DNA from: Tribonema minus
Taxonomy: Eukaryota; Sar; Xanthophyceae; Tribonematales; Tribonemataceae
Reading direction: 5' to 3'
Assembly: GCA_017506865.1 (NCBI GenBank)
Contig: JAFCMP010000101.1
Location: 248,001-312,000 of the forward strand
DNA: 64,000 nucleotides
In this document: positions 1 through 64,000 of the stretch, piece after piece
How the letters are laid out: every line of letters starts with the position of its first letter
Numbering within the stretch: the first letter of the stretch is position 1
Notes under the pieces: model-generated
Told to the model about the DNA's origin: nothing
Database searches by the model: none
The model's input: the letters and a program-made list of their open reading frames with translations, nothing else
Position numbers and translations under genes: made by a program

Positions 1-41
1 CTTTTGATTCACTTGCGCGGGTTTGATGGTTACGCACGCGC

Positions 42-430
42 CTTGAAGCAGCACCATAACTCGAGCCCCACGAGCTCCTTCTTGCTGGCGACGCGCGGCG
101 GCAGGCGCAGTATAGAAGTAGTAGTTGAAGCAGTTCAGTCTCACTCTCAATTTACTTGCGTGAATTTGACGGCTACGCACCTTGAAACAGCACCAGAACT
201 CGAGGCCCACGAGCTGCTTCTTGCTGGCGACGTGCGGCGGCAGGCACAGTGCAGCAGTTGCAGTACTTACTCAAAAGTAGCTGAGTCACACTTTGATTCA
301 AACAGCTCAGCTTCAGCTTCATTTTGCTTTTGATTGGTCTGCCAATTACGCACCTTGAAGCAGCACCAGAACTCGAGCCCCACGAGCTGCTTCTTGCTGG
401 CGACGCGCGGCGGCAGGCGCCCCGCGGCGT
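42..430 (-). repeat. Tandem copies of the PHD exon 3' end in the following intron
   Basis: The exon end at 351-430 recurs at 180-250 and 42-112. Each copy keeps the segment reading ASKKQLVGLE(F/V) and, at 180-250, the CAAG/GTGCGT donor. Spacing is about 140-170 bases. The copies differ by several substitutions, so they are old, and no assembly collapse is needed to explain them. Confidence 0.9.
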
Positions 431-512
431 CGCGCCGCAGGCACGCAAAGTGGTACGAGCGCGGGCACCCGTCGCACTGCACCAGGTCCCCCGTGTCGTC
501 GCACACCGCGCA
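354..512 (-). other. PHD zinc finger (C4HC3)
   Basis: The peptide contains CAVCDDTGDLVQCDGC, then HFAC and a closing WCC, which fits the Cys4-His-Cys3 spacing of PHD fingers; the last ligand may come from the next, off-window exon. The exon ends TTCAAG/GTGCGT. An acidic stretch (SDSDSDDSNEEETEW) precedes it, with the Trp next to the first Cys pair. Known PHD fingers bind two zinc ions and often histone H3 tails. Two decayed copies of the last 70 bases lie at 180-250 and 42-112. Confidence 0.9.
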
Positions 513-1004
513 CTGGTCGAGGTTCCACTCAGTCTCCTCCTCATTCGAGTCATCCGAGTCAGAGTCGCTGCCGCGGAGCGCGCGCTGCGCGTAGTGCGGG
601 TAGTGCGGCGGCGGCGGCGGCGGCTCCTGAGCGTCGCTGCCGCTGCCGCTGCTGAGCGCTGGCGCCGCCGCCTCGCGCTCCGTCTCTGCGTCGCTGCCGC
701 CGCCGTCGCCGCCGCCGCCGCCGCCACCGCCGCCGTTGCCGCCGCTGCTGCCGCCGCGCGCCGCAACATCCTCTGCCTCCACGATCGGGCAGTCGTCGCT
801 GTCGTAGCCGCCGCCGCCGCCGCCGTGGTCATAGGCATCGCCGCCGCCGCCGCCGCCGCCGCCGTGCGAGTGATCACCGGCAGGGGGTGCAGCGGCGGCG
901 CCGCTGCCGCCACTGCCGTCAACGGTCGCCCTGGCAGCAGCGCTAGGTTTTGGTGTCGCAGCGAGCACGGGCTCGGCCGCATCAGCACGCGGCTGCTGCT
1001 GCTG

Positions 1005-1061
<57 letters not shown>

Positions 1062-4000
1062 CTGAGTGGCGACGGCAGCCTCTGTCGCTGCCGCCGCTGG
1101 TGCCGCTGACGCTGCCGCCGCTGCGGTGGATCGTCCCACCATCACCGCTGCAGCGGCCGCCGTCGCAGCTGCCGCTGTCGCAGTTAGACGCGGCATTTGT
1201 TCTGCTATGGCCTTTTCCTCTAGGTACAGTTTGGTGACCCATGCATCGACCACCTGTCAGCGCAGCAGGAGACCATGGGAGAACAGTGTGGTGAGAGCAC
1301 CTTTTTTTAATGGAAGTACTCGTGACAGAGCAGAGTTGAAGTTAATGACAAGACGAGATGCTTGCGCACAAGGAAAGAATTGGAGGAGCATAAGATAAGT
1401 GGGCGCAGCGCACGGTGGGTGATGCAGCAGATCTCGAAGTTGTTGATGAGATGACGATAGGCGCAATTCGCATAAAATGGTACAGATGAATCAGTGCATT
1501 CTTCCAAACGACGTCACATTCGGCGCAGGTGACGTGCGCAATAGAAGTTACCACTGCCGAGCCGCAGTACGTGCCACATGGGTGAACCGAACCCCACTTC
1601 CACCCAGCTTAGCTGAGCAACAACTTGAAGTTCACCACCAGCGCGCACCTGTATCGTGAGGGGCTCCAGCTGAGCCGTGGCAGCGGTGTCAGCGCTCAGC
1701 GCCTGCTGCAGCGCGGCCAGCACCTCGCCGTGCGTGCTGAACTCTGAGATGAGCTCCAGAACTTGCTCCATCTGTTGGACGGTTTATGGAAGCGAAACAG
1801 ACAGGTCACCAAGATGCAGTGGTATCAGCAAAGGCGCCAGCATTGGAAATGTACGCTTGGAGGAGCATGGCGCTGCATCGGCACTGAGGGTGCACTAGAA
1901 CGCTCTCTAGAGTCAGTATACCATGGTGCTTACCAGACGTGAACAAGTTGCGGGCCCATGTGAATGTGACACTAAGCTGATTGGCGGAAGGCGCACACCA
2001 GGCAGACTATGTACGTATCATGCTTCATACTTCGTGGTAGTGTGTTGCAGCAGTAGCTGCCGCATACGTGGTGCAGAGAACTTATGTCGCAAGCACCGCA
2101 GGGCGTACATGCAGACAGAATGGGCTCGCGCCATTTCATGATCAACTGTGCTGTGCGGACTCTGTCTCTATCGTGTGACAGACGATGAGCACTGGGGCAG
2201 CCATGAACTGTATGACCACACGCTCAAGGCCCAAGTACACCTGCATGTACCTACATACCCCCACATGCAACGGCTCGAGAACACGATCGTGCAACGCAGA
2301 GCACTGACAACATTAAGAGGGCCGGGAGGGTCTGAACGCATCTGTGCCTCCCTTGCCAAATTTCCAAATGACGACTCGCATTGATACAAGGAAGCCTTGT
2401 GGCGTCCGACAGGTGGTATTTCCAACAGAACAAGCATAGCACCCTGTCCCTCCCAGTCCAAACTGCAAGCCATGAGACACAATATACCTGTCTTGCCGAC
2501 AAGTCAAATCCCGGTCCGCACTTGTGTGAGGAAGCCTTGTGCAATATGACAGACTTTGCTCTCCGCCAAAACAATGCTCTTTAGAGTACCCCCCCTCCCC
2601 AACCCCCGCTTGGAGTCGCAAGCCGCGAAACGCAGCTGCCAGGCACGTACGTCACTTGAACCAGAGTCGAAACGCGCTCTGCTGAGCACTGACGCTCACC
2701 TGCTTGCTCGCCGGCAGTCCGAGCTGCGCCATGCGCGCGCGATGCAGCTCGCAGACCCCGGCGTACATCTCCCCGGCTCGCTGAGCATCCTCCTCGTTCC
2801 CCTCCCCGTCCCCCTCCCCCCCCCCCTCGCCCCCGTCCGCGCCGTCGCCGTCGTCCAGCGGGATATCCGCCAAGAGGTGCTCGCGCAGCTGGCGGTGCGC
2901 GCGCTGGTCAGCACGCCTCAGCCACGTGCCGCCGCGCGCCGGCGCCAGCGCCATCGCGCCGAGGACCGCGAGGCTGGGGAGTACCGCGGGGAGGCTGCCG
3001 CCGCCGCCGCCGCTCGGCAGGTGCCGCAGCAGCGCTCTGCGCAGCGCAGCGTAGCAACAGGAAGACGTGCGAATGAGAAATTGTGGATGGACTGTGAACT
3101 GTGAAAAGTGCTGCGGTGCATCAGCGCTCAGCAGTAGGCGGCAGCGCGCGCGGGGCTGCGGGCGGAACGAGGGTTGCGGACGCAGCACTGCATGCTGCAT
3201 GTATATGTTGAGGCGGCGCTCGGCAGCATTTAGTGGTTGGCACGCCTAAGCGGTGATTACCCGCCGCCCTCATGGCAGCGGCAGCGTGCGCAGGACTGCG
3301 GAGAGGGGCCCGCCGGCCGAGCATTGCGCTTCACTGGGTGCCGCACCAGCACCAGACAACAGTGAGCGGCTTGAGATGCGCTATATTTCAGTGTCGCGAC
3401 CATATCCTTCAAGTGTATAGTGTGTAAACGCTATGAACGGGTTGTGAGGCATCGGTCAATCGCATCCCGCAAGACGCCTCAGCAGCGTCCCGCATCATGG
3501 TGGCATCAATCAGCTGGCTGAGCACTGCTGGGCCAGTGGGGCGTCACCTTTTGATCATGTGCCGCGGCAGCAATGTGCGTGAGACGTGCACAAGCGAGAA
3601 GAGGCATTGTGGATGAGGAAGAGTTGCAGTGGCAGCAGGTTGCCCCATTTAGTGAGGGCTGAAGCCAGAGGCTCCCGTACAGGGGCCCGGCGCAGGCAGA
3701 GAAGCATGCAGCTAAGCATCGTCTCCATCATCAAGACCATGAGCACACCGTGCATCAACTCACGATGTGCCGCTGCTGCCGCCGCCTCCGCCGCCGTCAA
3801 CGCCGCCGTCGCCGCTATTTTCATCGTCGTCGTCCGCGAGCGGCAGCGCCTCCAGGAAGAGCCACAGCAGGTGCAGGCGCAGCAGCGCGAGCGCGCTCTT
3901 GTGGTGCTGGATGGGGTCGTCGCGCTTGGTGCACACGCGCGCGCACGCGCGGATCATGTACAGGTCGCACTCGTCCAGGAGACCCTGCGTTCTCAAAAAA

Positions 4001-7000
4001 GCGGTTGCAATTGGCAGTTACGCACGTTGTTCAGTTACGTGGTGGTGGATGGGGTCGTCGCGCTTGGTGCACGCGCGCGCACGCGCGGATCATGTACAGG
4101 TCGCACGCATCCAGGAGCCCCTGCGTTTACAAAGAAGCGGTTACATGGGGAGTTGCACATTGTTCAGTTGCGTGCAACAGGCGTCCCTGCGGTGGCGACG
4201 CAGCGGTTGCAATCGGCAGTGGCACGTTGTTCAGTTACGTGCTGTGCGACCGCCTCCGCAGTCGCGCGTTGCGCATGGCGTCCTTTTGTTGTAGCATCTG
4301 CATAAGGTGCCATGCGCCCTTTGTTGCAGCGTCTGCATAACTTCACCGCCAGGGCAGAGCGTTTCCCACAATTCTTCAGCTGTGCACTCTGCCTGTTGAG
4401 CGTTGTGGTCTGTGGCCATGGCTTTGGCGCCGCTATTTGAGAAGAATTTAAACGAGGAGCTCTCGCGCGAGTGAGCGGCGCGCGCGCGCTTGAGCAAGAG
4501 CGCGCAAGAGTGTGTGCACTGAGCATGCGTGCGTCACGTCGCACGCGTCAAGGACCCCATGAAGTGCGGACGGAGCGGTTGCGTTGACAGTACCACAACG
4601 CGCGTGTGGTGCTGCGGTGTGACGCCAGCAACCTTAGCGCTGCGCACATGCGCTTGAGCACGTACGTGCCGTCGTGTGTGTGCTTGCGCAGCTCCGGCAC
4701 TGCAGGTGCAGAGAGGGCGATTCCAAAACAGTCACAAAATGAAGTTTGCTGCGGTGAGCACTGACGGCACGACATCGTCGCCCGTGCACAAGCACTTGCG
4801 TCTGCTGACGCCCACATCGCAAGACCTGACGAGCGCTGCCATGTGGACTTCAAAGAAGGCACTCACGATACTGATTCTTGGGCCTGTGACAACTTGCGTG
4901 AAGGCTCTGAGGGCGCGGCAAAATACTACTTCAGGCATCAGCAGGACAACAGTTCAAGGCCCAACTTTGACAGTCCATAACCCTAACCCTAACCCTAAGA
5001 CAGTCCATAACCCTAACCCGAACCCTAAGCGCAAACCTAATCTCAACCTACTCATAGTGCATGGCACGAGGAGTTGCCTACCCCTAACGTGACCCAACCT
5101 CGGCCCCTAATCCAATTCTTACCCTAGTCTGAAGCCTAACCCTGACTCTAACCCTGAGCAAGCCACCAATAGACAGGCTGACCGATCATGATGGCGCCAC
5201 TGACCGGAGCTCTGTATGAGGTGCATGCCACACCGCTTCTACACAACGACCTTGCACTGCAGCAGCGCTCAGCACAGCGCGACCCGCACAAACTAGCAAC
5301 CGGAACCTACACTGTATCGTGCCCCCCCCCCCCCTTGCCCTGACGACAACGAACGTCAATGCAGACTTGAACATTGGGATCCACAAAGCAATGACAAAAG
5401 GCACGGCGCAATGGTAGCGCGTCCAGCGAATAAACAGCTTGACCGCCGATCGCTCTGACTTCAGCAGACGCCAATGCCACCTTGAAGACACAGGAGACCA
5501 CGCGCATATGGCACATCGAAAGCGCACGGCCGCATTGCAAAAGCCACCTGAGGCGTCGCGTCCGGGGTACGTAGGTATTCGCGCACGCTGCCGTCGCTCG
5601 ACTTCAACAGGCGCCAATGCCAACTACACGACACCGGAGGCTGCGCGCGCATGGCAAAGACGAACGCGCGCAAGTGCATGGCGCCCACCTGAGGCGTCGC
5701 GTCCGGGGTAAGCAGGGATTCGCGCATGCAGCCACCGCGCCCAAAGTCCTCCTGCAGGTGCTTGCGCAGCCCGCGCACCATGCCCTGGAAGAGCCGCAGC
5801 TGCATGAAGCGGTCCAGCACCTGCGTGCATACATTGAGAGAAACAACATGACCACAATAACACAATTTGTCATAGTGCATTGGGAGCATCGAAACCGTCA
5901 ATGACTGCTCGGCTGCATCACCGTCCCAGCGAGCTGTCTGCGTGCACGATGGGACCGAGGAGCTGAGTGCACTGATTTCATTCCAGTAGATTCGTCAACG
6001 TCCAGCGCATGTATTCTGCGCAAGGCTTTACTGGAGGCTAGTCTGCTTCTCCCAGTGAGGCAGCGCGCTGCTCAACAAATGAAGCCTGGCGACAGATGCG
6101 ACTTGACTTGAAAAAGTATGACGAGCAGTGCGTCGGGCGTCAGTGGACCCAGCTTGCAGTCTGGTGACGCTCCTTCACGACCTAACCGTAACCCTAACCC
6201 TTACCCTTACATCAGCGCTCTCCACGCTGTGTCAGCACGAGCTCCTGCAGTAGAGTCATGTTATGTTGTCTAAAATTATGGTGTCGGGCATTTACAAGTT
6301 TCAACAAATTCAGGTACAGGTGTAGATCGCTTACGTGCCAGCGCGACGCAACCAAACTGAAACTTCAATTGCATGAGCAACCGAGGGCGTTTTGCTTAGC
6401 ATAGGCGCCCTTCACTGCAAACTTGAAGTGCTATTGCTGCACAACATGAGGTTGTGCCTTGGGCAGCGCCGACGCGAGCGCATGACACAGCAGCAAAGGG
6501 AGTCTTAAAGCCCGCTAACACACGGTGACGCAGGCCTTGAACTGCATTGGTGCAGGCCGTCAATGACCTGCATCGAATGTCTGTCTGCATCACAAAGAGC
6601 AAAGTGCGCAACAGTGCCGTTGGCACTGCAACCTCAAGCGGCCGACGCTGGTTGGCGACAGCTGTGTCCGGTTGATATGCACACGTCAAGCAGAGTGCCA
6701 GCCAGCGGAAGCAGTAGTTTGATCGTCCTCACCACCGTGTTGCACATCGTGGTGATCACGCACGACTGCAGAGCACCGAAGCCAGAACCCCTTGCCAGCT
6801 TGTCAAATGCAAACAGAGTCTGATACTCACAGGATGCACAAAACACAGGGTGGCACAATGGCTTCCAAAATACAACATGCCAGGACTTGCAACGGAAACT
6901 AGGAAACGTCTGCAAGATACTACGAACCGTTCTACTTTAAAACTACATGAGTTCAACACCAAACCTCACCTCTTCGGCAGTGACGCGCCAGTGTGACTGA

Positions 7001-10000
7001 GCATCCGCTGCGCCATTTGCAGTGACTGCAGCCTCTGCAGCCTCTGCCGCGGCGTCTCGTTCGCCATCGTCAGTGTCGCCTTCGCCTGTGGAGGTAGCAA
7101 GACAGCAGTGCTCTCAGGATCTGTTGCTCGACGAGAACTCTGTGAACACTGCTGCTGCTTCGGCTGCCGCAACTTGCGACAGCACGGCACGCGTTACGAG
7201 CGTCAATACAGTCCGCGGCGCTCACGCTCTGCACGTCTTTGGTACACTGTTCCTCACTGATACTTCAAGTACTTGAAGTACTTCAAAGTAGCACGCAGAC
7301 GTGTTTGCTGTTGCCGCAGTCTACCTCCAACGCTTGGCGCCTTGCCAGTGGCGCATCGGCATGCTGCAGCGCTCCACAGAGCCTCACTGCCTGCACTAAC
7401 TTGTGTGACATATCAGCACAGCTCAAATGCTTTGCGCTCAGGTGGGTGGATGCCGGTTACGCCCGACGTAACCGCCCCTCCAGACACCCAGCATCAACAG
7501 TGACACGTGCGCATCACACCCGGCGGAAATGATTGCAACGCAACTGCTCGCAGCCGTCGGGCGCAGCATCAGTGCTCACCAGCGGCAGCGCTTGCTGTGG
7601 CCAGTTCAAGCGCCCCTGGCGCCTCCGCTGCCGCCGCCGCCGCCGCTGCCGCCTCTGCCGCCGTCTCAGCCGGCCCCTCCCCCGTTGCCTCCTCCACCTC
7701 CATGGGCGTCCCGGCGCTCTCCGCAGCAGCGCTCCGCAGCGCCGCCGCTGCCGCCTCATTGGCTGCCGCCGCCGTAGCCTCCGTCGCCTCGTTTGACTCC
7801 CGCGCGGCGCTCTCGTGAGCGGTGGCAGCAGGTAGGAGCGCTGCCACAGCAGGCAGCAGCGGCTCAGCAGCGCCCTCCACCGGGGCACCGCCTGGGCGCT
7901 GCGGCACCGCGCCGGAGGCGCTAGCGGCGACTTCTGGCGCCGCGCACGGCGGCGCTGGCGGGGACTGCGGTGGCGCCGCCGCCGCCGCTGCCGCCTCTGC
8001 CACAGCTGCAGCGGGCGCAGCCGCGTGCGGAGATGCAGAGCGCTGCTGCGCAGCAGCTGTCGCAGCAGCGCTCGTCGAGTTGAGCGCAGCGCCGGTTTCG
8101 GTGGGCACCGCAGCGGCGGCGGAGGCCTGAGGCGCAGCAGCGGCACCTGCCGTACGCAGCTGCGCTACCATCTCTGTCAGTGCAGTCACCTGCGTCTGTC
8201 GAAAATAACGGCAGGGGGGGGGGGGGGGGCGATGGTGCGAGATGTGAAGGCGATGGCAGCGTGCAGGCAGCTCGATGCACGCCGTGCGGGCCGCTTCAAC
8301 GCCTGACTGCACTCCTCTGTGCACTTGCGCGTATCAAACCTTCAACACTGAAATCTGAGCATCGTGCAGCAGCCAAAGAGGCTGCTCACGCGCATGTGCT
8401 CTGCGCACTGCCAGATCGTCTACTGCCAGATTGCTCACTTTCTGACCTGCAAACTTCAACATTGAATTGCGCACTTCAACACTGAGCCATCCTACTGACC
8501 TCCAGCGCCGCGCGCGCAGCCCTCTCGCCCGCGAGCTCCGCCTTCAGCTGCTGCGTCGCATGGCTCAGCTCGTTGCGAATGCTGAGCACTGCTGCACGCA
8601 TCTCGTCAGCCGCCTGATTGCGCAGCCCCGCGGCTTCGGCTGTGGCGCCTGCATGTAGCCGCTGCAGAGCCGACTGGGTGTCTGCTGCAGCCTGTGCTGT
8701 GATTTCTGCTGCGAGCTTGGCTTGAGCTGGTCCGAATCCAGGGTGAGGGAGGGGGGGGGGCAGGGGTCGCGGCATGAAAGTGCAGCTGTGGCCCTGTGGG
8801 AAGCATTTCGTCAGAAAACTCATTGACCGCAAGGTCTGCGTATCGTAGACACTCCATACTGCATGCCTTGGGGTCGTCTTGGCGACTGCTAACAATGTGT
8901 ACCTGCGACAGACCACCGACATGACCGTAAAGGCGAAGCTCACGTTTTGGGACAGGCACCAAGCCCTCACCAAAGGCACTATGTAGCGCGCCCAACACTG
9001 CTGAGCACGAGGTGTAGCCCACTTTGTGTGACAAACCAACACGCTCAGCAATGTCTTCACCCTCTGCTATCAAACACGCTGCGGCGCTGCCACCATGCAT
9101 GCATTTATTTAATATAGCGCTCAACGCAGGCACCTGCGGCAGCGTCGTCCTGAATGGCGCGCGCCAGCTTCGTCCACGACTCAGTCGCGCCGTCCCGCAG
9201 CAGCTCCGCAGTGCGCGTGGCATCATTCAGCACGTCCTTGTGCACTTCCTGCCGCAGCTCCGCCACCGCCGCCGCCACCGCCGCCGGCGCCGCCGCCTGC
9301 GCGTCGCGCGCCGCCGCCGCCGCCGCCGCCGCCGCTGCCGCCGCCGCCGCCGCCGCGCGCGCCGCGTCCGCCTGCCGCGCCTGAGCGCTGATGTCGCGCG
9401 ACTGAGCATCCGCCGCGGCGCGCAGGCTCTCCACGCGCATCTCCAGCCCCCTCACCGCGGCCGCGAGGGGGTCCACGGGGGGCGGTCCCGCCCGCTGCCC
9501 CCCCCCGCGTGCCCCCTCGCGCGCGCGCCGCCGCCCCCCTGCGGAGCGCTGCCACCGAGGCCGGCCGCCGGCGCAGCGTGCGCGTGTCCGTTGAGATGAG
9601 TATTTGCGCCGCCGGAAGGGGGGGGGGCAGAGGGGGGGGGGGCTGAGAGCGGCGCGCGCTCCTCCTCGTCGCAGGGGATCTCCTGGGGGTTGTAGTCGCG
9701 GCGCAGGTCCAGCAGCGGCTGCTGCAGCTCGGCAAACCTGCGAGGCGCGCGCGCGAGCGGTACGGGGAGCGGCTGTGATGCTGAGGTTGTGCCAGTAGCT
9801 ATTTCATGCCCTCGAGGCAGGCAGTGCCACGGTGTGCTCTGCCGCCGCACGAGTTGCGAGTAGTACAGGGGAGCGCAAAGCTCGCGCTTGATGCTGTTGC
9901 ACGTCCTCCACGCAAGCAACGCAGCGTGTACGAGGTGAAAGCTGTCTACTTAGAGATACCAATGGTAGTGAAAGAGGCAGAGTACGAGTGCGAGTGTGAA

Positions 10001-11031
10001 CCCACGCAGCAGGCGATGCTGTACAGGGCACTAGATATACTGCAATCTATGTCTGACATGCTGGATCGCCAGCCTGCCAATTACAAGCCTTTTTCGGCCA
10101 ATGCTGCGCAGAATGGTTATGACAGTTACAAAAATGACAGTTACGAAATGCAGTTCTGCGACGAGCCGCCTGCCCATGCAGCTGCTCCTCCTGCTAGCAA
10201 CCCCAGCAGTGCCTGCTGTCACAGCTGACAACCGCCTTATGACTGCTGCAACAGCAGAGTGCACAAAGGCCGCAGCCCCCATGACTTCAGCCATCAAGTG
10301 CTATGCATAGCAGTCGCTTGGTATTGCGTAGGCCATACCAACGCACAGATACGGTGTGGAACAGATAAGAGCTTGCTGTTTCATAGTCATATAGTGCTTG
10401 TAAGGTGCATACCAGATCTCTGACATCCCACAAAGACGGCCATCCTACACACCACTGTCGAGGGCGGAGGTAGAGTAGTGCCAACTTGAAGTGCCTGTCA
10501 TGCTAGCCGTTTCTCAGCAAGTTCAACTGTTCATGAGATCCCCTGGCGTGCGGCTGGCTGCCTGGAAGCGCTTCAAGTCTACACGCATATGCAGACTGTG
10601 TCGCCACCTGGCTGGCTCCAAGATCGTCCGCACGTGCTGCATGTACGTGGCAAACACGTGCTCCACAGGGGCGCGCCCCGCCTCCTCCCCCCCCGCCCCC
10701 CCCGCCCCCGCCCCCTCCCCCCCATCCCCACCCCCACCCCCATTCGCCAGCTCCCACTCGCGCACCTCGCGCTGCGCGGCCATGAATGCGCGCTGCATCT
10801 GCCTCTCCATGCTGTCCGGAACGGTCGGCCGTATCAGATTGTACATCTCCACGGCCAAGTCCATGTGCTCGTGCGACATGTTGCGCTGCTGCGGCGGCGC
10901 GGGGGGGCGGCTGGGCTGCGCCGCGGGCGCTGCTGCTGCGGGGGCGGGCGCCGGCGCAGCCTGCGGCCCCTGCTGCAGCAGCTGCTGCTGAGGCGAATGG
11001 TCTGTGTGGCCATTCTGCTGAGGTGGCTGTG

Positions 11032-11065
<34 letters not shown>

Positions 11066-11603
11066 AAGGACATACTGGGGTGGACATGGCTGCTGCTGCT
11101 GCTGGGGCGGCGGCTGCACGGGCCGCGGTCGCACGATACCATGTTGCTGCTGGTGCTGCTGCTGCTGCAGTTGGTGGTGCAGATGGTGTTGTTGAGCTAT
11201 GGCATGGGCAGGTGCCTGCTGATGAAGATGGTGTTGTTGAGCCATGACGTGGGCAGGTACCTGCTGAAGCCGTAGCTGCGCCATCTGCTGCTGCTGCAGG
11301 ATCAAGTGGGCGTGCTGCTGTTGCAGCAGCAAGTGCGCATGCTGCTGTGTGTATTGATTAGCCTGCACGTGCTGCCGCTGCTGCGCCTGTGAGCTCGGTA
11401 TCGCCGGCATGCCCGCTTCCTGGTGCTGCTGCGGTAGACCCTGGGCCGCAGTTGGCGCTTGAGGTTGCACTTGCAGCTGTGGTTGCGGCTGCTGCTGCCG
11501 CGGCATTTGCTGCTGCTGCTGCTGCTGCAGCGGCGGCGGCGGCGGCGGTGGCGGCGGCGGAGGCGGCGGCGGCGACGGCAGCGGGGTCCCCTCCGCGTGC
11601 TGC

Positions 11604-11645
<42 letters not shown>

Positions 11646-11788
11646 TGCTGCTGCTGTGGTTGCGACCCCTGGGGCACCTGCTGAGTGCCATTCGTGCTGT
11701 CGGTGGCGTCTGCAGGCACAGGTGTAGTGGTGGGTGCTGCCGGAACTGCAGCAGGGTCGCTGCCGCCACCTTTCGCGGCGTCTGACAT
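354..11788 (-). CDS. Q-rich coiled-coil PHD-finger protein, 12 exons, 3' end beyond window
   Basis: Exons inferred from splice sites and phase: 11788-10608, 9737-9134, 8726-8500, 8189-7580, 7085-6970, 5820-5689, 4748-4633, 4392-4347, 3984-3764, 3036-2700, 1771-1649, 1253-354. All junctions agree in phase except for one missing base in exon 2. The product is about 1,538 residues as far as the window shows. Start chosen at the MSDAAKGG methionine. Order: Gln/Pro-rich N-terminus (residues 1-330), a helical Ala-rich segment (about 390-670), Ala/Glu-rich acidic linkers, conserved-looking helical exons (LDRFMQLRLFQGMVRGL; LLDECDLYMIRACARV), a poly-Gln/Gly region, and a C-terminal PHD finger (about 1486-1538). 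PHD fingers usually read histone H3 tails, so a nuclear chromatin role is inferred. I do not recognise the orthologue. The weakest exon calls are 4748-4633 (donor GTTGCT) and 4392-4347. The neighbouring KCTD-like gene is divergent, 1.6 kb away. Confidence 0.82.
997..1062 (-). repeat. CAG/CTG trinucleotide run (poly-Gln in PHD exon 12)
   Basis: A nearly uninterrupted CTG run (CAG on the coding strand) encodes about 20 Gln, with a CTC break encoding Glu. Similar coding runs are at 11028-11063 and 11605-11643. Confidence 0.95.
3905..4250 (-). repeat. Tandem copies of PHD-gene exon 9 5' edge
   Basis: The start of exon 9 plus upstream intron (3905-4040) is repeated almost perfectly at 4046-4170, and a third, worn copy of its intronic part is at 4180-4250. 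The unit is about 135 bases and includes the acceptor CGCAG. A related short duplication (tttgttgNagc-tctgcataa) is at 4285-4345, next to exon 8. Confidence 0.9.
4974..5040. repeat. Telomere-like CCCTAA run
   Basis: cagtccataaccctaaccc occurs twice in tandem, followed to about 5160 by degenerate CCTAA-type units. It lies in intron 6 of the PHD gene. Confidence 0.9.
5450..5720 (-). repeat. Tandem copy of PHD-gene exon 6 3' edge
   Basis: The exon 6 end with its donor and following intron (about 5600-5720) has a second copy at about 5450-5575. Both contain the string cacctgaggcgtcgcgtccg, that is, the exon end plus donor read on the minus strand. The unit is about 160 bases. Confidence 0.85.
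7580..8189 (-). CDS. Exon 4 of PHD gene: Ala/Glu-rich linker
   Basis: Begins VTALTEMVAQLRTAG after a CGCAG acceptor and ends at a GCCGCTG/GTGAGC donor. The 203 codons are dominated by Ala with Glu, Pro and Thr, and include PMEVEEATGEGPAE. It follows exon 3 (8726-8500), which is predicted coiled coil (AQAKLAAEITAQ through AGERAARAALE). The low complexity makes any function call impossible. Exon identity rests on matching phases at both ends and on GC-rich composition. Confidence 0.78.
9134..9737 (-). CDS. Exon 2 of PHD gene, with a one-base frame break
   Basis: The exon opens with FAELQQPLLDLRRDYNPQEI, continues through an acidic patch and a Pro/Gly-rich linker, then gives DPLAAAVRGLEMRVESLRAA and a poly-Ala coiled-coil-like helix ending at DDAAAG/GTGCCTG. 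The first half and the second half are in different frames. The exon length (604) also misses the phase of exon 3 by one base. Restoring one C in the C6 run at 9477-9482 (minus strand) would fix both. A homopolymer sequencing error is the simplest explanation; a real mutation is possible. Confidence 0.75.
9806..10228 (+). CDS. Hypothetical ORF inside intron 1 of the PHD gene, opposite strand
   Basis: A 140-codon ATG-to-TGA frame on the plus strand lies within an intron of the minus-strand gene. Its middle (EVKAVYLEIPMVVKEAEYEC and DILQSMSDMLDRQPANYKPF) has a balanced composition unlike the Ala/Arg-rich shadow frames around it. No domain is recognised and no introns are evident. It could be a nested gene, an exon of a nested gene, or chance. 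Confidence 0.2.
   Translation: MPSRQAVPRCALPPHELRVVQGSAKLALDAVARPPRKQRSVYEVKAVYLEIPMVVKEAEYECECEPTQQAMLYRALDILQSMSDMLDRQPANYKPFSANAAQNGYDSYKNDSYEMQFCDEPPAHAAAPPASNPSSACCHS
10608..11788 (-). CDS. Exon 1 of PHD gene: poly-Gln/poly-Pro N-terminus
   Basis: The first exon encodes runs of Gln (CAG), a Pro run near 11530-11575 and several Gln/His-rich stretches, then a more ordered segment (MSHEHMDLAVEMYNLIRP, about residues 300-317) and an Ala/Gly/Glu spacer ending EPAR at a CAG/GTGGCG donor. Low-complexity Q-rich N-termini of this kind are typical of transcription coactivators. The frame is also open upstream to 11998, where a CTG run would read as poly-Ser, but the MSDAAKGG methionine at 11788 lies downstream of that run and is the more ordinary start. 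Confidence 0.8.
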
Positions 11789-11811
11789 TGTAGTGGTGCT
11801 GGTAGTGCTGG

Positions 11812-11889
<78 letters not shown>

Positions 11890-13365
11890 TGCTCCTGCTG
11901 CTGCTGCTACTTCTGCTCCTGTGCTGCTGACGACTCCGCTGCTGATGCAATCCAAACAACAGACACACTCGCTGAGCATTGCCACGGTGACTGCGCAAGA
12001 GGTAGGAATCATGCTCTGCAAACCGAGGCGGCCAAACAGCGCTTGCACAACATGGCCAAGAGAAAAGTTGGGCTTAGCTTAGTGTGTCGCCTGTAAGAGA
12101 CATGTTGCCTCTTTCAAAACAAGGGCAAGATCAACTCGACGCACGCAGGAGGATGCGTGTGCGTGCAGGGGAAGGGTACTTCGTTCCAAAGCAGCCCCAT
12201 TCAAACCTTTTTAGATCGTGTCATGTCGAGGCGCTTGACGCCAAGCCTGCATGTCTCCATGCTTATGTAGGTCATGGGCCACCCCAACACAATGAACCTG
12301 ATGCTACACGAACGAACGAACTTTTTTGATATGCTTCAGCGAAAGCATGACGCATGTGCTTTGCGAAACCACCCGGCATGTCAATCGCCAGAGCAAAATC
12401 CTGCGCCGAGCGGTCACTACAGTTGCTGTACAGCTGGTGCCCACGACGGCGAAAAGATATGAGGCACGTGGTATCAACTAAATGTGACCGCTGTGATAGG
12501 TAACACCAGTCCAATGCGATCCGCGGCTAGCTGAACGTCCTCAAGAACCAATAACGACGTCGGAAGCAACACAAAGCACTCCGCACTACCATGCACCAAA
12601 ACCTCATTGCTGAATAATCATGTCCTGGTGAGGTATTGTTTGGGGGGAGCTACAGACGCACCTTCTGACAGGTGCAAATCGCAGTAGGATTGCTTTGAAG
12701 CAGGTGACGGCTAATCTTCCACAGCGCCAACCTTCACAACGCCAGTCCCACGCCTTCCTCCCGAGGCCTAAACAAAGATCTCTTTTCCTTTTTGTTGATT
12801 TGAATGTTTTGGCGCGCGATCCTGCAAACGAGCCTAACAGTAGCCAGAGCTACAGGATCGGGGCAGGTGCTTGCTGCGCTGCGTGCCCTGCGGCTGCTAC
12901 AGGTCCGCATCCACCTTATCCGCAAGCCTAGGGGCAGTCGTCGGCGTCGTCTGCGACAGCATTTTTTTTGGGGCAGCAACTTCAAGGTCCAACACCATCA
13001 TGATGGAGCATGCGCAGCAGCATGCGCAGCAGCAGCACAACCCGCAGTGGCAGGCAACGCAGCTGTTCCGTTGGCGGCTGCACACAGCAGTTCGCGGTCC
13101 CGGGGGGGGCTCTTTTGGGAGGGGGGCGCGTCACACTTGGTCAGAAAAACGGTTCAGGAAACGACAAAAGAAAAACGTTGACGACGTACGAAACGAGACA
13201 AGAGCCGATGGAGGCATGAACTCACGCCGTACTAACGGCGATGGTTACATTTGAAAAACGAGGGTTGCACCAGAAAGCTGTCTGAAACCGCAAATGTCCC
13301 GACGCACCTGCTGTTGCCATCCGCACCAGCAGCACTACCTTGCATCGCGTGCGGTCGGACGCGTC
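11789..13365. other. Divergent intergenic region between the PHD and KCTD-like genes
   Basis: About 1.6 kb separates two genes transcribed away from each other, so both promoters probably lie here. I see the CTG run at its left end, a short cagcagcatgcgcagcagca stretch near 13010, and a G7 run near 13105. No clear TATA box and no other gene are visible. Confidence 0.5.
11808..11890 (-). repeat. Long CTG/CAG microsatellite in the 5' region of the PHD gene
   Basis: About 25 uninterrupted CTG units lie just upstream of the chosen start codon (11788). If translation began at 11998 instead, this run would encode poly-Ser. More likely it is 5' UTR. Length polymorphism is expected. Confidence 0.9.
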
Positions 13366-14343
13366 ATGGGCCAGTCCCCGATTTCTCCAGTTGTAGAGCT
13401 GAATGTAGGCGGCACATTCTTTACGACAACACGCAGGTAAACAATTATCGTACAGTTATGGGGTTGAAACCTGCTCCAGCCAGCATACGCACACCATCTC
13501 ATTGAAAATACGGAGTCTTTTAAGTCTTACTTGAAAGCACTCGTGAATAGTACTGATGGAGGCAATGTCATATGCTGCTGGATTTTTTAGGTGCTTCACA
13601 TGTTCAAAATCACAGCCCGAGCATGAAGAGAAGAGCAACTTGAATCCACGTTGGCCTGTTCCCTGACTTGAGAGTATTCCGGTCGTGGCGGATTTATCGC
13701 AGTGTGTCTAAACATAGGTGACTGAAAACGCTGTCATCAACGACTCTTTGCCTCTCATTTTCGATGCGGTAGTTGCAGGTTCACTGGTGCAAGATGCTGT
13801 GCTGTGTCAAGCCTTGGGGCAATTGACGTGATGCGGGCCAATTTGGCATACACATCATGCGGCTGCACTGTGCTGTGGGCCACACACATGACCGAAGTTG
13901 CTGTCATACGACTTTGCTGTGTGCTATGACGCACTCATTTGCAGCCCACCACTGCGCGCCATGCTGAGCACTGCATGCATCCGGTCGTCCCCACGCCGCT
14001 GCCGCACGTCTGCCATTGCGTGTACGTGCACCGCAGCACCCTGGCAGCAGAACCCAATAGCATGCTGGCGCGCCTGGTATGGCACGGGCTTCGCAACAGC
14101 GCCCGGGACGCGCAGGGGCGCGTGTTCATCGACCGCGACGGCACGCACTTCGGCATCATCTTAGAGTACCTTCGCGACTGCCAGTGCGGCCATGACGACT
14201 ACGCTGTGCCCACTGACATGGGCGCGCGCGAACTCTGTGCGCTGCGGCGCGAGGCGCAGTTCTACGAGCTTGAGGGCCTGATGTTACTGCTTGACGCCGG
14301 GGCCGCCAGCGCCGGCGGAGGAGGCAGCACCAGGCCTTGCTGA
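13366..14343 (+). CDS. BTB/POZ (potassium-channel tetramerisation type, KCTD-like) protein
   Basis: Two exons: 13366-13436 and 14037-14343, GT-AG, joined in phase within an Arg codon to 125 residues plus stop. The start MGQSPISPVVELNVGGTFF is followed by TTTR, STLAAEPNSMLARL, then GRVFIDRDGTHFGIILEYLR and RELCALRREAQFYELEGL. This is the T1-type BTB signature (LNVGG, FxTTRSTL, FIDRDG, F..IL.YLR, EA.FY.L). Known KCTD proteins use this domain to oligomerise and often to recruit CUL3 ubiquitin ligase; the partner here is unknown. The domain starts almost at the initiator methionine. A conserved-looking tail continues in another frame to 14504, so this stop may be an error or an intron may be missed. 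Confidence 0.85.
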
Positions 14344-14504
14344 GGGTGCTCATGTGGTGTACAAACTGTTTCCAAGTTGGGAACGACTGGAAACTGATTG
14401 ATGTCAACAAAGAAATCCGCCAAGGCTGGGAGCTGGTCTCGACAGAATGTTCGGCTAACGGCGAAGTCATCTGTTTGCTGAAGATGACCAAGCCGATGAT
14501 GTAG
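14331..14504 (+). CDS. Possible C-terminal continuation of the KCTD-like protein, different frame
   Basis: Just after the BTB exon, another frame reads QALLRVLMWCTNCFQ, then VGNDWKLIDVNKEIRQGWEL, then VSTECSANGEVICLLKM and a stop at 14502-14504. The composition is balanced and the GWELVSTECS...VICLL pattern resembles the C-terminal tails of some KCTD proteins, which follow the BTB domain. It would join if one base were gained or lost in 14300-14340, or if an acceptor at 14333 (CAG/GCCTTG) were used from an unseen donor. Confidence 0.45.
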   Translation, partial: QALLRVLMWCTNCFQVGNDWKLIDVNKEIRQGWELVSTECSANGEVICLLKMTKPMM

Positions 14505-15639
14505 TCGCTCGATGTGCAGATAACCGCTCAGCAATAACTGCGCAAATTCAGACCATTTAGGCTGCTTGTGCCTTGACCAACTGGCTGCAGTCAGGTCAGG
14601 CTGAACTTCTTTGCTGCTGTCGCCTTTGTTGAAGGTAGACCCTAAAAAGTCCACACAACATTGCATGTCAAGTGTTCAGGCTACTGATACTAATGTACAC
14701 TCCTGCAACTGCGGCATCAACTGACAGCAATCCAAAACTCAATGGCATGCACCAGATGTTCCGGCACAAGAATGGCAGCATCATAGTGTGCATGCAGGCA
14801 TTTCAGCGCAGAAGGGCTGTGTTTGTGTCAGCTCTCAGCTCTGTGCATGTGTGGCCTACTGGCGCACAGGCACCGGTAGCAATGTCACATCAGCAGACAC
14901 AGAGCTTCATTTTAATATGCGGCAGTGGCTGACTAGGGCCCCGGACCCTGAAGCTTGCAGGCCGGCACAAGCCGTGTTAGCACGGGGAGGTTTGAAAGTG
15001 TGGCGCGCAGTCCTGCACACCCTCCTTTCCAAAACGCAAGCCCTAATTACAGTAGTCCACAATAGACTTCAGGCCGTACGTGGCGATACATGCATGGCTG
15101 TCCGAATGTTGAACATGTGGCAGTCCATGGCCACCAGCGGGGCTCACTATATGGGGCTCAGCGTGCTAGTAATTGACCAGCGAGGCCGGATTCATGCCAA
15201 TAGATTGTTGACGAAATCTGTCGTGTATAATATATCTATATACACCTCAGAGTGTGTCGGTGACAAGTGCAACCATGCGCATCGCATTCTTGTTTGATGG
15301 TGTGTTCAACGCAGGGCTGATTTGGAATTACTTTGTGACCTTTTGGCTTCTCCAGCTTGGTGGCCTGACTAAATTCCAATCCAGCGTCTGCTTCCATAGG
15401 TGCGCCAACGCGTGCCATGCTTGTACCTTGATGAAGCTCAGAACATGTAGGTCCAAGGGCCAATGCCACGCTCAATGTCAATGATCAACTCATCGAGTGC
15501 ACCACCACCCGTCTGTTTCGACCACCGTGCAGCTCATGGGCTTCTTGTGCGCTCAAGTGTGTGCTTCATCCTGGTCTTTAAGTTATTGCCGCACCACGGT
15601 AGGATATCTCATATGAGGAGCACCAGCACCTGCACCGGC

Positions 15640-15675
<36 letters not shown>

Positions 15676-16018
15676 CAGCAGCCGCGCCCGCGTTTCCCGG
15701 GATTCAGGTCAGTTCCCGGGACCTTTCTGAACTGTAACCTTCCCATTGAGCGAGCTGGGCTCGAGGCTGAGGCTCGAGGCTCGAGGTGTCCTGCTGGCGC
15801 GCCCTTGTCACGAGGCAGGCAAAGCTATGTCCTTCGTCAAGCGACAATGCTACCTGGTGCGTGCACTCGGCGTGGCTTGTGCGACTGGTCGTCGGCCGCC
15901 CCCGCTGTTCTAGCTGCTTGCATGCACCACGGGATCTTGCTGTGATGGCACATCATGCAGTTGTCACCCTTACTCTGATGCAATTGTCGCCATACACCTG
16001 TCCTCGCTGAGGAAGAAG
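14505..16018. other. Intergenic region upstream of the IQ gene
   Basis: No gene recognised. A 169-codon open frame at 14788-15297 has unremarkable composition and no motif. A CAG run is at 15643-15674, followed by a CCCGGGA direct repeat (near 15698 and 15715) and GGCTCGA repeats at 15749-15785. The segment just before 16019 is likely 5' UTR and promoter of the IQ gene. Confidence 0.45.
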
Positions 16019-19000
16019 ATGGCGGCCATGCTTAACAAACTGTTATCATGCGCGCCCAGTGCTGCTCGCTCTGACGCTTGCTGTCCTGCGTGCGCGCTGC
16101 AGCCGCCGCCACGAAGCCCTCAGCCCGAGGACGTCAACCCCTTCAGGTACATGAGGGCTGCTCCGTCAATTAGTGAAGCTTTTGAATCCGTGGCGGAAGC
16201 CGTGGACGACGGCAGCAGCTACCATGGCGCAGTGGGGAGCCCTCAAACAGAGAGCTCCGGGTGGTTCGCCAACGCTCAATCAGGCCAAGGCTGGGGATCG
16301 ACTGCGGGATTGCTGTCGGAGTCTCGATCCGTCTTCTCAGAGACGGCTGTGAGAGCGCAGCAGCAGCGGGTCCTCGTAGCCCTCAAGCAGATTGACAGGG
16401 AGCTCAGGCAGCGGGGCGCCGCCGCCGCTCGCGCGACAGCGCAGCGGCACGAGCAGAGCACGGTCCGGCTGCCGCCAGCGGCCAAGAAACGCCCTCACAC
16501 GGCGTCTCATGCAGGGCACAGACCCACCGAGCCTCTGTTTGGAGCGGCGACGCCAGTGGCAGCCCCGTACAGCAATGGCAGCAGCGCTCATGCGAGGCGC
16601 CGCCCGTGCACTGCGTCAGCGGCGTTCGCGCGCGCCGCGCCGCTGTGCGAAGCCCCGTCCGTGCAGTCGAGGGCCGAGCAGAGGCTGGCGCGCTGCGCGT
16701 CGGCGTACGTGTCCGGCGCCGCCTGCCGCCGCTGCCGCAGCAGCAGCAGCGGCGGCAACCGCACGAGAGGGGATGCGGAGGGGGCGATGGCGCGGCGGCG
16801 GCGTCCGCAGCCAGACTGCCTGAGCGCTGCTGGATCCGCGCTGCCTCACGCAATGCAGACCGTCTACCTATGGACGATGGCGCAAAATACTGCGCAGCAC
16901 TCGGCGGCAGCGGCAGCGGCGGCAGCAGCAGCGGCGGCAGCGGCTGCGCAAGGAGCGGAGGCGTGGGCGGCGCAGCAGCCGCCGTGTGCGGCAGAGTTCA
17001 TCGCGGCCGTGCCTTTCGCCTTGGGGGAGAGCTTGGCGGATGTGCGGTGGCGCGCAAAGGGGCAGGGGGCAGGGAGGTTACAAGACGCGTTCTCCTTTGC
17101 TTATACGGACGGCGTGCCCATTCTGCGGCGGCAGGAGGTGAGTGCTAGCAGCAGCAGCAGCAGCGGCAGCGGCGGCGGCAGCCGCAAAAGTACCACACAT
17201 CTGTTTGCTTAGTTGCTGTACTGTGCGATTGATCTTGAATGGTTCAACTCTTGTGCTACCATATGTTGTCTTAGTGGCATGTTTTTGAAAGCACGCCACT
17301 CTCGGTTTGCAGTATAGTGCAGCAATTAATATCTCCTCTTATCACAAGAGCTGTCCAAATGAGCCACTCTAGGATGCAGTGCCAGTGCAGCAACAAGTAC
17401 TGCCACTCATCGCAAGACGTGTGGAAACATTGCTGTCACATAGTGTGCTTTGCTGAGCAATGAAGCACCAAGTGGAGCCCAAGGACAACCTCTGTGCATG
17501 CTGCTCACTATGAGATGTGCCAGTTCTCAAGTGCCTCGTATTGCGACTGTAGCCAGTGGCGTGCCTCCGATCTGGGCTGCAAACGTACACTTCAAGTACG
17601 AGCGCAACAGCTCAGCTGCAACAGATGCATAATCACTCATATAGCGCGCCTTGCTTGCCTCTCCACTTCCGTGCAGCCTCTCCTGCTGGCGTCGTCCCTC
17701 GGCGCGCACCTGCTACTGCTGATGCCCGACAACCCCCCCAACAGCCGCCACAATGCAGTTACGCGACCCCAGCCCAGCAGGCGCGCCTCGCACGACGTGC
17801 GCTGCGACGCCGTCCGCAGCCTCTTCTCAGACGTCGGCACAGTGGAAGCGTGGAGCGTTGCTGCGAGCGCTGCCGCCGAAGAGGGCGCGCGCTGCGCGCC
17901 GGTCGGCGGCGGCGGCGCGGCTGCGCAGCGGCAGCGCCGCGCGGAGCACCTGCGGCGCATGCTCGCGTGGCGCGACGAGATGAGCACTGTCATCCAGGTA
18001 AGCCTTCGAGTCGGGCCAGTCGCTTTGCACTCTGCTTTATGATTCTAGAGTCTTCTGCTGTTGTATGTGCTGCTGCGTGCCACAGGGCCTGAACTCCGGC
18101 ATATATGCATCGTCACTATGCTGCGCCGTCGTTCAAAGCGCTTAGCTGACCGTGCACAGGCCCAGCAGGCCGCTGCAGCCTGCTCTTGGCCGCTCCCGCA
18201 GCCCAGACTCATTGTCACACTGCTGTGGGTGCCTCCACGTGCTTTCAACTTTTTACATGGCCCATGTCATTGCGGGTATCGTGCAGGCCCGATGGGCGCA
18301 CAGAGGCGTGCCACACGCGGCATATGCCCGACATCAACATACACGTTGTGATGCAACATTCACTGCCCAGTACAAGCACTTGCCCGAACCCCCCCCCCCC
18401 CCATCTCGCCATCTCAGTCACAGGTACCCTGACATATGACAAGCGCCTCAAGCGCAGCGCCCCTCGCCACGCCCCTGTCCGCCCCGCGCAGGCAGCGGTG
18501 CGCGGCCATCAGGGGCGTGCCGCGGCGCAGCGCCAGTTCCTCCGCCGCCGCGCGCAGCGCATTGCGCGCGCGCGCCGCGTCGCCCGCGCTGCCGTGCTCG
18601 CCGTCATCCTCTTCCTGCGCGCCGGCCGCCACCGCGCCATCCGCCGCGGCGCCGTGCGCACCGCCGTCGCCAGCGCTCAGCGGCTGGTCGCCGCGGCGAC
18701 GGCTGCCGCCGCCGCAATTGCCGCCGCCGCCGCCGCCGCCGCGCTGAAGCGCCAGCGCCAGGCAGCGGCGCTCAGCATACAGTGCTGGCGGCGGCGGCGC
18801 GCGGCGCTGTGCGAGGCGGCGTGGCGGCGGTGGCGGCGCGATGCCGCCACTGCCATTCAGTGCTGCCAGCGGCGACGCGTGGCGCGACGGAAGGCACGGT
18901 GGCGCCGGCGCCGCAGAGACGCCGCTGTCGTGGTTCAGTGCGCCCAGCGGCAACGCGCGGCGCGGCAGAAAGCGCGGTGGCACCAGCGCAGGCGCGGCGC

Positions 19001-22000
19001 AGCAACGATGATTCAGTGCTGCCAGCGACAACGCGCTGCGCGGCGGAAAGCGCAGTGGCACTGGCGCAGACGCCGTGCGGCGACAATGGTACAGTGTTGC
19101 GCGAGACAGCGAGCTGCGCGGCAAAATGCGCAGCGGCATCGCCGCCGCAGGGATGCTGCCACGGCCATTCAGTGCTGCCACCGACAGCGCGCGGCGCGGC
19201 AGAAGGCACAGTGGCACCGGCGGCGGCGCAATGCTGCCACCGTCATTCAATGTAGCCAGCGTCAGCATACTGCGCTGCACAAGGCGCAGTGGCACCGTCA
19301 CCGCAGGAATGCTGCCACCGCCATCCAGTGTTGCCAGCGACAGCGGGCTGCGCGGCGGAAGGCGGACTGGCATCGCCGTCGCAGGAGTGCCGCCACTTCA
19401 ATTCAGTGCTGCCAGCGACAGAGAGCTGCAAGGCGCAAAATGCAATGGCATCGGCAGCGGCGAGATGCTGCCACCGCCATTCAATGTTGCCAGCGACAGC
19501 GGGCCGCGCGGCGGATGACGCAGTGGCACCGCCGCCGCAGGAATGCCGCCACTGTTATTCAGTGCTGCCAGCGACAGAGGGCTGCGAGGCAGAAGGCGCA
19601 GTGGCACCGGCGGCGGCGAGACGCTGCCACCGCCATTCAATGTTGCCAGCGACAACGGGCTGCGAGGCGCAAGGCGCAATGGCACCGCCGCCGCAGGAAT
19701 GCCGCCACCTCTATTCAGTGCTGCCAGCGACAGCGAGCTGCGAGGCGCAAGGCACAGTGGCACCAGCGGCGGCGAGATGCTGCCACCGCCATTCAATGTT
19801 GCCAGCGACAGCAAGCTGCACGACGGAAGTCGCAGTGGCAGCAACGTTGCAGGAATGCCGCCACTTCCATTCAGTGCTGCCAGCGACAGAGGGCTGCAAG
19901 GCGCAAAATGCAATGGCACCGGCAGCGGCGAGATGCTGCCAACGCCATTCAGTGTTGCGCAAGACAGCGAGCTGCGCGGCACAAAGCACAATGGCACCGC
20001 CGCCGCAGGAATGCCGTCACTTCCATTCAGTGCTGTCAGCGACAGAGGGCTGCACGACACAGGGCGCAGTGGCACCGGCGGCGGCGAGATGCTGCCACCG
20101 CCATTCAGTGCTGCCAGCGACAAAGGGCTGCTAGGAGCAGGGCGCAGCGGCACCGCCGCCGCAGGGATGCCGCCACTGCCATTCAGTGTTGCCAGCGACA
20201 GAGGGCTGCAAGGCGCAAAACACAGTGGCACCGGCGGCGGCGCAACGCTGCCACCGCCATCCAATGTTGCCAGCGACAGCGTGCTGCGCGGCACAAAGCG
20301 CAGTGGCACCGGCAGCGGCGAGATGCTGCCATCCCCATTCAATGTTGTCAGCGACAACGAGCTGCGCGGCGCAAGGCGCAGTGGCACCGGCAGCGGCGAC
20401 ACGCTGCCACCGCCATTCAGTGTTGTGCGAGACAGCGAGCTGCACAGCACAAGGCGCAGCGAAACCGCCGCCGCAGGAATGCCGCCACTGCCATTCAGTG
20501 CTGCCAGCGACAGCGCGCAGCGTGGCACAATGCGCAGCGGAACCGGCGGCGACGAGCTGCTGCCACCGCCATTCAGTGCCTTGCAAGGCAGCATGCCGCA
20601 CGGTGCAAGGCGCAGAGGCACCGTCGCAGAAGGGACGCCGCCACTGCCATCCAGTGCTGCCAGCGCCAGCGCGCGGCGCGCCGGAGGGCGCAACGGCAGC
20701 GCCGCCGGAGACGCGCCGCCACCGCGATTCAGTGCTGCCAGCGCCAACGCGCTGTGCGGCAGACTGCGCAGCAGCGGCGGCGGAGAAGGCGTGCCGCCAT
20801 GACGTTGCAGCAGTGGGCAAGGCAGCGCTCGGCGCAGCGGCAGTTGAAGGTGCGGCGGCGACGACGGGATGCTGCCATCGCAATCCTGTGCTGCCAGCGT
20901 CAACGCACTGCGCGGCAGACCGCGCAACGGCGCCGGCGAAGAAGGCGTGCTGCCATGACGTTGCAGCAGTGGGCAAGGCAGCGCTCCGCGCAGCGGCAGT
21001 TGAGGTTGCGGCGGCGGCGGCGGGATGCTGCCATTGCGATCCAGTGCTGCGCACGCCGGTGCGCGGCGCGCGGCATGTTGAAGTGGCGCCGGCGCAGGAG
21101 GGACGCAGCGCAATGCATACAGGCAAGGGTAACCTACTAACCCTAACCCTAACCCTAAGGGAATCTGCATGTGTTGGGGCGCAGAGTCAGTGAAGTATGC
21201 GACGTTTCGTGACATGCGCTAGACTGAATCATTGCTTGCACTTCTTTAGTGTCACCAATAGATGCACAAAGGCTCGTTCTACAGCACATGCGTTGTTAAC
21301 TATAGTCTTGTCCATAGCAAGTCCCGGTCTACTGCGCACACTTGTGGTATCAAGCCCCCTATTGGCAGGGACTGATTGTCAAACCTGCAACTCAAACAAA
21401 GGTCAGCCATGCCTTGATGTGTGAACAGGCATACGTCACCATGTTATTGGGGATCCTCAAGGCCCTGGTTTAAGGGCCAACTTGCAGTATGATTTGTGGC
21501 AAACAACTGCCCTGTTGTTTGTTGTATGTCATAATGTGCGGCACATGATTGTTTGCAGTCAAGCGGTGAGCTCCGCTTGTTGTAACGCAGTTGCTTGTGC
21601 ATACCAGGTCATGCCCACTCACAAGCCAGCTTGAAGTTGACTTACATTTGTAGATCTTGCTCACCAAACAGTGCCCAATCATACTTCATAACTGCATTGT
21701 AGTATAGCGAAGGATTGCAAACAACCTTAAATTTCCAAGTACTTGGTACATGCTTTGCTTGATGTGAGTACAGTTTCTTAACTTGATGCAGCTAAGGTGC
21801 AATTCAGTGAGAGCATTGTACTCCGCAATCCTGGCCCCAGTGACACAGGCATATCCCATCGCTTACGTCCTTAGCAGCAGTGCCGACGTTCCACCTTTAG
21901 ACTTTTGCAGTTTCCCGTCTGAATTGCTCCTGGTCCACCTGTAGGCTTGTGCAGTTTCCCCATCTGAAGTGCTCCTGGTGTGCTGCCACATGCCGCATTC

Positions 22001-24614
22001 CATCAAGACCGGCACAAAGCACCGCAATTTTACCAAGCATGCTGCGACGGCCACATATTTCTGACTCTCTGTGGAATGCGGCTGCTTTGTCCAACCTGCG
22101 CAGTGCTGCGTGCGCCAACGCGCGGCGCGCGGAGCGGCGCTGCACTGGCGGCAGCAGCGCGATGCTGCCATTGCGCTGCAGCGGTGCGAGCGGCAGCGCG
22201 CCGCTCGTGCAGAGGCTCAGCAGCGGCGCCAGATTCGCAGCGCTGCCATCACGATCCAGTGCAGCCAGCGACAGCGGGAGGCGCGTGCGCGGGCGCAGCA
22301 GCAGCGGCGGCGGCGCCATGCAGCCACCGCTTTGCAGTGCTGGGCGCGCGCGCACGCAGCGCGCAGCGCGGCTCAGCAGCGGCGCCAGCGCCGCGCCGCT
22401 GCTGTCACCATTCAGTGCAGCCAGCGGCAGCGAGCGGCGCGGCAGGAAGCGCGGCGGCGGCGGCGCCGCCGCGCTGCCGCCCTCGACATCCAGTGCGCTC
22501 AGCGACAGCGCGCTGCGCGGAGCAAAGCGCGGCGGTGGCGCGCGGCGCTGCGCACGGCGGCCGCGGCGCAGGAGTTCGCAGATGACGCGGTGGAGACGGC
22601 GGTGGCGCTGGTGGCGTCGGTGGCGGGGGCGACGGCGGCGCGCAAGGCCGCGAGAGAAGTGCACGCGGCCATCACTATCCAGAGCTGCGCGCGGGCACGA
22701 TGCGTGCGGCAGCGCCTGCGCCGCGCTCGGCAGGAAGTGAGCGCTGTCACCACGATGCAGTGCCTGGCGAGGGGCAGGGCTGCGCGGCGGCGCGCTGCCG
22801 GCGTGCGCACCACAACAGAGGTGATGACGGCCGCTGGGCAGCTGGCGGCGCGCGCCGCGGCGCTCGCAGAGAGTGCAGTGGCAGCCGCCGCAGCGGAGGC
22901 GGCAGCGCGGCGCGCATCAGCGGCAGCGCTTGCGATACAGTGCGTCGCACGCTCACGGGCTGCACGGCAGACGACCTCGAGGCGGCGCGCCAGCCGCCGC
23001 GCTGCCGCCGCTGCGGAGGCAGCGGCGCGCCGTGCCACGGAAGCAGCGCTCACCATCCAGTGCGCGGCGCGCTCGCACGCTGCGCGCCAGAAGATCAGCG
23101 GCATTGCGGCAGAGGCGGCGGCGCAGCGTGCATCTGCAGCAGCGCTCACCATACAGCGCGCAGCGCGCTGCTGCGCTGCGCGCCAGAAGGTGCTGCGGCT
23201 GCGCGCGCAGCGCGGCGCTGCGACCTCTATACAGTGCTGCTCGCGGCGGCGCGCTGCCCGTAGGGAGGTGCAGCGTCGCCGCGCGGTGAAGTGCGTATTT
23301 GCTGTCGCGCGCCACACCGCCTCTGAGGCACTGCTCAGCTACAGCATGGCCGTCATGGCGCTGACGCAGCGGGCTCGCGAGGGCCAGCCGCAGACAGCAG
23401 CGGCAGCGGAGGCACCGACCGGCGTGGAAACGTGTGAAGCGCAAGAGTTTTACGACAACGATGCTGTTGGTGTGGCAGCTGCGGAGGGATTGGAGGGTGC
23501 TGCTGCATTGGCGAATGGTGCCACGTTACAGCCGGACAGCCCTGTCCCAGTCCTAGGCGATGCGGACGCAGCAGGCAGCAGCAATTTTGTCGCGTTGAGC
23601 GATATTGCCGATGAGGCCATGCACCTGGTGAACGCCAGCAGCAGCGTCGGCAGCGCGCCGTACAATACTGAAATTACAGCCTGCATGCGCACAGCGGCGA
23701 CGGCAGTGGTGGCTGCCGCCGTGTATACGGCCACGCAGCATGCCGCCAGAGCGCTGAGGCGCGCACGCCGCGCAACCAGCAGCAGCGGCGGCGGCAGTGG
23801 CGACGGCAGCGCAGCAGCCACTCAGCTGGTCGAGATGCAGACAGCAGCGGACTACCTGGACAGGCGGCAGCAGCGACGCTCGACGGCGGCGGCAGCGGCG
23901 GCGCAGCAGCAGCAGCGCAGCGACGCGGCGGCGGTTGCTGGCAGCAATGCAGCAGACTCAGAGCATGCGTTGGAGCCGCAGCAGCAGGCGGATGACGAAC
24001 CTCAGCCACAAACCAATAGTGCCAATGCAGATAGAATACATGGAGAATCTGCGTCTGCTTCACAGCCACCGACGGTGCTGCTAGAACAGGCACCGCAAGC
24101 AGATGCAGAGCTCACAGGCACATGTAGCAAGATTCAAGGACCAGACACGCATGCAATATTGTCAGAGGACGCAGCCACCGCTACGGAAACGGCCACTGCG
24201 TATGAAGCACAAAATCTGCCACTCGATGATGAGCAGCACGACACGGAGACGCAGTCCTCGCCATCCCATCCCGAAGGCCAGCCCCCAGAGGCCGCCTGCG
24301 TGCGCATCCAAGCCGCCGCGCGCGGCCGCGCAGCGCGCCTGCGGCGCCAGCGCCTGTCGCTGGAGCGCCAGGAGGCGGCGGCGCGCGCCATCCCGTGGGC
24401 GGCGTTTGGCGGGCGCCCCGAGGAGGCCCCCGAGACGGCGGCCTACGTCGCGCGCTTGGAGGCGGCCATTGTCATTCAAGCAGCCGCGCGCGGTCGCGCC
24501 GCGCGCGCGCAGCAGCGCCGCCGCCGCCGCAGCAGCAGCCAGAAACTGGAGCTTCTGGGGGATGGGCAGGATGGTGTACCTGCAGCTGAGGGCAGTCGGA
24601 TTGCCGGAGGCTGA
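16019..24614 (+). CDS. Giant IQ-motif (calmodulin-binding) protein
   Basis: Four exons: 16019-17137, 17677-17997, 18444-21122 and 22104-24614. All phases are zero, giving 2,209 residues. Exons 1-2 are low-complexity but have helical parts (RAQQQRVLVALKQIDRELRQ; RRAEHLRRMLAWRDEMSTVI). Exon 3 is a basic Ala/Arg helix followed by about 31 IQ motifs in a 26-residue period; the consensus core is AIQCCQRQRAARRKAQWHRR, matching IQxxxRxxxxR. Exon 4 adds about 13 more IQ motifs separated by Ala-rich helices, the last two being RIQAAARGRAARLRR and VIQAAARGRAARAQQ. IQ motifs bind calmodulin or myosin light chains. Long arrays occur in ASPM-type and myosin-like proteins, but no calponin-homology or motor domain is seen here. 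Intron 3 has a GC donor. The acceptor at 18443 is the least certain junction. Confidence 0.8.
18765..21122 (+). repeat. 78-bp coding tandem array (about 31 IQ repeats)
   Basis: Repeat starts can be followed by the recurring string gccagcgacag and its variants, for example 19334 and 19412, 78 bases apart. The central units (about 19,300-20,500) are most alike, and the first three and last five units are more divergent, as expected if unequal exchange homogenises the middle. Alternate units share variants (RRRRNAATSIQ against RQRRDAATAIQ), which hints at a 156-bp higher-order unit. Confidence 0.92.
21123..22103 (+). other. GC-AG intron splitting an IQ motif
   Basis: The donor is ATACAG/GCAAGG and the acceptor GCGCAG/TGCTGC. 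Joining gives IQ|CCVRQRAAR, restoring a complete IQ motif in phase. A GT donor five bases downstream (GG/GTAACC) would not restore it. The intron begins with a CTAACCC telomere-like run at 21137-21158. Confidence 0.75.
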
Positions 24615-24853
24615 TACGGCGGCGGCGGCGGCGGGGGAGGTGGCAGCGGCAAATGCGGCGGCTGCGGCTGCAGCGGCAGTGGCGCAAGCTGCGCTGCGCA
24701 GTGATTGCACCGAGGTGTTCACCCTGGGCGCCAGTCCGGTGGCTGCTTTGCACCCAGATGTGAGAATGCAGCCGCAGATGGTGCGGTCATGGGGACGCAG
24801 GCTCATGCGTGTAACAGAGGGGGGTCAAACGCCGATGCAGCAGCAGCAGTAGT

Positions 24854-24887
<34 letters not shown>

Positions 24888-24956
24888 GCAGCAGCGGCAG
24901 CAGCGGCAGCAGCGGCAGCAGCGGCAGCAGCGGCAGCAGCGGCAGATTAACGTTTA
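24615..24956 (+). other. Coding-like, Ala-rich sequence after the IQ gene stop
   Basis: The IQ frame stops at 24612-24614, but GC-rich, Ala-coding composition continues in another frame (LPEADTAAAAAGEVAAANAA, then VAQAALRSDCTEVFTLGASP) to a stop near 24852, overlapping a CAG/CGG microsatellite at 24836-24948. A missed intron or an indel just before 24614 would extend the protein. It may equally be GC-rich 3' UTR. Confidence 0.35.
24836..24948 (+). repeat. CAG/CGG compound microsatellite
   Basis: CAG units pass into a (CAGCGG)n pattern, written cagcagcggcagcagcggcag. It lies at or just beyond the IQ gene 3' end and ends abruptly at 24948. Confidence 0.9.
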
Positions 24957-26103
24957 TTGCACGCCGTCACCGTCGTTGAATGCCATCTGGTGGTCAGGAT
25001 ACTGCTAGGTACCGGACTACGTTGTACAGCTAGCAGTGGCTGGCGTCAAATGCGCGAATGTGCAATAGTTTAGTACACTTGAGTGAGGACAACTTCAGCT
25101 TGAAGTGCGCCTTTGGCGCGCATGGCTGACCTGAACACCAACTCCCCACATCTGCATGTACTCATGAGCAGCATAGGGCAATTTTGCAACCAGCACAGCA
25201 CAGGAGCGGAGAGATCACAAACAAATGTTCTGAAGTGATGCCAATGCACTGTCGCTTCTGTCACCAGAAATGAGTCGGACCAAAGTGTCATGTTTTTGCC
25301 AGTTTTTGCTGTGATGTTGACAATGACCACCCAGTGCCAATGCATGTGCTGCTGGCAATTGACATGCATCTCCTTGTTTGAGCACTTTGCTGCCTGCAAA
25401 GTTTATCGGCATATGTGTCCATCGCAATGCTGCCGCGCGTACAAGGGCTCAGGGGTATAGAAGTACGTATTCAGGTGGTGTCATTCAGAATGGTTGTCTG
25501 ATATTTGCGAGTGCCATGCAGTCGGTGCACAGGGCCGCTTGCTTCAACACTTATGCTCCAACGTTAACTTTGAATACCTACTTAGTCCAGCAGCCGAAGA
25601 TAATGCTGCTCTTCCAGCAATAGGACCACGATACTGACGTTGAAGGTGACACGCCACATTCAGCAAATTGCCAGTAGAACTTGGCGACGCATTGCTAGTA
25701 CAACTACTAGGTTTACAAGTTGCTGGTGCTGAGATGTGTTGTCGGTGCTAGCAAGTTGACTAGTTGAAGTGCTGGACTGAGATGCGTTGTATCGGCAACA
25801 CCTGTGCGCGCATTGGTCGCTTTGCAAGTGATGGCAGGATCAACATTTGCCGATGAATGTTGGGAAAAGCATGGGAAAGATTATGCTCCTGTGCTGGAAA
25901 AGTTTCAGCATCCACGTGTTGGGCAGTGGCAAGTGTGAATGATATACCTGTCTCTTTTGCGCACACACAAGCCGCGTCCAGTGCCCCCTAGGGCAGCTGC
26001 TTCCTGAGCTGCTGTACTTTTTATTAATTCTTGCTCAGGGCGCGAAAAAGCCCAGATGAATGGCATCTAACTTGAAGCTTGCTGTACGGAATCTACATGT
26101 CAT
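24957..26103. other. Spacer, no gene seen
   Basis: AT-richer sequence with no coding signal that I can support. Short open frames on both strands lack motifs and balanced composition. Confidence 0.5.
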
Positions 26104-26663
26104 GTGACAGTCTGGAAGTGTCTCAACGACAACACTCAAACGCTGCCGCCGCCAAATGGCATCTCGGGATCCTCCCCTACGCCCTCCTTCATGTGCACCT
26201 CCCCCCTGGATTCTGCCATGTGTGTCATGACACGGCCAGAGTACGCCATGTGGAGCGCTGCCGACAGTGCCGAGCGCAAGCGCGCCAGGGCGATGCCCTT
26301 AAATGCTTTAGGGCGCGCTCCTCCGGGCACTGACATCCTGCTGGCATACTCCGTCGCCACAGCCTCCAGCAGCTTCCGCCCCTGCTCCCCGATGCTGCCG
26401 AATGACCCGATTGCCAAAGTGGCAAGTTTGTAGCAGTTCTGATCATAATGACCAGAATAGTGGGTACATTAACAACGGTGTGCACGTCGGCATGGCCAGC
26501 TCTCAAACAATACAACCATTGATGTGATGTTTCCACTGTGTGTGAGCAAACACAATGCTCTTGCTGATTTCAAGAATGCCACGAGGCTTAGTGTTGCCGG
26601 AGCCTAGGCAGCTGCAAACGCATGTCTACTCTACCTGCATGCGCCCCTAGGACCCCCCCCCTT
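26104..26663. mobile_element. Relic of a dispersed element (copy 1)
   Basis: 26104-26460 resembles 61196-61600 in the same orientation; both contain gagtacgccatNtggagcgc and cagcagcttccgcccctgc. 26464-26663 resembles the reverse complement of 61905-62070. On the minus strand the first part reads MAIGSFGSIGEQGRKLLEAV, then ATEYASRMSV, in an open frame of about 90 codons; the second part reads YINNGVHVGMASS and is soon stopped. I do not recognise the family. Fragments of a transposon or a decayed gene family both fit. Confidence 0.55.
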
Positions 26664-27299
26664 CCCCCGCCCACAGGGCTATTGTATACATGTGTGGACG
26701 CATACGACAGCGCCGAGTGTATGCGCAGTATTATCATGCCTGACAAACTGCACAAATACAGTGCACTAGAAGCAAGAACAAACGTACTGTTGGCAAACAC
26801 ACCATGCCGGCACTACAGGCAGAAGCTTGACAGGTGCAGCATACAACCGCCAACGCAAGTGTGGTGCAAGTCCTGCAAAGCACGCAACCGCCAAAGCAGC
26901 TTGCTGCAAGTCCTCCACGAAGTTGAGCATGCATGGAAACATGCATGTGTGTTGCAATGTAAAGCGACTGCTCACTAGCCCGTTGCTCCACACCGTTGCT
27001 CCACACCGCCAGAGGTATACCTATAGACACCAATATGACTCATGCAACAGAAGACCGACGCCAGTCGTGTTCTGCTAGAAGTGAGTGTATTGTGGTCTGT
27101 CCACCGGCAAGTGTAACTGCCGTAACCGTTCCGCCAAGCATACAGGCAAGAAGCACGTAACTGCCATATGCTCCAACAGTATGTGATGGCTTTGATAGCG
27201 GCAGCGGCAGAACAACAACAGAACCGTACCAGAAGGTACAGTAGTGTGACGGATCAAAAGCCGTACCACTTTGCTTGGCACAACACAGAACAGGTTACA

Positions 27300-29400
27300 A
27301 CTCGGAGGCAATTGTTGCATAGTGAGGTCTGTCACGAGCAATTTCTTCAAAGTGAGTCGTATACCGGAAGCTGTTGAAATTGAGTTGTGCTGAATTTCTC
27401 GGCCTCACTTGGGCGCAAGTTTTGGATTGTAGGAACTGTGAGCGGCATGTTGAGTGACATTGAAGTTGAAGTTAACTGGCAACTGGAACTCAGATAGTGC
27501 CAATGAATTAGGATTATTCGAATCTCCATGAAGTGCCAGCAGGTGCACCTGAGATGATGGCTACAATGTAACATCACCCATTGGCAATTTCAATGATGCT
27601 GCTGCCTTGCTCTACGGCTGGTAACTTTGCTACTGGACAATGGTCACAGTTGCGTTTAGGCTTTCAGGTTTGCATTTCGACTAACCGAGGCCTATCTTCT
27701 GTCATTATGTCATTCTGCTGCTGACAGCTCTACATTGCCTTCGCACATGTTACCACGCTGCACTCTATCGAAACATACAGTTCAGCCAGGAACCCCTCTG
27801 GGCAGCGGGCAGTGGGTCCACAGTGTGGTCATCCAAGGCGCCCAAGAAATTCACGCATGTGGGCACCGGCAGGTGCTGCACGGGCTACTACACGGAGTCC
27901 TTGCTAAACATACTGGACTCAAAGAAGTAAATAAAAGCACACAGACATGCTCATCGTGGACCTATACCCGTTTGTGAACGGAGCGCGCGACGACGACATA
28001 TGATATCAGCACCACCGATATCTCCCCTACATGACGGTGGCCGCCAAAGCCCTGCAGAGGTGAGCATGTGCTTCTGTTGAACTTTGCGTAAATACTGCAT
28101 CATTTGCATCCACATCGTGCCGCCGCACGTGCCTGGATGCCAGCGCACACCAGCACCATCACCTCAGCAGAAAAAAAGATGGATGCACACACCTCACGGG
28201 AAAGCTGATGCATGCATCTCACACAACACAATCGTCACCACCATTTGCGGGAGGGGCTCGGGTGCTGTACGTGAGCTGACGCACAAAATGCATTGCCACT
28301 CCAGGGGTGGACAGTCAGTGGCGGACTGTATTCGGACATGGCGGTGAGCTCCACTGGTACTGACCTCTTCAGCTGCAGTACTTGGTGGAATCATGCCAAT
28401 ACACCTTTCAGCTGTGCAGCTCAATTCTATTTCGCTTAGTTTGTGCATCAAATCACGATACGCTTCTCTCAGCTGAAGGCCAAGGACGTCCATTAGCAGG
28501 TACTGTACATGACATGCAGCTTGTGGTGCCTTCTACAGTAATTGTCTGATTTGAAAAATGCATTGTATCCACGCTACATCATCTCATGACTGTCTCGAGG
28601 ATGGCGGCGGCGCTCGACATGCATGCGATCGACGATACATTTTGGCAATATATGCTCACTCTTCCAGGACATTGGCGAACGCTGTCATGTGGTTGGGATC
28701 GGTGGTGCTGATGCCGCCGTCGCGCGGTCCGTTCACGAATGTATATAGGTCCGTAATGAGCATATCCGTGTAATTTGAGTCCAGTATATTGGGCAGACAC
28801 TCCGTGTCATAGCCCGTGCAGCACCTGTCAGTGCCCACATGCGTATTGCTTGGTCGACTTGAACACGACCAGACTGTGGACCCACTGGCCGTTGCCCACA
28901 GGTGCTGCTGGCTGACCTGCATGTTCCAAAAGATTGCAGCATGGTAACGCGTGCGAAGGCAATGTAGAGTCGTCAACGGCAGGCGGATACAATGACAGCA
29001 AGTAGGCTTCGCTCAGTCCAAACGCACACCTGGCAGCCCCAAATGCAACCATGACCAATGTCCAATGGTGAAGCTACCAGCCTTAAAACGGAGCAGGAGC
29101 ACAATGAAAAGCTGCCAACGCCATTGGGTGGTGTCACATTATAGCCATGATCTCAGGTGAACCTGCTGCCACTTGTTTGGACTGTGAAATAATCCTAATT
29201 CAAAGGCGCTATCTCCAGCAATTCTTGCAACCATGCTAACGTCCATTCAATGTCACTCAACAGCCGCAAGCACAGCTCAAAGCTCATCAGCATGTTCAGC
29301 AAAAACAGCAACGGGTGCGTCTCAGTGAGGCCAACAAGTCAACTTTGATAATTGCTCTCCGTGACAGACCTCCTGTGCAATTGCCTCCAAGGTCTCCTGC
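27300..29400. repeat. Large diverged inverted repeat (arms 27300-28060 and 28640-29400)
   Basis: The left arm read forward matches the right arm read in reverse over its whole length: the ggaggcaattg ends, gttgagtgacattgaa, gaattaggattatt, ctctacattgccttcgcac, cagtgggtccacag, gtgctgcacgggcta and gaacggNNcgcgcgacg. Identity by eye is roughly 70-75 percent with indels. A spacer of about 580 bases separates the arms. Both arms look like decayed coding sequence. Confidence 0.85.
28640..29060 (-). pseudogene. Decayed coding fragment within the inverted repeat
   Basis: The right arm on the minus strand holds protein-like stretches: GYDTECLPNILDSNYTDMLI, then TDLYTFVNGPRDGGISTTDP, then NHMTAFANVLEE, and in another frame GNGQWVHSLVVF. 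Frames change and stops intervene. The left arm (27700-28060) carries the same region, more damaged. Origin is not recognised; a captured host gene fragment or a transposon gene are both possible. Confidence 0.5.
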
Positions 29401-29732
29401 TGACAAAAAGTCATCGACTCGATGTCCAGCTGACAACAACACCCCAGTGCGTAGTTGTGTATTACTGTGTGGAAGGCTCACTGTGCAGGGTTAGTCGCCG
29501 GCAAAAAACTCAACACTTCAAGTTGCACAGATGAAAGGGAAAAAACCCCAATCAGAATTTACTAACGACTCAGCCGCTGTTGCAGCGGGTTTACTACACA
29601 AGCGCTTGCAGCACACGGGAGAGAGGCAGAGGCGCGCCAGCACACGAGGGCACTTTCTTTCCGAGACCACATCGCGTTCAGGGGGCCAGCACAGCACCAG
29701 CACACACCGAAAACCACCTTCCTGCTCTATTT

Positions 29733-32542
29733 ATGAACACCGTCCTTGCGAGAGAATTGCTGTGCAGGAAGGTTGCCTCGTCCTTGGCTGCGGTCAGGAG
29801 GTCGTCAGTTCCCTCTTTGGCATGTTCCGTCGACACTCTAGCGTCTAGTTTTGGCGGCAGCCTAGCCTGCCGCCCCTCCGAAGGTGGCCGCCGCCAGCGC
29901 GGAACTGCCCGACTGAGAGCTTCCAGCGTGCTGCTGCCAGTCGCAGCGGTCGCCGCTTTCGCTGCAGCCCCTCCAGCGGAGTCCAGTGCTTCCAGGCAGG
30001 AGACTGCGGGAGCTCTGCTGCAAAAAGGGGCCGTCGATGCGGCGCCGGCTGTCCATCTCGCGAAAACCATCACTGACGCCTACAAGTTTGACGATGCGGA
30101 CAGGGTCGTGGTGGGTACGGGCAACCGGAGCCAGGTGTTCACGGCGAGGCACATATCCACGGGCCAGCTTGTGGCGGTGAAGCAGATGAGCAGGCGGCGC
30201 TCCAGCCAGGGGCAGTGGGAGGAGGAGGTGCGCATGATGCGTGCCGCTCAGGGGCACAGGAACTGCATCAGGCTGCTGGACTCGATGGAGGACGAGGCAG
30301 GGGACTCCTTCTACATCGTCATGGAGCTGGCACAGTGAGTTTCCGCACTGGCAGACCTCTTGTTGGCTTGATTTCGTTGGATCGTGTCCGAGATTCGTTT
30401 AAGCATTCTGACTCGGGAACCAGCACTACCACTCCTACGCTACTGCTGTCGGTGCATGTGAGCTGCTGTGCCTTGCGGAAATGTTTCTGCAAGTCTGGGC
30501 CTGCTGCCCTTTTGCAGCTGGCACAGCTGTCGTTAACTACAGGAGATCCCCTTGTGCATGACAGCTTGTGCATGTCTGCCAGCTGATGGACCAAAGCTCG
30601 TGTTTTCAGATGCCTGATACTGCTCCGAGGCCTATGTGTTGGTCAACAGCATGGCTGCTGCTCTCCTCAGCAGCTGTACGTGCCAACAGCCCTTGCCTCA
30701 GGTCACCATGATGCTGCTGACGGCCCAGCTCGACAAAACCCACCTCTGTGCAGCTGCATGCCCGCATTCTCATCCTCTGCTTCACCTTCACTCTTCCTAC
30801 GACAGGGGTGGTGAGCTGTTCAGACGACTGCAGTCCCACGGGAGGTTCACCGAGGGGGAGGCGGCCCGCATCATGGCAGAGGTACGCACAATCTGCTCTC
30901 CTGCCCCATGCTACTGCAGCAGTGCAGGACGCCTGCCATTGAGGCGCATGCATGTCTGCATATTATCATCGAATCCATGCATATGCCATTTCTCAGTGCG
31001 CGCGCGGGTCGCATGTGTCAGCCGCCCCGCGTCACTTCCGTGACAGGCGAAAGTGGCGGTGACAGGCGAAACTGTCGCTGGCCCGTCCCCTCCCCTCCCC
31101 TCCCCCGGGGTGGCGCACTCGCGCGCTGGCGCTAGTGCGGTCACAGGCCGTAACCGCTGGCTCTCCAGCCAAAGGCAAGCCACGCGCTCCGCTGCGCTGC
31201 CATTGTGCAATGCGCTGCCATTTGTGCGGAGCTGCCACTTGCTTGGACTCACACGTGTGTTGCGTCCACCCCCGCTCACGTCCGTTTTTCGCGCTCGCTT
31301 TGTGCGCTGCCACGTGTGTCTGTTCGTGCAGATCCTACAGGCGGTAGAGCACCTGCACTCCCAGGGCGTGGTGCATTTTGACATCAAGCCAGAAAACATC
31401 ATACTGCGCCACGGCGACAGCATGATCCCCGAGGTGATGCTCGCCGACTTTGGCAGCGCATTCTCCAAGAACCACGTCACCGGCTCGCGCGACTACACGG
31501 CCGCATACAGGTAATACGATAGCTTCAAAATGAGTGTGATTATCGTACGATGCAATCAAGCGCCACGGCGCCAGTGTCCTAGGATTGTAGCAGCTGCAGG
31601 AGTTTGCCTAACCCTATGTCGTTTACCTAACCCTAATCGTAACCCTGCTTGAAATGCATTCAAGATTCAAGCGTCATGGCCCAAGCATCCAAGAATCGTA
31701 GCAGCTGCAGGAGGTTGCCCAATCGGGACCCTTAATCTAGCCCTAAATTCTGCTTGGCGGGCAGCGTTTGCGCTTCTTTGCGCTGTCGCGGAGTGACGCT
31801 CACACCCCCCCCCCCCCCCCTCCATGTTGCGCCCTCTTTGATTCGTGACAGTGCTCCGGAGGTGCTGCTGCGGTCATGCGCAATCGATGAGAAGGCTGAC
31901 ATCTGGTCCATGGGCGTACTCATGTATGTCCTGCTGAGCGGCCGCCACCCATTTGACACCCACCTGCACCAGGATGACGAGGAGGTGGAGCGTCGCATCG
32001 TTGGCAAGGTGCGTCACGCTTGACGTAGGTGACGCATGCCTTCTGACACTGTGTTGTACTGCGTACGCTATGCCACATCTGCGTCGGCAGGACACGTCAC
32101 CCTTGAGGTAACTGACACGGTGCCTGAGGCTGGGTCGTACAATGTGCACGCCGTCGTGTCTGACCGCTGTTTCACCCCCCTGCACTCCCCCAGCAGCCCG
32201 ACAGCAATACACACGCCATGCGCCAAATTCTGTCTACGCTCTCGATGATTTGCCACCTGGCCTTTTGCCTCTCCTCGTACTTTAGGCCCTTCTGCACAGA
32301 CAGGTGTGACCCCCCCCTCACCCTCTCACCCTCCTCTCCCCTTTCCCCCCCCCCTTCTCCAGGAGCCCGACTACAACGCGCACGCCATGCGCCACGTCGG
32401 CCCCGTTGCCAAGGACCTCCTGCGCCGCATGATGTCCAAGGACCGGCGCCAGCGCCCTTCAGCAAAGGAGGCGTTGTCGCACGCGTGGTTCTCGGCCGTG
32501 GCGCCGCTGGCGTCGGACGTGGAGTGCGTGGCGCACTGCTGA
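29733..32542 (+). CDS. Ser/Thr protein kinase (CAMK/CDPK-like fold), five exons
   Basis: Exons 29733-30334, 30806-30881, 31332-31510, 31852-32008 and 32363-32542 join in phase to 397 residues. Kinase landmarks: degenerate Gly loop VGTGNRSQVF, Lys in LVAVKQM, Glu in WEEEVRMM, hinge YIVMELAQGGELF, catalytic loop HFDIKPENIIL, LADFGSAF, SAPEVLL, ADIWSMGVLMYVLLSGRHPF, and a C-lobe ending RQRPSAKEALSHAWF. The layout resembles CAMK/CDPK kinases, but no EF-hands or autoinhibitory segment follow. The first 100 or so residues are rich in Arg, Ser and Ala with a hydrophobic stretch (VLLPVAAVAAFAAAPP), which suggests an organelle-targeting or membrane-anchor segment (inference). The catalytic Arg of HRD is Phe. 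The frame is open upstream to 29580; 29733 is the first ATG in frame. Confidence 0.9.
32000..32400 (+). repeat. Decayed copies of both exon edges in kinase intron 4
   Basis: The donor edge cgttggcaaggtgcgtcac (from 31999) has a worn copy near 32082-32117 (cgtcggcaggacacgtcac). The acceptor edge at 32361-32395 (ccgactacaacgcgcacgcc) has a copy at 32191-32225 (ccgacagcaatacacacgcc). The order is donor copy first, then acceptor copy, as in the NAT10 introns. Confidence 0.75.
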
Positions 32543-32560
32543 CACAGCGCTCAGTAGGGA

Positions 32561-32720
32561 GCTGAGGCAGCGCTCAGGAGAAAGCTGAGGCAGCGCTCAG
32601 GAGAGAGCTGAGGCAGCGCTCAGGAGAGAGCTGAGGTAGCGCTCAGGCGAGAGCTGAGGCAGCGCCCAGGAGAGAGCTGAGGCAGCGCTCAGAGGCTCAG
32701 GAGAGAGCTGAGGCAGTGCT
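32561..32720 (+). repeat. 23-bp minisatellite just after the kinase stop
   Basis: Unit gctgaggcagcgctcagga plus gaga, starting at 32561, 32584, 32607, 32630, 32653 and onward: about seven copies with single-base changes and one partial insertion near 32693. It lies in the presumed 3' UTR. Confidence 0.95.
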
Positions 32721-32788
32721 CAACTACCTGAAAGTAGTGCCTCAGGCCTAAGTTCTGGTGATCGTCAGCTGCGACCGGCGGCGCATGC

Positions 32789-33028
32789 GTGCTGACGCAG
32801 CTGTGGCAGGCGCGGTTTCTTGACACTGAGGACTGGTGGTGGCGGCAGCTGCAGTGGTGTGATGGCGCTTTTGAGCTGTTGCGGCGGTCGACCTCGCGAC
32901 AGGAGCGGCGAGTGTGCTACCAGCACAACAAACCTTGTCAAAAGCGGGTAGCGGTGATGACGGCGGCCGCAGCGGCAGCGGCAGCAGCTGCGGGCGGCGG
33001 CGGCGGCGGCAACGTCGTGGCTATATGA
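32789..33028 (+). CDS. Hypothetical small ORF or missed last exon
   Basis: 79 codons starting MLTQLWQARFLDTEDWWWRQ, continuing CDGAFELLRR, with a poly-Ala/poly-Gly tail, in a GC-rich patch 250 bases past the kinase stop. The local composition is exon-like. No donor in the last kinase exon clearly links to it, so it stays a separate hypothetical. It could be 3' UTR. Confidence 0.25.
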   Translation: MLTQLWQARFLDTEDWWWRQLQWCDGAFELLRRSTSRQERRVCYQHNKPCQKRVAVMTAAAAAAAAAAGGGGGGNVVAI

Positions 33029-34332
33029 TGTATCTAACTGAATGCGGCACGCGAGAGCGCGCACGCTTTTGTGGTGGGGCGGTATGGCGTTGTTTGCACG
33101 AGCTTGTATATAACTATGCACAGCTCCTGTACAGGCGGCGTTTTTGACGAGGGGTACAGCGGGGGTATACTGTCCAACTGGGGGAAGGGGGGGGGGGGGG
33201 GGGGGCAAGAGTACGTTGAGTAACCGGATCATCCATCACAGGGGGAGTACACGACCCCCCTAGAGAGATTTGCCGTTCCTCAGTACCTATGTGTGTGTGA
33301 CGCGCATGTTGGTTGATGTGGTAGTGGAGAGATGCTCAGCACAGCGAGCGAGGGGGAGGGGGGCGCAGGGGGGGGGTCCTGCGCCGCCTCTCACTTTGTA
33401 CAGGCGGCATTTGCACGCAATCATCAATGCAAGTCGTGTGGTTTCCAGACAGTGGCATGCTGGCTTTGTGCACTGTTGCACTGTTCTTGCTATGTGCAGA
33501 TCAAATGCGTTGCTCACTGCGCCGTGCTTGCCCATCAATGCCAGGTCACGCTCTCCTGAAAAGCTCTGTGCCCAACTTTAGTTGCGTCTTGCTGCTGCAG
33601 CGTGCCGTTGGAGGAAGCGTTCAAGTTGCACCACAAGCACCCGGTCATACATACACATGCACCTTGCCTTGCTCGCATGATTGACTCCCGATGTCGAACA
33701 TGCATCCGTCCCTCAACGGGTGCTGACACATTGCTGCAGATCCTCGACAGACAGAACAATGTTTAAAGCCATCACTGCATTTGGCACTGTTGCACATGAC
33801 TACAGTGCATACCCCAGAATTTACAAAACTATGCAAACGCTGTTGTAATATGGCCTACTGTTTGTGAAATGTCAACAAATCTACCCGTGTCAGCATTGCT
33901 TGTTGATGGCTTTGGTCAACTCTTTTGTAGCACCTAATGCAACCCAATGTCAAGGAGGCGTCCCCTGTTTCAGCCGCTTTGTGGTGACCGCTGCGCAGCA
34001 ACGTGCAATGCAGTCAAGGCAACTTTGATGTGTAGTGCTGTCAAGTGCCTCAGTGGTGTGCTACTACCGTTGGTGGTTCCAGCAGTACATTGTGCCAACT
34101 TGCGCCAATGGCTGCAGAAGTGCACGTGCCTCGTTGACAAGACACCACGTCAAGGCACAGCACATGTATCGGCACAATGCATTGAGCGCGCGTGCCTCAA
34201 AGGCATGAACCAAGTCAAACACAGCATGTTAGCGCAGACATGCACTACTGCAACTAAAAACACCATGCGGCAGCTCACATCAGGCAAGCAGCTCCAAGTA
34301 CAGGAGTCTCAAAGTATGTGTGTTGCATCCCC
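33029..34332. other. Convergent intergenic region, kinase to NAT10
   Basis: 3' ends of two genes face each other here. It contains a G run of about 19 at 33186-33206, a second G-rich stretch at 33348-33378, and otherwise AT-richer unique sequence. No gene supported. Confidence 0.5.
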
Positions 34333-34400
34333 TCTGGCGCTCATTTGCCCCTCTACTTGTGCATGAACCAAGTCAAATTTGCACCGCCCGCACGCTCTCA
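34333..34400 (-). repeat. Copy of the NAT10 stop-codon region in the 3' flank
   Basis: cgctcatttgcccctctact at 34337-34356 repeats cgctctcatttgcccttctt at 34394-34413, which covers the stop codon and last Lys codons. This edge is not a splice site, so duplication is not limited to exon-intron borders. Confidence 0.8.
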
Positions 34401-34643
34401 TTTGCCCTTCTTCTTGTGCTGCTTGCCACCGCCGCCACCCTCCTTGTGCTTGCGCTTCTTGTGTCCGCCGGGCTGCTCATCCTCCGCCTGGTCTTCCACA
34501 AACCCCTTAACAGTGGTCGGCGGCTTGTTGGACTTGATGGAAACGGCTTTGCCGCCGCCTTTTTTCTTGAGAGCTGCATCCCAGTCCGCCTCCGACCCCT
34601 TGATCGCGTATTGCTCGAGGTCCAGGGAGTCCAACAGCGAGTC
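34398..34643 (-). other. NAT10: NAT10 exon 23: C-terminal Lys-rich tail
   Basis: Reads DSLLDSLDLEQYAIKGSEAD then WDAALKKKGGGKAV and ends in HKKRKHKEGGGGGKQHKKK. The D-L-x-x-Y-x-I-x-G-x-x-x-x-W pattern matches the family's last conserved motif. The basic tail is a likely nucleolar localisation signal (inference). Confidence 0.93.
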
Positions 34644-37600
34644 CTGTTCGTGCAATCGAACATGTTAACATTGTATTCAGTACACAGTGGTGAGGCAACA
34701 AAAGCTGATGGACGTGGTCTTGAGGCTTTCTGAGCGTGTTGCGCGTCGCATGTTCTTTCATCATCACATGTGAAAAGTATTCCTGCTGAAGTACGTCCAT
34801 ACGCGAGGTAGCGCTCGCACTCCGGATGTGTTGGTGAGTCCCATGGGAAAGCGCGGACGGTAATGAAGGCAGATTGTTTCCATCACATTGCATGCATTTG
34901 TGTGTGTGGTCTGTGTTTCATTGTCTCTCATCTGTGCAGCAAAACTATAGTCCTGCAGCCAGCATCAATGACACAGCAAGACCAGCGGAGCCCTCTGTGA
35001 ATGCGCGCGGCACTGCGCCGTTGGTGCACAAGCAGCCCTCTGTTGAGTGCTGCATGGCTCGCAACGCACATTGCGAGTGTGTGTTGTGGACTCATTGGCT
35101 CGTGCAACAACCTGTGCGCGACATGTCATGATGAAGCAGCACTGGGTCCTGCGCAGCGAGCCCCGGTGATCTTCTTGCTGTGAGCTTCATCAACAGCATG
35201 AGCAGTTTTGATGCACATGATTGCATACTGCGCTGTGCCTCGCCGACAAGCCCATCTGCGTCTCCAGTGCGCAGCGTCGATAGCAGCGCGAGGCTTAATA
35301 GGCAATCGGAATGTGCACATGACGCGTCAACTGTCAGAAGCATAGACACTTCAGAGCAGTTGGCATATCGGGCAGGTCAACTGCTATGTGCCCACTATGT
35401 ACCCAAACAGCGACTTTCTGGCACCCTCGCAAACACAGTGGCACGGAGCTTTCGGTAGTACGCCATAGCACGGTTCACGTGTGCAGCTTAAGGTACGTTT
35501 CGACCTTGTACACCACTCATACATAATGCTTCAACTACACTTCAAGTGATCTTTGTGGCTTGCCACGGCATACTCGCCGAGCTTCGCAGCCATGGTCATG
35601 AGGCACACTTTGACGCAATGCACAAGTACACCGCAAGTACACTGTGGTACACTTCAAGGTACCTTCTTAGCTTTGAAGCTCGCCACGGCCTGCTTGCAGC
35701 TACTATCATCATGCACGCGTTGACACAATGCGCATGGTACACCGCAAGTACGCTGTAGTACACTTCAAGTTACCTTCTGAGCTTTGAGGCCTGCCACGAC
35801 CTGCTTGGCCCCCTCCTTCAGCTCGCTGTCCATGGTCTGCGGCACCATGTGCATGCCCTTGCCGGCCGCTGCCACAGCCTTTCTCGCCGAGGCTGCATCG
35901 ACGGACAGCAGAGCACGCCACGCAAGTCAATGACTGCTTGCTTGCAAACGGAATGCAGTTGCGGTTAGAGGATGTGCCAACAAAGAGGGAGCATGCAACA
36001 CAAGTCAATGACTGCTTGCAAACGGATGCAGCTGTGATTGTTGCAGCACGAGTGCATGAACATTGCCCTCACAACTTAAACTTGATCGGTGTCGGTTCAG
36101 GCTGCTTCGCCCTGGTGCAAACGCTGTGTGCAAATGGCCTCTGCCTCTGCTCTCACTAAGTGGCTACAACACCCATCCTCCATATCGCTTTCCACGGTGC
36201 CGTGGCTTCTGCTAACTCGTACGATCGGATGGCTTGAGTGGTGCCCTCAACCTCTTTGACGCTACCCTCAACCCTAAGCTGACGAAGATGCGCCCTCATC
36301 AAAACAGCGTACATGCACACACCTACTCGGTTGAGTGGGCGGCTACAAAACAGAGAGTGTTCGTCAAGCCCGTACGCACAAAGCAGGCAGCGCTCAGGAG
36401 CCACCATGATCTCTCGCGATAGAGGTGCTTCAAGCGTGTGACTTGCCGCTGAACAGGGCTCAACAGTGCTGCCTGCACAAGGCTCAAAGAAGGTACTTGG
36501 AGCTTGTAGTTCGCCTCTGTTTGCCTTAGGAAAAAACAGCATAAATGCACACACCTTGTTCTATCAAAGGCAACGGAAGCGACGGTGATCGTCAAGCCCC
36601 ATACGCGTCAAGCAGGAAAGAACTCTCAAAACAGGCGTCCTACAAAGGCGCTTCGAGCACGTGGCTCTCCTGCTTGGGGCTCAAAGCAGCGGTACTTCAA
36701 GAATGTGACTTGCCTGCTTGAGGTTCGATCTCCTCCTCCACGCCTCGCTCCTGCACCGCGCGCAGCGCATTGCAGATCTTGCGCACGGCCTTGTTGAAGA
36801 GCGCCAGCACCTGCATGACAACAAGTGCAGCGATGCTCAGCTCAGTACATGTTGAGGTTGTTGTTGAGGTTGTTCCTGCTGAGCACTTGACGTGCCTGTG
36901 AAATGCAAGTTTCACGTCCTGGTTCTTAATGATCGCTTCTTGAAACAGATGCACTTGCTGCGAGTCATGTGTCTGCTTGGGCCGCTTTCTTGTCCTCCTG
37001 TGGCATCGGTGATGAGCTATACTTTCAAATGAGAACTCAGGCGCATACACCAGTCTCTCTGCACAACAGGCCATCTAGATGCAGGTCTGTCCCCAGCACA
37101 CGTGGTGCATAGTCGCAGTTCAACTTCCGGATAAACGGGCGCCATCAAGAGTCCCGAAGGCCAACAGCAAGCCAGCGCAAAAGGAGAACAGCAGGGATGC
37201 ACGGCGGCGCCGCCATTGTACAAAGGTGAATGAGCCACCAAACGCACTCCTCCAGCTACTTCGATGTGGTACTCCCTCTACTTCAATATTTAGCTGAGCA
37301 TTTGCATGCAGCCCCTGCAGAAGATTGGACTCAGAGGTATGTTGTACATGTGTTGGAGTGTCACCGACCTGGTTGTCCGGCAGTTGAAGCTCCGCCACCA
37401 GCTGATCGACAGACCTACGACAATACCACATGAAACATGGGCATTAAGGGTCATGTGCTGGTATGTACACTGGTGCTAGGCCACAACTGCGCTTCATTTG
37501 TAAAGTGCGGTTAACCTTCGCAGGCAGCAAGCATCAGCAATTGTACTTTCATGTAGTCCACGTGAGGGGCGAAAACCCGATTCTGCACCACGTTGTATAC

Positions 37601-40600
37601 AAACACATGCTGCGAGCATACACCAAACTCTCACTTCTCTACTCCAGGCACAAGCAAGGTGCAAGTGGTGCTCCCCCCGACAGGAGCAATTTCAGTTCAG
37701 TGAGCACTTGAAGTATAAACTTGAAGATGAAAGCCGCCCTGCAGTGCCGCCGCGCTCACTCTTGCAGCGCGGCAGCGCTCAAAGTGCGAAAACGGCCTCG
37801 CAGCAGTGCCCAGCGCTCAGTGAGAGCGCGCGCACACGTGCGTCAATGTTGCCGCCGTAAACTGGTGCGAACGGCACGGGGAGGTGTGCTGCACGGCGCA
37901 GCGGCCGTTGCACCGAACGATGGTAGCGGCGCGGGAGCACGGCGCCTGGCGGGGCGCGAGTGCTGCAGTTCAAGGTGAACTGATTTACTGGCAACGACAT
38001 ATATTTGTACTGTTCTCCAAAGAGTCTGCGGTCACTGATGCCTGAACCAGGTGGTGTTTGTACGATATGTCGACGCTCGAATTGGGGGCGAATGGGTGTG
38101 GGCAGTTGTCTGCAGTGCGACTGCAGAACTTGAAGCTGTCTCACAACCATTGTGCATTGCTGTAAGGGTTGGGGTTGTCATCTACTAGTGTGCGGCAACA
38201 CTAAAGAGAGTTGACGCTTCGCTGCAGACTCATGGCATAGCTTGATGCGTCAAACGGTAGGATTATCACCTGTGCTGCAGTCCCAGTCCCAGCAGAATTG
38301 CCGCCTGAAGGTAGCTCGTGTTCACCTGAATGAAGGAAGGGGGAGGGAGAGATGGGTGGGGGGGGTCAGTCCTGCCACTGGACACAAACACAGTCAGGTG
38401 TGGAGGATGGGATTATACTTCTAGAGATTTGCTAATAGGACAGTGGTTGTTGCAGCGCAGATGACCACTTGATGGCACCAGAAATGCAGTCAACAACTGC
38501 ATGTGTACGCACGCGCTCGAGTTGCGTGCAGATTGTCAGTGAGATCCTGAGCATATCAAGCTGCACGTTTGACTGCCGTCGTCGTGAGAACACGACCAGC
38601 ATGACCTATAACTGGAATAGAGGTGCGCACCAATGTCATGCTGCAGCCTTTCCACGCCATTATACCATGCAAACATTGAAGATGGGCGCGTGTGTGTGTG
38701 TGTGTTTGGGGGGGGGGGAGGGGGGGGTAAATCTAAGTTCAACACATCTAATGTGGCCAATTGGCCCTGCTGCGGCGCCCACGGTTACGGGTGGAAGGCA
38801 TTCAATTTGACGGCTAACCACACTGAGCATATCAAGCTGCAGTAGTAAATTGCCGTCGGCATGACAACACCGCCAGCAGTTGGAATACATGGGCGCATCA
38901 GAAGCATGCTGCAGCCTTCTCACACCGTCCTGGCTACCTGTGTTGAGGGCATCAAGAAGGGCTAACCCTAAATCTAATCCTAACCCTAACCCTAACCCTG
39001 AGCCTGCTGAGGCCAACACATAACAGCCGGGACATTTCGCAAGACGAGCATCAATGTTGTGGTCAGGGCTGGGGCTGGGCAGCCTTGAGCCCTATAGGAT
39101 GCTAGTGAAGGCTTCCGATCAAACTCCGCTTCACGTTCTGTTTCGTCCCCTAACCCTAACCCTAACTCTAAGCAGTGCGCGTACATACCCCCGCGTTCAG
39201 GTCAACCACAGAGACAGAGCGGCGCTGCGTACATTTAACTGAAGTGTAAATGCAACCTCTGGCCATTCCAAAAGAGACGTGAGAGCAGGGCAGCACAAGT
39301 GTCGTGCAAGCAAGGCAGCACACTTGAAAACATGCGAAGCTGCGGTTCTGTTTCTTCCATTTGACACGCAGCTTAGGGTTACGGTTAGGGTTACATGTCC
39401 CGGCCTCGCGACGGAGCAAAGGTAAAGGTTAGGGTACCGAACACGTGGTTGCCCAACTGAACGGCAAAGCGGCGCAAGTGTCGGGGAACAAGTGACAGTA
39501 GTAGCTGCATGGTGCTCACTTTGTACACTTCTCCTGTCCGAGCACTGCTGTAACTGCAGCCGCCTATGTCTAGCGAATGCTCTCTAGCGCAAGCAGCCAG
39601 ATAAATGAACAAGTGCGGTTGTTGTGCGTGCGTCCAGACACATATGCTGTATTTGGGAGCCCAGCAACAGCGCGCTGCTCAGCCAAATGGTACTTAAATT
39701 ATATATGAATGAATGAAAACGAATCAAAATATATACTTTGAAGTATTGACTTCCGCTCGAGGGGCGAAAAACCCTATAGAAGTATGACACAGCGCATGTA
39801 GAGTATACAAGCTGTACACGCCACATCATTAGCGACTGATTCTCAGTGCGAGGATGCGCCCATGTGTGTCCCCACCCCACCCAAATGCAGCTGCCACTAC
39901 TGCTACAGGTACCACTACCCCTGACAAAAACGCACCTGCGGCAGCCTCTCTGAGGAAGTAGAGGCGCGCGAAATCGCAATGCACGCACCCAGACACGAAT
40001 GTTGTACTTCAAGTACAAGAGCCTATCAGCGACAGCGCTATCCAGACACAAACAAATGTTGAACTTCAAGTACATTAGAGCTTCAGCGACAGCACTGCTC
40101 TGTCAACAGCGCACCTGCGGTAGCCTCCCCAGGAAGTAGAGGCGCGCGGAATCGCTACGCGCGCATCAAGACACACACAAATGTCGTACTTCAAGTACAT
40201 GAGAACTTCAATGACAGCGCTGCTCAGTCAAAAGCGCACCTGCGGCAGCCTCCCCAGGAAGTAGAGGCGCGCGAGCGTCGGCAGCAGGTCCGTGATGAGG
40301 TGGTAGTCCACCATGTTGCGCGCGTAGAGCTCCAGGCGCTTGAGGTCGTGCGGCGTGAGCAGGTAAGAGAGCTCCTGCGGGGCGATGCCGCCTGGCAGTT
40401 GCAGGGCAGTTACACGGCAGTTATGGCAGTGAGAGGTCGTGCGGCGTGACGCAGGTAGGTATGAGAGCTCCTGCGGGGCGATGCCGCCTGGCAGTTACAC
40501 GGCAGTTACACAGCAGTCAGAGGACGTGCGGCATGAGGAAGTACAGTAGGTACGAGAGCTCCTGCAGGCCGATGTCGCCTGGCAGCTACACGCGGCAGTT

Positions 40601-43600
40601 ACACGGCAGTTAGATGTCGTGCGGCGTGAGCAGGTAGTCAGTGAGCATGAGCGCTGCTGCGGTACTTCAACTGCAACAATGCAAGCGGACACGAGACGCC
40701 TTGTGTTGCTGACACCATGCGCAGTGCACACACTGCTCTCACCAGCTTCGATGGCGGTGGTGACAGCGGCGGCCTCCTGCTCCGCCGCGGCGGCGTTCAA
40801 GTGCTTGAGCTGCCTGGCGTCCATGAGCGTGACATTACTTCAACTTTTACCATAAAGCGCGCGCAATTCTCTCACCGGCTCCGATGGCAGCAGTGACAGC
40901 AGCAGCTCCCTGTTCCGCCGCGGCGGCATTCGAGTGCTTGAGCTGCCCCGCGTCGATGAGCGTGAGCACCGCCACGGTACGTCAACTTCAACAACAAAAA
41001 TGCGCAGATTCCTCTGCCGCTGACACCACACGCAGCGTGCGTGATTCTCACCTGCTTCGATGGCGGCGGTGACGGCAGCAGCGCCCTGCTCCGCCGCGGC
41101 GGCGTTCGAGTGCTTGAGCTGGCCGGCGTCGATGAGCGTGAGCGCAGTGGCCGTGTCGAAGGCCGTGAACTCGTGCGCGTAGAGGTTGACGACGCGCCGC
41201 CGGCAGTCCGTGGCGAAATCGGCAAGCCAGCCCTCGCGGGGCGCCTCCGCCAGGCCGTCGGCGCGCAGCGCGCGCAGCATGACGCCTGGAATGGCGGAGA
41301 TTGCGGCAGGTGAGATGATGCTGCTTTGAAGCTGGATTACAGATCAGAGCTGGAAGCGACAGGCGTACCTACCCCTAATTCTGACCGCGCTAGAAAGTCG
41401 GCGCTTAGTGCGCACAGCATGACATCCAAATGCCGATGCGTTCATATCGAGGCTTGACTGTTGATGATAGGGAGCAGAACGGGTTGGGGGCTAAGTCGGC
41501 AGGAGTGAACAGTGAGCGCAATGGCGCTTGAAATGAGCCCCTGGCAGAGTCAGCGAGCCAGCCCTCACGCGGCGCCTCCGCCAGACCGTCGGCGCGAAGC
41601 GCGCGCAGCACAACACCTGAACTGGCAGATTTTGAAGCGGTTCAAAGGTAGATTCTCGATGATTTTGGCCTGCAAGTCCGTCGGCACAAACAGCGTGAGC
41701 CATGACGCTTGAAACTATTCCGTGGCAAGTCGGTGAGCCGGCACTCGCGCGGCGCCTCCGCCAGGCTGTCGGCGCAAAGGGTTATTGAGAGCATGGTCAA
41801 GGATGCGCCAACGCTGGGGCGCGACAGATTGCATTCAGGCTAGATTGTCGAGAGAAGGGTCAGGGGAACAGGCGTCCCCAACCCTAATCCCGACCGCCAG
41901 GGTGGCAGGGGCCTTTTGCTAGGCTGTCGCATGCCACACGGCACCTTGCAAAATTCCTTGAATCACCTAAACTCCGACAATAACCTTGTTCTGGCGATGC
42001 ATGAAGGCTGCGGGTACTTTGGCCAGAGTTGAACTGTAGGTGCCACATGGTTAGTACTAGGGTTGATTTTAGGGGGCCCCTCTCCCAACCCATGCAATGC
42101 GCCCCTTCCTGTCAGGCGTCTGTTGAGGCCTGGACTTGAACAAGGCCTTTCAGTGAGTATATATGCATTACACCATACCCAGGCACACTTATGTTGAAGT
42201 GGTTGGCCAACTTCAACTATGACGCACCGGTATGCTCCCCGGTGAGCTCGTTGGTGGTCTGCCGCAGGTACACGAGGTCCATGCCGACGCGGCGCCAGAA
42301 GCGCAGCAGCTGGGCAGTTACACCGTAACTGACGCCCAGCCAGTGCAGCCGCTCCGGCTTGCGCTGCGACGCGGGCACCTACGGGAATGACGACATCACA
42401 ACAAGGGAAGGCATGGATAGCGTGAGGGTACTTAATGTCATGTTCATCACAACAAAGGGAGGCATGGATAACGTGAGCGTACTTGTTGTCGCTTTCTTCT
42501 TGGAGCAGCGGCAGCAATGCCCCCATCGTAGGGTCGGTTAGCAGCACCCACGCCTGCTACTATGATGATGCAGCATGTGCGCCGTGCCCACCGTGGCGCA
42601 TCGCTCGCTTCAGAAATTGCAGCTGCCAGAAGGTCGCTTGGGATTCATGTGCAATGCTTCGGGGTGCTGAGAGTATGTAGCGCGTGACGCTACTGCTGCT
42701 GCTCGAGTCACAAAGCCTGCGCCGCCTCACGCAGTCCCAGTCATTATTGAGCATAGTGGAGCGCTGCTGCATCACGAGCTCTGCCGCGTCCTCCCCAGCA
42801 GAGGCAAGGCTCGTACATTCGCATGCCGTCGCAGTGAGCTCATGGTTGAGCGCTGACACCCAGCGTCGAACTTTTGCACCCCTTCATGCAGCAAAGGGGA
42901 CCAGGCGTAGAATGGGTGCTTTTTGCGTAGAATGGGTACTTTTTGCAACCCCCCCCCGGGAAGGAAGTTGGCAGTGCGCCCAATCAGTGGTTGCAAAGTT
43001 GAGAGCTGCCGCGGCCTCAGTCTGCGTCACTTGAGTCAGCAACAATGACAAGTGGTTGCATAGTTGAGCGCTGCCGCGGCCTCACCAGCAGCGGCGGCAG
43101 CTTCTTGCGCGGCTTGAGGCGCTCCTTTGCGAGCGCCTTGGACACGGCGCCATTGCCATTCGCGTCCCCCTTGTCGCCTTCCCCCTCGCTTTCGGCCCCC
43201 TCCCCCTCTGCATCTGCGCCGTCGGCATCGCTGGCACCTTCTTCATCGTCATCGCCGTCGTCGTTGTCGTCTTCGTCGCTGGCGTCGTCGCCGCTGCCCT
43301 CGTCGAGCGAGATCAGGGACCCCTGCGCGCTCAAAGTCAACATTCCAGGTGTTTGGTTTCTTTGATAATTTGAGCGCATTCGCAAGACTTGCGCGGCATC
43401 AGTTTAGTGTCTGTTGAACATTGTGGAACTGGAACAAGGTTCAGTGATTGCATGATCGGTGTCTTCATGGCAGCTGGCGTCGTCGCCGCTGCCCTCGTCG
43501 AGCGAGATCAGGGACCCCTGTGCGCCGAGTTCAATGTTTGCGAACAGATCGGTTGAGGCCTTGTTTGAAAGAAAAAATTGGGAAGCAACAGAGATGGTGG

Positions 43601-46600
43601 GATTGGTTGCACCTATGAGAAGAGCTTGTGTGAGTGACCAAAGTCATTTTGCACATTCCATAAGACTGGCAAGTAGTACATCAAACGAGTACACCAACCA
43701 CACGCTCTTTCGGAGCTTTGAGCGTGCGGCATCGCAACTGTAGTTCACTGCCGTCTTGCCAACTTCGTTTAGGCGACACAGCAATCGCAGCTGCATCTAA
43801 GCAACACTGCGCTTTCGACGCACATGCTTTGAAGCGGTTTGAGGTACAAGCAGTCAATTGCTGCTTCATCTGAGCATCACTGCACATTTGGAGCACATGC
43901 TTTGAAACGCTCTGAAGCACATGTAGTCTACACATACGACACCTCGAACTTCCTGTAGCATCAGCTGCATGGCGCGCACGCCTTGCACGTCCCCTGCGCA
44001 CTCATGACCCCATACCCTGCACATGTATATACATATCCCCTACTCTGCACCACACATACATGCGCACCTGAAAGTACTTCAGCATCACGCTGCATGACGC
44101 GCGCGCGCCGTACCCCATGCCCTGCACACGTCTCTACGTAGCCCCATGCCCCTGCTTGTGCATACATACATGGGTACATACATACATACGGACCGCAAAG
44201 TACTGCAGCATCAGCTGCATGGCGCGCGCGTGCCGTACCCCATCCCTGCACACGTCTCTACATACCCCATACCCTGCTTGTACATACAACATACATACAT
44301 ACATACCTCAAAGTACTGCAGCATGAGCTGCATGGCGCGTGCGCCGTACCCCATGCCCTGCACGTCCGGGTGCGTCGCCACGCGCACGATGCGCGCGCCG
44401 CTGAGGCCCTGTCAGCAGCAGCAGCGGCAACGATCAGCAGCGGCAGCGATCAGCAGCAGCAGTGATCGGCAGCAGCGGCGGCGGCACAGGGGCGCAATGG
44501 ATGTCACGGGCTTGAGACGCATTGAGTCAGCAGCAGAGGGCAAAAAGTGCATCAGTTTGCACGACGCGCGCGCCGCTGAGGCCCTGTCAGCGATCGGCAG
44601 CAGCGATCAGGCAGCGGCACGAGCGCGCGTGAGTCTGCAAACAGCATACAGTAGCATTCTGCTGAGAAGCATTCACGGGTCTCGAGCGCTGTACATCTGA
44701 ATATGAGGACTTGCTGAGGCCCACTCGGCAGCAGCAGCAGCGGCGACCGGCAGCAGCGACCACGAGTTCAGCAGTATCCCATGTCGCAGTCAGAAACACA
44801 CTGCACTGCCCGTCAGCCTCTGCGCCAGGCTTACAAGTGTGGCGTCAGCAGAGTGATAATCACAGCAACAGTGTTTTTTTTCCATTTGGCTTTGTTTACA
44901 ACACTGTCCATTGAGCTTTGTTGTAAACATGAGGACGGTTCAAGTAATCCGTAGGGGCGAGGTCAACACCATTTGGTTTATCTATCCTCGAAGGCTGCAT
45001 GCTGGTCACCGCAAATTCTATGTCCTGACGTTGGCAGTTCAAAGAAGACAAAAAGGCGCTTACCGCAAATTCCGTGTCCTGAAACTGCTGCGACAGCGTC
45101 CACGGGATGAGGTCGCCGGATGAGCGCTGCCCCTTGGCCAGCGCCGCCTGCACTGATGCCTTGCTGATCTGCCCCTCCAGGGCCACCTGAAACCGACGGG
45201 ATGACGCGGCGAGCGGCGAGGCTAGCGATTGAGGCTCATACAGTGATGCATAACAGGTACTGTACTTGACAGGTGTTTGATATGACACTGATCTGCCCGT
45301 ACAGGGCCACTTGAAACCGATGAGACAACGCGGCCAGCAGCGAGTCTAGCGAGAGAGGCACTGGGAGGACAGTGCACGCAGGGTGACCCAGATTGTCTCT
45401 GGGCACACATTAGCACTGTGATGACTTGACATGCAACAGACCTGAGCCGCTTCAATGTAAGGTATGTCGGTATGAAGGTATGTGCTCACCTGAATGACGC
45501 ACAGCACGTCCGGCAGCTCGCCGCGCGCCCCCTGCTTCTCCGCGGTGGGCCCCAGCAGCACAAAGAGGTGATGCGCGGGAGCATCACTCAGCAGCTGCAG
45601 GTCGTTGGGCTGGTTCTTGTAGTGCGCCGCCGTGTACAGGCTCATCACCTGCACCAGCATGACACAGTGGAACAGCGAGGCGATGAGCTGACATGCAGCT
45701 CATTGCTACCCCAACTCTAACCACAACCCTTGTTGTCAGATTCCGGCATAGCAGCAGACGAACCGTAATGCCGGACCCAGTTGACAATCAATCGCACACG
45801 CGGCACAAGCTCTCTGATTTCGTTTCGTAGTGGTGTAAGGTTCAAGATACTGAGCACTGAGGGCATGCAAAAGCGCCTCGCTGCGGTTCAACTGAATACT
45901 GCATGCAACCGTATTGCGTCTAGACGGACACTGTGTTGAGGCGCCTCCACAGCTTCATGTCTGAACTTGAAGTTTTTTAAGGACGCTGAGCACGGACCCT
46001 CTGCAGAAACGCCTCGCTGAGCTTGTGGTAGCTGAACGCGCACTCAACCGATTGTGTTTGCAGGGCACTTTTCAATTTTGCTTTGAGGGACCTCTTTTTG
46101 GCTGCACGGACCACAACTTCATGCTTGAGATTGTTGAAGTTTAAAGGACGCTGAGCACTGACCCTCTGCAGGAACGCCTCGCTGAGCTTGTGGTAGCTGA
46201 AGAGAGCGTCGCGGTCGACGTAGAAGAGCTCGCAGTCGCGCGGCGACGGCGTACCCATCACCAGCCTGACGGGTACAATCAATTGCAAACATGAACGCGT
46301 GCATGAGAGCTATGTTAGGGGTATGTAGCACGTCATCGTTCTCTTCAAGAAGAAGAAGAAGTATGCTTCGAAGTAATTGAGGAGGGCGTCCCCGTCACCA
46401 GCCTGAGGGCGATTGCGTGTTGAAATGCGCGCGTGCGAGCGCTGTTAGAGGCATGTATGCACGCCACGTAATCTCTTACTTCAAGACGTAGAAGTAGAAG
46501 AGCTCACAGTCGCGCGGCGAGGGCGTCCCCATCACCAGCCTGAGGGATAGAACCAAATGCATACATGAACGCATGCGTGAGAGCTATGTAGGGGTACATG

Positions 46601-49600
46601 TACATGCTACTAAACATATGTATTCATAAAGACCATCCACACGTATAAATTGCAACCCATCTATGTACCATGTACACTTTCCAGCCCTACTCCTAACGCC
46701 GCACAGCATCTGCAAGCCGCAGTGCTGCCGGCATTGGCCTTAACCCTAGCCCTGGCCTTAACATAAACCCTGACCCTGATTGTGACTTGTCCCCCCCCCC
46801 CACCTCTCACCTCTGCCGCCGCCGTGATTCAAGCGTGCAGGTGAGAGTTTGTATGTACATGTGGCAACGTTGCAGAGTCTGTGCCTTTGACAGACAGGAA
46901 CATGACCTGAGCGTTCAATTTGAGGCATCGTGTATCGAGGCGCCAACTCGTAGCAAAAGGGGGTCTTGAGGGCAGCCTAACCCGAAGAGGGCGACCTTGC
47001 ACAGCATAACCCAACTTCTAAACCTGACTGAATACCCAACCCTACCCCTAGCCTCTCAACTCTCATGCCGCCACGCGAGTCGAGGCACAGCAGCGAGTGC
47101 AGCCACGCCTCAAGCTGGTGTCGCAGCAGTAAAGGGTCACGAGGGCAACCTTGCGCAGCATAATCCCAACCCTAACACCAACCCCAACCCTAACCCTACC
47201 ACCAACCCTAAGCCTAACGCTAGTCCTAACCCTAACTCCAACCCTAGCGTATCACCTCTGCATGCCGCCGCGCGAATCAAGGCACAGCAGCGAGTGCAGC
47301 CACGCCTCCACGGGGTCCCCCGTGGCGTAACGGATGGGGGTTTCAAGGGTGATCTCACGCAGCGCGCGCCCGGCGCCCGCGTTGGCGCCGTGCTTGGCGG
47401 CGTTGGCGGCCGCGTCGGCGCTCGCGCGCCAGCGCTGCTCGTGGACCTGGTTGAGCGATGTCACAATTCATGAGTGAGGCGCGATTCGGTGATATATGAA
47501 CGAGACTCAGAGCCGGCGACGTGCAGTCGGCACCAGCCCGTGAAGTGCCAGCAAAATGTCAATGTCAGCCGTGCTTGGCGGCGTTGGCGGCGTCAGCGCG
47601 GCCAAGTCATAGATTTCACGGGTTTCATATCAAATAGAAGTAGAAGTAAATATGTACAACAGTTGTCTTTTTTGTGTACTGTACATCTGAACAACTAGGG
47701 GGTGATATGTACTGTACATCTGTACGATTAGTGAGTGACATGTACGCAAGACTTGGTGGCGGAGACTGGCAAAGCGCTGCGGGCACCAGCCCGTGAAGCA
47801 TACGTCTATGAATATCACGGATAGCCTCAATGTCAGCCGTGCTTGAAGGCGTTGGCGGCAGCGGCAGCGCTTGCGTGCCAGCACTGCTCACGGATCTGGT
47901 TGAGCGACGTCGCTTGCAATGCGTGAGTGAGGCGCGTCAGCTCGGTGCCGTAATGCAAGACTTGAGGGGGGGGGGGTTGGGGGGAGGGCGGGACTGGGGG
48001 GGGCACGGTTGGACGAGCGCCGCACCAGGCCATCGAGCACACGGTATGCATACGAAGCTTAAGGCGCCCCAGGGACCATCATCATGGCCTGAGATGGCAT
48101 GCTCCTGTGCCACATGCTCCCCACTTCAAAATATCATGGTTTGACCTCAACAACACAGGTTGTCCATTTTGAAGGGTACATCATAACTTGACATCAAAAC
48201 CAAGCACGCTTGGTGGCGTGAGGCACTGCGCCAGCGCTCGCACTGCGCGCGGGTTCCGGTTGAGCGATGATGCGACTCATGAGCCGAGGTGTGAGCGGTG
48301 GAATCTGTGCCTGATTCCCATGCACGATAAGCTTGGTGCGTGGTGAGAAGCATCTCGCAAGTCAGAGGCACTCGTGGTGCTGCTCTCCCGTTTACCATGT
48401 GAACGCAGCAGATGCCGTCAATTCTGGTAATTGTTGCTGTCTTCGATGAAGAAAAGAAGAATCTGGGTGCGTCATGAAGGATATTAAGCTGCCGCTGTGC
48501 ACTTGTGAGATGTTACTCATATAGATGCAGCATTCATAGGCACATCATTATATTTAAGCTCATACAGTGCTACACCATCTTCAACTTCACCTTGTCGCGC
48601 CCCTTGGCGCCGCGGCCGCTGCCGTGCACCTCTGCTGCGGCCGCCGCCGCCGCAGCTGCCGCTGCGCCGCCCTGCTGCTTGCGCAACTGTTTTCAGAGAG
48701 GGGCACGGAGCAGGGCAGGCGCTAAGTCTGGTGTGCACCTAGGCATGTATGTAACATGCTGACCCTGACCCTAAAAACTTGATGTTCACCAGCGTGACAA
48801 GAACAGGGTTAGGGTTGGAGTTATCGGAATATGGATGTGCATCGACCGCGTGGGATAGTCCCGATGTCTATCAGGAAACGTAAGCAAACCTCGAGTTGGG
48901 GCACGTACTGTGTTCACCTACAAGAAGCAGCTGGGACAACCTAGTTTGCACGATTGTACTTCACGAATTATTTCGGAACTCAGAGGAGAGTCTACTTCAC
49001 ACAAGTGCAATGACCGTGGCACCCAAGTCATTAATGAACGAGGGTCAAAGATGTACTATCGGCGGGGCTATGCGTAGTGCTGCAGAGCAGTGTGCAACCA
49101 TCAGGCACGCGCGATGGGGACGCATGATGGCGATAAGTGTCACGTTGCGGGCCCAAGCTCGGGCTACATTGCCAGGACTTCCACAGCAGATGGTGTGCAA
49201 TGCAGCGCCGAGTCGATGGTGGAAGGGGCTGAGATACAGAACCGTGGCCCCACAGCTAAGCTGCGGCGCGTGCTTTCATCAAGCTTGAGACCGAGCTTCC
49301 TGCTTTGTGTCTGTGACATGAGCTTTACCCCCCCCTTCTCCTAATCACCCTTACCCTGACCCGGACCCCCCCCCCCCCCCACCCCTTGATTACCATGCCC
49401 TGTCCTCAACCATGACCCTTGTATACACTACATATCTGGTCAACGAGCTCCAGACTGAGGGCGCAGCCGGTACCCTGGTAGCCCATTGACCATACAGCGT
49501 AGCCAGTGACTATACAGGGTTAAGGTTAGAGTGAGGGTTGAAGTTGGGTTTAGGGTTAGATTATTTGGTCAACGAGCTTGAGACAGAGGGCGTAGACGCT

Positions 49601-52600
49601 CAGTACACAGGGTAAGGGTTAGGGTAAGGGTTGAAGTTAGGTGTAGGGGTAGATTACCTGGTCCACGAGCTTGAGACTGAGGGCGCGCCCGGTGCCCTCG
49701 TAACCGTTGACAGTTGAGCTCATGAAGACCAGGTAGGGGCCCAGCAGGGCCTTGACGAGCGGCAGCGGTATCGCCGCAGCCTCGTCTATCGCGAGCAGTT
49801 CGCAGTGTGCGAGTTTGTTGCTGTCATGGGGCTGCGAGGGGGGGGGGGGGGGAGGGAGGGGGTCAGCAATGAACTTAAATGTTGATTTTATAAGCGGTAT
49901 TGCCGCAGCCAAGGGAGTTGAAGGTCATATTAAGGGGAGGGGGTCAACGATGAAATATAATGTTGATGTTGTAAGCAGCATTGCCGCTGCCTTGTCTATC
50001 GCGAGCAGCTCGCGTATGCGAGTTTGTTGCGGTTGGGGGCTGCAAGGGGGTTGTAGTTCATATTTGAGGGGGGGGGGGGTCAGCAATGAACTTCAATGTT
50101 GATGTAATGAGCGGTATCGCCGCCGCCTCATCCATTGCGAGCAGCTCGCAGTGCATGAGCCTATTGCTGTCAAGGGGCTGCAGAGGGGGGGGGGGGGGTC
50201 ATGCCAATGGCACCGGGACTCTGATCTTCAATGTGCATGCAACAACACAGAGCACGACAATCGACAAGAACGGGAGGGGGGGGGGGACGGGAGGGAGGCA
50301 GGGTGTGACCCTGGCGCAATGACGTCTTGAGAGCTGTTGACAGTCAGTGGCAGACACGTCACATCATGATTGTTGCCGTTGACTTTGTGCATCGGTGTTC
50401 GTGATACTGTGCCGCCGCCGCAGCAGTATCAATACCGCTGCAAGAGAAGTGCAATGCGCCACAGTGCTGGTGTAAGTGTGCCGTGGAAGCCGATGGTGCC
50501 GGCGGCGTATTTGATGGTGCATATGTTGTAGCGTGCTGCCTTGATGCCGGTGCAGAGCTGATGAGAGAGGCAACCCATCACCAAGGCAGTCACAGTTTAA
50601 ACACCAATCATGATGAGAAAGGCGTACTTCAAAGCGGAAATTCGCTGTCAAAAAAAAAGGGAACTGAACTGCAACTGCAACTGCTCTCCTCCTGCTAGGT
50701 GTTAATCGGGTGGTAGTGCTGCGATTTGGTGACTAGTTGGGGCCGCAGAAGCTGCGCACCCACCAGTGCAGCAGTCAGGACTTGAAACCACTTGCAAGTA
50801 TTTGATGAGGCACAGCGGGGCCCCGCGCAATCCGAGTGTCACCAACGCCACCTCCAGCAGTCGACTTCAAGCAGCGCAAACTATTCGGAGCTCCAATGGA
50901 CCACTTGGAAGTACAACGGAGGTGCAATACTCAAATCATGCTGTGCGGTGCCGACTGCAACTGCAACTGCAGAACGCCTTCAAGTCCCACTGTTATTCGC
51001 GAAGTGAGACATGAGACATGCTGCAAGACGCCATCAGCTCTGAAGTATGTGACAAGCATGTCGTGCCATTGCTCAGGCGTGGGGCTTGCTGGAACATACT
51101 GACCTGTTCACACGCTAGACCGCCGCGTTCTGATGGGCGCAAGTGATGGCATCAAAAACTGCTCACAGGCAATCACACTTCTAGTCGAATGTACTCGTGT
51201 CGCGTGCTGTCGGCCGTGAAGCAGCACCGCTCCGAATGCGCACCTGCATGTACTGTACGGTTTAAGGGTGGCAGCAGCGCTCACCTGTGTGTACTGAATT
51301 TGTGAAGTGAGACACGAGGTGTGCTGCAAAACGTCATTGAATGAAGTGTACGGTCTGACGGCGGCAAAGCTCACCTGTATGTACTGGATGGTCTGGCGGT
51401 GGTCGCGGAAGACGTTGATGCGCACGACTGCCTTGTTGAAGGCGGGGTTGGAGCTCTGCAGCACCTGCGCTCGTGTAACGCAGCACGGACGGATGGGAAG
51501 GAGGCAGTATTCAGTATACACCAAAACAAGGGAGAGTGTGGCGCAGAGACATGTAGCAACAGAGCAAGCTGAAGGCGGGGTTGGAGCTCTGCAGCACCTG
51601 CGCACATTTAACCAAGCACGGACCATGGAACTGGGGCAGAGTCCAGCATGAGGTACAGAGACACGTGACCACATAACAAGCTGAAGGCATTGTTGGCGCC
51701 GCGTCCTGGCGCGGAAGATATTAGATGCAAATGACGACCTTGTTAAGGACGGGGTTGGAGCTCTGCAGCACCTGCGCTCGTGTAACCAAGCACACAAGGA
51801 TGGAAATGAGGGCGAGATCGGTTCCGCACCAAATAGAGAAGAGCAGCATCGCAACAAGAAGAAGCCTTTAGCTTGTTCTGCTGCTATGTGAACCAAGCAC
51901 GGATCAAGGAACTGAGGCAGAGCCCAGCAAGAAGGTGCAAAGACAAATGACAACAGAATACGCTGGAGGCGTTGCTGGTACCGTGCAGCAGTGCAGGAGA
52001 CGTTACATGCACACAATTGCCATGTTGGAGGCAGGATCAGAGCTCTGTAGCAATCTCATCGGACCCTGATTCCAGCCCCTAGTTGTACGCGTGCGCACGT
52101 GATCACCAGTATATCATGTATGTGTTTATTTCAGCGCGTATAGATTCGTACCTGCGCCAGGCCACTCATCAAAGCAGGAACAAAACATGGACAGTAACCG
52201 GCGATGAATTCAACTTGTATGCCGTTTGGCCCAAAAATACAGCAGCTGAAAAAGGTGAGCGTACATCGTTGTGCAGCGCGTGCGCTCGCTGAGGCGGGAT
52301 TGAGGTGGCGCAGCACTGAGTTGAAGTGTGAGGGTGGTGGACGTGTGACGTGGCATCGATGCATGCAGCGACGTAAGAAGATAAATGTGGCAAATGTAAC
52401 CTTAGGGGTAGGGTTAGGGTTAGCCTATTTGCGGCATTGACACTGCGCTACACCGACACCCATGCACCACATTTGCACTCCGCTTTTGCTGTCGCTGTTC
52501 ATTTCTAAAATGATCTTTTGCCCCAAGTTTATTGAGCATTGATGCTTGTGGGCCGCACAAGCTGGCCCTGACAAAGAGAAACTTTCAGTTATGCACATCA

Positions 52601-55600
52601 CTTTAGCAGTGTTTTAATTGTGGGCTACTGCATTCGAGGATGGCAACTTTACATACATGTTGAAATGCACATGGCTGTTTTGTTCAACCTGACAAGGCGA
52701 TCCCCTCATGCCACAACCCCCATGTCCTCTGCACACTTGAGCAGGTTGAAGCCCTCAGGATGAAGTGCAATGTTGAAGTGTGAGCAACGGCCTCTACCCA
52801 ACATCATGACTACATACTTGATATTGACACCAACACTATTGTATATCAAAAACTATGTCGCTCACCTCATAGTCCATGTGCTCAGTGTACTTGAGCAGGT
52901 CGAAGCCCTTGAGCACAAACTCGAACACGGTGCCCAGGTTCTCAGGCGACGGCGCTGTCACGAAGATGTTGCTGTAGCCATAGGCAATGGCGCCTGCCAG
53001 GCACAGCCCTATGGCCGCGGACTTTCCGCGCCCTCTGCAGGTGCAACCATAAGTCCAAGTTGAACTTCACGTGAGCGCTCGCGGGGCTGATAGACAGGTG
53101 TATTTGTGCGAAATACGCGTAGCATGTGTGTGTGCATGGTCAATGAAGGCGCACATTGCTGTAGCCGTAGGCGATGGCACCTGCCAGGCACAGCCCTATG
53201 GCCGCGGACTTGCCGCGCCCTACAGTGGAGACGCAACTGCAAGTTCAAGTTGAAGTTCAAGTGAGCGCGCGGCACGTGCGGTCAGTCGGCACGTATATGA
53301 TAGCAAACGGGCGTCTCTCAGCAATGGCAGTTGCTCCGCGTAACACGTGTGCGCATGATGTATGAAGCGTGCGTTGCTGTAGTCGGCAGGTACAGCTGTA
53401 TGGCCATAAACAGCAGAGACGCAATCACAGTATTTTGAAGTGAGCAAGGCACGTCACTGGGCGGTAGACTATGTCAACACGCAAACAATGAGCGAGATCT
53501 CAGTGCATTGTAGCTGTGAAGCATCCGCCTCTTCAGTTCTGCGATGCGAAGGCAGTGGCTCGCCCGTCACCGCAAAGCTTTCACAGAAGCAGCACCTGTA
53601 TGTGGTGGCGGCGAGCGCTTCGGTCATTGCGCATTGTCTTCTTCCCGCTGATGGCCAACCAGCTGAGACTTGTCGCCTACTTAGAGCTCTACGACCTCAT
53701 GATCCATTTCCATGAAACAACTTTCAAGTCAGCATTACCACCTCATAAACATTTGTCAGTACAGTACACTCCAATGAACCGTTCCACCAGCACTGGTACA
53801 CTTCACCACGTCAGGCATTCACGGGCGCCTATGCTGTTGCCTGCTGGCGGCAAAAGCCATGGTCACGTGCGCAACAACTTCTTGCTGATGGCCTACATGA
53901 AGGTCAACAGCACATAGTGATTGGTGACCCCCCCCCCCCCCCCTCCCCTCATGCGTACTGCGCGATACCACCACCTCCGTATTTACTGGCAAAAGGTGCT
54001 GTGGGTTGTTCGTCATCACACCCAGGTTGTGAGGTGTTGCAGGCTATTGACGGTTGCCCCCCCCCCCCCGCCCGCCCCCCTTCCCCTCAGGTATGCGTTG
54101 ATGCATCACCATACCACCACCTCCATCCATGCACTGAGCACATAACACCACGCCTCGTGTCGTGACGTGTTCAAGGTATAACGTGATACTGTACCTAGCT
54201 GTGAGCGCCACTGTCGTGCACAGAGGCCTTTTGCTGACAGCCCCTCCAAGAAGGTCAGCAGCGCTAAGCACCACCCCCCTGCCCCCCCCCCTCCCCCCAT
54301 CATGTCAGTAGCACTGCATAATGCTACCGCCACATCTGTTGACTATGCGCTTACAAGAAGCGGTGTGGATTATTCGCTCATCATCACACCAAGGTTAGCA
54401 TGTACCTGCTGGCTGTGAGTGCCACTGTTGTTCGCAGCGTCTTCTCGCTGATGGCCTCCATGAAGGTCAGCAGCGCTCGCGCCTGGTCCAGCGTCTTGGC
54501 GCCAGAAACGAGGGGCCCTGCCAGTCATTCGGAGGTGCCACAGCACACATGTCGTTTTGAGTTGAGCCGCTGAGCACAGATGGCTTTCAGGGAGCTGCAA
54601 GGGGCCCCCGGGTTTTGTTCATGTTTACAAAGTAGCACTGCAAACATAGGACGTCACTCTAGGTAGTACCAACAATGCGCAGGTGAGCAGCAGTGCTCGC
54701 GCCTGGTCCAGCGTCTTGGCGCCAGACACAAGGGGCCCTGCCAGTCATTCAGAGGGAATCGTAGCAAGCATGCAGAGCTGTACATTGAGCTACTGAGCAC
54801 GGGTGGCCTTCAGGGAGCTGAAAGGGGGCCTGCAATTTTTGTTCATTTGCAGCAGCACTGCGCTGCAAACAAGGAGAGTCACTTGATAGCCTCCACAACG
54901 CACAGGTGAGCAGCAGTCCTCAGCGTCGGACACAAGCGGCCCTGCAAGGAGATGAGACGCCAGTGGGCTATTGCAGCGTAAGTTGAAAGTAACAGTGAAG
55001 CTGAAGCTGACTGAGCGACGGGCAGCGTGCCCTTCAGCAGCGCCTTGAGCTCCGCGAGCTCCGACTGCTCGCGCGTGGGCTCCACTTGAGCCCTGGACTA
55101 TCACTGGCAGTATATGTTGATTGTGAAATTCTTGTTGTTACAATAAATGTAAAATTCAAGAAGTTGAAGTTGACTCACCGATGGGCGGCGTGCCCTCGAG
55201 CGAGGCCTTGAGCTCCGCGAGCTCCGCCTGCTCCTGCGTCGGCTCCGCGCCCGCCGCCGCCGGCAGCGCCTCCACGCGGCGCATGCGGCTCGACAGCGGC
55301 AGCACGTTGAGCTCGTCGTCGCACGCGAGGCACGCGCCGCAGTCCGCGAGGCTCAGCATGAAGCGCTCGTTGAAGCGCGCGACGACGTCGCCGTGCGCCT
55401 CCGTGCGGAACCTGCGGCGGCGGCAGCGAATAGTACATGTCAGCGTCGAAACAAGATCCCGCTGAAGGTGCATAAGCTGCAAGGAGGTAACGCAGCACAA
55501 TGGTGAGCGCGAGGCGTGCGGCGGTCGGGGATGCATAAATTGAAGTTGAAGTTGCAGCGCGCGACGACGTCGTCGTGCGCCTCCGTGCGGAATCTGCAGC

Positions 55601-58600
55601 GGCGCCAACAACCGTCGGTGAGCGCTGGCAGCGCAAAGCGTCACAACTGCGCCGGAGGTGGATGGCAATGCAACGACCGCTGAGCCGCTGCACACGAAGC
55701 ACAGTATGAACGCCATGCGGAACGATCCTGAGCTGGCGGATCGGCGTTCGCAAGGTACAAACTTCCACTTTGGCTGAAGCCATGGGTGCGCACCTCTGCC
55801 CCCCTTGCCTGCGTCAGAATAGTTTTCATCGGCAACTATGCCATCAACGCTCAACGCAGCACCGCCAACTTCCACCACGGCCGTCACGGCGGCGCACGCA
55901 GCGACTGTCTGCGTAGACTTGCACCAGAACTGACCACGGGCGACGATGTATTGCACGCGCGGCAATGCAGCGATTGCTGATGCGTGATGCGCTGTAGCTT
56001 GCAGCTGAAAGCGGCGCCACGTTGCCATAGTTGAAGTTCAAGTTGGGCTTGAAGCCTTCTGCCACAACGGCGACTGCGCAGGAGTAGGGTTGAAGTCGGG
56101 GGTTTTGCAAACGCAGTGCTCATCCTCATTGGGCAATGCGCCACATCTGGCTCCTACGACATGCCTTGAACACTGCGATCAGCCAGCGCTTCGTCGGCCG
56201 TGGCGCGCCGCAGTTGAAGTCAAACTTGCAGTGCGTGTTATGCATTTATGTGGGGGACACTGCATGGGCCTCCTGCAGCGGCGCGTCACCGGCGTGCGTA
56301 GCAGCGCCACGCGCTTGTCTACACTGACTGCTGCTCGTCGCATTGAACACCATCTCTTGTGTATGTGCGCCTATGCGAACATGCCCTTACCCCCCAGAAG
56401 CAGTATTCTCGCCTGTCAGCTCGTCGACGGTGAGCGTGCACAGCTGCTGCAGCCGCATGCCCGTCGCCAACAGCAGCATTACAGTGCATGTCTATGGTCA
56501 CCCAAATGCCGCTAGCCTCCACCAGACTTTGTTGAATGCAGAAACAAGTCCTCACCTGTCGTGCACGTCTATGGTCAGTGTGTATGGGTGCTGCAGCGAC
56601 GCGACCGTCTTAAGCAGCAGCGCCACATGTCGCTCGCATCAAATGCTGCTACGTGGTCTCCATTAGACTTTTCTGCACGGTTTGAACCCTAGAAACGATT
56701 CATCACCTGTCGTGCACATCCATGGTCAGCGTGTACAGCTGCTGCAGCGACGCGACCGTCTTGAGCAGCAGCAACACATGATGCTCACCCACATCAAACG
56801 CCTACATTAAGTGCCGCTAGTCTCCATTACGCATACTTTTTCCTGTATCCCCTTCATACAAGCAGCGTCTCACCTGTCGTGTACATCCATGGTGAGCGTG
56901 TACAGCTGCTGCAGCGACGCGACCGTCTTGAGCAGCAGCACCACGACCCCCCCCCCCTCCACCGTCTCTATCGTCCGCGCCAGCAGATTCGGCGTGAGCG
57001 CCTCAAAGTCCTGCAGCACGCACATCCCAAATGTCTGTCCGAGAACCTTGGCCGTGTCCCTGCACGTGCGCAGAATTGAAAGGCATGAGAAGGGGCAGCA
57101 GCTTGCGTTCAGGCTTGTGCGCACAAATGAAAGGAATGAGCAGAGGCAGCAGCTTGCGTGCAGAAGTGGTTGCTGCAGTTGCTGTGTGCCGTGATGAGGC
57201 TGATGTAAAGCAGCAGCAACTGCACACGTGCGTACATGTATGTGTGCCCAATGGATGATAATGACAACGGACATGAAAAAACCATCCACAAAGATGTTGC
57301 TACCAGCTTAATGCGGCCTGAACGGCCGACATCTGGGGATCACTTGTTTGACCAGCGTGTCCCACACACACCTAAACTTGCTATTCAGATCATCAATTCT
57401 TGCTGTGAGCGAAAAATGTCTGTATAATTTGCATAACACTTACCAACAAAGTGCCTACAAGTCCGCAAATCACACAGAGCTCAGTCAGCTATGGGGTTAA
57501 GATTAGGTAGTACGTCCACCGCACGTTGGTGGGGGTGATGAAGAGCTCAAAGGATTAGCGCAGCACTTACAATCCTTACACATCCCGCTAAAAACACGTA
57601 CTCAGTCAGCTGTAGGTTGGGGTTAGGCACCTGTAGTACTTCCACCGCACGTTGGTGGAGGTGATGAAGAGCTCAAAGGACTAGCGCAGCAATTAATCAA
57701 AGCGTTTATCCATGCCTGCAAATCACACAGTGCTCAGTCAGCTCCATACACGAATCTATCGTATGTCTGCCGCACGTTGAGCAAGGTGATAAAGAGCTCA
57801 AACGACTACCACAGCACTGACTGATGAGGTGTCTACAGAGTGTCCAGCTACATGCACGCACCTGGTACGTCCAGCGCATGTTGGTGGAGGTGATGAAGAG
57901 CTCAAAGGACTGGCGCAGCACTAAGTTGAGGGGATTTTACATATCCAAAAAAACTACGTACACGCACCTGTAGTACGTCCACCGCACGTTGGTGGAGGTG
58001 ATGAATAGCTCAAAGGGGTCCTCGCTTGCGTCCCCCGCGCTCGCGAGGCCGCTCTTCTTCTGCCGCTTCAGCTGCCGCATGCGCTTCTGCCTGTGCGTCG
58101 AGAAGCCCAGCTGCGCCGCAGAGAGCGGCGACAACACAGGTGCAATGGGGATGGCATTGAGCATGGTCCAATGAAAATGAATCGATCGTAGAGCTCTAGG
58201 TGACAAGGTGTGGTTAGCCGTCAAATTGAATGCCTTCCACCAATAACCGTGGTCGCCGCTGCTAAGCAGCAATTGGCCACGAGTCAAACAGTGCCACCAT
58301 ATCCACAGTAGTCAAAAAGACTTATGTGTGCAAGCTTTTTAGCGTTCGATGCATGGGTGTTCAGTTGAATACTGCGTCATGCGCCATTTCGCGCCGAGTC
58401 ATGCCCTCCGATAAGGTATTGAATTGATTGTCTAGGCGTTTCGCGCCCTAGCAAGGGTCAATGGAGAGTACCTTATAGCGCGCAAGTCTGAAGTCAGGCA
58501 AGCTGCTGACGTCCTGATGCATGTGGGAAGGCAGCACTATGTACATGACAGGCCTTCTGCTGCGCCGTTCACGCTATGGGGCACCCAAGTGCCCTTCTGC

Positions 58601-59365
58601 ATGTGACTCTAAACTGCTATGTAATAGCTGCAGTGGACAGTTCGACCACTGGCTGAAGCTGCACGCTGTTGTTGTGCAAATCCGCAACGCAAAGCTTGAA
58701 GGTAGCCATACATTTGGTGTGTGCTCGATCTATGACATGTTGTGCGACGCATACTTGTGTTCTGGGGCAGAGTCGTTGTGGGTAGGTCTGTACCCGCTGA
58801 GTCTGCTGTCACCGGTTAGAATGATGCAATGTGATGACAGATGACGTAGCATTTGTACTGATACATGAAGCCCTGATGCTCATGCCTGTTGAGCTTATGC
58901 TGCTGCTGCTAATGCACCCGAGACCTTAGAGGCTACATGACACCAGCCTTCTGCACAAACACAATCAATATCTGGCTGGTGCAGCTCAGCCCTCTGTAAC
59001 ACCTACCACAGATAGAGCTTAAATCGTAAACAACACTATGTATGACAGCGGACAAAAGGTTGCACGTGCCGTGAACCCTATAGCTGCCACAGCAATGAAA
59101 CATGTTGCTATACGACACACCGCTCACCACCAGTAGAGCAGCGCTTCATTACCAATGGTCGAAAGTGCTTTTAACTCACCTCTTTTTTGTAGCACCAAAG
59201 CACGCTGGGCCGTGTCGCCACCCGAGCTTTGCTGAGGATGTAGTGCAGGTTGACAACCTGGTCCTTGCCATGGTCTCCCACCAGCAGAAAGAAGCTCCTG
59301 GTGTTGGTTTTCACCCCATTCTCAATCAGCGCCCTCACGCGAGAGTCCACCTTCTTGCGCACCAT
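34398..59365 (-). CDS. NAT10: RNA cytidine acetyltransferase (NAT10/Kre33 family), complete, 23 exons
   Basis: Exons: 59365-59180, 58110-57968, 57059-56874, 55411-55179, 54517-54406, 53034-52866, 51464-51375, 49831-49658, 48686-48591, 47446-47256, 46265-46163, 45648-45490, 45186-45064, 44408-44307, 43322-43086, 42378-42228, 41285-41052, 40391-40240, 38325-38270, 37414-37369, 36810-36714, 35892-35774, 34643-34398. Lengths sum to 3,405 bases, 1,134 residues, with every phase consistent. The family makes N4-acetylcytidine in 18S rRNA and, with an adaptor, in tRNA, in the nucleolus, using ATP and acetyl-CoA. Order: N-terminal domain (MVRKKVDSRVRALIENGV), ATPase with P-loop GRGKSAA (288-294) and IDEAAAIPL, GNAT domain with HPDVQGMGYG (668-677), tRNA-binding C-terminal domain, Lys-rich tail. 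Insertions against human NAT10 (from memory of the family) are poly-Ala and acidic linkers. Confidence 0.97.
38958..39171. repeat. Telomere-like CCCTAA runs in NAT10 intron 18
   Basis: Runs at 38962-39000 and 39148-39171 on the plus strand, with the opposite orientation (TTAGGGTTACGG type) at 39370-39435. Mixed orientations argue against one event. Confidence 0.9.
39930..40600 (-). repeat. Edge copies of NAT10 exon 18
   Basis: Donor-edge copies at 40100-40155 and 39930-39975 (gcacctgcggNagcct, ggaagtagaggcgcgcg). Acceptor-edge copies at 40428-40500 and 40512-40600. The intronic part of each donor unit carries an acttcaagtac palindrome. Confidence 0.95.
40736..41778 (-). repeat. Edge copies of NAT10 exon 17
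   Basis: Donor-edge copies at 40878-40965 and 40736-40832 keep almost the whole last 30 codons (KHSNAAAAEQGAAAVTAAIE) in open frame with GTGAGA donors. Acceptor-edge copies at 41545-41622 and 41728-41778 keep ggcgcctccgccag. Confidence 0.95.
43086..43322 (-). other. NAT10: NAT10 exon 15: acidic insertion
   Basis: 79 residues, mainly Asp, Glu, Gly and Ser, begin GSLISLDEGSGDDASDEDDN and end LKPRKKLPPLL. The LPPLL end aligns with the family's conserved ITPRKDLPPLL block. The acidic part replaces the less charged linker found in human NAT10. Low-complexity linkers of this kind vary freely. Confidence 0.9.
43932..44605 (-). repeat. Edge copies of NAT10 exon 14
   Basis: Real donor edge at 44307-44360; copies at 44190-44240, 44068-44115 and 43932-43985, spaced about 120-135 bases, each with agcatNagctgcatggcgcg and the ACATAC-rich intron part. 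One acceptor-edge copy is at 44555-44605 (cgccgctgaggccctgtcag). Confidence 0.95.
44307..45648 (-). other. NAT10: NAT10 exons 12-14: GNAT acetyltransferase core
   Basis: Exon 12 encodes AAHYKNQPNDLQLLSDAPAH and GELPDVLCVIQ. Exon 13 encodes ALEGQISKASVQAAL and SSGDLIPWTLSQQFQD. Exon 14 encodes GLSGARIVRVATHPDVQGMG then YGARAMQLMLQYFE. QGMGYG is the acetyl-CoA pyrophosphate-binding loop of the GNAT fold. All key residues are present. Confidence 0.95.
45866..46550 (-). repeat. Edge copies of NAT10 exon 11
   Basis: Donor-edge copies at 45985-46035 and 45866-45890 (aNaacgcctcgctgag). Acceptor-edge copies at 46383-46410 and 46490-46545 (catcaccagcctgaggg). Confidence 0.88.
46793..48285 (-). repeat. 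Edge copies of NAT10 exon 10
   Basis: Acceptor-edge copies at 47566-47605, 47832-47925 and 48205-48285 (ggttgagcga next to a worn acceptor). Donor-edge copies at 47062-47115 and 46793-46835. CCCTAA-type runs fill 46735-46785 and 47150-47255. Confidence 0.9.
47150..47255. repeat. Degenerate CCCTAA array next to NAT10 exon 10
   Basis: About 15 CCTAA/CCCAA-type units run right up to the exon 10 donor, so the first intron bases sit within the array. Further runs: 46735-46785, 49500-49651 (TTAGGG orientation) and 52404-52423. Confidence 0.88.
49433..50185 (-). repeat. Edge copies of NAT10 exon 8
   Basis: Acceptor-edge copies at about 49970-50050 and 50110-50185, plus a short one near 49897, each with gccgcNgcct...cgcgagcag and a following G-run. 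Donor-edge copies at 49566-49600 and 49433-49480 (ggtcaacgagct). TTAGGG-like runs lie between the donor-edge copies. Confidence 0.92.
49658..53034 (-). other. NAT10: NAT10 exons 6-8: helicase-like ATPase core
   Basis: Exon 6 starts inside the Walker A motif (GRGKSAAIGLCLAGAIAYGY) and includes NIFVTAPSPENLGTVFEFV. Exon 7 encodes NPAFNKAVVRINVFRDHRQ. Exon 8 has the Walker B region (LLAIDEAAAIPLPLV) and the strongly conserved GPYLVFMSSTVNGYEGTGRA. The catalytic Lys and the acidic Walker B residues are intact, so an active ATPase is expected. Confidence 0.95.
51230..52060 (-). repeat. Edge copies of NAT10 exon 7
   Basis: Acceptor-edge copies (ggggttggagctctgcagca) at about 51575-51610 and 51720-51785, and a worn one at 52030-52060. 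Donor-edge copies of cacctgtatgtactgga at about 51239-51262 and 51288-51310. Confidence 0.88.
52715..55085 (-). repeat. Edge-copy arrays around NAT10 exons 4, 5 and 6
   Basis: Intron 4: copy of exon 4 end at 55013-55085, then copies of exon 5 start at 54915-54957 and 54684-54745. Intron 5: copies of exon 5 end at 54180-54262, 53868-53915 and 53630-53665, then copies of exon 6 start at 53365-53430 and 53155-53235. Intron 6: a copy of exon 6 end at 52715-52770. Donor-edge copies always come first and acceptor-edge copies second in the direction of transcription. Confidence 0.92.
56420..56945 (-). repeat. Tandem copies of NAT10 exon 3 3' edge
   Basis: Real edge at 56874-56940 with copies at 56703-56775, 56550-56625 and a worn one at about 56420-56470. 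All keep the stretch for LKTVASLQQLYTLTMDVHD (for example cagctgctgcagcgacgcg) and the first two keep a GTGA donor. Confidence 0.95.
56874..59365 (-). other. NAT10: NAT10 exons 1-3: N-terminal domain
   Basis: Exon 1 reads MVRKKVDSR to SVLWCYKKE. Exon 2 starts LGFSTHRQKRMRQL and ends SEDPFELFITSTNVRWTYY. Exon 3 gives TFGMCVLQDFEALTPNLLAR and ETVEGGGVVVLL through TMDVHD. These are the most conserved N-terminal blocks of the family. The exon 1 start was chosen because the methionine falls directly before the conserved RKKVD. Intron 1 (58111-59179) shows no exon copies; introns 2 and 3 do. Confidence 0.95.
57508..58035 (-). repeat. Five-copy array of NAT10 exon 2 3' edge
   Basis: Exon end at 57968-58025, with intronic copies at about 57861-57923, 57756-57818, 57631-57692 and 57508-57568. 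The spacing is 105-125 bases. The copies encode versions of FELFITSTNVRWTY. At 57862-57867 the GTGCGT donor is intact. Intronic copies share cagtcctttgagctctt, where the exon has accccTTTGAGCTATT, so they derive from one another as well as from the exon. Confidence 0.95.
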
Positions 59366-59984
59366 GATGTCAATCTGCTGCTGCTAGCTGGTGAGAGCTC
59401 GAGCATTCGGCAGGCCCACCGCGAATTTCTAACAAAGTTCAAGTGCGACTCTCCACTCATGGATCTATCCACTCTGGACAACCGCTCGTGTGTTGCTTGA
59501 CACCAACCGGCGAGTTTCACTAGAATCAAATGCATGCATCGAATCGAAGCTGTCTACCTATACTTGCCATGCTTGGCCGCAGAAAGTATGAGGATGCACC
59601 CAGCACCTCGTTCCTGTGGGAGACCCTCCCAAACCGGTGCCATAGTAGGTCCCATTTTTGGGTCCAAACAACTGCTGCGCTGCCAAAGAGCGCATTACTA
59701 CTAGTGGCTGTTGGCTTGAACCCTACACGAAATGTTTCAAAATCAAGGGCGACTCTCCCCCCACACTCGCGGGGGAAAACCCCCGAGACTGTTACTCTTG
59801 GCGTTGCCTGAGATAGCGATCCCTGTGATACTCTCTCAACAACGGCGTGGTAAAAACCCTCGCCAACAACACCATCGACCGGACACTTGTCATGCAACAG
59901 GCTGCTGAGCGGACTTCCATCTGCTCGCGCCAATCACCTAGCAGCGCCCAGGCAACTTGAAAGCATCACACGGCCTTCAAGTTC
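59366..59984. other. NAT10 upstream region with a hypothetical ORF
   Basis: The NAT10 promoter is expected here. A 135-codon minus-strand open frame (59933-59526) reads FPRECGGRVALDFETFRVGF and WTQKWDLLWHRFGRVSHRNE in its middle. It has no recognised domain and lies head to tail with NAT10. It could be an upstream gene fragment or chance. Confidence 0.25.
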
Positions 59985-61080
59985 TTGAGCCACAGCGACA
60001 AGCCAGCACGCGCGACCGTCGTGACGCCACCAAGTTGCCCGGCCTCAACACCTGCAGCACCGCTGCCGTCTGAGAGGGTGACGTTGGCGGTGCCTGTGCG
60101 TGACGCAGCACGCGCTGCAGCGCTCAACTCAGCGCTGCTGCTGCGCGCGCTGTGGCGGCGCCTGTGTACTCTGCAGCTGGCGGCGTGTGCGCACTGCTGC
60201 TGCAGGCGCTGGCCCGGGGGATCATGATGCTGGCAAATGCGGCAGTTGGTCATGGTGGCGCCGGCAACGCGGCAGGTGGCGGCGCTTGTGCGCGCCACCA
60301 CGGCCACCTGCGTCACAGCTGCCAGTGCCAGTGGTGACGCTTCTTCGTGCGGTGCTACTGCACCTCGGCGGCACTTGCGCGCTGGTCTCAGTCAGCGGCG
60401 CGCGCCTTCATGTTTAACAGTGTCGCCGCAGTCGTGGCCCTTTCACAATGCTCATTGACGAGTTGAACTTGTTGTACGCGGCCACCAAAGACACTGGGCG
60501 CACACGAGTTGCGGCGGCGCAGGCACACGCATGCGCTGGCAGCACCGCGGCCTGCAAGCACGTTGCCGCTCTTACAGTGCCATCGGCAGCTCGGTGTCAC
60601 GCTGCGCAGCTGCGACACGCCATCCGCAGTTCTCAGCGGAGCTATTGCTATGATGATGGTGCGCGCGCGCCAGTGTTAGCTGGCGCCGCCAACGCGAGCT
60701 GCTGCACTGTCTCAGCTGCACGCATTCAAGTTGCCGCGTGGTGCCTGCGCACGCGCTGCAGCGGCGACGGCGCCTGCGCATGCACTGGCAGCCGCAGGCG
60801 GCGCCTGCAGTGCGCTGGGCTTGCCTGGCTACGCGGCGGCTGTTGGCGCATGTGCAGTGCGCGTGGCAGCTGGCGGCGCTTGCGCCTGCATCTGACACAG
60901 CTGGTTACGCTGGCGCTTGCGCGCGCCGCCGCGCCTCGTCTCCGCCGGTGCTTTTGTCAGTCAGCGGTGCCTGTGTGTCGTGATGGTTCCGCTGCTCTTG
61001 TTTTGCTTCTACATCACCGCGCTTGCCGCCAGCGGAGCGCGCAGTGCTGTGGACCTTTCTCAGTGCTCATTGCGGCCATT
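59985..61080. other. GC-rich coding-like island
   Basis: Composition jumps to exon-like values. The plus strand reads VTLAVPVRDAARAAALNSAL then LLRALWRRLCTLQL, and later LIAAICLLNVLFTLFRLG. No single frame covers it and short motifs such as tggcggcgcctg recur. A decayed or frame-disrupted gene, or unrecognised exons, are possible. I cannot assign strand or product. Confidence 0.3.
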
Positions 61081-61195
61081 TGCCTCTTGAATGTACTCTT
61101 TACTTTATTTCGCTTAGGGCGCAAAGCAACACAGATGATTGATACCAAAGCTTATACTACAGAACCTATGTGTGTCATGTGATTTTCTGAAGGTG

Positions 61196-62070
61196 TCTCA
61201 TTGCAATGACAACCACATTTAAATGACGTTGCCGGAAGGCATCTCCCCTCCCACTACATCCTCGTTCATTTGTCCGCGCCCGGGGCCTTTGGACTGTCGG
61301 GCTGCCATGTGTTTCATCACACCTAAGCCTATCACACCTAAGCCTGAGGAGTACGCCATATGGAGCGCCGCCAAGAAAGCTAAGCGTATGCATGCCAGTG
61401 CTCTTCCTTTCAATGCTAGTAGTAGTGTCAGTAGTCTAAGAGTACTGGCTGCTCCGGAGACCGACATCTTGCTTGCGTACTCGAGTATCCTTAGTGACGG
61501 CATCCAGCAGCTTCCGCCCCTGCGCCCGGATGCTGCCAAATGACCCAATTGCCATCAGCAAAGCTGCAAGTTTTGTGGCAAACCTGATCATACTAGAACA
61601 GTGGTTCTGTATGACGGCCTCTTGGCCGCGGCAGCACCACTTGGGGCCTGCTGCAGTGCAATCTTCGCCGCCCGCAACTGCGCCGGTGCCTCGAAGCAGG
61701 TGACGTCTACTGGCATCTGTTGTCTGGGCTTGAGAGGTGCTGATGCACATGTGCGTCGCCAAGTGGTGAATGCCAAGCATTTTGCATTGCCTAGTTGGTC
61801 TACTTTGAGGTGCATTGCTGAGGTCTGATGTGCCACACTCAGGTCGCAGCGCTCGGCACTGGCAATTCAGGGAATAATAGCCCTGCGGGCTGGGGGGAAG
61901 TCCTAGGGACGCGTGCTGGTAGAGTGCACCATGATGATGTTGCAAAAGTCGAAAAGAGCATTGTGGTTGCTCTCAAAATGTGGAATTTTGACGTCAGGGT
62001 TGTTGTATTGCAAACATGTTGGAGAGCTGGCCATGCAGACAGGCACACCGTTGTCAATGCACAGCAGCGG
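61196..62070. mobile_element. Relic of a dispersed element (copy 2)
   Basis: Matches the 26104-26663 relic. 61196-61600 is in the same orientation as its partner; 61905-62070 is inverted relative to its partner. On the minus strand it reads LLMAIGSFGSIRAQGRKLLD, and separately CIDNGVPVCMASSPTCLQYN then FDFCNIIMVHS. Frames are broken. Confidence 0.55.
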
Positions 62071-62546
62071 AGGAAGGAGGGGGCACTGGAGGCGCTACAT
62101 GTGACAACTGAGTTCCACATGGATTGCTCCAGTGCCTGGGGTCATCGAAAGCATAACCACACACTACGCTGCATCATTGCACACCGCAGATGTATATGTC
62201 GGCAAGCATAGCAACGCAGGAGCACATATTCTTGTTGTACTATCTTATGTAGCTTCACCAGGCGCATGTATCGACCAGAGGATTGCAAATACTCCACGCA
62301 GGTTTCATGGCAGTATCAGAAGTGTGCTATGACGTCCTGCTGTGCCAGCTTTTTCTGCGCCTCAGCTGCTCTCATACCACATGATGCTGTTGACACCAGT
62401 GCGTTGTTGGTAACACCTTGCCCCTTGAAGAACGCATGACCATGGCACCTGCCTTCAAAGCAGCTTTGCCACGACGTTGGCAGTGGTATCCTTGTTACCC
62501 TTTGCGACATACTGGGAGGGTGGCACTCAGTGCTAGTTCAAGCAGA

Positions 62547-63055
62547 TCTGCAAGCCTCAGAGATGGACATGTCTTCGGGTGCAACCGGCCCAAGCCAGTC
62601 ACCATTGCAAACAGTGGGCAAGGATCGGCCATGGCTGTTCAATGCTCACGAGTCGCCAAGTCCACCGATCGCAGCCTACTGTGTGCTCACTGCATACATG
62701 ACCCAGTGTGCCAACATGCACTGGCACTGCGCGTTACTGGCAGCTCTGCATCGCATGTTGCACATGTCTTCAGCTGCAGCCAACCCAAGCCAGTCGCCGT
62801 TGCGAAGAGTTGGCAAGTCCTATCCATAAATGATCATTGCTGAAGGACTGCCAGGTCAATCGACCGAAGCCTGCGGCGTGCTCACCGCCCGGTCTGACAG
62901 CATGCAGTTCTGCAAGCCTCAAAGTTGTGATTGAGTTATGGCTCCAGCTTCAGCCAGCCAGGCCGGCTTGCCGTTGCGAACAGTTGGCAAGCACCAGCTA
63001 TGGACGTTCATTGCTCATGGGTCGCCAAGTCAACCATAATTTGCTGCATATCTGC
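62547..63055. repeat. Tandem repeat of three diverged units
   Basis: Units start at about 62547, 62745 and 62909 (tctgcaagcctcaNag or tctgcatcgcatgttg) and each contains ccaagccagtcNccNttgc or a variant, gttggcaag and gtcgccaagtc or gccaggtcaa. Unit length is 160-200 bases. Identity is moderate. Confidence 0.8.
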
Positions 63056-64000
63056 ATGTCACCTTCATCACCAGTATAGTGCACGTCCTGCTAGTCAAGT
63101 AGCATCACCATGGTTTTGCCAGCCCATCGCCGCAACAGCCACTGAAACTGAAACCCGAACCTTGCGTTCACACCGTTGCTTAAGACACGCTCGTCGATAA
63201 AGCCTGTTCCACAGCTGCACTGGGGCGTATGCTGCAGACACGTATGGTAGGGTGAGCCTAGTCATGCTCAGCAGGTGTCGAAATGGGACCACAAGCTACT
63301 AGGTGCTCATTGCAGCTCCAGTGCGGCTGCTTCTCCCGCCATCACCAGGGGTCAATTCGCCGTCGTCAACACGCCAGCACTTGCTGCCCACGTGGCTCAG
63401 CACTGCTCACCGTGCAGCTAGGGCTGTTGCTGCACCTCACTCTGCACCTGTTCTCGCGTGTGCTGCGTTGGGGTGCCTCGCTCAGGCAGGCGCCACTGCC
63501 ACCGTCCTCCGCGTCGGAGTCCGCGAGCTGCACCGCACTGGCTGCTCCTTCTTCGTGCTGTACGCGCCTAGTCTTTGAGCTAGCCTTACCACTTGCTTAT
63601 GTCTCATGACCATCTCCTCCGCCGCACGGTGCTTGCTTCTTCGAGGCAGCCAGCGTGATTCATGATCATGGATCATGAAAAATCGGCGACAATCATCCGT
63701 TGCCCCTCGGAGCGGAGCGCGCCACGCTGCTTGTTTGAGCCTCGCGGTGTCTCGCCTGGCTGCTGCTTCGCTGGCCGTCTCCGCTTGTCTACGGGCTGTT
63801 GCGCCAGATCTGTGCGCTGCGTCTGGTTGCTTGGCTCAGTTTCTGCTGCTCTCGAAGCTGTCATGCGAGCCCCGATTGGCTTCTCTGCACAACGACTATG
63901 GCCACCGTGGCTCATCAAGTTGCACTAGCGTCTCTGTTGCACCGCGCCTCCACCAGTCTTCGCTATTCGCTTCCTCTCACGAACTCGCAGCAGTTATAGC
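63056..64000. other. Right-edge region, no gene assigned
   Basis: Composition becomes GC-richer after 63300. Plus strand has a 91-codon frame (ALGCLAQAGATATVLRVGVR); minus strand has a 64-codon one (AAEEMVMRHKQVVRLAQRLG). Neither has a recognised motif or clear splice sites. A gene extending beyond the window is possible. Confidence 0.3.

Follow-up and report, generated by a model that had tools for sequence, protein, structure and literature searches.

Duplication across splice junctions as a probable route of intron lengthening in Tribonema minus

Long introns are usually ascribed to transposons and random insertions. For the gain of introns by tandem duplication there is a further model, for which Hellsten 2011 and Gao and Lynch 2009 are reportedly cited. 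In this model a copy of the acceptor-side exon sequence comes to lie beside the donor and vice versa. Tandem genomic duplication is also given as a route of intron gain in a review (PMC3443670). A single duplication across a splice junction has already been published: according to PMC4974935, one tandem duplication across an intron-exon boundary created a new intron in the potato RdRp gene, and an intronic duplication of 83 bp is noted in the same paper. Introners, as treated in PMC9860276, shape intron evolution at genomic scale through one element that occurs in many genes. The T. minus introns described here resemble the potato case in that the duplicated unit holds an exon edge, a splice site and adjacent intron. 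They differ from that single event in showing many events per gene at both kinds of edge, by which existing introns would be lengthened and not a new one made. Titles and abstract openings were searched for repeated, exon-anchored lengthening of introns and none was found, most subscription journals and preprints lying outside this search.

The window is a stretch of 64,000 nucleotides of the T. minus genome. A profile search with PF13718 of the genome (158 Mb, 554 contigs) matched four exon pieces of a NAT10 gene on the contig that holds the window (C101), and the annotated T. minus protein P0001 could be aligned in spliced form to the minus strand, from 59365 to 34401, with zero mismatches. 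The joined NAT10 exon translations were 100% identical to P0001 in the best local alignment, which covered 48% of the query. The spliced alignment yields 21 exons; the 23 exons counted in an earlier note on this DNA are therefore too many, whereas its statement that at least 15 exons have copies of their own edges holds, since 15 do. When 20 open reading frames of the window were searched against Pfam only a kinase and a PHD domain were matched, and an Rfam search of the whole window gave zero matches.

The positions of the edge copies were determined by comparing whole NAT10 exons with window positions 33501-64000 by blastn. This gave 43 matches in adjacent introns (20 upstream and 23 downstream of the exon), one same-strand match elsewhere and six inverted matches. 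Upstream copies corresponded to the 5' part of the exon and downstream copies to the 3' part. Exons 2-8, 10, 11, 13-15, 17, 18 and 20 had a copy in an adjacent intron, and by the blast criterion 17 of the 20 introns held edge copies. With Smith-Waterman alignment and a 1% null, copies were present at 26 of 40 edges; none was found at the start-codon edge. Self-alignment of the gene gave 56 direct repeats of at least 40 bits that lay less than 1.6 kb apart, one that lay farther apart and two inverted ones, and a hand count of this list showed an exon edge to be involved in 43 of the 56. Bases 46-114 of exon 14 together with intron positions 1-118 aligned with intron positions 44-244 at an offset of 112, which on this alignment is to be read as a head-to-tail array across the splice junction. 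The interval 52866-54517, presented earlier as the clearest example, was described correctly: copies of the exon 5 donor edge at 54265-54195 and 53911-53841 and a weak one at 53656-53603 are followed by a copy of the exon 6 acceptor edge at 53221-53156. The arrays are listed in Table 1.

Table 1. Positions of NAT10, its edge-copy arrays and related features (window coordinates, except for the two further loci in the last line)
Feature	Position	Strand	Basis
Coding region of NAT10, an RNA cytidine acetyltransferase gene (21 exons, 20 introns)	34401..59365	-	exact spliced alignment of P0001
Exon 2 donor-edge array, four copies in intron 2	57507..58016	-	blastn, self-alignment
Exon 3 donor-edge array, four copies in intron 3	56270..56944	-	blastn, self-alignment
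Exon 4 acceptor edge and copy in intron 3	55369..55607	-	self-alignment
Exon 4 donor edge and copy in intron 4	55016..55246	-	self-alignment
Exon 5 acceptor-edge array in intron 4	54468..54921	-	self-alignment
Exon 5 donor-edge copies in intron 5, farthest weak	53603..54477	-	self-alignment
Exon 6 acceptor-edge array in intron 5	52969..53271	-	self-alignment
Exon 7 acceptor-edge array, three copies in intron 6	51404..52052	-	self-alignment
Exon 8 acceptor-edge array in intron 7	49764..50198	-	self-alignment
Exon 10 donor edge and copy in intron 10	47060..47308	-	self-alignment
Exon 11 donor edge and copy in intron 11	45998..46201	-	self-alignment
Exon 14 donor-edge array, three copies in intron 14	43932..44363	-	self-alignment
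Exon 17 acceptor-edge array, three copies in intron 16	41205..41779	-	self-alignment
Exon 17 donor-edge array, two copies in intron 17	40745..41143	-	self-alignment
Exon 18 acceptor-edge array in intron 17	40342..40662	-	self-alignment
Exon 18 donor-edge array, two copies in intron 18	39936..40274	-	self-alignment
PHD exon of another gene, 3'-edge array; copy 36-108 of exon end 348-420	7..420	-	Pfam, alignment
Short copies of the coding end just past the stop codon	34341-34362 (NAT10); loci L064 and L067		

Further genes (tRNA synthetases, kinesins and MCMs) were located exon by exon with Pfam profiles. Twenty stretches covering 16 genes were examined; chaining of the matches gave 37 introns in 14 genes, and two of the 16 loci had no usable intron. 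The splice sites of these 37 introns were inferred with a matrix trained on NAT10 and are not annotated ones, and two HMM matches that were copies rather than exons were left out by hand. With these inferred sites, edge copies were found by the blast criterion in 21 of the 37 introns, so the pattern extends beyond NAT10 as had been proposed; in MCM genes, for example, some copies surfaced as second HMM matches of one exon. The PHD gene of the window shows it as well, its exon end and copy being identical at 70 of 73 bases, whereas the kinase gene, for which it had also been claimed, has a single nearby direct repeat (31556-31611 with 31667-31722) with no exon edge assigned. By Smith-Waterman alignment against a null of 912 non-cognate comparisons, 55 of 114 edges had copies above the 99% level, 29 of 74 outside NAT10. 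A few of the weakest among the 113 copies are probably chance matches. Of the 60 donor copies, 56 came to within 10 bp of the edge and 54 lay in the donor half of the intron; of the 53 acceptor copies, 45 came equally close and all 53 lay in the acceptor half. Up to 10 copies with graded decay were present at one edge. Donor copies preceded acceptor copies in all 20 introns that had both, which is the inward order without acceptor-donor alternation that the earlier note had described.

Several other repeats were observed. At window positions 58165-58290, in NAT10 intron 1, lies a dispersed repeat of ~105-125 bp; a first look at the genome gave 2478 candidates, 40 of which were scored and yielded 42 matches. 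An inverted relative lies in NAT10 intron 18 (~38753-38823), and introns of loci L038 and L051 contain further ones. Runs of telomere-like TTAGGG hexamers occurred in 10 of the 57 sampled introns, for example at window positions 38962-38999, and CAACTTCAAC-type 9-mers and poly-C or poly-G runs recurred in 8-10 of the 57. Long open frames at window positions 18150-24614 contain a 78/156-bp repeat array with ~24 units and had zero Pfam matches at an E-value of 0.001.

The repeat arrays of the sampled introns are concentrated at the splice edges. Of 61 arrays, 51 touched one edge, one touched both and nine touched neither. With the double one omitted, uniform placement of the remaining 60 would put 14.6 arrays at an edge (s.d. 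3.2), and the largest of 20,000 such draws had 28. The proposal of edge-anchored tandem duplication is borne out by these counts. The duplicated unit of the nearest copy had a median of 49 bp of exon and 79 bp of intron, with a period of 162 bp (n=51). The median intron length was 976 bp with edge arrays vs 561 bp for the others, and 35% of the sampled intron bases lay inside edge-linked arrays. Tandem duplication may instead be uniform over introns, with edge copies merely more recognisable through exon conservation; exon-copy pairs diverge along one branch and intron-intron pairs along two, and bases within repeats, which make up 15-29% of intron bases, are common at all distances from the edge. 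Since edge copies are more readily detected beside a conserved exon, the placement was tested again with the exons removed. Still, 37 of 58 intron-only arrays were no more than 40 bp away from a splice site, compared with 8.0 expected, as were 32 of 50 (7.1 expected) and 23 of 41 (5.6 expected) at two stricter thresholds. At an identity of at least 80%, 30 of 32 arrays were within 100 bp (9.8 expected); at 85%, 88% and 90% the figures were 14 of 17 (4.3), 9 of 14 (3.7) and 6 of 11 (2.6). We reject the idea that the edge bias is due to exon conservation alone, because the bias persists with the exons removed and at 80% identity and above, and we regard uniform duplication as quite improbable. 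The weakening of the bias as identity rises and numbers fall, and the nine internal arrays, count against an edge-anchored explanation.

The arrays also differ from the known kinds of intron repeats and duplicated exons. Minisatellite units would be placed regardless of splice sites, unlike these arrays. The intron-gain model has in common with T. minus that intragenic tandem duplication shapes introns; after an AGGT exonic duplication, however, each splice site would be followed by sequence of the other edge, whereas in T. minus the copies that follow each edge are its own, donor-first in 20 of 20 introns. With introners T. minus shares the genomic scale, but its arrays stem from each intron's own exon edge, while introners are one element in many genes (PMC9860276). 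Most of the 51 matches between different introns came from telomere-like repeats, a single dispersed element and a handful of short similarities, and they did not involve the arrays, so that a derivation of the arrays from introners or transposons is not supported. A shared short motif as cause was not found either, no 9-mer being present in more than 10 of the 57 introns.

The copies were further compared with the coding sequence of their exons. Mismatches between copy and exon fell on the three codon positions in the numbers 159/115/321; 52 indels shifted the frame and eight were in frame, and 13 changes created stop codons. In 56 triples of an exon with a near and a far copy, changes private to the exon were distributed as 12/3/52 over the codon positions, those private to the near copy as 53/45/79 and those private to the far copy as 71/72/84. 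The exon is under constraint, while the copies are nearly free and inert. The frameshifts, the stops and the spread of changes over the codon positions lead us to reject the copies as coding alternatives, and, as they span exon edges only, they also do not behave as duplicated or mutually exclusive exons. A joining of diverged haplotypes end to end in the assembly is an extremely improbable source of the copies: in some long, well-preserved ones most differences from the exon do fall at third positions, as they would between alleles, but up to 10 graded copies at one edge, frameshifting indels and the recurrence in 14 further genes across many contigs, in fetched loci without N, stand against it. 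Changes common to both copies numbered 67 vs 404 private ones (28 sites with three different bases were set aside), and 52 of the 67 were at third positions, which fits a change in the exon itself. Copying from a decayed copy would give many shared changes regardless of codon position; the live exon edge is therefore the usual template, either by starting each copy or by rewriting existing ones.

According to the earlier note, the copies nearest the exon are usually the best preserved, like growth rings. For the exon parts this stood: in comparisons restricted to a common exon core, the nearest copy was better than the second in 22 cases against 5 with 2 ties, and in 11 of the 12 untied comparisons within NAT10; over all pairs the nearer copy was better in 71 of 110 untied cases and worse in 39, nine further pairs being tied. 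Complete series were not in every case monotonic, as in the NAT10 exon 2 donor series (93, 79, 96 and 96%). In the intron flanks that had travelled with the copies no gradient with distance was seen (13 to 13). Among 33 copies of at least 90% identity over at least 30 bp, 19 kept the live flank, three matched only the flank of another copy and 11 matched neither. Since the flanks lack a gradient and the live flank is missing from 14 of the 33 well-preserved copies, distance may reflect conversion as much as age. That copies simply accumulated in succession at the exon, so that distance is age and gene conversion plays no part, thus seems unlikely to us, even though the exon-part comparisons and the 227 private changes in far copies vs 177 in near copies would be expected of it.

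The exon parts of the copies look younger than their flanks. Some copies were 95-100% identical in the exon part with the intron flank gone, and in several donor copies and the PHD exon the homology ended 3-6 bp beyond the exon, where the splice signal stops. Gene conversion from the exon is probably the better reading of these alignments. Constraint on the copies, which might for instance act as splice-site decoys or as pseudo-exons with a regulatory role, could mimic it, and splice dinucleotides were indeed often kept: 39 of the 52 donor copies and 28 of the 40 acceptor copies still had them. We give selection on the copies little credence, however, in view of their frameshifts, stops and changes at all codon positions and of several near-identical copies without GT or AG. 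Copy order by intron-flank distance, a noisy measure with a random floor of 0.27, gave as nearest level EN in 15, EF in 11 and NF in 4 cases. In some arrays (introns indexed 8, 24 and 38, in this noisy comparison) the live flank was nearer to the flank of the second copy than to that of the first, which suggests duplicated units that hold two edges.

Stop codons were used as a control. Of 18 gene ends examined 12 were kept, and six (L062, L068, L071-L074) were dropped as their true stop was uncertain; these six had no copies scoring 28 or more. Short copies (22-27 bp, score of at least 28) that reached the stop codon or came to within ~6 bp of it were found at three of the 12 reliable stop edges, compared with 55 of 114 splice edges, a sample too small to call the rates different. 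Because stop edges also have copies, splicing may not be the cause, and coding DNA beside non-coding DNA may be a sufficient condition. Repeats made up 1.7% of the bases in the 3' flanks (up to 1 kb past the stop codon, 11 genes, 9,977 bp) vs 15-29% in introns, which argues for something about introns.

We consider it fairly probable that introns of T. minus lengthen in large part through recurring head-to-tail duplication of junction-spanning segments, with probable gene conversion from the exon. A segment spanning a splice junction would be duplicated head-to-tail, repeatedly. Whichever copy remains attached to the exon body would stay exon, because otherwise intron sequence would enter the mRNA, as follows from splicing and the reading frame; the other copy would turn into intron and decay as inert DNA. 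Selection would keep the exon edge constant and hence similar to young copies, so that it could continue as a template, with unequal exchange or template switching giving rise to new copies and gene conversion probably rewriting those already present. Internal repeats would drift on both sides and fall silent, while repeats at the edge would keep exchanging. A more far-reaching form, which we advance tentatively and would not expect to hold in full, is that exon-anchored accretion is the main determinant of intron length in this lineage: the edge keeps copying itself into the intron and rewrites the nearest copies, and the junction focuses the duplications.

With 35% of the sampled intron bases in edge-linked arrays, a route of intron lengthening is legible straight from the sequence. 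The copies serve as fossils of exon sequence, and since the changes found only in the exon since copying are mainly at third positions and those in the copies are not, a single genome suffices for measuring how strongly an exon is constrained. If accretion at the exon edge is true, introns would be layered records of past exon sequence.
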